From contig CM049416.1 in the NCBI GenBank assembly GCA_026929865.2, positions 19,157,001-19,221,000 of the forward strand: a stretch of 64,000 bases of DNA, in the 5' to 3' direction. The position numbers and the translations under genes are program-made. Origin of the DNA: Hyperoplus lanceolatus (taxonomy: Eukaryota > Chordata > Actinopteri > Uranoscopiformes > Ammodytidae). Positions 1 through 64,000 of the stretch are shown here, one piece after another. The notes beneath the pieces were generated by a model that worked only from the letters and a program-made list of their open reading frames with translations, searched no databases and had not been told where the DNA came from. Position 1 is the stretch's first letter; every line of letters begins with the position of its first letter.

Positions 1-1263
1 TTTTTCAAATACTCAGAAAGTTGGTTAATTCACTTACTTGCTGTCTTAATATTTCATCCCTGTCCATCCCAAAAAATCTTAGCTATTTTAGCGCTGGACG
101 TATTTAGCCTAGCTTGAAGCTGGGGCAAAAGTTAGCCTTGGTGTAAATAAAAAGAAAATACACAATCTAACAACTTCCATACTGTTATGGTTATGGGCCA
201 CGGTGAATCGTTACTGTTACAGAAATAGATGTGCATCAAAATTCAAGCCATGGAACAGGCACATCCCGAACAGCCACTACACTAGTCTACTTCAAATGTT
301 GAAAAAAAAGCTAAGTTTTTACAATTTGGCATGTTTTTCTTCTATTCCCGGTTGTTCAAAATACACAGCTTAAAAGAAAATAATATGGGTGAAGATGAGG
401 TAGACCAAAACTTGGTATTACCTAGTTTGTTGCCAGGTTTTGTAGGCCTAAAATGGTTGTTCTTCTCATCCAAACCTTGGTAAAGCAGCAAATAAGTGAT
501 TTTACCAAAATGTCATGGTATTTTGAATTACCTAAGCTTATACTTTAATTTAAAAATAGTTGATTTAATTTCACATAAACAGTATGTAACTATGTAAGAC
601 GGTCCTGGATGCTTCACATTAAAAAAGCCCAATAAAGCTGCCATACGGTATTGGAAGTTAACCAGACAATTTGCCAAAACATCCAGGAAGTCCTATTCGT
701 GGAAGCCCTGTTTCCTGTAAAATCCCAAAAATACTTAAAAATTAAAGTAGCTACAAGGAACTTTTAAATATTTCTGTATATGTCTAATTTTTCCTCTTAT
801 GATCATACATTACATGTAACAGAAAACGAGACCATCAGTGCAAAGAATGCTATTTTTATATAGTTTTTCTTAATGTATTTGTCAATGAACTACAGTTGGT
901 GTAGTAAAAAGACTATCGCCTTTGCGTAAAGGGGATGCACGAATTAACACAAACTGAAAGTTTCTCAGAGCACCTTTAACTTCGGATTTTGTGCGGCTTA
1001 ACCTTTTCACATTTGTGTTATTCTAGATGTTTCAAACCCTATGTTTTGGTTTCAATTATGGATATGGGGTTTTATTTGGCGAATGTACACAACCCTCGGT
1101 TAACTTCCGAGCGAGAATGACAACCACAAGGCTACTTTTCATGAGCTTTATAATGAAAATCATCCAGCTGATAGTCAAACCCACACTGATATAGACACAG
1201 TATTAATCAAAACAGCTGAGTGAATTCTAATTCATTTCAATAACGACTGTGCTTTTTTCACAG
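1..1263. other. mybpc1 5' flank or first intron, no exon recognised
   Basis: AT-rich sequence upstream of the first recognisable mybpc1 exon. I found no initiator exon resembling the acidic, lysine-rich start of slow MyBP-C, so the first exon is either outside the window or too short to see. The only item I recognise is a reverse-oriented TTAA-bounded MITE at 742-979, listed separately. Confidence 0.5.
742..979 (-). mobile_element. TTAA-bounded MITE, family A, copy 1
   Basis: The element begins TTAAAGTAGCTACAAGGAAC and ends in CAGAGCACCTTTAA. It is the reverse complement of the copies at 52962-53201 and 61404-61663, sharing the internal stretches around 'gagaccatcagtgcaaag' and 'cacaaactgaaagt'. 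TTAA at both borders is the target-site signature of piggyBac-type elements. There is no coding capacity. The superfamily is inferred from the TTAA ends only. Confidence 0.65.
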
Positions 1264-1305
1264 AGGATGCCAATTCGCTCAAGAAACTCTCAATTGAGCT
1301 GCCTA
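1264..1305 (+). CDS. mybpc1: mybpc1 candidate N-terminal 42-bp exon
   Basis: A strong acceptor (polypyrimidine then cacag) precedes 42 bp reading [14 protein letters not shown], followed by a gtaaga donor. The phase (two bases in, one base out) and the length match the next exon at 1840-1881 ([11 protein letters not shown]), so either exon could be included or skipped without changing frame. Small N-terminal exons in MYBPC1 are known to be alternatively spliced. That this exon is used is inferred. Confidence 0.5.
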
Positions 1306-4300
1306 GTAAGAGCCATCTGTTAAATCCTTCTACCATTTTAGAACCCAAACAAGTAGCCTACTCTGAATCAAAATGACCAAATGTCGGAATGTATAGGAAA
1401 CATGTTGGATACATGTTTACTTCTAGATATTTGTGTGTGTTCTCTATAGATGAAAGCGAAGATGTTGAAAATGTCTTTGCTAACATAGTACCATACTATT
1501 AATATACACATTATTTTTCTCATGAAAATTTCAGGGTGTTACATGATCGTGTTTATTATTGTCTGTACGCATACATTTATGCCATTTATGAGCATATATT
1601 TGGAATTCTGATCATAAAAGTCATATATAGGCAAATAGTAATCAATCATTATCCATACAATATCTTTAAAGCAAAACAAATAGCTTAGCATTGATTTTGT
1701 GTTATCAGAATTCCTTGTGTCACTGCTTGCAAATCTGTATTTGCTTTTTGCTTAACTTTTTTTGAGTGTGTGCTTGCTTCGGTGGACTTTACAGTACTAT
1801 TTATTACAATATACTGTAAATTTCTCTCTCTCTGTTTAGATGATAGCGCCCCTGTGCCAGCCATGGGCAGAAAAGACTCAGGTAATACAGTGGTAGTAAA
1901 AAAAGAAAAGAAAAAAGTCTCTAAAGGTTATTGTGTTTTATTTAGATACACTCCAAGAGGATGTTTTGACCGTTATCAAGAAAATGTGACTGCGGCTCGA
2001 CCATTTTCCTGTTTTGCGTCATTCCTCGCATAGGACATGATGGGGCTTTGGGAAAATGGAAACTTTTTGCATTTCACATAGGATAAAGGATTACAAAATT
2101 TGCAGCATTTGATAGACCATTTTATCACTGGTGAAGACTACTTTAACCTTAACAAGACGGAATAACAACTATGTCAACAGCGTGATTCAGCCACATTCAA
2201 ACCTCCCATTGCAATGGAGACTGGAGCATCAGGACATTGAAGAATTTACAAACATAATGAGTTTTCATTCCCTTTTTCTGCTGAAAATGTTGCATACTTG
2301 TGGCGTGTAAAGTAAATCAGACACTCTCTCTGTGGTTCTTATTGTCTGTTTCATGCTTTCCATGTTGCAAAGAGCTTTATACTGCTGTTGTATGGGATGT
2401 GATGACTGGAAGGGAGAAAATGTGTCCGTCTGTCTGTCTGTCTGTCTGTCTGTCTGTAAGACTCTCCTCTTGTACAGAAGGATTTCAACTTTTGGATCAA
2501 AAGTGAATTCCTCAACTGTTTCGCTATATTTTTTCTTTGCACATTGACAGTGGAGAGCAGTGTGTGATGTATGTGTTTCTCCTGACTGACCAGTGTGGTC
2601 TCTGGGAGAGGGCCAGGCCCCTGAGGATCTGGACAAGCCCATTGTCGCCCAGCCAATGTCAACCCTGCTGATAGTGAGTCCCCAGAGCGCCTCTGTCACT
2701 GTGGGTGAGTGAAAGCACAAAAAAAGAGGAATGGTAAAAACTGGGACGTTTTAGATTTTAATATGAATTTTAAAAGGATGGTGTTACTGACTTTTTTGCC
2801 AAAATTAGATGAGATGCAATATTATGACAATAGTATGTCCCAATTGTGTGCATACTGCATGCAAAGTACTAACTTTTTAATGGCAGCTGCAGTATGTAGT
2901 TTGTAAAATGAAAAAGTTATTGAATGTGATTTGTAACACAGCAGGGCTGTTTCCAGTATTTGTGCTAAGCTAAGCTGACCAACTGATGGGTTAGGCATAG
3001 TGTCACCATAATTGATGTGACTGTCAATGGTGTATTGTTTAGACATTTGGACTGTTGGATCATTTTGTATTGTCTTTTCAAAAGGTGGAGACATCAGCTT
3101 TGTTGCCAAGGTGGAGGCCAAAGATCTCCTCCGAAAACCCACTGTCAAGTGGTTTAAAGGGAAATGGATGGATCTGGCCAGCAAGACAGGAAAGCACTTA
3201 CAGCTAAAAGAGACCTTTGACCGCCAAACCAAGGTACTTTGCGTCTGGGTAGCCACTTATCCGTTACACAGTTACACACTGATGGTGCTGTTAAACCTAT
3301 TCTTGTATATAAATCACTCCCTGGCAGGTCCACACATTTGAGATGCAAATAATCAAGGCCAAAGATAACTATGCCGGAAACTACAGGGTGGAAATCAACT
3401 ACAAAGACAAGTTTGACAGCTGTTCCTTTGACTTGGAAGTTAAAGGTTGGTTAATGGAAGACAGTGCTATGTAATGATTAATATATGTCCACAAAAGAGC
3501 TAAAAGATAGAATAGCAAATGTTTTTTCCATTGTTTTACAGAAGCTGAACAGGCACAGAGTATTGATATTCGATCGGCTTTCAAGAGAAGGTAATGAAAG
3601 AAGACATGTTCATATTGTGAAGGAATCACCAATAAATGTAGTATGCAAAAGTGCAGTATTTTCCTTTTTTCCCCACATGCATTTATCTGGCAAATGATTT
3701 ATACTAATAAATGCTCCTGAAATTTGAAGAGAAGAACATTTCACCTTCAAGTAATATTATTGTACAACACGTAAGTGTGACGAGATGGTTGTTATAATGT
3801 CATTAACCTTTTCTCGAAGGTTATTACAAATCAACCAGCTGAGTCATTGCATAATTAAAGGCCAACCCTTGCATTTGAAATCTCCCTATAAACAATGTGT
3901 CTGGAAAGCAACGCAAAGCACCCCAGTTTCACAATGTTGCTGCTCTGTGATGTTGCTTCAACATTGTAGAAACACTGAGGTATTATTACCCGGGGCCGCT
4001 TTTGAAACGACTTACACTAAACACCTTATTTCAATCTTTTATTGGGAAAAGAGCAAAAAAAAAGGTTTTTGTTTGTGTAAGCGCCAATCGTGTTAGCTCA
4101 AAGCTAATTTATGGATTGACATCAGAGCCTTTGCTTTGTGTTGCTATTTTAGCATTGTTTTCTAGTGCCTGTAACAGTTTCAACTTTGATTAAATCTTCA
4201 TTAATCTTTCCTTGTTAACAACAGCAGTGAAGGAGGAGACGATGCAGGGGACCTTGACTTTAGTGGTCTCCTTAAACATAGGTGAGAATCACACCCCAAC

Positions 4301-7300
4301 CCTGAGTGGATTTCTTTCCTTATCAGCATTTTAAGCACTTTTTTCTTGGATTTGCTTCTTTTTTCTCTTTCTTTGAAATCTTTTGAGGATTTGTATTAGG
4401 TTACTGTATAACTGTAAAAGTTCATACTTGCAGATGATCATTTCAAGGGATTTTCAAAGTCTGACTCTGTAGGCCCCCCCTCCTGCCAGACTAAATCTAG
4501 ACAACTGGTCGGTCTACTCTAATTATGATTAAATATTGATAGTGGAAAACTTAAAACAAAGTTAGTATTAATGGGTTTCATTACTTCTATTATAAGACCT
4601 GGTCTTTCCTCAACTTGTATTTTGGAACTACAATTGCCACAGTTCTTTCGGAGATTTAAAGACTAGTTAGCTGTGGGCTACAACTAAAATTTTTTTTTTT
4701 TTTTTTTGGGGGGGGGGGGGGGGCTATATTAGTAAGCTTTGGTAAAATGGCCACCATTAAAAGTAATAGCATTTACCATTTGAAATGTGCCCATGGATAT
4801 ACAGACAACACTGGTTTTGATAACTTCTGTGCTATACCAAAGCTACTTTGGTGGCACAAAATGAACACCATGATGCAATTTTCAGATAATACAGTGCAGC
4901 GTTTGATTGTGAGTACGAATCGCCCTAGGCCGTGACGCTGTTCACCAGCTAAATTACACATTCATTGTGGGCTTGTCTCTTCTTCTCCCCTACATATTCA
5001 GAAATCAAAGGTTAGTAAAGAGAGAACCCTATAGGTTTTAAAATGATTAGACCTTACTGCGGGTGAGTACCGTAATCCTGTAGAGTCCCCAGCATGATAT
5101 GTAGCACTAGGAATTGGACGAGCAAGAGTGTTGGCCTACTGTAGTACGTTAACACTTCATTTGAAGGCAGCATTCCCAACGGCTCTGTCAGTCGCCATTA
5201 ATGATGGAAATGGGCCATGCATCATAAACAATCTAAGGTGGCAGGCCCTAACCGAGCTGTGAAGTCAAAAGCCACCTTTATGAGGCAGTGTGCACCATTT
5301 TGGATCATTAATGTTGTGCTAGTGGGCGGTGGAGAAATGACGCTGTAAATAGTGTTATCGCTACATTGCTATTTTTTTCCCAGTTAAAAAATATGATGCT
5401 TATATCGACATGTTTATTTCAGCTTTCTTCATAATTGCCTGAAAATAAACAGACGAGAAAGAACAAACATAGAATGTACATAATGTTTTACGCTATTCAC
5501 CTCATTCACCTTTCAGACATTTGGGAAAATGTCCATGAAAGGAAGGGCTGACTGAATGTTCTTTATGTAAACTAATTAAAAAAAAAAACACTTATTAACC
5601 ATTAATTCGTATCACAAACCTAATGTCTTCTTTAATCTAACAGTGTCAGGGCATTTCTGAAGTGATCACTTAAACCAACAACAAACAAAGGGATGGGCTC
5701 ATGTTCACGAGAGAAATATGGAAGATGTTCAAATCACCATTAAAAATATTTGTTGTAGGTCACCTCTATATCCCTGCATGCTGCATTTTTAACATGATAG
5801 TACACACAAAAAAAAACATTTTGGATTCACGACACAACTTGTTTCATCTCCAACACTTAACTAAAAGCAACAGTGTCCAAACTAAAGGAACCCAACCCCA
5901 ATTTGTCTCTTTAATTCAGCTCCTCTTTAATGTTTCCCCTTCATCCATCAATGCATGCTAGACACATTAAAAAGCCATTTTGCAACCACTATTATGGATT
6001 CAATGGCAACCTTAAAGCTATAGTGCGTAACTTCTGAGTAATGAGGTAAGCCTTTGGTGCTCGCGCATGAATTTTATACCTTCTGCTGTACGTCCAGGTT
6101 TTTTCTTAGCAGTACAATCAACGTCTGAAACATTTTGTGTGCTCTTCTTGGGATTTTTCTGAGCTCCTGCGCCAGTGTCAGGGGGGGTGACACCAGATAT
6201 TGATAAAACAGAGAGTTTTGTGGAGGTGATCCGCTTAATCGACTTTTTGTGAACAAACTTGTTTGACATTGGCTTGAATGTTACCGACATTCATTATCAT
6301 GAAAAAGTTACTCACAATAACTTTGAATATTATAATTTTAAAATACGTTGTTGCCCTCACTGTGGCACAGCCAAAATCCTAGTGAAAAGACACACGAAGA
6401 ACAACCTGCAGGAATGGTTAACCCTCTAAGTACTTGTGTGTTGTGTTAATAGTGCTTCTACTCTACAGTACAGAGCTGATGCCAACACACAGGTAGACAG
6501 CTCACCATGCCCATCCCTTTGTGTGACATGTCCCAAGGAACACTCTTCAAGGAAATAGTATATTCAAACTGAAAATGTTACATTAATCTGTCAAAATAAA
6601 CAGTGATTGTAAAACTCAACATTTACCTCTTAACACTAGCAATGCCTCATAGCATCCTATTGAAGAGGTCGATGAGTAGTTCCTCAGGACACGTTGCAAA
6701 CACCTGCCTATGACTCCTACCCTTACATCGTTCCCTCGTATCCGGCACCACTAGGGAAAAACCGCAGGATGAAGGCCCAGATGTGGATGTGTGGGAGATC
6801 CTTAAGGGCGCCAGACCAGATCAGTATGAGAAGATCGCCTTTGAATATGGCGTCACAGATCTGAGAGGTCTGCTGAAGAGGATGAAGAAGATACCAAAAG
6901 AGGAGAAGAAAAGCGAAGGTAAATCAGTGTTTATATAATGTTTGGATGAGCTCTTTTGGTGGTCTCCTTAAACTTAGGTGAGACAAAAGAGATTCTCGAT
7001 CTCTGCGCTGATCTTGTCTTTTCGAAGCTTTCGCAAAAAAACTGGATGCAGCGTATCAGGTGGACAAAGGGGGAAGGATCCGCTTGGTGGTGGAACTGGC
7101 CGACCCCACAGTTGAGCTGAAGTGGTACAAGAACGGACAGGAAATCAGACCCTCTCCCAAGTATGTAACAACATTTTACTCAGTCTACCATCTGTGTCTT
7201 CTTCTCCCCTTCAACAACGCACAAATGAAAATACTTTTATTTTTAAATGCATTTCATTTGTGACATTATCCCTCTTTTTAGCAGTTTTCTAGTTTTAAGT

Positions 7301-10300
7301 GTTTTCATGTTGTCACCTCTCGAAAGCCCAATGGTTCACATGTTTAAGCTCCAAAATAATTCATAGGCCACATAGACTTCCATTTTACAAATACCTCCAT
7401 AGAAAGTGGCTTAGCGACACAATATTTCTAGTGTAACCCTGTATCACATTCACAGTCAGGCCCACTCTACTGTGAACCATTGCCAGTGATCAAATAACAT
7501 TCTCTCGACTCTAATGTGGCTCTAATCAGTTTCCACACAGTTTCATGCACACACATAGCCTGGTCCTACCAGACCATCGTACTTCATTTAATTTTTACAG
7601 AAGGTCTGGAACTGCATAACGTTTGGTCGTGACGTATGTCATGAGCCAGCTTCTGACTTCAACTGAAACTGGCACGCAACTTCGGTCATCGTTCTCAGCC
7701 ACTCACTCTGTTCGCTTATTTGACCGGCAGAAATCTGCCCCAGACTGACTACTGAAGTGAAATTAAAATTGAGCAGAAGTAGGTAGGCGGGCGGTGCCAG
7801 GCTAGCACACACATACATAAGGAACATTATGAGTACACACAGGGCTATATAGAAGGCCTCAGAGCTACATTTGGGTGTAAATGCGATTTTGTAAATTGTT
7901 GTCATTAACTATATGTCCTCCTTCATACAGGAAAAAGGTGGTACCTCCTCCACAGGTCTTTCAACAAGTATGGCTTTGGAACATATGTAGTAGATGCTAA
8001 ATCACATAGTTATATAAAACTACTTTAACAAAATGATTTAACAGGAGGTTACCGCAGCCTTAACAACAAAAAGTCTATCATTATGTAGGTGTCATGATTT
8101 TTTTTTTTACTAAAGAGGATAAGGACAATAGTTTAAAGTGTTTTGCAAGTATTTCTGACAACAAATACATTTAATCTTAACATTGGTGGAAAAAGTGGTT
8201 AGTCCAAGGATTTTTTTTTTTAAATGTATTCCTCTAATAAGAAATGCATTTTCTGAAAAGCTCAAATCTTAACGCTAATCTTTAAGGTTTAGGTTGAACC
8301 ACTTAAGCATGTTTAAATGTTTCTGTGCGTTCATTAAACATTTTTAGTTCTAAATATATATACAGCACTAAAGGCACAAGTACAAATTAAATAGTTTTTT
8401 TAGAGACAGATAATAGGATGACAGACTTGTACTAATACATTATGCCCTCCGAAAATTACCTAAACCTTATGTTCAAAGCCATGCAACGTTAAAGCCATCT
8501 GGGAGGTTATTGCTGTTTTCTGGTGTTGGTCTCCTGTGGTATTGTTACTCCAGGGGTTCCGTTGTAGTTTTCTATTAAACACTCCAGGCATGATGTCTCT
8601 CTGTCTTTGTCTGTCCTTCACATTGTGGTGCTCGTTCCCGTCTGCCATAATCACTTCCTGTACTCTACCCTGTGCTCCGGCCCTATTCTGGCTCCACTGC
8701 TGACCTTAAGTCAAAGGAAGTAAGTCCATCCATCCATCCGGTTCCTCCTTTGTCCCTGTCAGAGTTTTGGTATGATCCCGCCCCTTTTGTGTATATTTTC
8801 ACTATATGTTTCTGAATTGCACTTGATGCATGTTGAGCATATCGATGATGTTGCAATTCAATAATTAGTAAAACACTGCTGTACATTTTGTAACAATATT
8901 TTCTCTCAGGACTATATTATATTTAATCAAATCTAGTTGACAAGTTATGTGACTAACTGGCTTCACTGTCTAGGTTTATTTTTGAGCATAAGGGCACACA
9001 AAGAATTATGGTCATCAACAACTGCAACTCGAACGATGACGCTACTTATTCTGTGGCCGCGGGAGAAGAGAAATGCGCCACAGAGCTGTTTGTCAAAGGT
9101 ATCTGGAATATTGAAATTATAAAGAACTGTGTGTGACCAAATATGCTGCAGATTTGTTTAGCATGTCAGTCAGTCCTTTTTCAGTTTCCTCTTAATCCCT
9201 TGTTTTACAGAGCTGCCGGTGAAGATAGTAAAAGGTATAGAGGCTGTGAAGACCACGGTGAATGAGAGGATTGAGCTGGAATGCGAAGTGTCAGAGGAAG
9301 GTGCTCAAATCAAATGGTAAGACTATGAAAGCATTTAAAGGCTCAAAATCACAAAGGAACAACAGCTGGCGTAGTAAAATACTACCGCAAAGGGGTTGCT
9401 AGAATGATCACAAACTGAAACTTGTTCTCCCCTCAGGATGAAGAACGGTGTTGAGGTTCCAACAGGAGTGCGCTCCAGATACAGAGTTAAGTGTGAAGGA
9501 ACTAAACACTTCTTAGTGATCGATGATGCCTCGAAGGAGGACACTGGAACGTACTCAATCATGGCCTCTGGTGGCACATCTGAGGCTAAAGTACAGGTTG
9601 ACTGTATGTAGCCTCCCAGCCTTTTGCCATTTTGTTTCTGTTTGTTTGCATGTTTTTCAAACAAATTATTAACAATTAGCTCTATTTATGCCCTATATTC
9701 TTTTTTTATACTTAAAATCAGTGAAACCACTGAAGGTGTTCCAGGACCTGCAGGATCAAACAGTGACGCTGGGTCAACCCATTAAGCTGCACTGTGAGAT
9801 TTACCCAGGCAACGTCCCAGGTCGCTGGTACAGGAATGGACAGTTGATTCAGCCCAATGACCGCATCAACATCATACACAGAAATAAGTATGTAATTTTT
9901 GTTCATCTGTTTTCCATCAAAACAGAATTTCAAAGAAAGTGCTTATAAATTGTTTTGGTTTTCCAGAGTCCATCGTCTTGAAATTTTGGCGGGTTCCCTT
10001 CATGATGCAGGAGATTACACTTTTGTCCCTGAGGGATATTCACAAAGCCTATGTGCCAAAGTTCACATCATTGGTACACGATAATTCAATTGAACATTAT
10101 GCGTGAAAAAAAAAACTAAACGTAATTTTTTTTCAATGATTTGATTACATTTTCTGCAGATCCACCGAGGTTGCACCTGGATAGTTTGAACTTCCCAGAC
10201 AACACAGTGACGATTGTGGCAGGAAACAAACTCCGCTTGGAGATCCCCATCAGCGGAGAACCAGTACCCAGGGTGGTGTGGATGAAGGGAGAAAGGGTGA

Positions 10301-13300
10301 GCCTCAATCTTCTTACTTTTATACAATTTAAAATAAAGGGACGGTAGGTTTTATCAACGGTGCATTTTTAATACAGATTTGGTGCTCTATGGAGTATTTC
10401 CGTTAGCAGGACGGTCTATGTAGGGTTGACTCAAATAAACTGTGACCTAATAAAGAAACGTGTCACCCAGGGCAACAGCCTGGTAAATTGTTGTGTTTTT
10501 TATTGTTGTTGGGCAACAATGGAGCTCTTATGGCACAGAGGAATAAGCTTTATCAGGCTTTGGATACTCAGACAAAAGTTGTTTGTTGGATCAACTCATT
10601 GTTGGATATGGTCTTCCAATCGGATAGTTGAGATTTATTTGTTTATTCCAAGCTGGATGCTTTAAATGTCATCTGGAAATAATCAGCAAGCCTTTGATTT
10701 TTACTTTACCATCAAGGCTTACATGTCGTTTTTTTCTGTCTCATTTACCTTAGGTGATTCTTGACTCAGGCAATCGTGTCCGAGCTGAAACATACGGTGA
10801 CCAAACCAGCCTGACCATTGACATCACAGAGCGGGAGGACTCGGGCAACTATAAGATAGTCCTGCAGAATGAGGCTGGTGAGGCCACTGCCAGCGTCAAA
10901 ATCAAGGTTGTAGGTAAGTGATCGCACAGCATGTGAATCAGAAGTTGAATTCTGTGAATTGAACGTTTATTTTTTGAGTTCTTAACATGGTCTTGTTTTC
11001 TCTGCAGACATCCCTGACCCTCCAGAGGCTCCCTTGGTCCCATCGGTAGGCGGTGATTGGTGCTCTATGACGTGGGAACCACCAAAATACGATGGAGGTT
11101 CACCAATATTAGGTAAACATCTCACCCATCTAACTTATTGCGAGAGCTCCGATGTATGATTTGGAGTTAAATGACAATCTTTCTGACGATCTTCTTCAGG
11201 CTACTTCATAGAGAGAAAGAAGAAACAGAGCTCCAGGTGGATGAGACTGAACTTTGACCTGATCAAAGAACAAGAATTCGAACCCAAGAAGATGATTGAA
11301 GGGGTGCCATACGAAGTCAGAATCTTTGCAGTCAATGCCATCGGTGTGTCCAAACCAAGTGAACCGTCTAAAGCCTTCACTCCGCTTGGTGAGTAGCCCA
11401 AATGTCTCGATGGATATCCACTAAGCCAACACAACCTTTGAGATCTTACTGACGATATGCTGTCCAGGAAAGTATTACGTAAGGCTTCAGTTTATTCTAA
11501 CAACAATTTCATTATAATAGAGAGAATTTCAAAGAATGGGCCTATGATAGTATATGTCTGCCCTTGGTTACCCCGGCGATGCAGCTGTTCCTCCCATCAC
11601 CCCACCATCCCAAGCATTCTCACTGTGACCTCCACTGGACACGCAGGAGCTTTAGAGGATATTTAATATGTCTTTATAATGGCTGCCAAATCATCTCCGG
11701 ATTAGAGGTTTAGAAGATCAGGTCTGTCAAGGGGTTCAATAGGAGTTAAATATGCTTCAGAATACAAGAATAGACGGCAAGAGCAGGGCATAATGAGATC
11801 TGACACGCATTGAGAACATACCAGGCAGAGGGAGTAGCGCCTTACTTACGTGTTCATGACTTGCCAAAAAGGATGTTTTTTTTCGATCGTATTCATGCCC
11901 ATTGTTGGGAGTAATGGTAGCTTTGACTCTTCTGATCTCTTAAACCTCTTTAAGCGACAACCCCGGGCTGTGGCGGGGCGGGTTGGGCGGTCGTCCACTG
12001 GTTTCCCCCGCCTTCCCGCAGCATGTCGAAGTGTTCCTGGGCAAGACACTGAACCCTAAATTGATCCCTATAGTTAGCTTGCACCCTGCGTGGTAGCTGC
12101 TACTATCGGTGTATGAATGTGCGTGTGATTGGGTGAATGTGTACAAATTAAAACAATGTAAAGTGCTTTGGGTCTTTGAAAAAACAGGGAAATGCACTAA
12201 ATAAGTGGAGATCATTTACCATTTTAATCTCCACTCAGCTGTGACGAGTGAGCCCACCATGCTGGTTGTGGACGATGTCACCGACACCACAGTGACTGTC
12301 AAGTGGCGTCCTCCTGAAACCATCGGAGCTGCCGGTCTAGACGGATACTTAGTGGAGTACTGCATAGAAGGAAGTGAGGAAACCTCAAATCTTCTAAAGG
12401 CTTTTCCACAAAACTATGATTTTTGGCTGTTTGAGATAGAGAAATGTGGTCAAATCCTCAAAGTCGTCAATCTTGACAATTGGTCCTACTTGAGCATTCA
12501 TTGCACAATCTTAAAACATATGATACAGCCTGACACAAATTATGATCTGGACTGTTTCCCCTACAGGTGATGATTGGGTAGTTTCCAACAAGGAGCTGAC
12601 AGAGAAAACCAAGTACACCATCACTGGTCTGGCTCCAGGGTGTAAAATATTAGTTCGAGTCAAAGCCATCAATGCGGCCGGATCCAGCAATCCAAGGACC
12701 CTTCAGCACTCTATCTTCGTCAAAGAGGTTATTGGTGAGCATTGAAAACTGTTTTTTACTGATTTGTCTTAAACAAGATTGTGCTTAACAAAGAAATTTG
12801 AACTTTTCTGATGTAACTTGTCTTAAATGACAATTGCTCTGGAGGACAAGATAGAAAGAAACACTGACATCTAAACATGTATCTAGAAATCAGAACAATC
12901 ATAACAATCATAACGTCTCCTCTTCAGAACCACCCAAGATCCGCGTTCCCCGACACTTGAAGATGACATACACTCGCAGAGTTGGTGAAGCTGTCAACCT
13001 TGTAGTGCCATTCATGGTAAAAAATACACCTTGCAATCAATCTATCATTATTCACTGCTTCTATATAGACAATAATAATAAACTTTGTGATTTCGGCAGG
13101 GCAAACCACGGCCTAAGGTCACCTGGTTGAAGGAGGGCGAGCCCATAGATCCTTCACACGTCAACATCCGCAACACAGACAGTGACAGCATCATCTTCAT
13201 CCGTAAAGCAGAACGTAGCCACTCTGGAAAGTATGACATGACCGTGCAGGTGGAAAACCATGTGGACACAGCCGTCATGGACATACAAATCGTAGGTGAG

Positions 13301-16300
13301 TCTACGGGTCCTCTTACAGGTGATATAGAAACGTTGCATATCTACACACTAAAAGAGGAAGTGTTGTGACAGTTTGTTGTAAGTGCAGGAATCAGTACAA
13401 TCCGTTTTTTGTGGATATTCAGTTAGCATCATCAGAGCTGTAGCAAACACTGTCACTACTGCTTGCTACAGGACTAAGGATTTGATCAACTTAAAGGAAT
13501 CTATAATTTTTTCTTTTTCGATCCATCAATTCAGTTTTTGTCATTTAAATTAAATAAAGTACAGTATATTGTTATGAATTGGTATACTGGCGGGGAAGAA
13601 CATATCGTTTCCATTATAATTTAATCCTTTGGCAAGTATGATCGCGAAACAGGTAACACATTTAAATGTAGGCAGTATAACACTGTTTTATTTTATTTAG
13701 TGCACCCTGTTTTCAACACAAATATTTTAATATCATTATTGTTACTTCTACTTCAAGAAATGATAATAATCAGACGTGAACTGTCTGCTAACCACCTTTT
13801 ATTTTTGTTTGTCAGACCTCCCTGGGCCTCCTCAGAGTGTGACCGTTGAAGATGTCTGGGGAGGAAACGTGGCTCTGGTCTGGACTCCTCCGAAAGACAA
13901 CGGCAATGCCCCAATAACAGGCTACACCATTCAAAAAGCAGACAAGAAGACAATGGTAGAACATTTTGAGGATTCATTTGACTAATAAATGAGACAAATG
14001 AAAAGCTGAAATTGCAATTTGATATTTACAATAACATGCTTCAATCTGATTCATAGGAATGGTTCACATGCATTGAGCACTACCATCGCAACTGCATCAC
14101 CATCACAGACCTGGTGGTCGGGAACGAGTACTTTTTCAGGGTTTTTTCAGAGAACATGTGTGGCCTTAGCGATGATGCCACTCCTACCAAAAAAGGCGCC
14201 CTCATCAAAAAAGAAGGTAACAATGACTGCCATATCAGTCAGTATATGTTTGGGTTATTGCCTGTTAAAATGGTTGCTCATTTAAAACTCTGACACAAAT
14301 CACATAGATTTCTATATGTCAGAAAAGTTGTTTCAAACTGTTTTTTTCCTACTGTTTCTCTCACAGCTGTAATCTGAAAGGTACTGTCAGTGATGTTTTT
14401 CATCCTAAAGTGAGCCTGAAATTACAGCCTCACTTTGGAACCAAACAGGGTTTGGGGGTTATAACTGACAGGCCCTTAAAACAGTGGTGTCATAGACTAA
14501 GCCGATGATAAACCAAAACATATTTTCTTTCCCTCACCACGTAGGGAATATCCCACATGATACCGCTCATCGTCAGTATCATGCAAAACCCCATTCCTTT
14601 ACCCTTCCCTTGACAGGCTTGCAGGTGAAAACGCACAACTTCAACGACCGGGACTATAAGGAGGCGCCAAAATTCACGCAGCCGCTGATCAACACTTTCG
14701 CCATCGCCGGCTACAATGCTACTCTCAACTGTAGCGTCCGTGCCAACCCAAGGGTAGGTGGGAGAACCACAGGTTACAGTGGTGTATGTAGAAGATTAAC
14801 ATTAGAAACAGGTGAATATACAATTTGATCTTGAACTGAATCTCTTTCAATCACGCCAAAAAAAAACAATTTAAAAGACAGAAATAGGCCTATATCACCT
14901 TTTAAATGATGGTTCATATAACCCCATCCAATGAAGGCCACAACTATGAAATTAAGATCCATTTCGTATCAAACCAGAATTTCCCTTTACAAATGAATGG
15001 ATCCTAGTACTAAAACTGAGGGCTTATATCTATAATATATCTGCTGGTTTAACGTCATAATGCTGCTGACGTTCCTATTTTCTGACCATTACAGCCCAAA
15101 GTGATCTGGATGAAGAATAAGATAGCCATCATCGACGACCCGCGCTACCGCATGTTTAGCAACCAGGGAGTATGTACTCTGGAGATCAGGAAGCCTAGCC
15201 CCTATGATGGTGGCATGTACTCCTGCAAAGCCGTCAATGATCTGGGAGAGGCCGTAGTGGACTGCAAGCTGGAGATCAAAGGTCAGTGTGGACCAAGAGG
15301 CAAGCTCTGTGTGCCTCCCTATGGTACCTCTATCTGAATCTGGTTTTCCAAGGCCTTTCTAGTTGTATCACTTATTCTCTCTATGGTAAAAAAAGACATA
15401 CAAATTAATATTGTAACCGTAACGATTAAAGAAGCAAATGCGTCTTTTGGAAACCATATTCTCCAGCGTTTGAACAGTATGTTGCAGTCTATGAAAGGAA
15501 TGACCATGTAAGCGATGGACATGTAAGTATTTGGATTAAGTTGCACCAACTATTCATACATTCATAAGGCTTTGTATGAATAAATTTTAAAGCTCTATGT
15601 AACCATTTGTTAGTTTCTGTTTTATTTAATTGGGTTGCACCATAAAAAATTCAAGAAATGCCTCGGATACCTTTAGATATGCACTGTATGTAGCGTTGTC
15701 TATCACAGAGTTACTGCAGCATCTCAATTTGTGACATAACTGCTCAGTATTAGCTTTAAGTGACTAAACAATTATATTAAACTTATCTGTCAAATATTAG
15801 TCAATATAGATTTACTTTATAGATATACAGTATATGAAGAAATATGTATCCCAGAGTAGCCACTGCTAACCTAGCTAATGTGATTTGGTTACTGAGGTTT
15901 ATGTTATGAGCATAACATCCTGTAATTGTTATGTCTAATGTCTTGTTTTTAGTTAAAGGCCATATTCTATTATCTCTTTTATTATTTTATTCAAACAGGC
16001 TATATATTTGCAAGCTAATGTTACCTTGTCCGTTAGCTCAATTAGATATCTGACTGGCAGATTTTGGTCGTAAACATTGCGTAAAAAATTTTGTGTGGTG
16101 CAACACGTTTTCATCTAGTGACGTGTTAATCGTCTCTTATTGTTAAAACTTTTCAAAGTTTGAAATTATGAACAGCTGGTACAACCGGCCCCTGGACATT
16201 TTCAAAAGTAGACACAAATAATGACATGATAATCAGTTCATTTGTGTGCTGTTCACATAATATCTGGTGACACTTTTCCATAACAACCACATGTAGAGGT

Positions 16301-18397
16301 TTATCACTCCCTGTTCTATCCAGCCATCTTGTCCATCACCACACCACACCAGTCACATGCATAACGAGCCACAATGTTTTTGTGTTGTCGTAAACTATTC
16401 TCCACAGACGCCAGCGTCCTCTTTATGCCACACAGTTAACTCCTCATTTTAAAGAGTTCAGTAATAACAACAGTATTCCCTGGTGCACACATATAACTCC
16501 ATGTCAACACTTTGTTAACCCCTCTTCTCTTCTCTCTCCCCCAGTCCAAACTCAAGAATTGTGAATGTTTGTTCTCATATAAGGTAAGCTTTCATATGGA
16601 TCGGCATATGAAGCTTATGTCATTCATTATGCATCTTTCAGCCAGCTTCGACAATCAGCTTTTTTCTTCCTCATAAAAGCAAGACCCAGAGAAAAGAATA
16701 ATGTGAAATTCGGATGAATGATAAAAAGTTTGCATGACAACTTTGGCACAAACGATCCCCAACTTCTGCTTAGCTGGCTGAATTTAACAACCTTGATTTG
16801 AATGTTTTCATTGAATGCCATATTTTTCGGTATTACATGGTGTGAATTCAAAGACTTCCTCTCATGTATTTTGTGCACCAGACAAGGTGAGTCAAATGTT
16901 TTTCAAACTTGCTAACCTTTGCTAAGAAATCCAGAGCAGCATCGGTGGAGACTGGGACTGAGTTTTATGCTATGCTGAAATGTAAAAAGCCTCTTTCTGC
17001 TGTTAAATGAAATCGTACAGGACACAAACAAAGCATGCATTGCTAACACTGGGACCTTTTCCAATGTTTGGAGCCAAGTGATGAGGCGTACTTGCACGAT
17101 AGGAGACAACACAGTTCCTGTTGTATCCATTAGCTTACAGTGGTGGAAAGTAAAGTGCTCTTAATGAAGTAAATAAATATTTTGACATTTTGAGTAAGTA
17201 TGCCTATTTTTGACATGTCATTTGAGCATGTCCTATCAAAGACGTATTTTTGCCACTTAAGTTTCCCTTATCTTTGATACGATACCTTCATATTTATCCA
17301 TTAAGGAGCTACAGCCATCAGCCAGTTAGCTTAGCACAAAGGCTGGAAACAGAAGGAAACAGCTAGCCTTGCTTGCTCTGTCCAAAGTCAACAAAATCCA
17401 CATATCTGGCCAAGGCAGCACCTTTCAAATTCCCTTACTTTGTTTAATCTGTACAACACAAATAAAAGTGTAAAATCAATGCAGTTTTATGAGTTATTTT
17501 TCAGACTATCTCTGCAACCAGTAACTTTCTGGTGTCCTCTTGCCAACCCTAAAAGAATATCTTAAGGATCTTAGTACTTCTTCCACCACTGTTCGCATAT
17601 TGTGGATGATAAGAGGCAGTGTTTGCTTTATTAATCTGAATTTTGTTAGAAGATGTTCAACTTGCATTGTATTTCAGTGGAATCAACTTTGCTTCTGCAA
17701 GCCTGAGCAGATGTAGATTTCCAAACTCAGTGTGGATTGCGTACCCTACACAAACTATTCTCAACACCTCTCTCCTCTCCTTTCACTTCTTATCCAGTGT
17801 TGTGAACTCCTAGCCTCTCTCCTTTGCTTTCTGTTTATTCTGCTTAAAGCCATAGTGCGTAAGTTATGTGGCCCCCATGAGGAATTCTGCGTAATAACAA
17901 CACTGTTGGCACAGCTACGTGAGGTAAGCCTTCGGTGATCACGCATGGATTTTATACCTTCTGCTGTACGTCCAGGTGTTTTCTTAGCGGTAGAATCAAC
18001 AACTGAAACCTTTCTTGGGCCCTTATTGGGATTTTTCTGAGCTCCTGCGCCAGTGTCATGGAGTGACACCAGTTTGTAAACAATGTCATACTGATAAATA
18101 CAGAGAGGCTTAATCAACTTTATGTCAACTCCTTTGGCGATGGCTTGAATGTAACCGACTTTCATTTATATGAAAAAATACGCACTAAAGCTTTAATCAG
18201 CCTATCCTTCTTCTTCCTTCTCCTCTCTCTGTCTAACTCTCCCACAGCTGCCTCTCAAAACAGTATCATAAGAGTTTTTTTTCTCCTCTTGTGCCTCAGG
18301 AGGCTACACCTTCTATGAACTGATGCAACGAGGCGTGCCCCTACACCTTATTGACAAGTACATGAACGAGACGAAGGTTGTCGAGCAGGAGAAGTAA
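1264..18397 (+). CDS. mybpc1: Myosin-binding protein C, slow type (mybpc1), spliced gene, 5' end not found
   Basis: Sarcomeric thick-filament protein that binds myosin, titin and actin and tunes cross-bridge cycling in slow muscle. Exons with GT/AG borders and continuous phase: 1264-1305, 1840-1881, 2594-2704, 3085-3233, 3328-3445, 3542-3590, 4225-4281, 6755-6918, 7028-7160, 8974-9098, 9211-9316, 9437-9603, 9722-9887, 9967-10073, 10160-10296, 10754-10913, 11008-11112, 11200-11388, 12239-12373, 12567-12734, 12928-13016, 13100-13295, 13816-13955, 14057-14216, 14617-14753, 15095-15281, then alternative ends at 16545 or 18300. These give about 1,144 codons, close to mammalian MYBPC1. Domain order is C1 Ig, M-motif, C2-C5 Ig, C6-C7 FN3, C8 Ig, C9 FN3, C10 Ig. 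Slow type is chosen over fast (MYBPC2) or cardiac (MYBPC3) on similarity throughout and on the chpt1-gnptab synteny. Confidence 0.93.
2594..3445 (+). CDS. mybpc1: mybpc1 exons for linker and Ig domain C1
   Basis: Exons 2594-2704, 3085-3233 and 3328-3445. The first carries the pre-C1 linker and the first beta strand ([17 protein letters not shown]). The next two complete the Ig fold with the highly conserved motifs [17 protein letters not shown] and [20 protein letters not shown]. The start of exon 2594-2704 is set by phase: only the acceptor ending at 2593 keeps the frame from exon 1840-1881 and gives the family-like W-S-L-G-E-G. Confidence 0.88.
3542..6918 (+). CDS. mybpc1: mybpc1 M-motif exons
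   Basis: Exons 3542-3590 (IDIRSAFKR), 4225-4281 (DLDFSGLLK) and 6755-6918 ([20 protein letters not shown], then [15 protein letters not shown]) make up the MyBP-C motif between C1 and C2, the region that contacts myosin S2 and actin. The acceptor at 4225 is an NAGNAG type; using 4228 would remove one serine. The intron 4282-6754 is one of the longest in the gene and carries a MITE. Confidence 0.88.
4690..4723 (+). repeat. Homopolymer T18 followed directly by G16
   Basis: Eighteen T (4690-4707) run straight into sixteen G (4708-4723) inside a mybpc1 intron. Base counts in such tracts are prone to sequencing and assembly error. Confidence 0.85.
6012..6325 (+). mobile_element. TTAA-type MITE, family F, copy 1 (diverged)
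   Basis: Begins TTAAAGCTATAGTGCGTAAC and shares long stretches with the element at 17844-18196 (for example 'ctgctgtacgtccaggt' and 'gagctcctgcgccagtgtca'). The right end is degraded (ctcacaataactttgaa in place of the TTAA-bounded repeat). It is non-coding and lies in the long M-motif intron. Confidence 0.65.
7028..10073 (+). CDS. mybpc1: mybpc1 exons for Ig domains C2-C4
   Basis: C2: 7028-7160 and 8974-9098 ([38 protein letters not shown]). C3: 9211-9316 and 9437-9603 ([36 protein letters not shown]). C4: 9722-9887 and 9967-10073 ([40 protein letters not shown]). Each Ig has the cysteine or tryptophan core and a D-x-G-x-Y-type strand F (SNDDATYSV in C2). The 1.8-kb intron inside C2 (7161-8973) holds nothing I recognise. 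Confidence 0.9.
7161..8973 (+). other. mybpc1 C2 intron
   Basis: A 1.8-kb intron splitting the C2 Ig domain. I see no recognisable repeat or extra exon. An acceptor-like and donor-like pair around 7931-7956 encloses K-K-V-V-P-P-P, but its phase does not fit the flanking exons. Confidence 0.5.
9356..9431 (-). mobile_element. MITE family A remnant filling most of a mybpc1 intron
   Basis: Shares 'agctggcgtagtaaaa', 'gcaaaggggttgc' and 'cacaaactgaaa' with the family A copy at 742-979 (there 'agttggtgtagtaaaa', 'gtaaaggggatgc', 'cacaaactgaaa'). The host intron (9317-9436) is only 120 bp, so the remnant occupies most of it and runs up to the polypyrimidine tract of the acceptor at 9436. Confidence 0.5.
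10160..12734 (+). CDS. mybpc1: mybpc1 exons for C5 (Ig), C6 and C7 (FN3)
   Basis: C5: 10160-10296 and 10754-10913 ([36 protein letters not shown]). It lacks the long insertion typical of cardiac C5, which supports the slow paralogue. C6: 11008-11112 and 11200-11388 ([36 protein letters not shown]). C7: 12239-12373 and 12567-12734 ([40 protein letters not shown]). The donor of exon 12239-12373 is the GT at 12374, which leaves one base to complete a serine with the next exon; the open frame past it is intron. Confidence 0.9.
11955..12225 (+). mobile_element. SINE-like repeat in the C6/C7 intron of mybpc1
   Basis: Contains the common fish SINE body phrases 'gtgttcctgggcaagacact', 'gtgtatgaatgtgcgtgtga' and 'tgtaaagtgctttgggtctt', followed by a tail ending 'gatcatttaccatttt'. 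The tail stops about 14 bp before the first base of exon 12239, so it reaches the acceptor region of that exon. No clean A and B box was located, so this may be a 5'-truncated copy. The family is assigned from memory of fish repeats. Confidence 0.6.
12928..15281 (+). CDS. mybpc1: mybpc1 exons for C8 (Ig), C9 (FN3) and C10 (Ig)
   Basis: C8: 12928-13016 and 13100-13295 ([29 protein letters not shown]). C9: 13816-13955 and 14057-14216 ([39 protein letters not shown]). C10: 14617-14753 and 15095-15281 ([58 protein letters not shown]). C8-C10 anchor the protein to the thick filament through light meromyosin and titin, and they are the most conserved part seen here. Confidence 0.93.
15282..16544 (+). 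other. mybpc1 intron before the alternative 3' exons
   Basis: A 1.26-kb AT-rich intron after the last C10 exon. Nothing coding or repetitive was recognised. Confidence 0.5.
16545..16564 (+). CDS. mybpc1: mybpc1 alternative terminal exon (short tail)
   Basis: After a polypyrimidine stretch and cccccag, the bases complete the codon left by exon 15095-15281 to give V-Q-T-Q-E-L and a TGA at 16562-16564. Mammalian MYBPC1 has a comparably short tail (V-I-A-Q). A good donor (aag|gtaagc at 16583) follows, so this exon could be spliced onward as untranslated sequence. Confidence 0.6.
17280..17520 (+). repeat. Probable dispersed fish repeat in the last mybpc1 intron
   Basis: The stretch 'gttagcttagcacaaaggct', 'ggaaacagctagcc' and 'caaaatccacatatctgg' resembles a dispersed repeat I remember as common in fish genomes. 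A short reversed piece ('tttgtgctaagctaagct') is at 2960-2978. No ends were defined, so class and limits are uncertain. Confidence 0.35.
17844..18196 (+). mobile_element. TTAA-bounded MITE, family F, copy 2
   Basis: A 353-bp element bounded by TTAA (17844-17847 and 18193-18196) with inverted ends AGCCATAGTGCGTAA and its counterpart TACGCACTAAAGCT. No coding capacity. TTAA targets and this length fit a piggyBac-type MITE. It lies in the last intron, about 100 bp before the long-tail terminal exon. Confidence 0.75.
18300..18397 (+). CDS. mybpc1: mybpc1 alternative terminal exon (long tail)
   Basis: Acceptor gtgcctcag at 18291-18299. The exon continues the C10 frame as [20 protein letters not shown] and then [12 protein letters not shown], with TAA at 18395-18397. 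It reads in the same phase as the short-tail exon at 16545, so the two are mutually exclusive 3' ends. The long tail adds a charged helix-like extension after Ig C10. Its function is not known to me. Confidence 0.72.
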
Positions 18398-19210
18398 AAA
18401 AAAAAAAATTGGGCCTGGGTGCAACGAGACACTTTAGCTTTGCAGACATTTAGCCGCCACTAGGGATCCACTTCTGTCTACAAATATTGAGGTCAGCTGG
18501 CCTGCTGGATGGATGGACGATTGAGGGGATCGCAAGACAGGCGGATTGGTGTGGGAACGGGGTACTGATCTCTCTGTGGTGTGGCGTGCTGTGTGCAGCT
18601 TTGGAGTTAGTTACCATAGAAAGAGAAAAAAAAAGCCACGTCTTTGTCACCCTCTTGTGTTTGAAAGACTCTGTGTCCGCTCAGATGCATGTCGGCAGTG
18701 TTTTGGTTCTATATTTGCTCAGTTCCTGAAATGTAAAAAAACAAAAAACAAAACATATACAATATATGATATACAAAACATATGCATATAGACACACGCC
18801 TACACTATTTACATGTTGATTTGTGTTGGGAGTGCCTGTTGATGGTGGTAATTTATTTCTGGGGTCTGAAAAATGGGAAAAAATGATTGATATTTGTACG
18901 GTGTGTCTGTCAGAACTTCTACATATCAAGAAAAATGAAAACAGACCATATTGACGCTGGATAAATGTATGTGCAGACCCTGCTAAGATTGTTCACATTA
19001 ACATTTGCTTCTTCTGTGTAGGTTATTAATGTCAACTAAGTCAAAGAAATGTATAGGTTTACACACAGTTCATATTCTGCATGACACATTATGCTTTTTG
19101 GATTCATATTGGACTTTGGGCTTGATTGATACTCCGTAATGTGTGCATGCCATTACCTTTGTAATTATGACCGATCGGATTCCAATAAAAATAATTTTAA
19201 GAATGTACCG
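18398..19210 (+). other. mybpc1: mybpc1 3' UTR with poly(A) signal
   Basis: Non-coding sequence after the long-tail stop codon. A canonical AATAAA at 19184-19189, inside 'ccaataaaaataa', is followed by a T-rich stretch, so cleavage is expected near 19,205. No other canonical signal is closer to the stop. Confidence 0.65.
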
Positions 19211-20014
19211 TTTTATGTTTTGATTTCTCTTTTAATAGTAGGATGAATGATCAGTATAAAAATATAATAACAAACCTCATAAAACAGACATACCCTTTCA
19301 AAGTAAACAAAAAGCACAGGCGTCACACACAATCCACAATGTACAATATCTCTCGACTCTACAGAATAAATCAAACAAATATTCGCACACCCATATTAAT
19401 CAACTGCATTCAAGATGTCAACACAGACACGCAGCGATGTTTTAAACCCATGCTTAAACTCACGGGGCCGGTGTTCTGACATTTTCTGCTCCCTTGTCAG
19501 ATTTTGCTACCTATCAGAAAATGCTACCCTACGTCATGGGTAGCGTATAGACCAATTATCTTTATGAAACGATGCACATTATTTTACACCACTACTCATC
19601 TAATGTACACGGTAGGAATATTGGGAGCATATTTTGATGCTGCTTTATAACGTGTTTATTGAAGATTTCAGGGGTAGGCCTACAGTAGGCTTTGTGAGAC
19701 CAATTGTCTCTATCAAATAATGCTCCCACTACAGAATCATGTTATTTTACACCACTACCCATGTGCACCCCCCCTCCCCTCCCCCACCACCGGCGAAAAC
19801 TTTCTCCAATCCGAGCCCGGTAAAGTTAACACATAGAAAAGCCTATCATTTTATTTCTATTTTCAGCAGCAAAGCCAGTGTCTACATGCACATGCTCACA
19901 GGTCAAAAGGCACAATTTAAACATATGTGTAGCATAATTGCGCAGTTAAAAACATGTTTTAAAGAAAATACTCGCCATCAGCCAAAAAGGTAGCAGAATG
20001 TGACAAGAGTACCT
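19211..20014. other. Intergenic, degenerate direct repeat
   Basis: About 800 bp downstream of mybpc1. Two similar blocks, around 19549-19600 and 19695-19765, share 'attttacaccactac' and neighbouring 'ccaatt' and 'atgctccc'-like words, suggesting an old tandem duplication. No gene recognised. Confidence 0.4.
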
Positions 20015-20767
20015 ATAGAGCTGAAGCAGAAGTGGCTTACTTCCGGGACATGGGACCTCTCGGCTCGAAAAATTACAACGGTAGTCAATGGAAAGAAATT
20101 TATTATTTTCTGGTCCCTGTCATGAAATGCCTTCGATTACACATATGTTTTGTATGGATTTAGATGGTATTTTTTCGTGCAAAGAATGGAACAATTTAGC
20201 GAGTAGAAGCTGGATACGGTCAGGTTTTGTGCAGAGCGCTTTTGTGGACTACAGCTCTTCGCTGCTCTTGACAATTATGATATACATCACCACCACTCGC
20301 ACCCGCTTAGCTCAGAAACATGGCTGTGTCTTTAATGCACTTTACCGCCTTCTTTCAATGACAAGACAAAAGTCTTCAGCGTGGCGAAAACCACTACACA
20401 AGTGGACATGTGGAGAGTTTCAATTTCTCGAGTGGGGAGATTGTTGGCGTTGTCCACGCCAGCCATTAGCATTAGCACTGTCAGTTGAGAAGTGGAGGGA
20501 ATGTGTTGAGGTGACGTCACAGAGGCGACAAGACTTGTAGTTGTAACATTTTTTCAAAAGCCGTTAGACGAATAATCATACAACATACCGTCAAACTCTT
20601 CACATGAAAAATAATCATTTAGACCCATACAAAACATATATGTAATACAAGGCATTTAATGACTGGGACCAGAAAATAGTAGATTTCTTTCCATAGACTC
20701 CCATTAATTTTTTTCAGCCGAGAGGTCCCATGCCCGTAATTCCGCCACTTCCGCTTAACAGCTCTAT
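20015..20767. mobile_element. Fold-back element with about 175-bp inverted arms
   Basis: Left end ATAGAGCTGAAGCAGAAGTG and right end (reverse complement) ATAGAGCTGTTAAGCGGAAG begin two inverted arms, roughly 20015-20190 and 20590-20767. Both contain 'catgggacctctcggct' and 'attttctggtccc'. The 400-bp centre has an open frame (20088-20540) with no resemblance I recognise. Superfamily unknown. It is probably a non-autonomous DNA transposon. Confidence 0.7.
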
Positions 20768-20778
20768 TTGCAGACACA

Positions 20779-21201
20779 GGTTGCGTTCCGAATCGCATAC
20801 TCTTTCTTTTTTCTATTCTACATACTACATCTGACGATAAAAAGAATCTAGTTAGGATGCAGTAGGCATACTATTGGGACATACTTTACTTATTTATTTC
20901 ATCATAACATTGCGCCTTGATCTTGCCTCTCTTGCTTTTATATCCGTCGCCGCATCCCCTGCTTGTTTTCATAACATGGACCTATAGGTTTCTGTCGATG
21001 TTAGGTCACTTCACGGCGCACTGGATTGTGGGTCAGAATCGCCCAAATAGGATGCACTTTTCAACACTAACAATCTTGGCCGCATGAAGTAGACCATCCG
21101 GTATTCTAAATCCATCCTAAATCTGGCCACAAGAATCGGGACATCCTAAATCTTTTTTCTACATACTATATAGTAGAAAGTATGCGATTCGGAACGCAAC
21201 C
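20779..21201. mobile_element. MITE with perfect 23-bp terminal inverted repeats
   Basis: A 423-bp element starting GGTTGCGTTCCGAATCGCAT and ending in its exact reverse complement (ATGCGATTCGGAACGCAACC), with a further ACT/AGT match inward. No coding capacity. A diverged relative lies at 47871-48180, sharing 'gatcttgcctctcttgctttt' in part and 'catcataacattgcgccttg'. End sequence and size suggest a hAT-type MITE, but no clear 8-bp duplication was found. Its right end abuts the large KDZ element. Confidence 0.75.
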
Positions 21202-21208
21202 CCATTGA

Positions 21209-21263
21209 GAAACGGAGCTCCACCGGAAATACGAAATTTCTTCTTCGTTTTTTTTTACTGGCG
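21209..21263 (+). repeat. KDZ element left terminal inverted repeat
   Basis: Starts GAAACGGAGCTCCACCGGAA, continues through 'atacgaaatttcttcttcg' into a T-run and ends 'actgg'. It pairs with 39275-39332 over its full length. A slightly longer alignment starting CATTGAG (left) and CATGGGG (right) is also possible, which would move the boundary out by six bases. Confidence 0.75.
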
Positions 21264-21751
21264 GCGATCACCTTGGTTATGGTGCTAGTAGACAGTAAAA
21301 TAAGTCAGTTTTGTTAAGGGTCCCAAGTGGCCAGACGGTGGTAAAAAGTAGATGTTGAGGTAGAAGATGCACAAGCAACAAAGTTTTGGTGTAGGCCACA
21401 TCTTCCGAAATCCGCCTCCTTTAATTCACATTTATCACAAGTAGGTCAATCACATACAAATGTAAACTCTTATAAATAAAACACAAAAGTGCCACCACAT
21501 TAAAATAAACAGCTCATTTTAAAAAGTGGGTGAGACATTAACGTCTAACACATGTTAAGTACAGACAGTTTCCATTGTAGATCCTGATTTGATTTATTAC
21601 CAGATTCCTTGTCCTCTAGTTAGTTAATTATTATATAATTTATATATTCATATTAGGCTATTGATCACGCAAGTGAACAGTAACGATCGCGTGCAGCCGC
21701 AGAATTACATTTCAACCAGACATGTTGTGTGCAGCCTGTCCTCTCAGAAAA

Positions 21752-21804
21752 TACGACCGCATAGGTCGTTTGTTCCGCCACATATTACGACTTATGTTTA
21801 CGTT
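21752..21804 (+). repeat. KDZ element left subterminal inverted repeat
   Basis: Begins TACGACCGCATAGGTCGT, itself a near-palindrome (ACGACC....GGTCGT), followed by 'ttgttccgccaca' and 'attacgact'. It matches the reverse complement of 38846-38900 with only a few changes and lies 540 bp inside the left end. A transposase-binding role is inferred only. Confidence 0.7.
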
Positions 21805-21931
21805 TCACATGTGGTGGCCCCCTAGCGGTTGTGTAAATAACGTCAATCTAACGTCTCAGTTCGCGCTAATATAATACCTTTGACCTCTTTTACTAATCAA
21901 TGTGCGACGAAACAAGAGAGGGAGGGGGCAA

Positions 21932-23733
21932 ATGCGCACATTTCGGCCCATTTTGCTGATCATCGTGGTCCTGGTAAGTTGGCTGCTTAGTGTTTTACAT
22001 TTTATATGGTTATTTATCTATGGGTTATTTGCGTGCTTTTCTGTTGTCATCTTCATGATTTTCCGTGGTCGTGTGTAGATGCGTTTGACACAATCAGTTG
22101 CGGATGCCACTGAAGTTATTTTACTATTACCTTTTAGGATGGGGCTAGCTCACATGCTAACGTGCCATGCTAACGTGGCAGCTATTGGATGCAGCTACCT
22201 AGCTAGCTGGTGCTATTTCCAATATAACATCCATCATATCAATGTAATTAAAATAAGCATTAAAAGAAGCAATAAACGTAATACAATACCTAAGTTAACA
22301 GCCATCATAAAATTAAAAGCAGCATGATGAAAAAGACAAGTAAATAGGGAACTAACAGCCAGGAATAATGATGTGATTTTTTTTAATGCATTATTTTCTA
22401 TTTTGATTGGTAATTGCTCACAGCATGTTTTAAACTATGTACATTACTAAATTTAATTCTGTGAAAATGTTCTGTTTATCATAAAGGAAAAACATGCAGT
22501 TGTAGATGTGCTGAACTGAAATCAGTAAACTGAATACATTTTAGGTCTCTTGTTATTTTCTAATTTAATATGAAAGTCAAATAAAAGCGTGCATGGTCCA
22601 TATTAGTGCTTTCAGATGTATACACACAAGTTGTCAAGAGTCTGGCAACTTATCTGTTATCACGGGCCCTGGTTGTAAGTATTCTCTGAGGTTTTGAACA
22701 CAAACTATTTATTCCTCTGGAATATCTTTTGTAATTTACTCTGCATTAAAGTGTAACTGCACCTTTTTACTTGTTTTTTGAGATAGAAGCTGAATTAAAT
22801 GACTATGTTGTTAAGGAACACATGTATGCTGGTGTTAATATTGAAAAAATTGCAATATGTTAAATATCGGCAATTTAAGAAATGTTTTGTATTGGAAATT
22901 ATTGTAGAGCTTTACTAAGATTTGTAAAAAAAAGTTTTATCTTTGGGTTCGAAAAATGACGCACATTAAGCACATTTTGTCTTAATGTGCGATTGTGCGT
23001 CATCACGTTGCAGCCGAGCTGGTCACGCCCTTTAAAGGTCCATGAGCTACTACTGTTATACCATCCCTCGAAGGATGTTATTTCGGGGGTTAACACCCTT
23101 CACTTCTACTGGCAGTGTGTCTGCATTATCTTGCTTGCACGCGCACACACCGGGACTCTTTCATTACTTCACTTGATAGACACGCTACCACTCGCTCTCC
23201 TCGCTCACACACACACATACACACAATGCCGCTCACTCACTTGCGCTACTCTGTCTCCTAACACTACGAAAGACACATCATCTACTTTTGAATTGCCTGC
23301 CAACAATTTAGAATAAAAAAAAAACTCCTCCACCTCAGACGGCCTATTTGTCTGTGGCATAAGAGCTCACATCGTGTAGTGACAGTGCCGTTAAACTTTG
23401 TGTCACTCGATTTTTCAAGGAAGTCATGTCATTCAGATCTTCCTGAGTGACAGCTAGCAGCTAGCCCGCCTTCTTCACAGACACCGCGCACCCCCCTCCC
23501 TCCCGAAAGTCGGCCTGCTGATGTCGGAATGTTTAAAAACAATGGTTCTAAAACTGAATTTAGAATCCATGGTCTGAGCGCATTTTTCAAAATTGTGCAG
23601 TACGCTCAAACAGGGGGTGCAGTTACCCTTTAAGAAGTATTTTTAATTCAGTGGCAGCAATTAAAAGCATGATTATACAACTCATTTGTGTTTTGTTTTT
23701 TTACAGGTCTTTGTGAATCCAAGCACCTTTTGA
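21932..23733 (+). other. KDZ gene 5' UTR intron and 22-codon upstream ORF
   Basis: A strong donor (cctg|gtaagt, exon end 21973) and the acceptor ending at 23706 (tttttacag) fit a 5' leader intron. Joined, they give a short frame from ATG 21932 to TGA 23731-23733: 22 codons, hydrophobic in the middle (LLIIVVLVFV). The main ATG is 130 bp downstream at 23864. Leader structure is inferred from splice signals only. Confidence 0.4.
22746..23633. mobile_element. TTAA-bounded element, family H, inside the KDZ leader intron
   Basis: TTAAAGTGTAACTGCACC on the left matches the reverse complement of GGTGCAGTTACCCTTTAA on the right, with TTAA at both borders (22746-22749, 23630-23633). It is 888 bp long with no coding sequence recognised. 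It contains a hairpin at 22956-23003 built on 'atgacgcac' and 'gtgcgtcat'. Confidence 0.6.
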
Positions 23734-23863
23734 TATAGAAAATACGAGAAAGCCAACGGCCCTTTTTAGGGCCACTTTGTTATTCTGTGTTTTGTTGTAC
23801 AAACATTTTTATTGTGGTGTTATTGTTGTTGTTGTGTTTTTTGTTTGTTTGTTTTGTCTAACA

Positions 23864-26800
23864 ATGTCTTCTGAGCACTTTAGTGAACTGCAGGAATTGC
23901 TGAAGGCGGGGAATGACTTGGCAGATGTGCTAGCAGCCAGAAGAGTAAAAACTTTTCTATTATTTCTCCATTATGGGATTTAACCTCAATCCATTTTTGA
24001 TTTTTAAAAAACACTTCTGCTGCACAAACCTGAACATTATGTTGATATGATAATGATATCATCCTTGTTTTTACTTTCAGCCTTCGAAGCCAAGAAACCG
24101 ACGGGGGACTGGAGGCTCCAGTGTTACGTGGAGGAAGAGGGACCAGGATGGGAACATCGTACCCCAACATTTTCGGCGGAATCGATCTGGTCAGCAATAT
24201 TAAATAGTTAGTTACACTGTCATTCATAATTTTGAATGCCTTTGGTCAACAATAATTTTTACTTTTTCATATTTGTGTTTTCAGTTCAGCCTGTCGCCCC
24301 TAGGGAACCCCCTTGGGTGGATGAGTCGCAGACGGCTGATATTTCTCAGGATGTCCCAAGTCTTGGTGCGCATATTGAATTGTGACATTTTAAATACAGT
24401 CAATCTGAGCAATGAATGATTTACCAATTTTTCTAACTCCTTTTTTTCCATATTTGTGTTTTCAGTTCAGTCTGTCGCCCCTAGGGAACCCCCTTGGGTG
24501 GATGAGTCGCAGACGACTGATATTGCTCTCAGAATGTCCCAAGTCTTGGTGAGCATATTGAATTGTGACATTTTAATGAATGATTTACCAATTTTCTAAC
24601 TCCTTTTTTTATTACCATATTTGTGTTTTCAGCTCAGCCTGTTGCCCGTAGGGAACTCCTAGATGTTGGGGAGTCGCAGACGGCTGATATTTCTCAGGAA
24701 GTCCCAAGTCTTGGTGCGCATATTGAATTGTGACATTTTAAATACAGTCAACCTGAGCAATGAATCGAGTAACAATTTTTCTAACTCACTTTTTATTTTA
24801 TATATATCATATTAGATCAACATCTTCAGACACTCAGAAATCTGCTGAGTTCTGTCACTGTCCCTGCATCAGCAGAAGAGGAGGAGACACCCACCATGTC
24901 TGCATGGACCAGAAGACAAACAATCTGCGAAAGAAAATTCAGGGCTGCAATGCCAGAGCTTCTGAATTCCATGTTGGCAGCAGAGACTGTGAACAGGCAT
25001 CGCTGTCAGCAATGCAAAACTGTTGACGCTGTGGTCCGGTGCCTTGACTGTGTTGCCTCAGGAACTCAGTTTCTCTGTTCAGCATGTGACGTGACCATCC
25101 ACAGGAAAAACATCTTCCATGACAGAGAGGCCATGATTGATGGTTTTTTCGAACCCATTCCCCCCACATCCTTTGTGGTGTCCGGTGAAGGTGGCCAACA
25201 TCAACTTGGTGAACAAGGTACATACAAAGAAATAGTAGATTTACCCTCACACTGTTTTCATGATGTGTAGTACAACATCTGCAGGTGCAGAATATAATAT
25301 GTCCAAAGTTTCCTTTAACTGTTTCAATGTGTTGTACTTTTTGATTATATGTCATAACTGTCCAGACATTTTCTTTACTGCAGTGTGCCTTCTTCCGATT
25401 CCTCCACCAACCCAAATCTGCTCCTGTGGTCCAAACCAAGACTTTTCCATTGTCCCTGGAAAGCAGACTGTCTTGGTGACTATCAACGGTATGGTTGCCT
25501 CTTCCTTTGTAATTTATAGGTGATGTGACGTCAAGCATGTAAAATGTTGACTATTATCCTTTTTGTGCTGTGTTGTATAGAACATGTTCAAATAATAGGT
25601 TTGTCTGTTTTCAGGTCCATACAAATTGTGCTTGCCTGCTGTGTGCTGTCCAAGTTGTTCTAGCAAATGGACTCCAGGTATTAGTGACTTGCTCGGATGC
25701 AGATACTGGCCAGCAACAACCAGCTGCCAACTCCTGTACAAGTTTGATGTCTTCACATCATTTGAGCAGATGAAGTTAGCCAGCCCAGCTTTGTCTCAAC
25801 AAGCATTCATCAAAATGCTTGAACATCGATCCCTTCGCACAGGACGGGTAAGAACTTTCTTTTTATTTGCAGGATTCTTGATATTCTAATCTTTGATTAC
25901 GGAAAGTATTAACCAAAGTAATACCATCGTTTTTACAGACGGGCCATATCTGTGGCGATACCTTCCACAGAGTCTTTCGAGAGTTTGCTTTCTGCAATTT
26001 CAAGAAAGAAGATCTCTGCTTGGTTGAGCCCTTCCAATGTCCAGCATGCACACCAGACATGCTGGCTATATCTGTAGATGGAAATCGAAAGCATTACCGC
26101 TTCAAGAAGTCCAAGGGGTGAGTGGAATCATTTTTCCATTAAAATTAATGATATATTAAATTCACTCTAACAGTTAAAAATTCAATAATTTGTCTCATGT
26201 CATGTTTTCATTATCAGAACTTGAAAACTATTGTAAACAATCAAAAACCTAATTATATTCATGGAATTACAAACAGAACGTAGTGTTATACAGTGTATTA
26301 AAATGCTTATATGTTCCACATTCACCATAAGTTAATACTTTAAACCCAACACATCACCCAATTTGACCATCTTGTGATGTTGAAGTACAATGACAGTCCA
26401 TTAAACCTGCAGTGTGTAGAATTTGGGGTTTTATTTCCTAGCAGATTTTGTAGAAAGTATTTATAATATCCATAAGTACGTTTAATTTAGTGCATAATAG
26501 CTGAAAACAATGTTTTGAATTATAGTTGAAATGTCATCAGGTGCATTGTTTAAAATGTAGAATTGTTCTTGCTGTCCTTGAAGGCCACTGCAGCTTCATA
26601 TCTAAGTGTTTGGGGTTGGAATGGTGAGTTTTTGCATTCTAGAACTTTGTAGAACTTTCTTGATGATGCCATATTACACACTGCACCTTTAAATACTTCA
26701 GTAACGTTTTATGTCTCTTCATGGACCACTTCAATGCCAAACATCTTTAAGGATGTTATTCACTTTTAGCAATCATTCTTTTTCTTACATTTTGACATGT

Positions 26801-29800
26801 GTGATAACAAATTATTCTCAATTAACAGGACTGATGAACCATCGCTTTTTGAAGGACGGTTCATAGCTGAAGATGCTAAAGTGTCTGCCTTTGTAGACCA
26901 GATTAGAAGCCAGATGTTGAGTGTAAGGTTTTCTTTATCTCACTTTACTTTATTTTTCATCTATCCTAGTACTACATGTAACAGATTGTATTTACTTTCA
27001 GAGGACTGGTCGTGATGTCTGTGGGCCAGCCACATTCACAGCAGGAAGGGAAACGTCCCAGAAGTCCAGGGCCAAGGTAGATGAGGAGGGCTTGCAAATA
27101 GCTGTGTGCAGGCATGGAATGTTGCTGCAAGGCCTGAACCACTACCGTGGGGAGATCTATGCCTATCCCATGTTCCTGCAGAAAGAGCTGGCTCAAGCTG
27201 CAAATATAACCTTCTTTTGCATGGACCTTACCTGCAGGTAGTCATAACCATTGCTGAATCATAACTGAATTTTTCATTGATGTTTATTTTATCCAGTATT
27301 AAAGGCCTTGAAAATATTAACATGGTTATTTTAGCACTTGGACTTGAACATTACATTTTTGAGCAACAATAAACTTTCAAAAGACACACTTAAAATAACT
27401 CTTAACTCTTGTGCATCCCTTATAAAGATGGCTACATGGTGTTCTTTTTTTGGTTGCTGGGTTTGTACTGGTCATTTCCTAGGTATAGGGTTCTCTATTT
27501 GCATTTATGCAAACATGCATCTGAAATACTACTGCCTTTCCTATTACAGGTATTGGCCATATTTGGAGAAGATGGCAGACAAGTTGCCTGAACTCCGATC
27601 CCTTACAGAGATGAAGCCTTTTCTCTCTGTAATGCATGCCAAGGCTCACACTGGCAAATGTGAGGTACAGTGTGCAATTCAATTGTTTTTGAGAAACATA
27701 TACCTATAGTCGCTTGGCATGAAATATTTAATCAATCAACCCTTATGTATACTCAAGGGACACTGTAGTTTCCCTCATTAGCACTGATGACGAGATTAAA
27801 AGTAACAAACAATATGCAGAATCGCAAAGGGTACAGGGTGCAGTAAAAACATAAGGGTTAAATTAAGTAGAAAAGATAAACAGGTAGTCAGTTAAAACAA
27901 ACAAAGATAAACAATATTACTATGATGCTCTTAATCTTCAGGTGTTTTAGAAACTAATCAATGTTACTTTAAGATCATAAATTACATTGTTTCTTTGAAT
28001 TATTTTACTGAATTAGCTCTTAGCATCAATGTTAATTGAGGATGCAAAAAAATTAAATCAATACGATTTGAAATGCTTAATGGCATGATCCTATTGTTTG
28101 TTTTTGGAGCAGGTGAGGTGGGGGGGCAGAAGCCAGGATGGAGCAGGAAATACTGTTGGAGAGGAGGTGGAGCAGGTCAACAGCTTCCTATCAAGGGCAG
28201 CCCTCACCACAAAGTACATGACCAAGTCAGGTTAGTTAAAGGATGATTGTATGCTTTGACATGATCCAAGATGTGAATTGAATTGATTTCAATGTATGTC
28301 TTCTGTTTTGTTTTTACAGGAAGATCCGACATGATTACTGTGCTTGCCATCGGGTGGAACCACAGGAAGGTGGACAGTCTCCACAAGACACTGGCAAAGA
28401 GATTTGTCAAAGTAAGATTTCTGCATTGTATGTTAACTTTTACATTTGTCATTTCACTTTTACATGTAAGTAGTTTGTAGTTTTGACTTATGTTGGTTAA
28501 GGAAAATGATACAGCAAAGATTAAAACATAAAACGAAACAAACAGCAGATAGATTATGAATAAAAACAAGCCCAAATATCAAATGGCACCAAATCTTGGT
28601 CAAATCTTGGTGAAATTAAACGTAAACTACAGATTACACCTTAAGGTTTATTAATGCATTTTTGTCTTTTGTAATATTCTAAAAAGACAACACAGAGGGC
28701 AGAAGTGGAGGCAGCCAACCTTGAGAGTCTCAAACAAGATCTCAACATCTCACTCGAGGAAACAGAGCAGTGGGTGTTAGAAGTCAAGCAATGGGCTACC
28801 ACTGGTATGTAAGATGATGGCTGATGTGTACATTTTGTACTGCCTTGCCATACTTTTGGTTTCTGTGTTTTAATGATCATCTTTGCTTGTTTTTTTTAAG
28901 AGAGACATATCATGTAGTCAGGAGGAGAGGTCCAGCAGAGAGAATTGACCGAGATTATCTACTCTCTCAGAAGAAAAAAGCAAGACCTCTACAGACAAAA
29001 CGGTATTTGCTAATATGTCACTTAAGTTTTTCTTTTAGTTTAGTTTCATTTTTCGCCAAAAATCTTTTTTGTAATTACTATTGTCATATTACAGACAGCA
29101 ACCAAACAAGGCAGAGGAAAAGAAGGAGACTTGGAGAGCTAAAAAAGAAACTCCAAGAGAGGATACTGCACTACAACACCACTGTTGCTAGTGAAGATAA
29201 AATCGACAATGAAGCAGCATGCAGTCTCTCTGATGACGTCATGCTGCCTTGGGAAGCACAAGGAGATGGTAAGCGAAGTTAGATATCGTACAAACATCTG
29301 AGCCTCAATACTATTAGCTAAGCGCTGAATCGTCTGGAAATAGTAGGGAAGCTTGTTGAGAGTAAAATGGATGGGACACTGCTAGATAGGCAGATGAAAC
29401 ATGTTTATATTTGTTGAAAGATTGATAAATTACTGGTATTGGCTTATTTAGGGTGTACTTGTCGTTCATACCATGCTCGATTGAAAAACTTTTTATATTG
29501 TACTTCATATTTGTTTTACTGTAGCTGCTCTCCTCCTCATGTGTGTTTTTGTCTCGAGAGAGTTGATCCCCACTAACCCTCCAACTAACAAAAAGGGAAA
29601 AATTCAGTTATTGATTTTACGATAGGTTTTAATAGTTAGCTGCAATGGTAGCCACCAATTAAACCATTGTGAGCCTCCTCATAATACTTACGAGCTGGCA
29701 AATGGGGAAACCATTTTTTAACATTTTTAGTGTTTTGATTTTGTAACATCTGTGTTTGTTTTTTCAAAACAGTGATAAGCCTCCGCTCCAAGAGGCGTCT

Positions 29801-30684
29801 CTTTGACCAGGTCATGCTTGTCAGGCGTCTGGAAGAGGAGAAATCAATCGTTGTGAAGGAAATGACCCAGCATTGTCAGTATCTGAGAAGGTCATTGGAC
29901 AAACTGGACAATTTCCTTCTCCAGGCCAAAGAGGACCTTGAGAACCACAGTATGTTCCACAAAAACCTAATTTATATAACGGGACGCATGTACATGGAGT
30001 GCGGGGTGCTGATGCTGTTACAGCTCTTAACTGTGCGAGAGCGTTTGTGTTGCAGCTGTGTGAACTGCTCATTTTCAGAACGTTGCAGTCCGGCTAGTTT
30101 CAAGTTTTTCCGTCGCAAATATTTGGTGTGAACTGGCCTTAGATTGCCTGATGTCAAAATCACAACTCGGTGAATATCTCTTCAAGATCTGCTGTCAGTA
30201 CTGTGTGCACTGAAAAGAAAAAAAACCTCTGTTAATACACGGCATAGGCTCTGTTAACTGGTATGTAAACAAAGAGTCCGCCGCAGCTAAAAACATGCCA
30301 GTTTACACAACCTAGCTTGAATATCTCCTGAATTTTCCGCTGATTTTGACAACAAGCTTACTCCAGAATCGCTGACATGTAAAGCATGTTAAGTCCAAAT
30401 GTTTGTTAAAAGCTGAAAAGTAATTCAGTAATTTATTTAACTTTTTTTCTACAATTCTTACTTTAGCTTCTCCCAGAGGGCTGACAGAAGAGGGAGACAA
30501 GGGACTGCACTGCTGTGTTTTACAGAAGAAGCACATTCTGCAGAGGAAACTGGGCACAGTGACCAGAACCTATACACATGTCGTCACAGATCCTTCCTTT
30601 CTCATGCTGGAGGAAGGTATCGAAGATTGTGAAGAGAGCGAACAGGACAAGAGCAGTGAAGAATTCTCTGAGGAAGAATTGTAA
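23864..30684 (+). CDS. KDZ-superfamily transposase, 18 coding exons, 902 codons
   Basis: Likely DNA transposase of the Kyakuja-Dileera-Zisupton group. Exons: 23864-23944, 24081-24189, 24285-24365, 24633-24713, 24816-25217, 25384-25488, 25615-25847, 25939-26117, 26829-26922, 27002-27237, 27550-27664, 28113-28230, 28320-28411, 28687-28804, 28903-29002, 29099-29268, 29773-29949, 30467-30684. All borders are GT/AG, phases agree and the sum is 2,709 bp with no internal stop. A Cys/His cluster near residues 180-215 (HRCQQCK, CLDC, CSACD, H) is the CxC-type zinc cluster of the family. Family core: WTPGISDLLGCRYWPAT, CPACTPDMLAISVDGNRKHY, CRHG, YRGEIYAYP, FFCMDLTCRYWPYL, VMHAKAH, GEEVEQVNSFLS. The D of VDGN (about 410), D of MDLTC (about 530) and E of GEEVE (about 589) are the best candidates for the RNase H-fold acidic triad. 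The C-terminus is coiled, with an acidic tail. One extra exon copy (24466-24548) must be skipped. Confidence 0.88.
24268..24770 (+). repeat. Tandemly triplicated exon array in the KDZ gene
   Basis: Three copies of a unit made of an intron end, an about 81-bp exon and an intron start, with exons at 24285-24365, 24466-24548 and 24633-24713 and spacings of 181 and 167 bp. Copies 1 and 3 are 81 bp in phase 1-1 (27 residues, with PPWVDESQTADIS in copy 1), so they can be gained or lost freely. Copy 2 is 83 bp because 'tctcagg' became 'gctctcaga'. Including it shifts the frame and gives a stop in copy 3. Confidence 0.85.
26401..26692. mobile_element. TTAA-bounded MITE, family G, in a KDZ intron
   Basis: Left TTAAACCTGCAGTGTGTAG pairs with right TACACACTGCACCTTTAA; TTAA borders at 26401-26404 and 26689-26692. 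The 292-bp element sits in the intron 26118-26828 of the transposase gene, so it inserted after that gene structure existed. Confidence 0.7.
30218..30385. mobile_element. MITE family E remnant
   Basis: Shares 'cataggctctgttaac', 'ggtatgtaaacaaag' and 'cagaatcgctgac' with the family E copies at 59399-59711 and 63426-63661. Both ends are degraded. It lies in the last intron of the KDZ gene. Confidence 0.5.
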
Positions 30685-31079
30685 AAATACTAGTGCAGTG
30701 CCCGTAGGAGCAATAGCTTATGCATGCTTAATTGTAACCCGTCTATCAAAGTGGGACACATAAACAGATGTGGCCTACACATAAGTGTCACACAGTCATC
30801 AATGTGACTTGTTCTTTCTTTAATATGTGTTGCGCCATATAATCCTCTATTCTTTATGGGCAAAGCAGGTGAATTTTTTTTTATTGCTAATTGCAGCTTG
30901 AAGGCAGCAGCATTTGTCTTTCCAAAAAAAATGAAGGGCATTTTTGCATCTTACATAGTCTCTAGCTTGTTTAGGTGTTATAGTTTCTAACGAATTTAAA
31001 ACATTCTGTGTAAGCGATCATGTTTACATTCACCAGCAACTGACCCCTCACACGTCTAGTCATCCGCATCCGCCCTCCC
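30685..31079. other. KDZ element sequence downstream of the transposase stop
   Basis: AT-rich sequence without a recognised feature. I did not find a canonical AATAAA shortly after the stop codon at 30684, so the transcript end is not defined. Confidence 0.4.
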
Positions 31080-32478
31080 TTTGTTCCCAATCCCCCTTCT
31101 CCGTACCTCTCTCCTGCTTTCAACTCCCCTCAGCGACTTACTTAACAAAACTCATCCGGACTTCCAAACCATCTGCCTGCCAACTTGACCCCCTGCCATC
31201 CTCCCTGGTTATAGCCTCCCTTCCCTCTCTACTACCCCTGATAACAGCCATTATTCATTCCTCTCTCACCTCTGGTTCCGTCCCATCCCAGTTCAAATCT
31301 GCTGCTGTTACACCGCTATTGAAGAAACCTGGTTTAGACCCCCAACATTTTCAATAACCTCCGCCCCATCTCCAACCTGCCATTTATCTCAAAAATTCTG
31401 GAAAAAGTAGTCGCATCACAGATTCAGGCCCACCTCTCCAACAATAACCTCTATGAACAGGTCCAATCCGGTTTCCGTCCCCGTCACAGCACAGAAACAG
31501 CACTCATAAACATCACCAACGACCTCCTGATGGCAGCTGACTGGACATTTATCCATTCTCATCCTCCTTGATCTGACAGCAGCCTTTGACACCATTTCCC
31601 ATTCCATCCTCCTCGACCGACTAGCCTCCATTGGTATATCCGACACACCCCTAGACTGGTTCCATTTTTATCTCTTTGGCCGCACTCAATTCATTCAGTT
31701 AAAATCCAGCTCTATGTCTCCTCCAAACCTTCATCCACCCTCCCACCCCCTCCCTCTGTGCCTGCCTACAGGAAATCAAATCCTGGTTCCCCTCCCACTT
31801 TCTCAAACTTAACAGCAACAAAACCGAGATAGCCCTCATTGGCTCCAAATCTACACTCACCAAGCAACCCAGTTTCACCCTCTCCATTGACAACTCCTCA
31901 GTTTCCCCCTCCCCTCAGGTTAAGAGTCTGGGTGTCGTCCTCGACAGCACCCTATCATTCCATACCCATATCAACAACTCCATCCGGTCCGCCTACTTTC
32001 ACCTTCGAAATATCAACCGCCTCCGCGCGTCACTCACTCCCAACAGCGCCGCTATCTTGGTCCACTCTCTAGTCACCTCACGCTGATTTCTACACAACTC
32101 CTTCTGTTTGGTCTCCCTGCACAAACGCCCCATAAACTCCAGCTGGTCCAAAACGCTGCTGCACGTATTATCACCAAAACCCCCCCCCCTGCCATCTGTC
32201 ACATCACCCCCATCCTGCACCAACTTCACTGGTCTTCCCCAAAACACCGTATTGAATACAAGATCCTCCTCAATACATTCAATGCCATACATAACCTCGC
32301 CCCCCCCTCATATCTGTCTGACCTCATCCAAATCAATACTCCCACACGGTCACTTAGATCCACCTCCTCCATCAACCTACACGTCCCCCCAGCTCGTCTG
32401 TCCACCATGGGGGCTCGAGCTTTCAGCCGCTCCCCCCACGCCTGGTCGCAGCGGCCAATCAAATCAGAGGGAGGCGGG
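31080..32478 (+). pseudogene. Dead L2/CR1-type LINE reverse transcriptase fragment
   Basis: C-rich sequence on + that translates in pieces to non-LTR reverse transcriptase: AAVTPLLKKPGLDPQ, RPISNLPFISKILEKVV, FRPRHSTETALINITNDL, LDLTAAFDTISHSILL and downstream [16 protein letters not shown]. Frames change between blocks. The segment from about TQFIQL (31690) to LYVSS (31711) has lost the piece that would hold the YADD-type catalytic motif, so the enzyme cannot work. It is nested inside the KDZ element. Base composition (C-rich, Y-rich) differs from the surrounding AT-rich DNA. Confidence 0.8.
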
Positions 32479-32747
32479 GTTTAGCCGGAGACTACTCGGA
32501 CACGCTCAGATAGTTACTCGTCGTTACTTTGGCCTTCAGTGCGCGCATGTATTCGCTGCCAGCATGATATAAACTTAGATATAACTTCTACATATCTGGT
32601 CCAAAAAACCTCACAATCAATCAAGGATGCACACCTTCGTGCCGTGCGAAAGCCATATCCGGAACCTCAGGCCGATCTGACAAACAATGAGAGAGATGCG
32701 AGCCACAGACAGACACACGTCACGGGTCACGTGATGCTTTCTTGCTT

Positions 32748-32748
32748 T

Positions 32749-32780
<32 letters not shown>

Positions 32781-32796
32781 GGATAGATAGATAGAT
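32748..32796 (+). repeat. (GATA)n microsatellite
   Basis: About eleven tandem GATA units with one interruption (gggata) at about 32780. Confidence 0.9.
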
Positions 32797-34989
32797 GAAC
32801 CGGAGGGCTGATAGCTTAGATTTTTTCGTGTTTTCTTTTTATTAGTTAGATTTAAAAAGAGGAAGTCCTGGATCCGACGGTCCAATGCGTGGCTGGTCCA
32901 TGCTTCCTTTATTTTTTTTTAACCAGTCCTCTAGACACTTGTAGTTTTGAGTTTGTTTAATAAATTATATTATTTAATAAAACTTTTGTTTCTGTGTATT
33001 TAATCTTATATGTTGCTGGTCACTAAACACTAGCAACCAGCTTTGGGGAAGCAGTAACAGTCATAATCTACTAATGTGGAATGGAAACATGTTATTGTTA
33101 GCTTTTATACTTTAGTGTTTAGCAAATGGACATGACCTTTGACATTTCAGAGTAAGATCAACATGGCAGCATTTGCTTAAAATTTTAGCTGGTGAAATGT
33201 ATCTTGGTATAAAGACTAGCTATAAGACATAACCCATGTAAGCAGGGCATTACCCACGTTTGTCTCTTGTGTTTTTAACCTACTGCAGTAACACATAATG
33301 CTTTAACAAAATGTTTACTGAAATAATTAGACATCTTAATAGATTTCATATGGCAACATGAAACAATTTGATTTTGATGAGCAGATCTTATATTGAATTT
33401 AGATTATTTTATTAAATGCTTTCAAACTTAAATGTGATTTCCTGCCTCGCTGTATGTCTCTATTTCCCTATCTGTGCCCCCATACCAAGCTCTCCATCAG
33501 CAATCTTTCTGTAAGGCAACCGTGCTGGATATAGAACTAGAGTATGGGACTACTTTGGTGCGGTGTTAGTTGGGTATCTGCATGTTTACCTCTGGAACCA
33601 GCCTGTGTGATTTGACCACGCAGGCCATGCCCCAGGTCCATGGGTATGCCACACACATTTTTTTGTGTCGTTACTTTCATCCTTTCTGTCTACCTGGATT
33701 GGTTTTTTACTGCCTGTCAGAACATATTTTTTCTCAGCATGGCAGAGTTTAGGGTTGACAAAAGGGTGGAGGGAGTGATATTATAGGCTTCAGTTGCCAG
33801 ATTGGGTAACGCCTCATCTAGTCATGGAAGCATTAGTGTTATCACCTGTCTCATTTACAACTACAGAAACCACCAAAAGTCCCATGATTTCCAATTCTGT
33901 TTTGGTATACTAAGAGGATCGTTGGGAGGGAGAACGGAGGAGAATGGGATGAGGAGAGTGACCTCCATGAATGAATGTAAAGATGCTGATTTGACTCATT
34001 TTCAATGGTCTCACTTATTTCCAGGGCCCTATATGGGCTCTGATGTCACTTTGCATCATCTCGCACAATGTTATACTTGTTATAGGCATATGCCTATATT
34101 TCAGAATGAAAATGCGTTTGGGTAACACTTGAGAACATTGCTTAGATCTGTCTTTTAATAGTAAGGCTATAAAGAAGTTTCCATCACGGTTTTATCCGTT
34201 ATTAGTTCATTGTTAAGTGGACGCTTGAAATATTACTTTCATGTTATTTTAATTTCAAACATCAAATAATCCCTTCTCAACTCGAAATATAATGGCATAT
34301 CAAAAGTTCTCTCCAATAATTTAAAACATATTTTATTTTTAACTTTTTGCCAAGGAAGAAGTAGCTGACACACAACAATAAATATCAGCGGCTTCTTTGC
34401 TCACACCAACAAGGGGGCATGAGTACGATTTCCGCCGCGGAAAATCAGACGACTTCCGGCTGGCATGGTTGTAGCGGAACTCGCGCTGCTCCGGCTATGG
34501 TTTTATTAATTTTACAAATATCTTAAGTAGACGCATATATTAAAAAAATTCGTAGATTAAATTGCTTGAAGTTTCATAATGATCGGCCGCTTCCCTAAAT
34601 ATGTCATATATTATCCAATAAATCTATGTTTTAGCTACCCCAATTTGCAAACACAGAACTACCAACCCAAATACCACATTTACAATACCAGCCAATATGT
34701 CACAAAAAATTATTATTATATATTATCTTAGTTTTTTGTGATGAGCATCCAATGCCAATGCACTACACTGGCCAAACATTTAACTACTTTGTGAGTGCCT
34801 TGAGTTCACACTCAGCTTAGAGTTGTTTCCCGATGACACATGCCCTGCTCTATCAGCTGAGATGCGGCTGGAATGAAACTGCTCTAACTCTTGACCCTTG
34901 TCAAAACTTTTTCACAGTTCAAAATCAAACAAAGTTTCTGTTCATACATACCACTACTGTCAGCTTTCCTCCTTGTCTTTTTTCTTTTG
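32797..34989. other. KDZ element interior, no gene recognised
   Basis: AT-rich DNA with short open frames of no recognisable similarity. A GC-richer patch at about 34,415-34,500 ('cgatttccgccgcgg', 'cttccggctggcatgg') has ETS-like CTTCCGG words and could be an old promoter, but nothing else supports that. Confidence 0.4.
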
Positions 34990-36045
34990 GAGGGTGGATG
35001 GGTAGAGGCAGGAGACACATGGAGGGTTGGGGAAGGAGGTACAGGAGACACATGGAGGGTTGGGGAAGGAGGTACAGGAGACACATGGAGGGTTGGGGAA
35101 GGAGGTACAGGAGACACATGGAGGGTTGGGGCAGGAGATACAAGGAGGGTTGGGGAAGGAGGTACAGGAGACACATGGAAGGTTGGGGAAGGAGGTACAG
35201 GAGACACATGGAAGGTTGGGGAAGGAGGTACATGGAGGGTTGGGGCAGGAGATACAAGGAGGGTTGGGGAAGGAGGTACATGGAGGGTTGGGGAAGGAGG
35301 TACATGGAGGGTTGGGGCAGGAGATACAAGGAGGGTTGGGGAAGGAGGTACATGGAGGGTTGGGGCAGGAGGTACATGGAGGGTTGGGGAAGGAGGTACA
35401 TGGAGGGTAGCAGGAGTCACATGGAGGGTTGGGGAAGGAGGTACATGGAGGGTTGGAGCAGGAGATACAAGGAGGGTTGGGGCAGGAGGTACATGGAGGG
35501 TTGGGGAAGGAGGTACATGGAGGGTAGCAGGAGTCACATGGAGGGTTGGGGAAGGAGGTACATGGAGGGTTGGGGCAGGAGACACATGGAAGGTTGGGGA
35601 AGGAGGTACAGGAGACACATGGAAGGTTGGGGAAGGAGGTACATGGAGGGTTGGGGCAGGAGATACAAGGAGGGTTGGGGAAGGAGGTACATGGAGGGTT
35701 GGGGCAGGAGGTACAAGGAGGGTTGGGGCAGGAGGTACAAGGAGGGTTGGGGAAGGAGGTACAAGGAGGGTTGGGTAAGGAGGTACATGGAGGGTTGGGG
35801 CAGGAGGTACATGGAGGGTTGGGGAAGGAGGTACATGGAGGGTAGCAGGAGTCACATGGAGGGTTGGGGAAGGAGGTACATGGAGGGTTGGGGCAGGAGA
35901 CACATGGAAGGTTGGGGAAGGAGGTACAGGAGACACATGGAAGGTTGGGGAAGGAGGTACATGGAGGGTTGGGGCAGGAGGTACATGGAGGGTAACAGGA
36001 GTCACATGCAGGGTAGGGGCAGGAGACACATGGAGGGTAGGGGGG
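34990..36045 (+). repeat. G-rich coding-like minisatellite, 24- and 33-bp units
   Basis: About 40 imperfect tandem units built from ggaggtacatggagggtt plus 'ggggaa' or 'ggggca' (24 bp), a 33-bp form with an extra 'caggagaca', and a few shorter 'agcaggagtcacatgg' variants. Most unit lengths are multiples of three and stop-free, so both strands stay open for about 1.2 kb (R-R-Y-M-E-G-W-G on +). I take this as a by-product of the repeat, not a gene. Confidence 0.9.
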
Positions 36046-36448
36046 TTGCCCATTGTCACTATTGGAAAGAAGAACATTGTGGTGTTGGCCATATTAATAA
36101 CAGTTGCACACACATATCAAAATATTTTTGAGATGTCAAACAAAATACGTAATGATTTCAAAGCAAATTTTCAAATATGGTAGTTGCAGTTCATACAATA
36201 AACCCATATTTTGAAGGTATAACACAGAATTTGATAAATTATTGTAGGTAACTGATTAAACTGAGTTATTCAATGCTAAATAATACATTAAACCGTTTAG
36301 ATTGAATATTTCTTTTACATTTTTTAATACTTAGAAACCTTATCTCTGTCAAAATCAATCTTGTCAATGTTGTAGAAATCAAGTACTAGTGGAACTGATT
36401 TGTCGTGATGTGAGCTGCAAACGATCTATTGAAGAAATGATAGTAGAC

Positions 36449-36484
36449 ATAGTCCCATTGAAAGACATAGTCCCATTGAAAACT
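36449..36484 (+). repeat. 18-bp tandem duplication
   Basis: The unit 'gacatagtcccattgaaa' occurs twice in direct succession. On - it duplicates F-Q-W-D-Y-V within a short open stretch. Confidence 0.7.
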
Positions 36485-36870
36485 CTTCACATTCATGTTT
36501 ATAGAAGTCATGGTGATGAAGACATTGTTTGTTATAAAAAAGACATCTCTTTGTTTTTGAATTTTCAAAATTAAAATCTTCAGTGACTTTCCCTGGATAG
36601 ATACTTTTATGGCTCATGCATACGCCCCCTTCAGTGAGACAGAGTTAACCTACTTGCTGGCTGCCTCATTTCATGCTTTTTTCAGCGCTGTTTTATGTCA
36701 GATCAGCATATTATTTAGTCATGAAATGAAATGGCATTAAATGTCATTGTAACTCATTCCGAGGTTAAAATAGAACGATATTTCTTCAATCTTGTCCATA
36801 GCCGACATGGTCTAACCCCTGCTGCAACGATAGACAACACAGCACACACTCCTTTTATAATTGTTAATTT

Positions 36871-36999
36871 GTGGCCACAACATACGTATCTCGTTCCCAC
36901 GAATTATTAAACTGTGGCCACAAATTAATTATCTCGTTCCCACAATTTATTAAATTGTGGCCACAGATTATGAAGTCATGCAAACAGATCACTAAGTCG
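36871..36999 (+). repeat. 43-bp tandem repeat, two full units and a partial third
   Basis: Units start with gtggccaca at 36871, 36914 and 36957 and contain 'tctcgttcccac' and 'ttattaaa'. The third unit diverges after its first 14 bases. The GTGGCCAC core is itself palindromic. Confidence 0.8.
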
Positions 37000-37357
37000 G
37001 GCAAACAGATTTTTTTTTCTCTCCCAGATGTCACCAGAGGGGCTCCGTACATTACAACAATTTCAGAGAAGAACAATATTTTATGCTCTTGATTAATAGT
37101 CAGTGAACTAAAGTTTCTAGGAGGGAATTAATATATCTGTGCAATTAGAGCGATGTTACTGCTGCAAATGACAAGATAGCATTCACTATTGAATAGACAC
37201 GCAACAACCTTATAATTTTCATTTAGTTTAAAATTATTGTCTCAGTACATTTAAAAAAACAAATTAATATTGTAATGCTGGAAAAGTCAATGGAGTTATA
37301 GTCACGTAGCAATATAAATGTAAATATAAGTGATTGAAAAGAAGAAAAAAAACATAC

Positions 37358-37552
37358 CAAAAGATTAGTTGAATCGAACAGCTTGTTCAGGCAACTATTC
37401 TTCTTTTGCGTGGTAGCCCAATTTGTTCTTAATTTTTCTTTTTGTTTCTGAAGCTTATTTTTGTATGGCTGTTTGGCCCCACAAAAACGGCATGTTTTAG
37501 TAGCTACCCCAATTTTTCTCGAACAAGTAATACAATCCTTTTGGGTAGGCAT
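37358..37552 (-). CDS. Candidate first exon of a zinc-ribbon protein carried by the KDZ element
   Basis: On -, an ATG at 37552 opens 65 codons that end exactly at a gtatgt donor (exon end 37358, phase 0). The sequence has paired cysteines C-I-T-C and C-R-F-C spaced by ten residues (C7, C10, C21, C24), followed by a K/Q-rich basic stretch (KNKLQKQKEKLR). This is a plausible zinc ribbon. A later exon at about 36,390-36,500 (FQWDYV repeat, then HFFNRSFAAH and a stop) is possible but unproven. I do not recognise the family with confidence. It lies on the opposite strand, near the right end of the element. Confidence 0.42.
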
Positions 37553-38397
37553 CTGGAGAATGGATGAAACATATATGATGATTAGAACACTTTATGCTTA
37601 TTATCAGAGGTTACACAATTATATCATCCATAGTGATTGGACAGGAGTTTATGTCTTTTACCTACGAAAATCTGGTTTACAACGTGAGCAAATGTGTTGG
37701 CTTTCAAATAAAATTGTTACAGCTAAAGAACCGGTTCCCCAAATTCGTTTTATCCTATGGTTTTATCATGTCAATACATAAAAACTCTGTATTCAAGGTA
37801 GCCTAGTCTAGCCCACTAGGGAAAAGGTCTCTAAAATTAGTCTGAAAATCGGATGTTTGTATAATTAACAAATACCTGAGAATGACATTGTGATTTGGAA
37901 TTCTAACAAATGCATCCGAACGAAAAGCAGCCCGGAAAGTCGCATGAAGGCTGCAGGTCTTGCATGTAGCACGAACTTCTAAATCCAACAGATCGAATCG
38001 AGCTATATTGCTATAAGAAAGGTTTAATCAGCTGTTACCTAACACAATGCCTTAATGTGTATTAAATATAATGATGTATATAGAAAATTTAAATACATTA
38101 AATAAAAATATCGGTGATTTAAATAAAAATATCGGTGATTTATCAAAGCACTCATGTCTGCACTAGCTAACTTTTTCAAAGATAACTTTTGGCTAACCAG
38201 GTTCTGAAAACGTTATATTCTGAGGTGACCATAATACCAAAAGTGATCCATGTCACCAAACTAGACATAGAGAGAACACAACAATGAACTGATTACATAT
38301 TATACCGCTCTCAAATTGTTTTACCGCTATTGGATCAGCCATTTACCTTCGTATTAGCTCCTCGGTGTCATCAAGTGCGACGAAAAATATGTGACAT
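37553..38397. other. KDZ element interior
   Basis: Apart from a short direct repeat around 38,100-38,140 ('aaataaaaatatcggtgatt' twice), nothing is recognised here. It is the 5' flank of the minus-strand zinc-ribbon exon. Confidence 0.4.
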
Positions 38398-38797
38398 GGT
38401 GCGTTCATGTGGTTTCAGACACATCCAAAAACCGAGTTTCCGAGTCGAAAAATGCAAGTGAAAGAAGAGTTTATTCCGATGTGTCGGAATAAACAACTTG
38501 GAAACTCGGGAAAGATTTTTGTGACTCATCAACCTGACGGTTAAAAGTAGAGATGTCTATTTCTAGTAGGCCAATGTTAACGAAAATACTGGAGAAAGTT
38601 ATCAATATAGAGTATAACTCTGTGCGCAGTAACAGTCCACAAGTCTTCTTCTTAGCATCCATATTGTTGTTTGTTGTTGTTACAGTATTCTGACTTCCAC
38701 ATGACATATGAGAGCCGAGAGCAAGTGAGCACGCGCTCAAGTCGGAAGGACGACTTTACAACTCGGACCATCCGAGGAGCACATGAATGCGCCATGA
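38398..38797. mobile_element. MITE with TGGTGCGTTCATGTG inverted ends
   Basis: Left TGGTGCGTTCATGTG pairs with right CACATGAATGCGCCA. The interior carries inverted matches such as 'cgagttt' and 'aactcgg'. At about 400 bp and non-coding it is probably a hAT-type MITE nested in the KDZ element. The target duplication was not resolved. Confidence 0.55.
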
Positions 38798-38845
38798 GGC
38801 CTATTACCTCCCGCAACCTGTAGAGGCGCTCGTTAGCTCGTTTTG

Positions 38846-38900
38846 AATACGTAACAATGAGTCGTAATCTGTGGCGGAACAAACGACCTATATGGTCGTA
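38846..38900 (-). repeat. KDZ element right subterminal inverted repeat
   Basis: Reverse complement begins TACGACCATATAGGTCGT, keeping the palindromic ACGACC....GGTCGT core, then 'ttgttccgccacagattacg'. It lies about 430 bp inside the right end. Confidence 0.7.
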
Positions 38901-39274
38901 TGAATTGGAGGACTTGTTGAGCCAGTGGCACAGACGTTAAACAACTCCTGTTAATAAATAAATAAATAATGAGATACATACAATACAATAGGTTTATTAA
39001 TCTGAATGTAGAGCATGTTCACGATGTGTAAGAGGGCTGAGAACTACGCTACTGTCATATCAGATACATGATCAGCTTCATTCAATGATTCGTTTGACAA
39101 CTGTTATACAAGTATCGAGAATGGCTTTCTGTCCTCACTGTTTTGAGCCAGGAAAGGGAGAGAGAGACGAAGACTCAGACAAGCAGCTTTTGGAAGTCAA
39201 GATAGTGATATATTTGTTACAACAGTGAAGAGAAACTGCAACCTCACACATGCTCACGGCCCGCCTTCCTCTCC

Positions 39275-39332
39275 AGTAAAAAAAAAAAAAAAACGAAGAA
39301 TAAATTTCGTATTTCCGGTGGAGCTCCGTTTC
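39275..39332 (-). repeat. KDZ element right terminal inverted repeat
   Basis: Reads on + as 'ccagt', an A-run, 'cgaagaataaatttcgta' and 'ttccggtggagctccgtttc'. It is the inverted partner of 21209-21263. The A-run is longer than the partner's T-run, as expected from slippage. Confidence 0.75.
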
Positions 39333-39849
39333 CCCATGTGTCTGCCACAGACATATAAGATATAAATAGGCCCAGGTCTGAGCAAGACTGCTCCAAGTCG
39401 AACGAGGCTAATGACAAGTCACCGGGAAACCCCGTAGTAACTGGCGCTAGCATGAAAGGGTAGGCTAACTGTACCCCATGCTGTACCCCCCGTCTCGCTA
39501 TTTCAAGCATCAATTAACACACATAAAAGTCAGTTTTAACAATAATTTAACAAACTATAAGATACCTGCACAACGGGAATTTAACCCGGCAACTCACAAA
39601 GCAGTGTGCAATATGACATAATTGTTTAAGAGCGACAAACAAAAAGCCTATTAAAAAAAGGGATAGAGATGTAAACATTACTTACCAGCTCCGAGCGTCA
39701 GGTCAGGTCACTGTATCGGATTTTTGTCCCCTTACGAGAAGTTGTAATGTTTGATTAGCCTACTGTTTTGTGTTAAATGTTCAATAAAAAAAAAATAATA
39801 ATAATAATAATAAAAAAAAGAGGTCAGTGCTCACTGAAGCTGGGCAGTG

Positions 39850-39897
39850 GGCACCATGGACATATAAAGAAAGGTGGGCACACCTTTATAGGTCCAT
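39850..39897. repeat. Long hairpin
   Basis: The arm 'ccatggac-tataaag-aggtg' pairs with 'cacctttataggtccatg' around a four-base loop; the left arm has three extra bases. It sits just outside the right end of the KDZ element, before the next fold-back. Confidence 0.65.
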
Positions 39898-39907
39898 GCA
39901 TAGACAT

Positions 39908-41554
39908 TATAAAGGATAGACGCCGCATTGGGCGTTGAGCGCGAGAAATGCCATCTTGGACCGGTCACACGTTCCACTCAGTGTAGTCTGTTTGGCAGGT
40001 GGAATGAACTGTCAGCGCATGTAATTAATCATATCTCATTAAATACCAAACTGATTTTCACGCGGTTTTCTTTGCTGCAAAGATCATACATGTAGCTAAG
40101 ATATAGGGCACAAGTTTCGACGTGTTTTAATATTCATAGAAGATTCTGATATGATATAATAACCAGACGTCCGAGTCACACACTTCGTCCGGGAGGAGAT
40201 TGAAACGAAGGATGTGTTTCTGCTTGGGGAACATATTGAGGAGACAGTTTGGCATCGACAACCACCATTCCGACTTGTTGTCATTGGTTGTGTCTGTCTC
40301 ACAAATTAAGGCTGCACCGCATTGCCAAACTCGCCTCGCTTGAATTTCTCTTCGGAGTAAAATGCGATTGTATGGTTAACTTTATTTTATGCATTTGAGT
40401 ATTATTGTTTGCTGTTGTTGTTTGATTTTCCCTTAGTTTAATACTTTTGATTGCTGTGGTTTTGTATTGAATGTGTTTTTAAATGTACCGCGCTGCAAGG
40501 CACGCATTGATTTCCTGTCTGTGTCTGAGGAACCAACTCGAGACTAGACTGAACTTGGTATTCCCCCCTAGTATAGAACATTGGACAACCAAGAAGACTT
40601 TGCTTTTAAAAAATCCCGTCCTCTTTTAAGAGGCAATTGCCTAACAAGCTTGTGTTTTAAATTAGAGAAATAAAACATATTTTTACATGAACACTCATGT
40701 TGTCCTTCTCTTTTAATGAGATATTATTTATAGGCTATTTAATGCCTTCATGGGAAACATCCACCCTTCATATGTACCATGCTCGACTACTCCTCCTAAA
40801 TTGCCCCGAGCTAACTCCAGTTTAGGAATAACTGCCTTTTCATGTAGTGCCCCTAATTCATGGAATGCTCTGCAGAGCAAATTAAAAATGACTGCTCTTC
40901 CTACTCTTGGTTTATTTCAATCTATGATTTCTGAATTTTACACATCTGACTGTAACTGTTTTAGCTGAATTCATTGTTCATTTAGTATTTTATTTTTGCT
41001 CTTGTTTTGTATTTTGTATAGGCCTACTTTATTTAAATTAATATATTTTATCCTATTTTATTTCTGTTCTCTGTTTATGTTATCCCTGTGATTGTCTTTA
41101 TTGTGTATGCTCGTCACTGTAAATGAATAAATATATTTATATATAGCCCAATCATATAGGCCTATTGTTAACTTATTAAAATAGCTGACTTTACTGCCCC
41201 TATCTGTTTCTGCTTCCCTTTTCGGGGGATGTTCCTCGTTTTGATCTCGGACGTCTGGTTACTTAGGCTATATCATATCAGAATATTCTATGACTGTTAA
41301 GTCCACTATGAATATTAAAACACGTCGAAACATGTGCCCTGTATCATAGCTACATGTATGATCTTTGCAGCAAAGAAAACCGCGTGAAAGTTTGGTATTT
41401 AATGAGATTTGATTAATTACATGCGCTGACAGTTCATTGCACCTGTCAAACAGACTGCACTGAGTGGAACGTGTGACCGGTCCAAGATGGCGCCCGCATT
41501 TCTCGTCAGCGCCAATAGGCAGTAGCGGCCAACGCGGCGTCTATCCATATATAA
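39908..41554. mobile_element. Fold-back element with about 270-310-bp inverted arms
   Basis: Left arm 39908-40176 and right arm 41246-41554 are inverted copies sharing 'ggatagacgccgc', 'ggaccggtcacacgttccac', 'ctgtcagcgcatgtaatta', 'cgcggttttctttgctgcaa' and 'accagacgtccgag'. The 1.07-kb centre contains the 3' end of a LINE (40750-41115). Superfamily unknown. The right arm abuts the element starting at 41556. Confidence 0.75.
40750..41115 (+). pseudogene. 3' remnant of a non-LTR retrotransposon
   Basis: The frame at 40750-40968 reads FSCSAPNSWNALQSKLK and similar, which matches the C-terminal end of L2/CR1-type reverse transcriptase proteins (compare FSVYAPNVWNGLPENLR in the LINE at 43144-44824). 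It is followed by an AT-rich 3' tail with AATAAATATA. It is a 5'-truncated fragment inside the fold-back. Confidence 0.65.
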
Positions 41555-41555
41555 T

Positions 41556-41835
41556 CCCTGCGTTCCAATACCCGTTCAACAGGCCCTCGTTCACTTGCCC
41601 TAAGCACTTGCCCTCGGGGGAATCCCCGCCGCCATCTTAAGTGTCGTTCCAATTGTCTGGAAACTGAAGTGAACTTCGTGAGATAGACCCTCGGAGGGCT
41701 GAGTGATCAAGTGAACATCCATGGTCACTTCGAGGTGGATATCACCCACAGTGCATTGCAGTTTGTCTTCTTCTTCTTCTCCTTTTATTTTCCGGTAGAC
41801 TGTATGCTTTTAGGGACATCGCGGCCACCCGCAGG

Positions 41836-41890
<55 letters not shown>

Positions 41891-42409
41891 TTCCAAAACG
41901 CCTTAATTAGGCTATCCTATTTCCAAAGGAACAAACCAGTGAATGTTGCCTATTGCAGTTTATACATATTGCTGCTATAACACCGATGGCTGCCAATTAT
42001 AGGACTATTTAAAACAAATGTTTTTGGTTGAAACTAACATAAATAAGAAAATATGTTGGAGCAAACAATTTACATGTGTAAGTAACATTATCTTGATAAT
42101 CTGAGTTACCGTGTCGAAATTCAATGTTTGTTATGCTATGGAAATGGCTTTCTGCAATATAGACTACCTTTGCAGAATGTTATAATTCTGTATTATTTGC
42201 ATTCAGAACTACAACTACCTATGTAACTGACGGTCCATTGCGACTACAAGGGCAAGTGAGCAAGTGGGTTCCATTAAATCCCCCGCTCCTCCCCCGCCCA
42301 GTCTCCCTCCGCACTCCAAGTTCCCTCCGTGCAACGTATGCTGTTACGTCATACCAAGGGCTGAGGGTAAATGAACGAGGGGAAGTGCAACTACTAATGG
42401 AACGCAGGG
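41556..42409. mobile_element. DNA transposon with CCCTGCGTTCCA ends (hAT-like, non-autonomous)
   Basis: Left CCCTGCGTTCCAATACCCGTTC pairs with the right end TGGAACGCAGGG. Subterminal words 'ccctcgttcactt' and their inverted partners near the right end extend the similarity. 854 bp with no transposase; it includes an (AT)n tract at 41840-41885. The first 14 bases are also found at 47871, the end of a different MITE. Confidence 0.65.
41840..41885 (+). repeat. (AT)n microsatellite
   Basis: About 23 AT units inside the hAT-like element. Confidence 0.9.
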
Positions 42410-43143
42410 AGTGTCTATGGGTCCATGGGGCACACAGGTGCAACGTAAAATTACTCCCCATGGAAACAAAAAGGTGGTATGGAAAATAATAATGTGGAAC
42501 CTATTTACAATAGTAAACACTTTTGGGTGAGGGGAGTTCACAATAGAAAAGGGTGTAGCCTAATGAATGACCAAAAATAGAATAAAATGTAGCTTGGCTA
42601 CACGTAGATAAATAATGTGCATATAATGTTGTGCAAACTGGTGCAAACTCTATAGTTCTATACTTATCAAAATGATTTAAAAAGAAAAATTAAGCTCATA
42701 CACACCCCACTCTACATTCGATTAACACAGAATATCCTAATATAGTGTGTAGTGTAACAGGCCTAGGCATGTGTTATAAAGATAATCATATGTTAAGTAG
42801 GCCTATGAGTGAATGGAAAACCCCAATAAATATAACCTAATTCTATGTATTCATAAATATCCTAAATAATAATAAATACAAAGCAATCACCATGGACGAC
42901 ACTGTGGTCACACCCTTTGTATACATGCTGGGACTATGCAAATAAATGCGTACACATGATATTGCATTGGCTTAGTTATTTCAGTAGCATAGATATTTAG
43001 ACTTAAATTGCACTGACTGTAGGCCAATTATTCAAATTGGATTTAGACTTTCAGGGAAATTAAATCCAGGCCTACAGAAAATATAAGTCAAGCAAAGAAA
43101 AGCCTAGGTATTAAATATTATGAACAACTGAAAATAGAAATTA
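42410..43143. other. Intergenic, no feature recognised
   Basis: AT-rich sequence between the hAT-like element and the LINE. No open frame of note and no repeat recognised by eye. Part of it could be LINE sequence too decayed to see. Confidence 0.4.
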
Positions 43144-44824
43144 AGTATCCAGAGTTACAGATCTGGTTTCTGTACACAATGTATGTAAAATAAGACAAGC
43201 TGTCACTGCATCAATACCAGGTTCAAGATATGTTTTATCTCTGTACCCATTTAAAACGAATTCAGATGCCATGACAGAGTTTTTTCTGAAAAACAAGAAA
43301 AACCTGGATGACATTATACAACACCTGAACTCCTCCTCCTGTTGCCTTGACATTCTGCCCACAGGCTTCTTTAAAACTGTTTTTAGCTGTATGGCCTCAG
43401 ATGTCCTAGAAATTGTCAATATGTCCCTTCGCACTGGTGTATTCCCACAGGCCCTGAAAACAGCTGTCATCAAGCCACTCCTAAAAAAGAAAAATCTAGA
43501 TACATCACTCATGAACAATTATAGGCCGATATCCAACCTACCATTTTTAAGCAAGATCATTGAAAAAGCTGTTCATCATCAGCTAAATAACTACTTAGCA
43601 ATGAATAACTGCTTTGATGTCTTTCAGTCAGGTTTTCGACAACACCACAGCACTGAGACTGCTCTGGTTAAGGTCCTCAATGACATTCACTTAAACACAG
43701 ACAGTGGCAAAAGCTCTGTATTAGTTTTATTGGATCTCAGTGCTGCGTTCGACACAGTTGACCACAGCATATTGCTAGATCAACTTGCAAACTGGGTTGA
43801 ACTCTCTGGAACTGTGCTAAACTGGTTTGAATCATACTTAAAGGAAAGAGACTACTATATGTCAATAGGCAATTTCACATCAGAGCGAACAAATATTACA
43901 TGCGGGGTCCCCCAGGGTTCCATTCTTGGGCCTCTTCTGTTTAACATATACATGCTACCGCTAGCTCAGATTATGAACAAAAACAAATTATGCTACCGTA
44001 ATTATGCAGACGACACACAAATTTACATAACCATATCACCAGGAGACTATAGTCCGATTCAAGCACTAAGTAAATGCATTGAACAAATCAATGAGTGGAT
44101 GTGCCAAAACTTTCTTCAATTAAACAGCGACAAAACTGAAGTAATTGTATTTGGTGCCAGGGATGAACAATCAAAAGTCAGCGCACATCTTAAATCTGTT
44201 ATGTTAGAAAGCACACACCAAGCTACAAATCTTGGAGTAGTGATAGATTCCGACTTGAATTTCAAAAAACACATTAAATCAATTACTAAGTCAGCCTACT
44301 ACCACCTTAAAAATATATCGAGAATTAAAGGGCTAATATCTCAGCAGGACTTAGAAAAATTTGTCCATGCATTTATTTTTAGTAGACTTGACTACTGTAA
44401 TAGTGTCTTTGCAGGCCTTCCTAAAAAATCAATCAGACAGCTTCAGCTAATTCAGAACGCTGCTGCTCGAGTCCTCACTAGGACCAAAAAAGTAGATCAC
44501 ATTACCCCAGTTCTTAGGTCTTTGCACTGGCTTCCTGTCACTCAAAGAATTGATTTTAAAATATTGATGATGGTCTACAAAGCCTTAAATGGTTTAGGGC
44601 CAAAATATATTACTGATCTGCTGATACGTTATAAGCCGCCCAGAGCCCTTAGGTCGTCTGGGACAGGTCTTTTAAAAGTCCCCAGAGCTAGGACTAAACA
44701 GGGAGTGGCGGCATTCAGCGTTTATGCGCCCAATGTCTGGAACGGACTGCCAGAGAATCTGAGGTCCGCTGAGACTCTCAGCTCTTTTAAATCGGGTCTC
44801 AAAACGTTCTTGTTTCCCTTTTAA
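43144..44824 (+). CDS. L2/CR1-type LINE reverse transcriptase, 5'-truncated but open
   Basis: The open frame begins after the TAA just before 43144 (first ATG at 43271, which gives 517 codons) and ends with TAA at 44822-44824. Motifs in order: KIRQAVTAS, CCLDILPTGFFKTVF, KPLLKKKNLD, NYRPISNLPFLSKIIEKAV, FRQHHSTETALVKVLND, LVLLDLSAAFDTVDHSILLD, GVPQGSILGPLLFN, NYADDTQIYI (catalytic YADD), LQLIQNAAARVLTRTKK, LHWLPVTQRIDFKILMMVYK and FSVYAPNVWNGLPENLR. The endonuclease domain that should precede is missing, as usual for 5'-truncated insertions, so the copy cannot move by itself. The absence of stops over 1.68 kb implies a fairly young insertion. Confidence 0.9.
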
Positions 44825-45021
44825 CCTGTATTTTTTTTTTTTTTTTTTTTGTAAAATGTTTTAATTCTTTTATTTAAATGTTGTATTTTTATCCATGTTT
44901 TAAATTTGTTCCTTTTTTTTTGTATTTGTATTCTTTATTTGATTTTAACCCTGTGAAGCACCTTGAGTGGCCCTGTGCCTGAAATGTGCTCTATAAATAA
45001 AATTGCCTTGCCTTGCCTTGC
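44825..45021 (+). repeat. LINE 3' UTR and terminal CCTTG repeat
   Basis: A T-rich stretch, then 'aagcaccttgagtgg', 'ctctataaataaaattg' and about four CCTTG units at 44,998-45,021. Short tandem repeats in place of poly(A) are typical 3' ends of L2-clade LINEs. Confidence 0.75.
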
Positions 45022-45557
45022 CTATGACAATTTTCTAAATATGTCCCTGAACACACCAGCGTGACATCCCTGACATCAAACATAAATATTAAAGTGTTTA
45101 GTTTTAATGTAATACTTACTGCCATTGACATAGGAAGAAATCATTTGATAAACAATTGATTCCCCAACTTTTATTTTTGCACTTTTATTTTATTATTTAT
45201 TAATTTATCGGCCACAACAGTAGTATTTTACTATTTAAGATATTATTATGGTTTAAATAAACTCGTTGTTGCCATTTAAACACAGTATTTAAATTTAAAT
45301 ATCCCGGTACACTTCCGTATTTATTCCTTTCCGGAGTCTCGCTTCCTGCGGAGACGTAACTCGATCAGAAACGTATAACAGACTTTCGACATTTCATGGT
45401 TCCGCCGTGGAAATGGCCTCGTCTAGTCACCCAGCTATAAATGCCAAATGAGCTGCGGTACTTTGGAGTCAGCGGAGAGAAGATAGCGTTATTTGAGCTA
45501 CCGCCACCCGGGAGAAGTTTGTTACCTTCATTTGAGGAGTGACTAGGCAGAAACACA
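45022..45557 (+). promoter_or_regulatory. chpt1: chpt1 upstream region and 5' UTR
   Basis: The gap between the LINE tail and the chpt1 ATG. From about 45,300 it becomes GC-richer with ETS-like words ('cttccg', 'tttccgg', 'cttcctgcgg') and no TATA box, in keeping with a housekeeping promoter. The start site is not visible. The LINE ends about 540 bp before the ATG. Confidence 0.45.
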
Positions 45558-47077
45558 ATGCCACATTTCTTGTGGTCGGAGCCGCTGTCACCCGCGCAAC
45601 TCAAGCGTCTGGAGGAGCATAAATACAGCGCCTCCGGTAGGTCGCTGTTTGAGCCTCCGTGCCAGATCTACTGGAACTGGCTCGTCCAGCAAATCCCGAC
45701 ATGGGTCGCCCCAAACCTTCTGACCATTGTGGGACTTATGGTCAATATCCTCACCACGGTGGTGCTTGTGTATTATTGTCCCTCGGCAACAGAGGAGGTG
45801 AGTTTAAATCGACCTTGGACAAAGTTTCCACACGGAGACTAGCCCCGATTCCGTACCTTTTCTCTGGTACACGAATCCCCCATTCACAAATTGCGCAACT
45901 TAAAGTTACGTGGCCACCAGTTCTAACTTTATTCTCAAAAGCCTTAATTTAACACATGTACCGAATCGGCAGAGTATGTCTGTTAATTCGGCATACGTTT
46001 GCATCCCACCGCTACTCACATTTCGTCCACATTTCTGCTTCATTAGGGGGGTCACTGTTTTCTTTTAGGAGGTTTTGGGCAATACCGCAGTGATCAGTTA
46101 GAAAAGTTAACGTTTTCATTATAGTATGTGCTTGTAAATGAACCCCGAACTAGAGACTGCATCCAGATGATTCAGGAAACATCTTAAATTCCAGGGTGTT
46201 ATGTTTGCATGACCACAAACAACGCTAGAAGGCTTTAAATTGACAGATTTCAGGTCGGGTTTTAGGTGTGACATGACGCCCCCTCCTCCTTCTCTTGTCC
46301 GTCATGTGGTCTCATTCTTGGAAAGTTTACAGCGTTTTGACGTGTTGTTTTTGTTATGGGCCTAGGGGCTAACGTCATGCAGTGCTGTTGACAGTGAAAA
46401 CAGCTATTTAAAGGGAATTGTTGTTGCTTTTATTCAGTCACCATTACATAGGACAGCAACTCCTATAGGCCTACTATACCTTTAGTGCTTTAACACTAAC
46501 AACAATAAGCAGTTTATATGATGACATTGATGTGGGATGGGTCCATATTCACCTCTAATGCAGCCTTACAGTTACATATTCCTAAAACCTCTACCCCAAT
46601 TACTCAAATAGGCTGTCGCAACGAACAGTTGACCTATGATACACTAAGCTGGTGTCACTTATTTCACTGTGTAGTCCCTGTGACACAAGAAGGAAATGCA
46701 CAGGTGTGTGTGTGTGTGTGTGTGTGTGTTTTATCATATCTAGACCTTTGTCCAATCCAACTATGAGAGCCTTGCAACTTAGTACACAGTCCACATGCAG
46801 CGTGCTGTTACGGTCCAATTACTCAAGCGCAAAGCCCGTTTCACTTTCCGCCTCATTCATTATTAAGTATTGCATAACGAAAAACTTATTCACTCGTTTG
46901 TGTGTGCACCAAATGGACACATATTGACTGAGGAATGACTTCTCCCTCAAGTGTGATAATCCAAAGCAAGCGGACTATGCCCCCCCACCCCCCCACCAGA
47001 GGTATTTAGGACATCGACTTTGGAGAAAAACAACAGGGAATATTTCTTTATCTTTCTGAAAACACTGACTGTCTTTC

Positions 47078-47123
<46 letters not shown>

Positions 47124-49560
47124 GTGGGAAACACGGTGTTGGCCGGCTCCAGTGTCCAGATGTTCTATAACCTCCACCCTAATAAGAGGAACTTAGTTAC
47201 TCCAGTCAGCAGGAATCCCATCCTTCTCCTTACTAACAGACACACAGTTCAAACAAACAGTTAGAAATTGTGCGGTTAGAATGGTTAGACACTAAAATAC
47301 AGTTTACAACTATAATAGCATAAGGACAAATATTTAACTTTTACCCCATCAACAATATCCTCCCTCCTCTATACCTCTATTTCTAAATACATAAATTATA
47401 CAAAATGGTTAAACTTATTATTTTCCTATTGACTACTCAACAGTCCACAACCCCCTGTTATTCACTTTGCAATGGTAATAAAATGGACTAAAGCAGCAAA
47501 ATATTCACAATTGAGAAGTTAAAACTAGGGTAAAATGTTCAATCAATTACTGAATTAGCTGCGATTAAAGATTGTTTTTCTTTCCATTGAATAATTGATA
47601 AATCGTGTGTCACTTCAACTAAAGTAGAACGTCTTTCTTGTGAGCATGGATCCCTAATATAAAGTCTTCTTCCTCCCCATCCCCACTCCTCAGGCTCCAT
47701 CATGGGCGTTCGTCATGAGCGCTCTGGGCCTTTTCATTTACCAGTCGCTGGACGCCATTGACGGGAAGCAGGCCCGGAGGACCAACAGCAGCTCGCCTCT
47801 CGGGGAGCTCTTTGACCACGGCTGCGATGCCGTCTCCACAGGTTAGCAGACACAGCCTATCCCAATCTGTCCCTGCGTTCCAATCAATCCCCATACTTTC
47901 TGCTATTTAGTATGGTAGAAAAAAAATATTAAAGATGTCCCAATTCTCATGGTCGGGTTTAGTATGCTTAAAAATACCCGGATGTCTACTACAGCCAGCC
48001 GAGATTTTTAGTGTTTGAATCAGCATGCGATTTAGGGCGATTCTGACCCACAATAATCCAGTGCGCACCGGAAGTGACGTCACATCGACAGAGCCTTTGT
48101 ATGAAAAACAACCAGGGATGCAACGGATATAAAAGCAAGAGGCAAGATCAAGGCGCAATGTTATGATGAAATAAATTAAAGTAAATTTTGTTTTTTCTAA
48201 TTTCTTCCTTCAGTCTTTGTTGCTGTGGGAACGTGCATTTCGTGTGGAGTAGGACATTACCCCGACTGGATTTTCTTCTGTGGTTTCATCGGGATGTTCA
48301 TGTTCTTCTGCGCCCACTGGCAGACCTACGTGTCAGGGACCCTCCGCTTTGGCCTGTAAGTCCTGCAGCAGTCAGTGGCGCTAGGTTTTCATAATAGTAA
48401 TAATAAAACGGATTAAGCTCTGCTCGTATATAATGTTTATCTTGTCACTTAAAGGTGCAGTATGCAGTTTCAGGTGAGGGGGATTTGTTTATACTTGCAT
48501 AGCCTGCGTTTGGTTTGCAAAAAGATTTTTTTTCTACATGTTGTTCTTAGTATTGAATCATTTTCTCATCATAAATCAAAACAAAATCATTTTGGGGAAC
48601 TTGCTGGAACCAAACCTTAAGACTAAAATATGTTTGTAGAAAAAGCTGCTGTAATTAATAACAGTGAAACGGTAACTTTTCAGGTAGCTTTCTTACTTCA
48701 AACAGTGTTCCAGGGATCCAATTTTTCTGTGAAGAACGTTTGTTAGACCTTAGAACATTTTCATTTCTCTGACACGCCCAAGTAACATAGTGCACTTTTT
48801 AAAGTTAAAGGATAAGGTGATATGAAAAGGGATAATAGTTGGATGGAAGTTGAACTATGATATAAAAAGTCATAAATGATTAGCTTGTATCTCATATAAT
48901 GACTTTGCATGGGGAGATTTTATTATTGACCTAATTTAATGAAATACCCCCAATGGAAAGTAATAGTGAGACTAAAGTAAGTTTTCATATGTTTTTCTTT
49001 TAAAAGTGGACTTTGTTACTTTTAGTTGTGCCAAAGAAGTGAACATTTTCTAAGGTATATTCTCGTGACTGAAAAAACAAATTTCCTCATGGGAAAATGT
49101 GATTCCTGAAACACTGTTTGAAGTTAGAAAGCTTCCTTAAAAGTTACTATTTCACAATTCTTGTTTACAACAGCAGGACCAACAGTTTGGTTTACATATT
49201 CTGGTCTTAAATTTGGTGCAGGTGCACCAAAATAATTTAGTTTTGATTTATGATGATAGGATTATTCAATACTAAGAATTACATGTAGAGAAGATATATT
49301 TTGTAAAATAACTGCAGGCTCTGCCAATGTAAACAAATCCCCCTCCCCTGAAACGGCACACTGTACCTTTTTAAATGGGCTTCCATAATAACCTCTTCCT
49401 TGTTACTTCTTCCACAGGATCGATGTGACGGAGGTGCAGATTGCCATCATGCTCATGTATTTGATGACAGCTGTCGGTGGAGTGGGCCTTTGGGAAGCAA
49501 CGGTGACTTGTGATTAATATATTATTTTGTACAGTCACATGTACAAAATGCACAAATGCT

Positions 49561-49608
<48 letters not shown>

Positions 49609-52600
49609 CAAGGAACACTTTCATTTCACCTCGAGTGTATATAGTCTGCTAGTTTTCACACTAATCAGTTCGTAGCTTTTAGTCGTCCTTCTAGCCTTTT
49701 AAATAGACTTTTGTTTTTTGACTTTTACTCTGTGCTGCCTTTGGAGGCTTGCCTTAACATCACATGAGAGAAGTCAGAAGGTAAATATGGGTACTAGCTA
49801 TTAAACGCCATGGCAACAGGTCATCAATTGGGACATGATCTGGCTCAAAAAGTTGATGATGTCATCCGCATTTTATTATTTCTGTTTTGTTTTTCTTTGC
49901 GTTGCCCTCCCGTCATGCATTGACATGCCTGCCGCAGCTATCACACATTCCTTCTTTTCGTAAAGGGAGAAACGCTTTGTGTCGTTACATTAATTTTGAC
50001 CCTGGCGTGTTTCCGTAGCTGCCAGTCATTGGAGTGAAGCTGTACGTCTTCCCCATCATCGGCATCACCGGAGGAGCCATCTTCTCCTGCTACAACTACT
50101 TCTACGCCATTTTGAACGGAGGCGTCGGAAAGAACGGCTCCACTGTGGCTGTAAGTAATGTCATGTGGCTTTATTGGAACAGCGTACAAAAGAAAACATT
50201 AACCTTGTTTAAAGCAAGGAGAGATGTATTGTACCAAGTGTCAGCAAATTTAATATTAAGAAAATAGAATAATAAAATGGTACAAAAATAAATATACGAC
50301 ATACAATGATATTTTAACATTAAAAAGATTACAAGATACAATGATATATAAATACATAGGATAACACATTAAAAAGGTTCCAAAAAATGCCCAACATTGC
50401 ATATTTTATACAAATATTGCATGCGCATATTCACAATAAAGACGAAATGTACAGACAGACATGCCAGGCCCAATGTTATTTAGCAGATAACATATTATTA
50501 TTCATGCTACTTATATTCTCGCTTGTTTAGGACACCAGTGTGTTAACTCCTGGTTTGCACATCGGCCTCATGCTCACGCTGGCCTTCATCATCTTCAAGA
50601 AGTCGTCCAGCCTCCTGTTTGAGCACCACCCCTGTCTCTACCTGCTCACCTTCGGCATGGGCATCGCCAAAATCTCCAACAAGCTGGTGGTAGGTTCATC
50701 CTGTTGTTAACAGCAGTTATTATTATCCTGGTTGGTGATGGAAAATGCCTGTGGTTTCAGCACTGCAGCAATTATCACTTTGTTGTGTATCTGTTCACAG
50801 CCCAGCACTACAAACCTTATGTTGTTTTTAACGAACAATCTCCGTCAGAGCAATCGTCTCTGATTTTAATATATTGCGTTTACTTTGACTGTTTCACAAT
50901 AAAAGCCAGTTTTATTTTTTTGGCAGTTTTTGAATAGAAGGAAGCAGTAACTTAAGGTAGTAGGACAGTAAGCGGTGAGTGTGATATCGGTGAGAAAATA
51001 TTAAAAACTGTACCTGCTGCATTCTTTCTCCTGTGAATGGAGTGCGATGAAAACAATTTATATACAAATAAATTATACAAAAAACGTGTCCGATATAATT
51101 TAAAATCTTGACTTCACTAAGTGAAATCATTATGTTCCTTTTAATGAAGCTCCCTCTATCGTTGCATCTGTTCAAAGCCATCTAGGTTTGTTTTCTTGTG
51201 TTTCCTCTTTTTGTAAATAATTAGATAACTCGGCACAAATTGTATTTCTTCATATAATTCTTCATATAATTCGGTACACAATGTATTAAATCAGTGTTTT
51301 TTTCTTCTTCTTTTTGACTGGTATCTTTGTAGGTTGCACACATGACCAAGAGTGAACTGTACCTCCCGGACACAGCCTTTGTGGGCCCCGGCCTCCTCTT
51401 CCTCAACCAGTACTTCAACAGCTTCATAGACGAGCACATAGTTCTCTGGATCGCCATGGTGAGTGCTACACACATTTAAATTAGTTTTATGATTCTTGCT
51501 TCTTTAAAAAAAACAACAGTGTAACGGTAACTTCCAAGGAAGCTTTCTAACTTCAAACAGTGTTCAGGAGATCCAATTTTCCTGTGAGTAAATCAAGTTG
51601 ATTCAGTTATAAGAATATACCTTTAGAACAAGCTCACTTCTCTGATACACCCAAAGTTACATAGTGCACCTTTTAATCTTGCTACTGTTTAACTGTATAG
51701 TACTATAGTGTGTCACTCATTGATAATCTAATCAATCACTTCTACTTGATTTTTATCAGTAAAAAGTAGTTTATGAGTGATTGGCTCAGTCTGTTTTAGA
51801 GATAAGGTGATTAAAAAACACCCGATTTGCACTCAGCACAGCCTTGAATGAGCCCAAAACACTCCCGTGAAGGTTGATACTCCAGAAATGATCAGACATT
51901 GACACGATTAGGGGGTAATTGTCTAAGTGGCTGTTTGGATTCTGTGGAAGCAAACGTAATGAAACATGTTTTGAAAAAATGTTGCAGCCGTTTCAAAGAA
52001 GAGTACTGTTCAACCAGATAAACAAACAAGACCTTGATGATCATGATTATTGCCTTCCATTCGTTGCATACCTGATATTATTAAAAGCTATACATTATGG
52101 GGATAACTTAATGAAATACCAGCCAATAAAAAAAAACAACAGGACAGATTGACTAACTGGAAAAACAGCTCAGGGTATCTTTGTACACGTAAGCACAGTG
52201 CCTTCTTTTGCTCCCGTCTTGCTCAGCTGGCTTTCACTTCAGGGATCATTTGAGTTTCTGCCTGGGGGGGGGGTTAACCCTCCTACTGACATCTATGGCC
52301 CATGTTATCTTGCTTATCATCAGGGTTTCATCAGCAGAGCTCAGTTTCAACACTGGGTACTGTATGTCAACTGCCTTTAAGGCATCTCGTAGCCAGTTGA
52401 ACCAGAAATATCCCTCCTGCTTGAGCACACAGTGTAAAATCTGTTGCATACATTTTTCACAACAACAACCAAAATCATAGTAAATCATGCAAATGTATGA
52501 CATTCTCTGTATTAGTGTTAGCCTTGAACCAGATTCATGTGTCTAGTGTTATGTAAGCTAATTACTATGGAGCTGCAACAACATCCAACAAATCCACACT

Positions 52601-53389
52601 TTTTTTTTTTTACCAACATCTGTTTACAAAATAAATAGGCCTTTTGACAAGTCATGGCAGGCAAAACAGGTATTACACCTGGTGTATTAAACATGCTGGC
52701 TCACTGGCTTTGCATTATGTGACACGTCAAAGTGTCTGCTGTGAAAAAGGTCTAATAAGAATGATGAGTGGAAACACCCGTGTGGGTGGACCAAGGATGT
52801 GTGGCACCTACAAGGCAACCTCACATGAAATATGATGCAGTATTGACAATGTTGAAAAAATAGGGGAAGATAGTAAACCTGTTGATAAAACCATTTAGCA
52901 CTACAATTAAGTCAAATCTGGTAAATAAAAGTGGTAGTCTCCAAAATCAATTGCTAGTTTATTAAAGGTGCTCTGAGGAACTTTTCGGTTTGTGTTCATT
53001 CTTGTACCCCCCCCCCCCTTAGGACAAAAGCGGTAGTGTTTTTACAACGCCAGCTGTTATTCCCGAGTGAGCGTCCCCATGACAAAGGCATTAAGAAAAA
53101 CGATATAAAAATAGAATTGTTTGCACTGATGGTCTCATTTGCTGTTACACGTCATTTATGATCATAAGAGTAAAACATTTGACTATTTCAGAAATATTTA
53201 AATGTTACAGGAGTACTGTATACATTTTTATTTGGAATTTTAATATTTTATCCTACCCCTTCTTCCTCTCAGGTCTTCACTCTTCTGGACCTAGCGCGCT
53301 ACTGCACGGCCGTGTGTCTCCAGATCGCGTCCCACCTGCGCATCCAGGTGTTCAGCATCACGCCGCCGGGCCCCTCCAAACGCGACTGA
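45558..53389 (+). CDS. chpt1: Cholinephosphotransferase 1 (chpt1), 8 coding exons
   Basis: Integral membrane enzyme of the CDP-choline (Kennedy) pathway that moves phosphocholine from CDP-choline to diacylglycerol, giving phosphatidylcholine, in Golgi/ER membranes. Exons: 45558-45797, 47694-47841, 48214-48355, 49418-49502, 50019-50150, 50531-50689, 51333-51458, 53273-53389; phases agree, 1,149 bp, 382 residues (human about 406). The start is the ATG of [20 protein letters not shown], which matches the family N-terminus. Exon 2 carries the CDP-alcohol phosphotransferase motif D-x2-D-G-x2-A-R-x8-G-x3-D-x3-D, in [10 protein letters not shown] and GELFDHGCD, with all acidic residues present. Several hydrophobic segments follow (for example [20 protein letters not shown]). 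CEPT1 is the main alternative; synteny with mybpc1 and gnptab favours chpt1. Confidence 0.95.
46704..46729 (+). repeat. (GT)n microsatellite
   Basis: About 13 GT units in chpt1 intron 1. Confidence 0.9.
47080..47117 (+). repeat. (CA)n microsatellite
   Basis: About 19 CA units in chpt1 intron 1. Confidence 0.9.
47871..48180 (-). mobile_element. MITE related to 20779-21201, one end lost
   Basis: Starts CCCTGCGTTCCAATC and shares 'ggcgattctgacccacaat', 'cagtgcgcaccgg' and 'gatcaaggcgcaatgttatg' (the reverse complement of 'cataacattgcgccttgatc' in 20779-21201). The far terminal repeat is missing. It ends about 33 bp before the acceptor of chpt1 exon 3 (48214). Confidence 0.65.
48449..49374. mobile_element. 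TTAA-bounded fold-back element filling chpt1 intron 3
   Basis: TTAA at 48449-48452 and 49371-49374. The terminal repeats share 'gagggggatttgttta', and inverted similarity continues for about 350 bp per arm ('attcttagtattgaat', 'catcataaatcaaaac', 'aacttcaaacagtgtt'). Length 926 bp, non-coding. It occupies most of intron 48356-49417 and its right end is about 43 bp before exon 4. Confidence 0.75.
49563..49607 (+). repeat. (CA)n microsatellite
   Basis: About 22 CA units in chpt1 intron 4. Confidence 0.9.
51507..51680. mobile_element. Fragment of the 48449-49374 fold-back family
   Basis: Shares 'aacggtaactt', 'agctttctaacttcaaacag', 'ggagatccaattttcctgtg' and 'acatagtgcaccttttaa' with the arms of the 48449 element. 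It lies just after chpt1 exon 7. Confidence 0.6.
51681..52961 (+). other. chpt1 intron 7, central part
   Basis: About 1.3 kb of intron without recognised exon or element. Short frames at 51919-52152 and 52198-52480 have no coding signature. Confidence 0.45.
52962..53201 (+). mobile_element. TTAA-type MITE, family A, copy 3
   Basis: Begins TTAAAGGTGCTCTGAGGAAC and shares 'caaaagcggtagtgtttt', 'atgacaaaggcatta' and 'ttgcactgatggtctcattt' with the copy at 61404-61663. The right end is degraded near 53,201, about 70 bp before chpt1 exon 8. Confidence 0.7.
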
Positions 53390-55040
53390 TGTCCTGCCCG
53401 GCGGGAGGAGGGGGCTGGGGGGGACGCAGACCTCTCCCCACTCCTGAAAGCAGACAACTACCACCACGAGGACGGACCCTCCAACCCAAGACACTGCAGC
53501 CTTGACAAAGTGACCACATCAGAGTAAAAAAAAAGAACTGCCTCTGCCACCAGATGGGGAAGAAAATATATAATAAAACACTACAAACCAAAAAAGAAAA
53601 AAAAAAGTTTTGAAAAGCATGGATCTAATGAACGGGGGAAAAATGACAAGGGATCAGAAGTTTTTTCCTCATTGGCTGTCTGTTGTAGCCGATGAGTTGA
53701 TCGTTTTAATTTTAAACATCAGTTGCATGTTAGAAAAGTAAAGTTCAGATTTTTTTTTACATCATCCTGCTTGTTCAAACCCAAATACCAAAATGCTTGC
53801 TTTAACACAGGCACTTTTTTTTTTTAGCTTGGGCAAATATCAGAGCAATTTTATCTGCTTTAAAATGTACAGGCGCATGTCTGATGTGTGAGATTGTATT
53901 TAGGATGCATAAATCTGCAACAAACACAGCTGCTCAGTGAGGTACAAGCTCTCTGATGTAAGCCCAAACTGAAAGGACCTGTTTTAAAGTTTTCCAAAAA
54001 AAAAATGTTTTTAAATTCTGAAATGAATATAACTGAATCTGACACGAATCAGGGCCTAGAAAACAACAAATTAATTACCTTTTTAAAACCTCATACTTTC
54101 GGATGAAGTTTGCAATGTGGGCAAATTTGTCAACGGGCTGTGTGGATGGGAGGGGGTTTACGGTGTGTGTTAGTGCTGAAAACGACGACAGGTTTTCTGT
54201 AAGGCTTCCCTCACAAACATGTTTTTACTAATAATATATTTATTTCCTGATACTCATCTCATCCTACAGTCCTGGAAGAAAAACAACAAACAACAAAACA
54301 CACACCCGTAGCGCCGTCGCCCGATGAAGCATTAACACACACGACTCGTTCTGCTTTCTTTGTTCTTCTCCCTGAAGGGCTAATAGGTAATTGTTATTCG
54401 TGATTGTACAGAATTCAACTGGAGACGCCTTAAAATATTTGTTTGTAATTAATGCTTAACTTGTGAATATTTAAAACGGCTTTGTACGTTTAGTTTTTCC
54501 ACTGAAGTATCGTACCAGATGCAACAATAGTAATAATACATTGCAACTGGAAGTTTTTTTTTTAACTGTTCACACCATAAGGTTTCTCCACTTATACAAA
54601 TGTATTTGATGCATATGTGAGGGTTTTATTTTGTTGGATAATCAGTTATTTGTAATGATTGATTCTTACTGAATAGTTCTAATCTAAACTGACTTGGTAT
54701 TCAGGTGCATTGGGTTAAAAAGGGAGATTTCTGTAGTGCCGGTGAACAATTTAAAGGTTAAAAAAAATGGTATTCTTTCATTTTATTTGGGTAAATTCAA
54801 ATGATCTTCCTCTCAGATTCTGCTACTTCAGGATTTATGGACATTATAGAGGGGGCTGTCATAACAACAACACCACTATTTTGCATAATTTACGATGGAC
54901 TTTGGAACTATGCATTTAAAAAGGTACAACTTTGATTTCAACACTATGTTGCACTCTTCAATAAGACAGTACTACTCCTTTCTACTAACAGGTATGAGTG
55001 GAAACGATTGTAATAAAGAAAATATTTTTCATGTGACTTG
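53390..55040 (+). other. chpt1: chpt1 3' UTR with poly(A) signal
   Basis: AT-rich 1.6-kb stretch after the stop codon. AATAAA at 55012-55017 (gtaataaagaaa) is followed by a T-rich region; an earlier weaker option (aatataaaat-like words near 53,570) is possible. The UTR ends about 0.35 kb from the poly(A) signal of the convergent gnptab. Confidence 0.6.
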
Positions 55041-55373
55041 TACTCCTTTACTTAAGTCTCGTACACCAGTGTAAAAAATGTACACTATATATCTTTTTAG
55101 TTTTACAACAAACAAAAAGTAGTAGGTAATGCATAACTATGTAGCAGCTACTACAATTTGTTGTACCTTATTGTAAAGTGTTCCCCTTTTAAACAACAGA
55201 CTGATTTTTATGTATGACCTAAATCTGAGAAGCAACATGTGACTAGTTGTAGATAAATGTAGTGGAGTAAAACAGTTCAACATTTGCGTCTGAAATGCAG
55301 TGGTGTAGGAAGTAGCACTAAATGCAAATACTAAGCCAAACAATACGCCAACAATGACTGAAACACATCACAT

Positions 55374-56832
55374 TTTATTTCAGTCAGAGGAGCCATTGAA
55401 CTGATGCAATCCGAGGGAATCCCATTTCCATATACAGTATCTTCCTCATCACATGACTCTTATGGGCAGAAACGCTGACAGTACCTAGTATTACACTTCC
55501 ACTTGAGTCATTATAGTAAAGAACTTTGTAAAATTGGCATTCAGAAGAAAAAGTTGGAGCGCAGTGTTTGAGGCTGTGTTTACATTCTGCCGCATTCAAA
55601 ATGGGTTGCATCATTCGCCGGGCTCAACGTCACAATAATACAATCAAAATAAGTTACAGAAACATGCTGAGGGGGTCTGAATTTCAGACAGTAGCGAGCC
55701 TGCTGAGTCCCACGGGGACACACACACAGGCTGCCATGAAAGCTGTTGCATCACTTACATCGATTACATTGACACCACTAAGAATGATAAATCATATTAT
55801 ATCCTACATCCCATTCATTCTCATTGTATAATCCCTAGATTAAGTTGTGATGTGGTGGCCAACATTTATAAGAAAACATTTAAAAAACAAACAAACAGAT
55901 CAACAAAAAGAAAACTCAAACAAGCAGGAATGAACAACGAAGGCACTTCAAGTTTTCAGCCAGCCATTATTTTACATTATAATATCATATAATTACTTTA
56001 CCCTCCATTTCTTTAAAATGATACTGTAGAAGTAAAAACCAAACTCAATTGGGCTGCAAGATGCTTTTTTCTTCTTCATATAATCAATCGATCTTTTGGT
56101 CTATAAAAATGTGAAAAAATGGCCATTACAATTTACCAGCACCCCAGAAAATAATTTCGTGTTACACTCTAAAAAGATATACTTACAATTTTGATCTCAT
56201 TTAAGGAGCTGATACCAGCAATGTGTTTGGCATTTCGGTCATGGACTAATTGACTAAATAGTTTTAGCGTTGAACACACCAGTTTTTGAGTTTTATGGTA
56301 AGACTTGTTGCAGACACACAAACGCACACGTTGTGCACACACACGAAATGCGTCCAGCCGCTAGTAAATGTCTCACACTTTAACATCACATCAATTAATG
56401 ACACGGTGAGGGGGGTGGGACATTGAGGCAAGTGGTACAGGAGTAAGTTTGTGTGAGTGTGAGTGTGAGTGTGTGTGCGTGTGTGTGTGTGTGTGTGTGT
56501 GAGTGAGTGTGTCGTACATACAAAAAAAGTCCCAGATGCCCCCAGTGGAAGAAACCAAGATGTACACGCTTCCTTTTTTGTCTGGCTGCCATTTCGGTTT
56601 TTCACCGACCAGCTCCATCCATCACTCATTCGACTAAAATGTCTCATCACCTTTGCACCATCACCGCGTCTTCTGTTGTCGGAGCTGATGCAACATATGG
56701 GACACTGAGGACACTTGAGAGTTCAGTTTACAGCCCAGTCCACCCCTCCCTGTTCTGGACCCGCTCCTGTCTGTGGAAGGGGGGTGGAGAGGTTCCGAGC
56801 GAGAGAGGAGAGGAGGGAATTATTTCCCCCGG
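55374..56832 (-). other. gnptab: gnptab 3' UTR with poly(A) signal
   Basis: On -, sequence after the gnptab stop codon runs to an AATAAA at 55379-55374 (TTTATT on +). It contains a (GT)n tract at about 56448-56510. No separate gene was recognised, although several short frames exist. Confidence 0.55.
56448..56510 (+). repeat. (GT)n/(GA)-interrupted microsatellite
   Basis: GT-rich tract with gtga interruptions in the gnptab 3' UTR (CA-rich in the mRNA sense). Confidence 0.85.

Positions 56833-64000
<7,168 letters not shown>

Follow-up and report, generated by a model that had tools for sequence, protein, structure and literature searches.

The 17,188 bp between positions 21732 and 38919 of a 64,000-nucleotide stretch of the Hyperoplus lanceolatus genome (here called the window) are very probably a single copy of a low-copy DNA transposon of the KDZ superfamily, inserted into a roughly 1-kb non-autonomous transposon of another family. 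The first-pass annotation had described one 18-kb KDZ element bounded by inverted repeats at 21209 and 39332. We found that the element is shorter than this, and that a second inverted pair noted inside each end is real and marks the actual KDZ termini rather than a secondary feature. The element and its terminal repeats are as follows:

21732–38919, plus strand: KDZ transposon, 17,188 bp, CA..TG termini, nested within the outer ~1-kb element
21732–21807, plus strand: KDZ left terminal repeat, containing the palindrome ACGACC-N5-GGTCGT
38844–38919, minus strand: KDZ right terminal repeat, whose inward reading starts CAACAAGTCC

These repeats bound the KDZ gene and are intact on both sides. The inner inverted pair (21751–21807 and 38844–38901) is 88% identical, and within the window its core is found only at these two sites. 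Across 806.7 Mb, the KDZ terminal core gave 15 matches and a reversed control gave none. Other KDZ copies start at 21731/21732 or stop at 38919/38920, with unrelated flanks. When ends were read at base level in the source genome, all ten non-window KDZ ends had the same terminal base (left ends at C4, C17, C11:13.03M, C16 and C189; right ends at C11:17.02M, C12, C15, C16 and C18). A bounded, complete relative at C16 (5,573 bp, ~5.6 kb) carries a perfect 8-bp duplication, GTCGGATC, at inner-type ends. An exact-pattern scan of viral contigs returned no match to the outer or the inner repeat.

The inverted match that had been taken for the KDZ ends does exist: 21203–21256 and 39285–39338 pair over 54 bp at 94%, and the 19-base core of this repeat has only two sites in the window with up to three mismatches allowed (chance mean 0.01). 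These outer repeats, however, terminate a non-autonomous transposon of ~1 kb that is abundant and normally lacks a KDZ interior. At other loci, where termini 10–20 kb apart had been predicted, we found pairs about 1 kb apart, with 8-bp duplications that were perfect in three and differed at one position in the fourth of four copies read at both ends. The repeats do not occur as unrelated solo copies; they form ~1-kb pairs. The 8-bp duplications fit an hAT-type non-autonomous element, although this length does not by itself single out hAT for the outer family. The KDZ insert was absent from all seven outer-family copies fetched, and the centre of the outer element, at the point where the window copy breaks, was uninterrupted in 43 of 43 genomic matches to a pattern that by design detects uninterrupted outer elements only. 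These 43 elements serve as empty sites for the KDZ insertion. The window copy of the outer family and the elements that lie in it are:

20004–21731, no strand: outer-family copy, left part, broken up by two other elements
38920–39345, no strand: outer-family copy, right part, 95% identical to another family copy over 38920–39345
20779–21201, no strand: MITE whose inverted ends match perfectly over 23 bp, lying within the outer left terminus
20015–20767, no strand: fold-back element with 173-bp arms at 81.5%, nested in the outer left terminus

The outer left terminus, CAAGAGTACC at 20004, was read by eye against other copies, and we place the MITE as splitting it because other copies run on with CTATTTGCAGAC. 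On the right, the final bases, to about 39370, are altered in the window. The true termini of the outer family lie further out than the repeats first annotated. The 5/8 flank match (CCCATTGA/CCCATGTG) that had been read as a target duplication was not confirmed as one of the KDZ element. Such nesting illustrates how a search for transposon ends by inverted repeats goes astray.

An alternative is a single ~18-kb KDZ element bounded by the outer repeats, from which the ~1-kb elements arose by internal deletion. The window element's two outer arms are both present in the ~1-kb copies, and the window KDZ insert lacks an 8-bp target duplication (flanks GTTGTGTG versus AGCCAGTG, the left of which matches none of the 43 uninterrupted outer-family copies). 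We nevertheless consider this alternative extremely improbable, because KDZ copies elsewhere are bounded exactly by 21732 and 38919 in unrelated flanks at all ten ends, the inner repeats sit precisely at those ends, and the duplication of the C16 relative is found at inner ends. The outer repeats were rejected as KDZ ends on the uninterrupted outer copies and the KDZ ends at 21732/38919 elsewhere.

The KDZ element nested in the outer copy carries an intact-looking multi-exon transposase gene, predicted from the genomic sequence:

23864–30684, plus strand: KDZ transposase gene; main model of 17 coding exons and 866 aa, stop-free
Exons: 23864–23944, 24081–24189, 24466–24548, 24830–25217, 25384–25488, 25615–25847, 25939–26117, 26829–26922, 27002–27237, 27550–27664, 28113–28230, 28320–28411, 28687–28804, 28922–29002, 29095–29268, 29773–29949, 30467–30684
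21932–21973, plus strand: candidate first exon, either coding or a leader, with a good splice donor at its 3' end

The chain has canonical introns throughout and, as first annotated, an open frame; the 18-exon, 902-codon version was not reproduced, and the 18-exon versions that we found encode 893–897 aa. A 27-codon exon is present in triplicate at 24.26–24.74 kb, and 8 of the 54 versions tried were in frame, giving 843–923 aa. Exon 24466–24548 differs by 2 bp between the window and the C4 and C22 copies, so the window frame is kept only under particular exon choices. The donor of the candidate first exon scored 6.7 with splice-site frequencies taken from general background. Profile searches of the product bore out the assignment to the KDZ superfamily, matching Pfam KDZ (PF18758) with E = 2.6e-27 and 96.4 bits against a cut-off of 26.6 over profile positions 3–217 of 217, and CxC3 (PF18804) with E = 2.3e-10 and 40.7 bits against a cut-off of 26.6. 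CxC7 was missing among the Pfam matches at E ≤ 1, in a database that itself may have no CxC7 model, and no solved-structure relative of the product appeared at E ≤ 1. On this domain content the element is placed in the KDZ superfamily and not more narrowly in Zisupton. In the 866-aa model, D380, D499 and either E558 or E559 are tentatively assigned as the acidic catalytic residues; D499 and E558/E559 are conserved in one C15 relative, and D380 falls outside that alignment.

Partial KDZ copies elsewhere in the genome are mostly 98–99% identical. Among three near-identical copies, substitutions affected 7 of 3,429 exon positions versus 58 of 7,520 other positions (p = 1.4e-4), a rate about four-fold lower in exons; this count excluded alignments below 96% identity, which dropped a 90% stretch of C21 and some further C21 parts. 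Together, the near-identical partial copies and the fewer exon substitutions indicate that the KDZ family has been mobile recently, in line with the original suggestion once it is applied to the family. We found no full-length near-identical second copy, those at C4, C22:2.42M and C21 being partial within the fetched DNA, and the C4 and C22 copies have frameshifting indels in modelled exons. Domestication of the KDZ gene by the host, with the repeats as relics, would accord with a frame open across 17 exons and with the lower exon rate. It is very unlikely, however, given that the window repeats are intact at both ends and that near-identical partial copies in several places share identical termini, the pattern of a recently mobile family; the observations can be accounted for without host retention. 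These data fix base-exact ends and an 8-bp duplication for a vertebrate KDZ family with recent mobility, which makes it feasible to design an assay of excision or transposition.

Two further features lie inside the element:

30690–32787, plus strand: insertion with non-LTR reverse-transcriptase fragments (RVT_1, 1.8e-7 and 5.9e-4)
34995–36043, no strand: minisatellite within the KDZ element

The C21 copy is without the reverse-transcriptase insertion, joining 30689 to 32788. Rfam matches reaching the gathering score and tRNAs were both absent from the window.

The superfamily is already known. Zisupton of platyfish was reportedly described by Bohne et al. 2012. Zisupton has a KDZ transposase, a multi-exon gene and 8-bp duplications (PMC12730594, PMC9297572), as does the present fish family with the duplication of its C16 relative; its protein carries a CxC7 domain and reaches at least 1,393 aa (PMC12062965), which sets it apart from the product here, of about 843–923 aa with CxC3. 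KDZ1, KDZ2 and KDZ3 of Cryptococcus neoformans are mobile and have terminal inverted repeats together with duplications of 8 bp (4–8 bp for KDZ2/3), again resembling the present element and its C16 relative, whereas those elements measure 9.2–11 kb with repeats of 139–241 bp and CxC1, compared with 17 kb, ~76-bp repeats and CxC3 here (PMC12810828). The 17-kb size is partly due to later insertions. Kyakuja of Laccaria shares the CA..TG termini but has duplications of 7 bp and lacks terminal inverted repeats, in contrast to the terminal repeats here and the 8-bp duplication at C16 (PMC12730594). The leads are a companion gene and one-ended insertions.

Several KDZ copies show a single end only. 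One such insertion, of 77 bp, carries an 8-bp duplication. No target duplication was found at the one-ended copies on C4 (searched over 20 kb), C17 and C15 (10 kb each), C11:17.02M (9 kb), and C12 and C18 (~3 kb each): flanking 8-mers recurred at C4 and C11:17.02M within repeats only, never at a second end, and those of C17, C15, C12 and C18 did not recur in the DNA searched. The candidate companion gene is represented by one feature:

37358–37552, minus strand: zinc-ribbon exon, 65 aa, with splice borders, probably part of a second gene

This exon is UPF0547-like (9.7e-4, under the cut-off). Of its 13 genomic matches, seven have a KDZ-gene match no more than 30 kb away (0.03 expected), or 4 of 10 after leaving out the window, C21:28.24M and C189, counted against a hand-compiled list of 36 KDZ loci; this co-location hints at a two-gene element. 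We tentatively propose, at somewhat under an even chance, that in this fish CxC3-type KDZ elements carry two genes, encoding a transposase and, from the other end on the opposite strand, a conserved zinc-ribbon protein, and that single ends too are integrated by this transposase, leaving short insertions with 8-bp duplications. As part of the main reading, we infer that the RNase H-fold transposase binds ACGACC-type sites in the terminal repeats, cuts at the CA/TG ends and integrates through an 8-bp staggered cut, and the zinc-ribbon gene may supply a helper or a DNA- or chromatin-binding protein. Were that gene a true partner, KDZ would count among those transposons that employ a second protein.

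A reading of comparable, slightly less than even, probability is that the exon is a host-derived passenger, or an unrelated repeat near KDZ by chance, with no partner gene. Consistent with this, only one exon of the gene was found (no further zinc-ribbon exons in the window, C189, C2 or C18), four of the seven co-located loci (C189, C9, C7 and C2) depart from the window in the strand of the exon or in its position with respect to the KDZ gene, the C189 match lies beyond the terminal-repeat cores, and 6 of the 13 matches have no KDZ match inside 30 kb. Against it stand the co-location itself, a weak, decayed match (E 0.005) within the bounded C16 element, and the comparison of the window with C189, in which synonymous differences are saturated, 28% of nonsynonymous sites differ and no stop occurs. 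A search for extensions of the zinc-ribbon gene had as its sole find a repeat common to C189 and C2.

Both inverted pairs described in the first-pass annotation are present in the window, and each core is found nowhere else in it. That annotation had taken the outer pair, at 21209 and 39332, as the ends of an approximately 18-kb KDZ element, but these repeats belong to a different element, an approximately 1-kb non-autonomous transposon that was entered by the KDZ transposon. Searching the source genome (806.7 Mb in 527 contigs, the window being C22:19157001-19221000) with the left outer arm yielded at least 40 matching places, window included (40 of 1,125 candidates scored). Seven other outer copies (fetched stretches L002-L008) contain the counterpart of the stretch to 21723, then 4 or 14 bases, then the counterpart of 38920/38923 onward, and a pattern scan found this uninterrupted junction 43 times in the genome versus 0 in a reversed control. 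The window's outer copy is therefore an ordinary family member, broken open by insertion. Four outer copies measured 1.0-1.1 kb between end repeats. The family's termini lie outside the annotated ends (left CAAGAGTACCTATTTGCAGAC, right GTCTGCAAATAGGTGCCTCTC), and three of the four measured copies have perfect 8-bp duplications (GTGCTGTC, GAAGCTTC and ACTGACTG), the fourth having one with a single difference (GCTTTTGA/GGTTTTGA).

Features of the window
20015-20767: fold-back element, splitting the left terminus of the outer copy
20779-21201: MITE, splitting the same terminus
34995-36043: minisatellite inside the KDZ element
37552-37358, minus strand: zinc-ribbon exon, 65 aa, with clean splice borders

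A second copy of this MITE family lies at 47892-48191, in an apparent intron of what we take, from its translation, to be a choline/ethanolamine phosphotransferase-like gene.

A genome search with a left-end probe (21724-22074, directly inside the junction) revealed copies whose match starts at base 8 or 9 of the probe (21731/21732 in the window), with unrelated DNA outside it: on contigs C4 (99.1% identity over 3,858 bp), C17 (100%, 195 bp), C11:13.03M (98.7%, 76 bp), C16 and C189. Copies matching a right-end probe (38600-38919) stop at 38919/38920, on C15 (99.8% over 1,086 bp), C11:17.02M (100%, 183 bp), C16, C12 and C18. All ten of these ends, read at base level, share their stopping base; CAGCCTG marks it in five of them and CAACAAG in the other five. 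The KDZ element is therefore 21732-38919, 17,188 bp with CA..TG termini, and the inner pair forms its ends. The C21 copy lacks the final 44 bases. The terminal repeat is approximately 76 bp and contains the palindrome ACGACC-N5-GGTCGT; directly inside the left end, 21808-21830 is a CCNCTAGGGGGC-like stretch, presumably CTCF-like.

Allowing up to two mismatches, the terminal core had 15 genome matches versus 0 in a reversed control, and only in the window and on C16 were cores paired as two ends of one element. The C16 element is 5,573 bp, with a perfect duplication (GTCGGATC). Contig C189 carries a single left end plus three cores of the right type in the same orientation. The window copy is flanked by GTTGTGTG and AGCCAGTG, with no clean duplication. 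Its right flank matches the short variant of the outer-family junction; the left one differs from all 43 uninterrupted junctions, and our guess is a small later change there.

Among the terminal-core loci, the stretches examined contained only a left end on C4, C17 and C11:13.03M, and only a right end on C11:17.02M, C12, C15 and C18. The genome-wide scan shows no partner core near any of them, so each is either a truncated copy or one with a diverged second end. At C11:13032044-13032120 (L033, L012), a lone 77-bp piece of KDZ left end, starting with CA and ending with TG, is flanked on both sides by the 8-mer TCATTTAG; this is a one-ended insertion with target duplication. Near C12:24392495 (L047 1501-1774), 274 bp of the right end lies, with no duplication, between two parts of another repeat, whose window counterparts are at 44486-44699 and 44985-45031.

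Our main gene model for the transposase spans 23864-30684 and has 17 coding exons, separated by canonical introns, that together give 866 codons without a stop. Splice sites were scored with approximate frequency tables, and confidence is lowest for the N-terminal exons. A 27-codon exon is present three times with its splice sites (24263-24741), and 8 of the 54 exon combinations tried across it are in frame, giving products of 843-923 aa. The open, spliced chain claimed previously thus exists; its length of 902 codons, though of this kind, was not reproduced. The product matches the Pfam KDZ domain over almost the entire profile (2.6e-27) and CxC3 (2.3e-10), both over the curated cut-off, and no solved structure is related to it by sequence. 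The KDZ profile matched 18 places in the genome; the window is not among them because its exons are too short for the profile. The transposase protein had at least 67 exon matches, the window's own included (52 of 267 candidates scored); matches on C22:2.42M, C4 and C21 reach scores similar to those of the window's own exons.

These three partial copies are mostly 98-99% identical to the window, some C21 stretches being 90-97%. With alignments below 96% omitted and C21 represented by stretch L055 alone, substitutions relative to the window numbered 0/766 at exon and 15/3,086 at other positions for C4, 2/1,895 and 24/3,192 for C22, and 5/768 and 19/1,242 for C21. Pooled, this is 7/3,429 versus 58/7,520 (Fisher p=1.4e-4), a contrast that a gene selected until recently would give, the copies being related and not independent. 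Frameshifting indels occur in modelled exons of the C4 and C22 copies, and the middle triplicate exon (24466-24548) is 2 bases longer in the window than in either. C21 joins 30689 to 32788, lacking the reverse-transcriptase segment at 30690-32787, which therefore probably arrived later. This segment and the minisatellite account for part of the element's large size. The KDZ transposon is real and recently mobile, with an intact-looking transposase. It belongs to an already known superfamily; what merits follow-up is the possibility of a two-gene element, together with the one-ended insertions. At 25583 the C4 copy is interrupted by tandemly repeated units of approximately 175 bp (C4:28556488-28559673; L030 4346-7531). 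L038 9603-10000, next to the right-end copy on C15, matches these units too.

The candidate second gene is represented by just one exon, the conserved zinc-ribbon exon, whose UPF0547-like match (9.7e-4) is under the curated cut-off. It has 13 genome matches, window included, and 7 lie within 30 kb of a KDZ-gene match versus 0.03 expected, given 36 KDZ loci compiled by hand from the profile and protein searches; without the window, C21:28.24M and C189, the figure is 4 of 10. The window and C189 exons are saturated in synonymous differences, differ at 28% of nonsynonymous sites and contain no stop; the bounded C16 element contains a decayed, weak match (E 0.005). Strand or order relative to the KDZ gene is unlike the window's at four of the seven co-located loci, and six of the 13 matches have no KDZ match within 30 kb. 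A two-gene element combined with one-ended integration is a joint reading that we entertain tentatively, leaning slightly against it. Our literature search found no paper naming CxC3 together with KDZ, and for UPF0547 with transposon the two titles returned were on other subjects; among the papers listed for Zisupton, one on Ectocarpus (PMC12477816) contains both that name and the term accessory gene.

The genome search with the left-end probe also identified eight pairs of inverted matches to 21876-21926 or 21964-22016, the two members of a pair lying 3.7-23 kb apart. Four enclose transposase matches: C12:17.04M (17.039-17.047M), C9:1.21M (1.213-1.220M), C21:27.9M (27.905-27.928M) and C1:16.34M (16.343-16.354M). 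These pairs may represent further KDZ lineages carrying such sequence at both ends. Outside the KDZ element, the window also holds a 664-bp inverted repeat of 90% identity (57178-57841 / 58022-58659).
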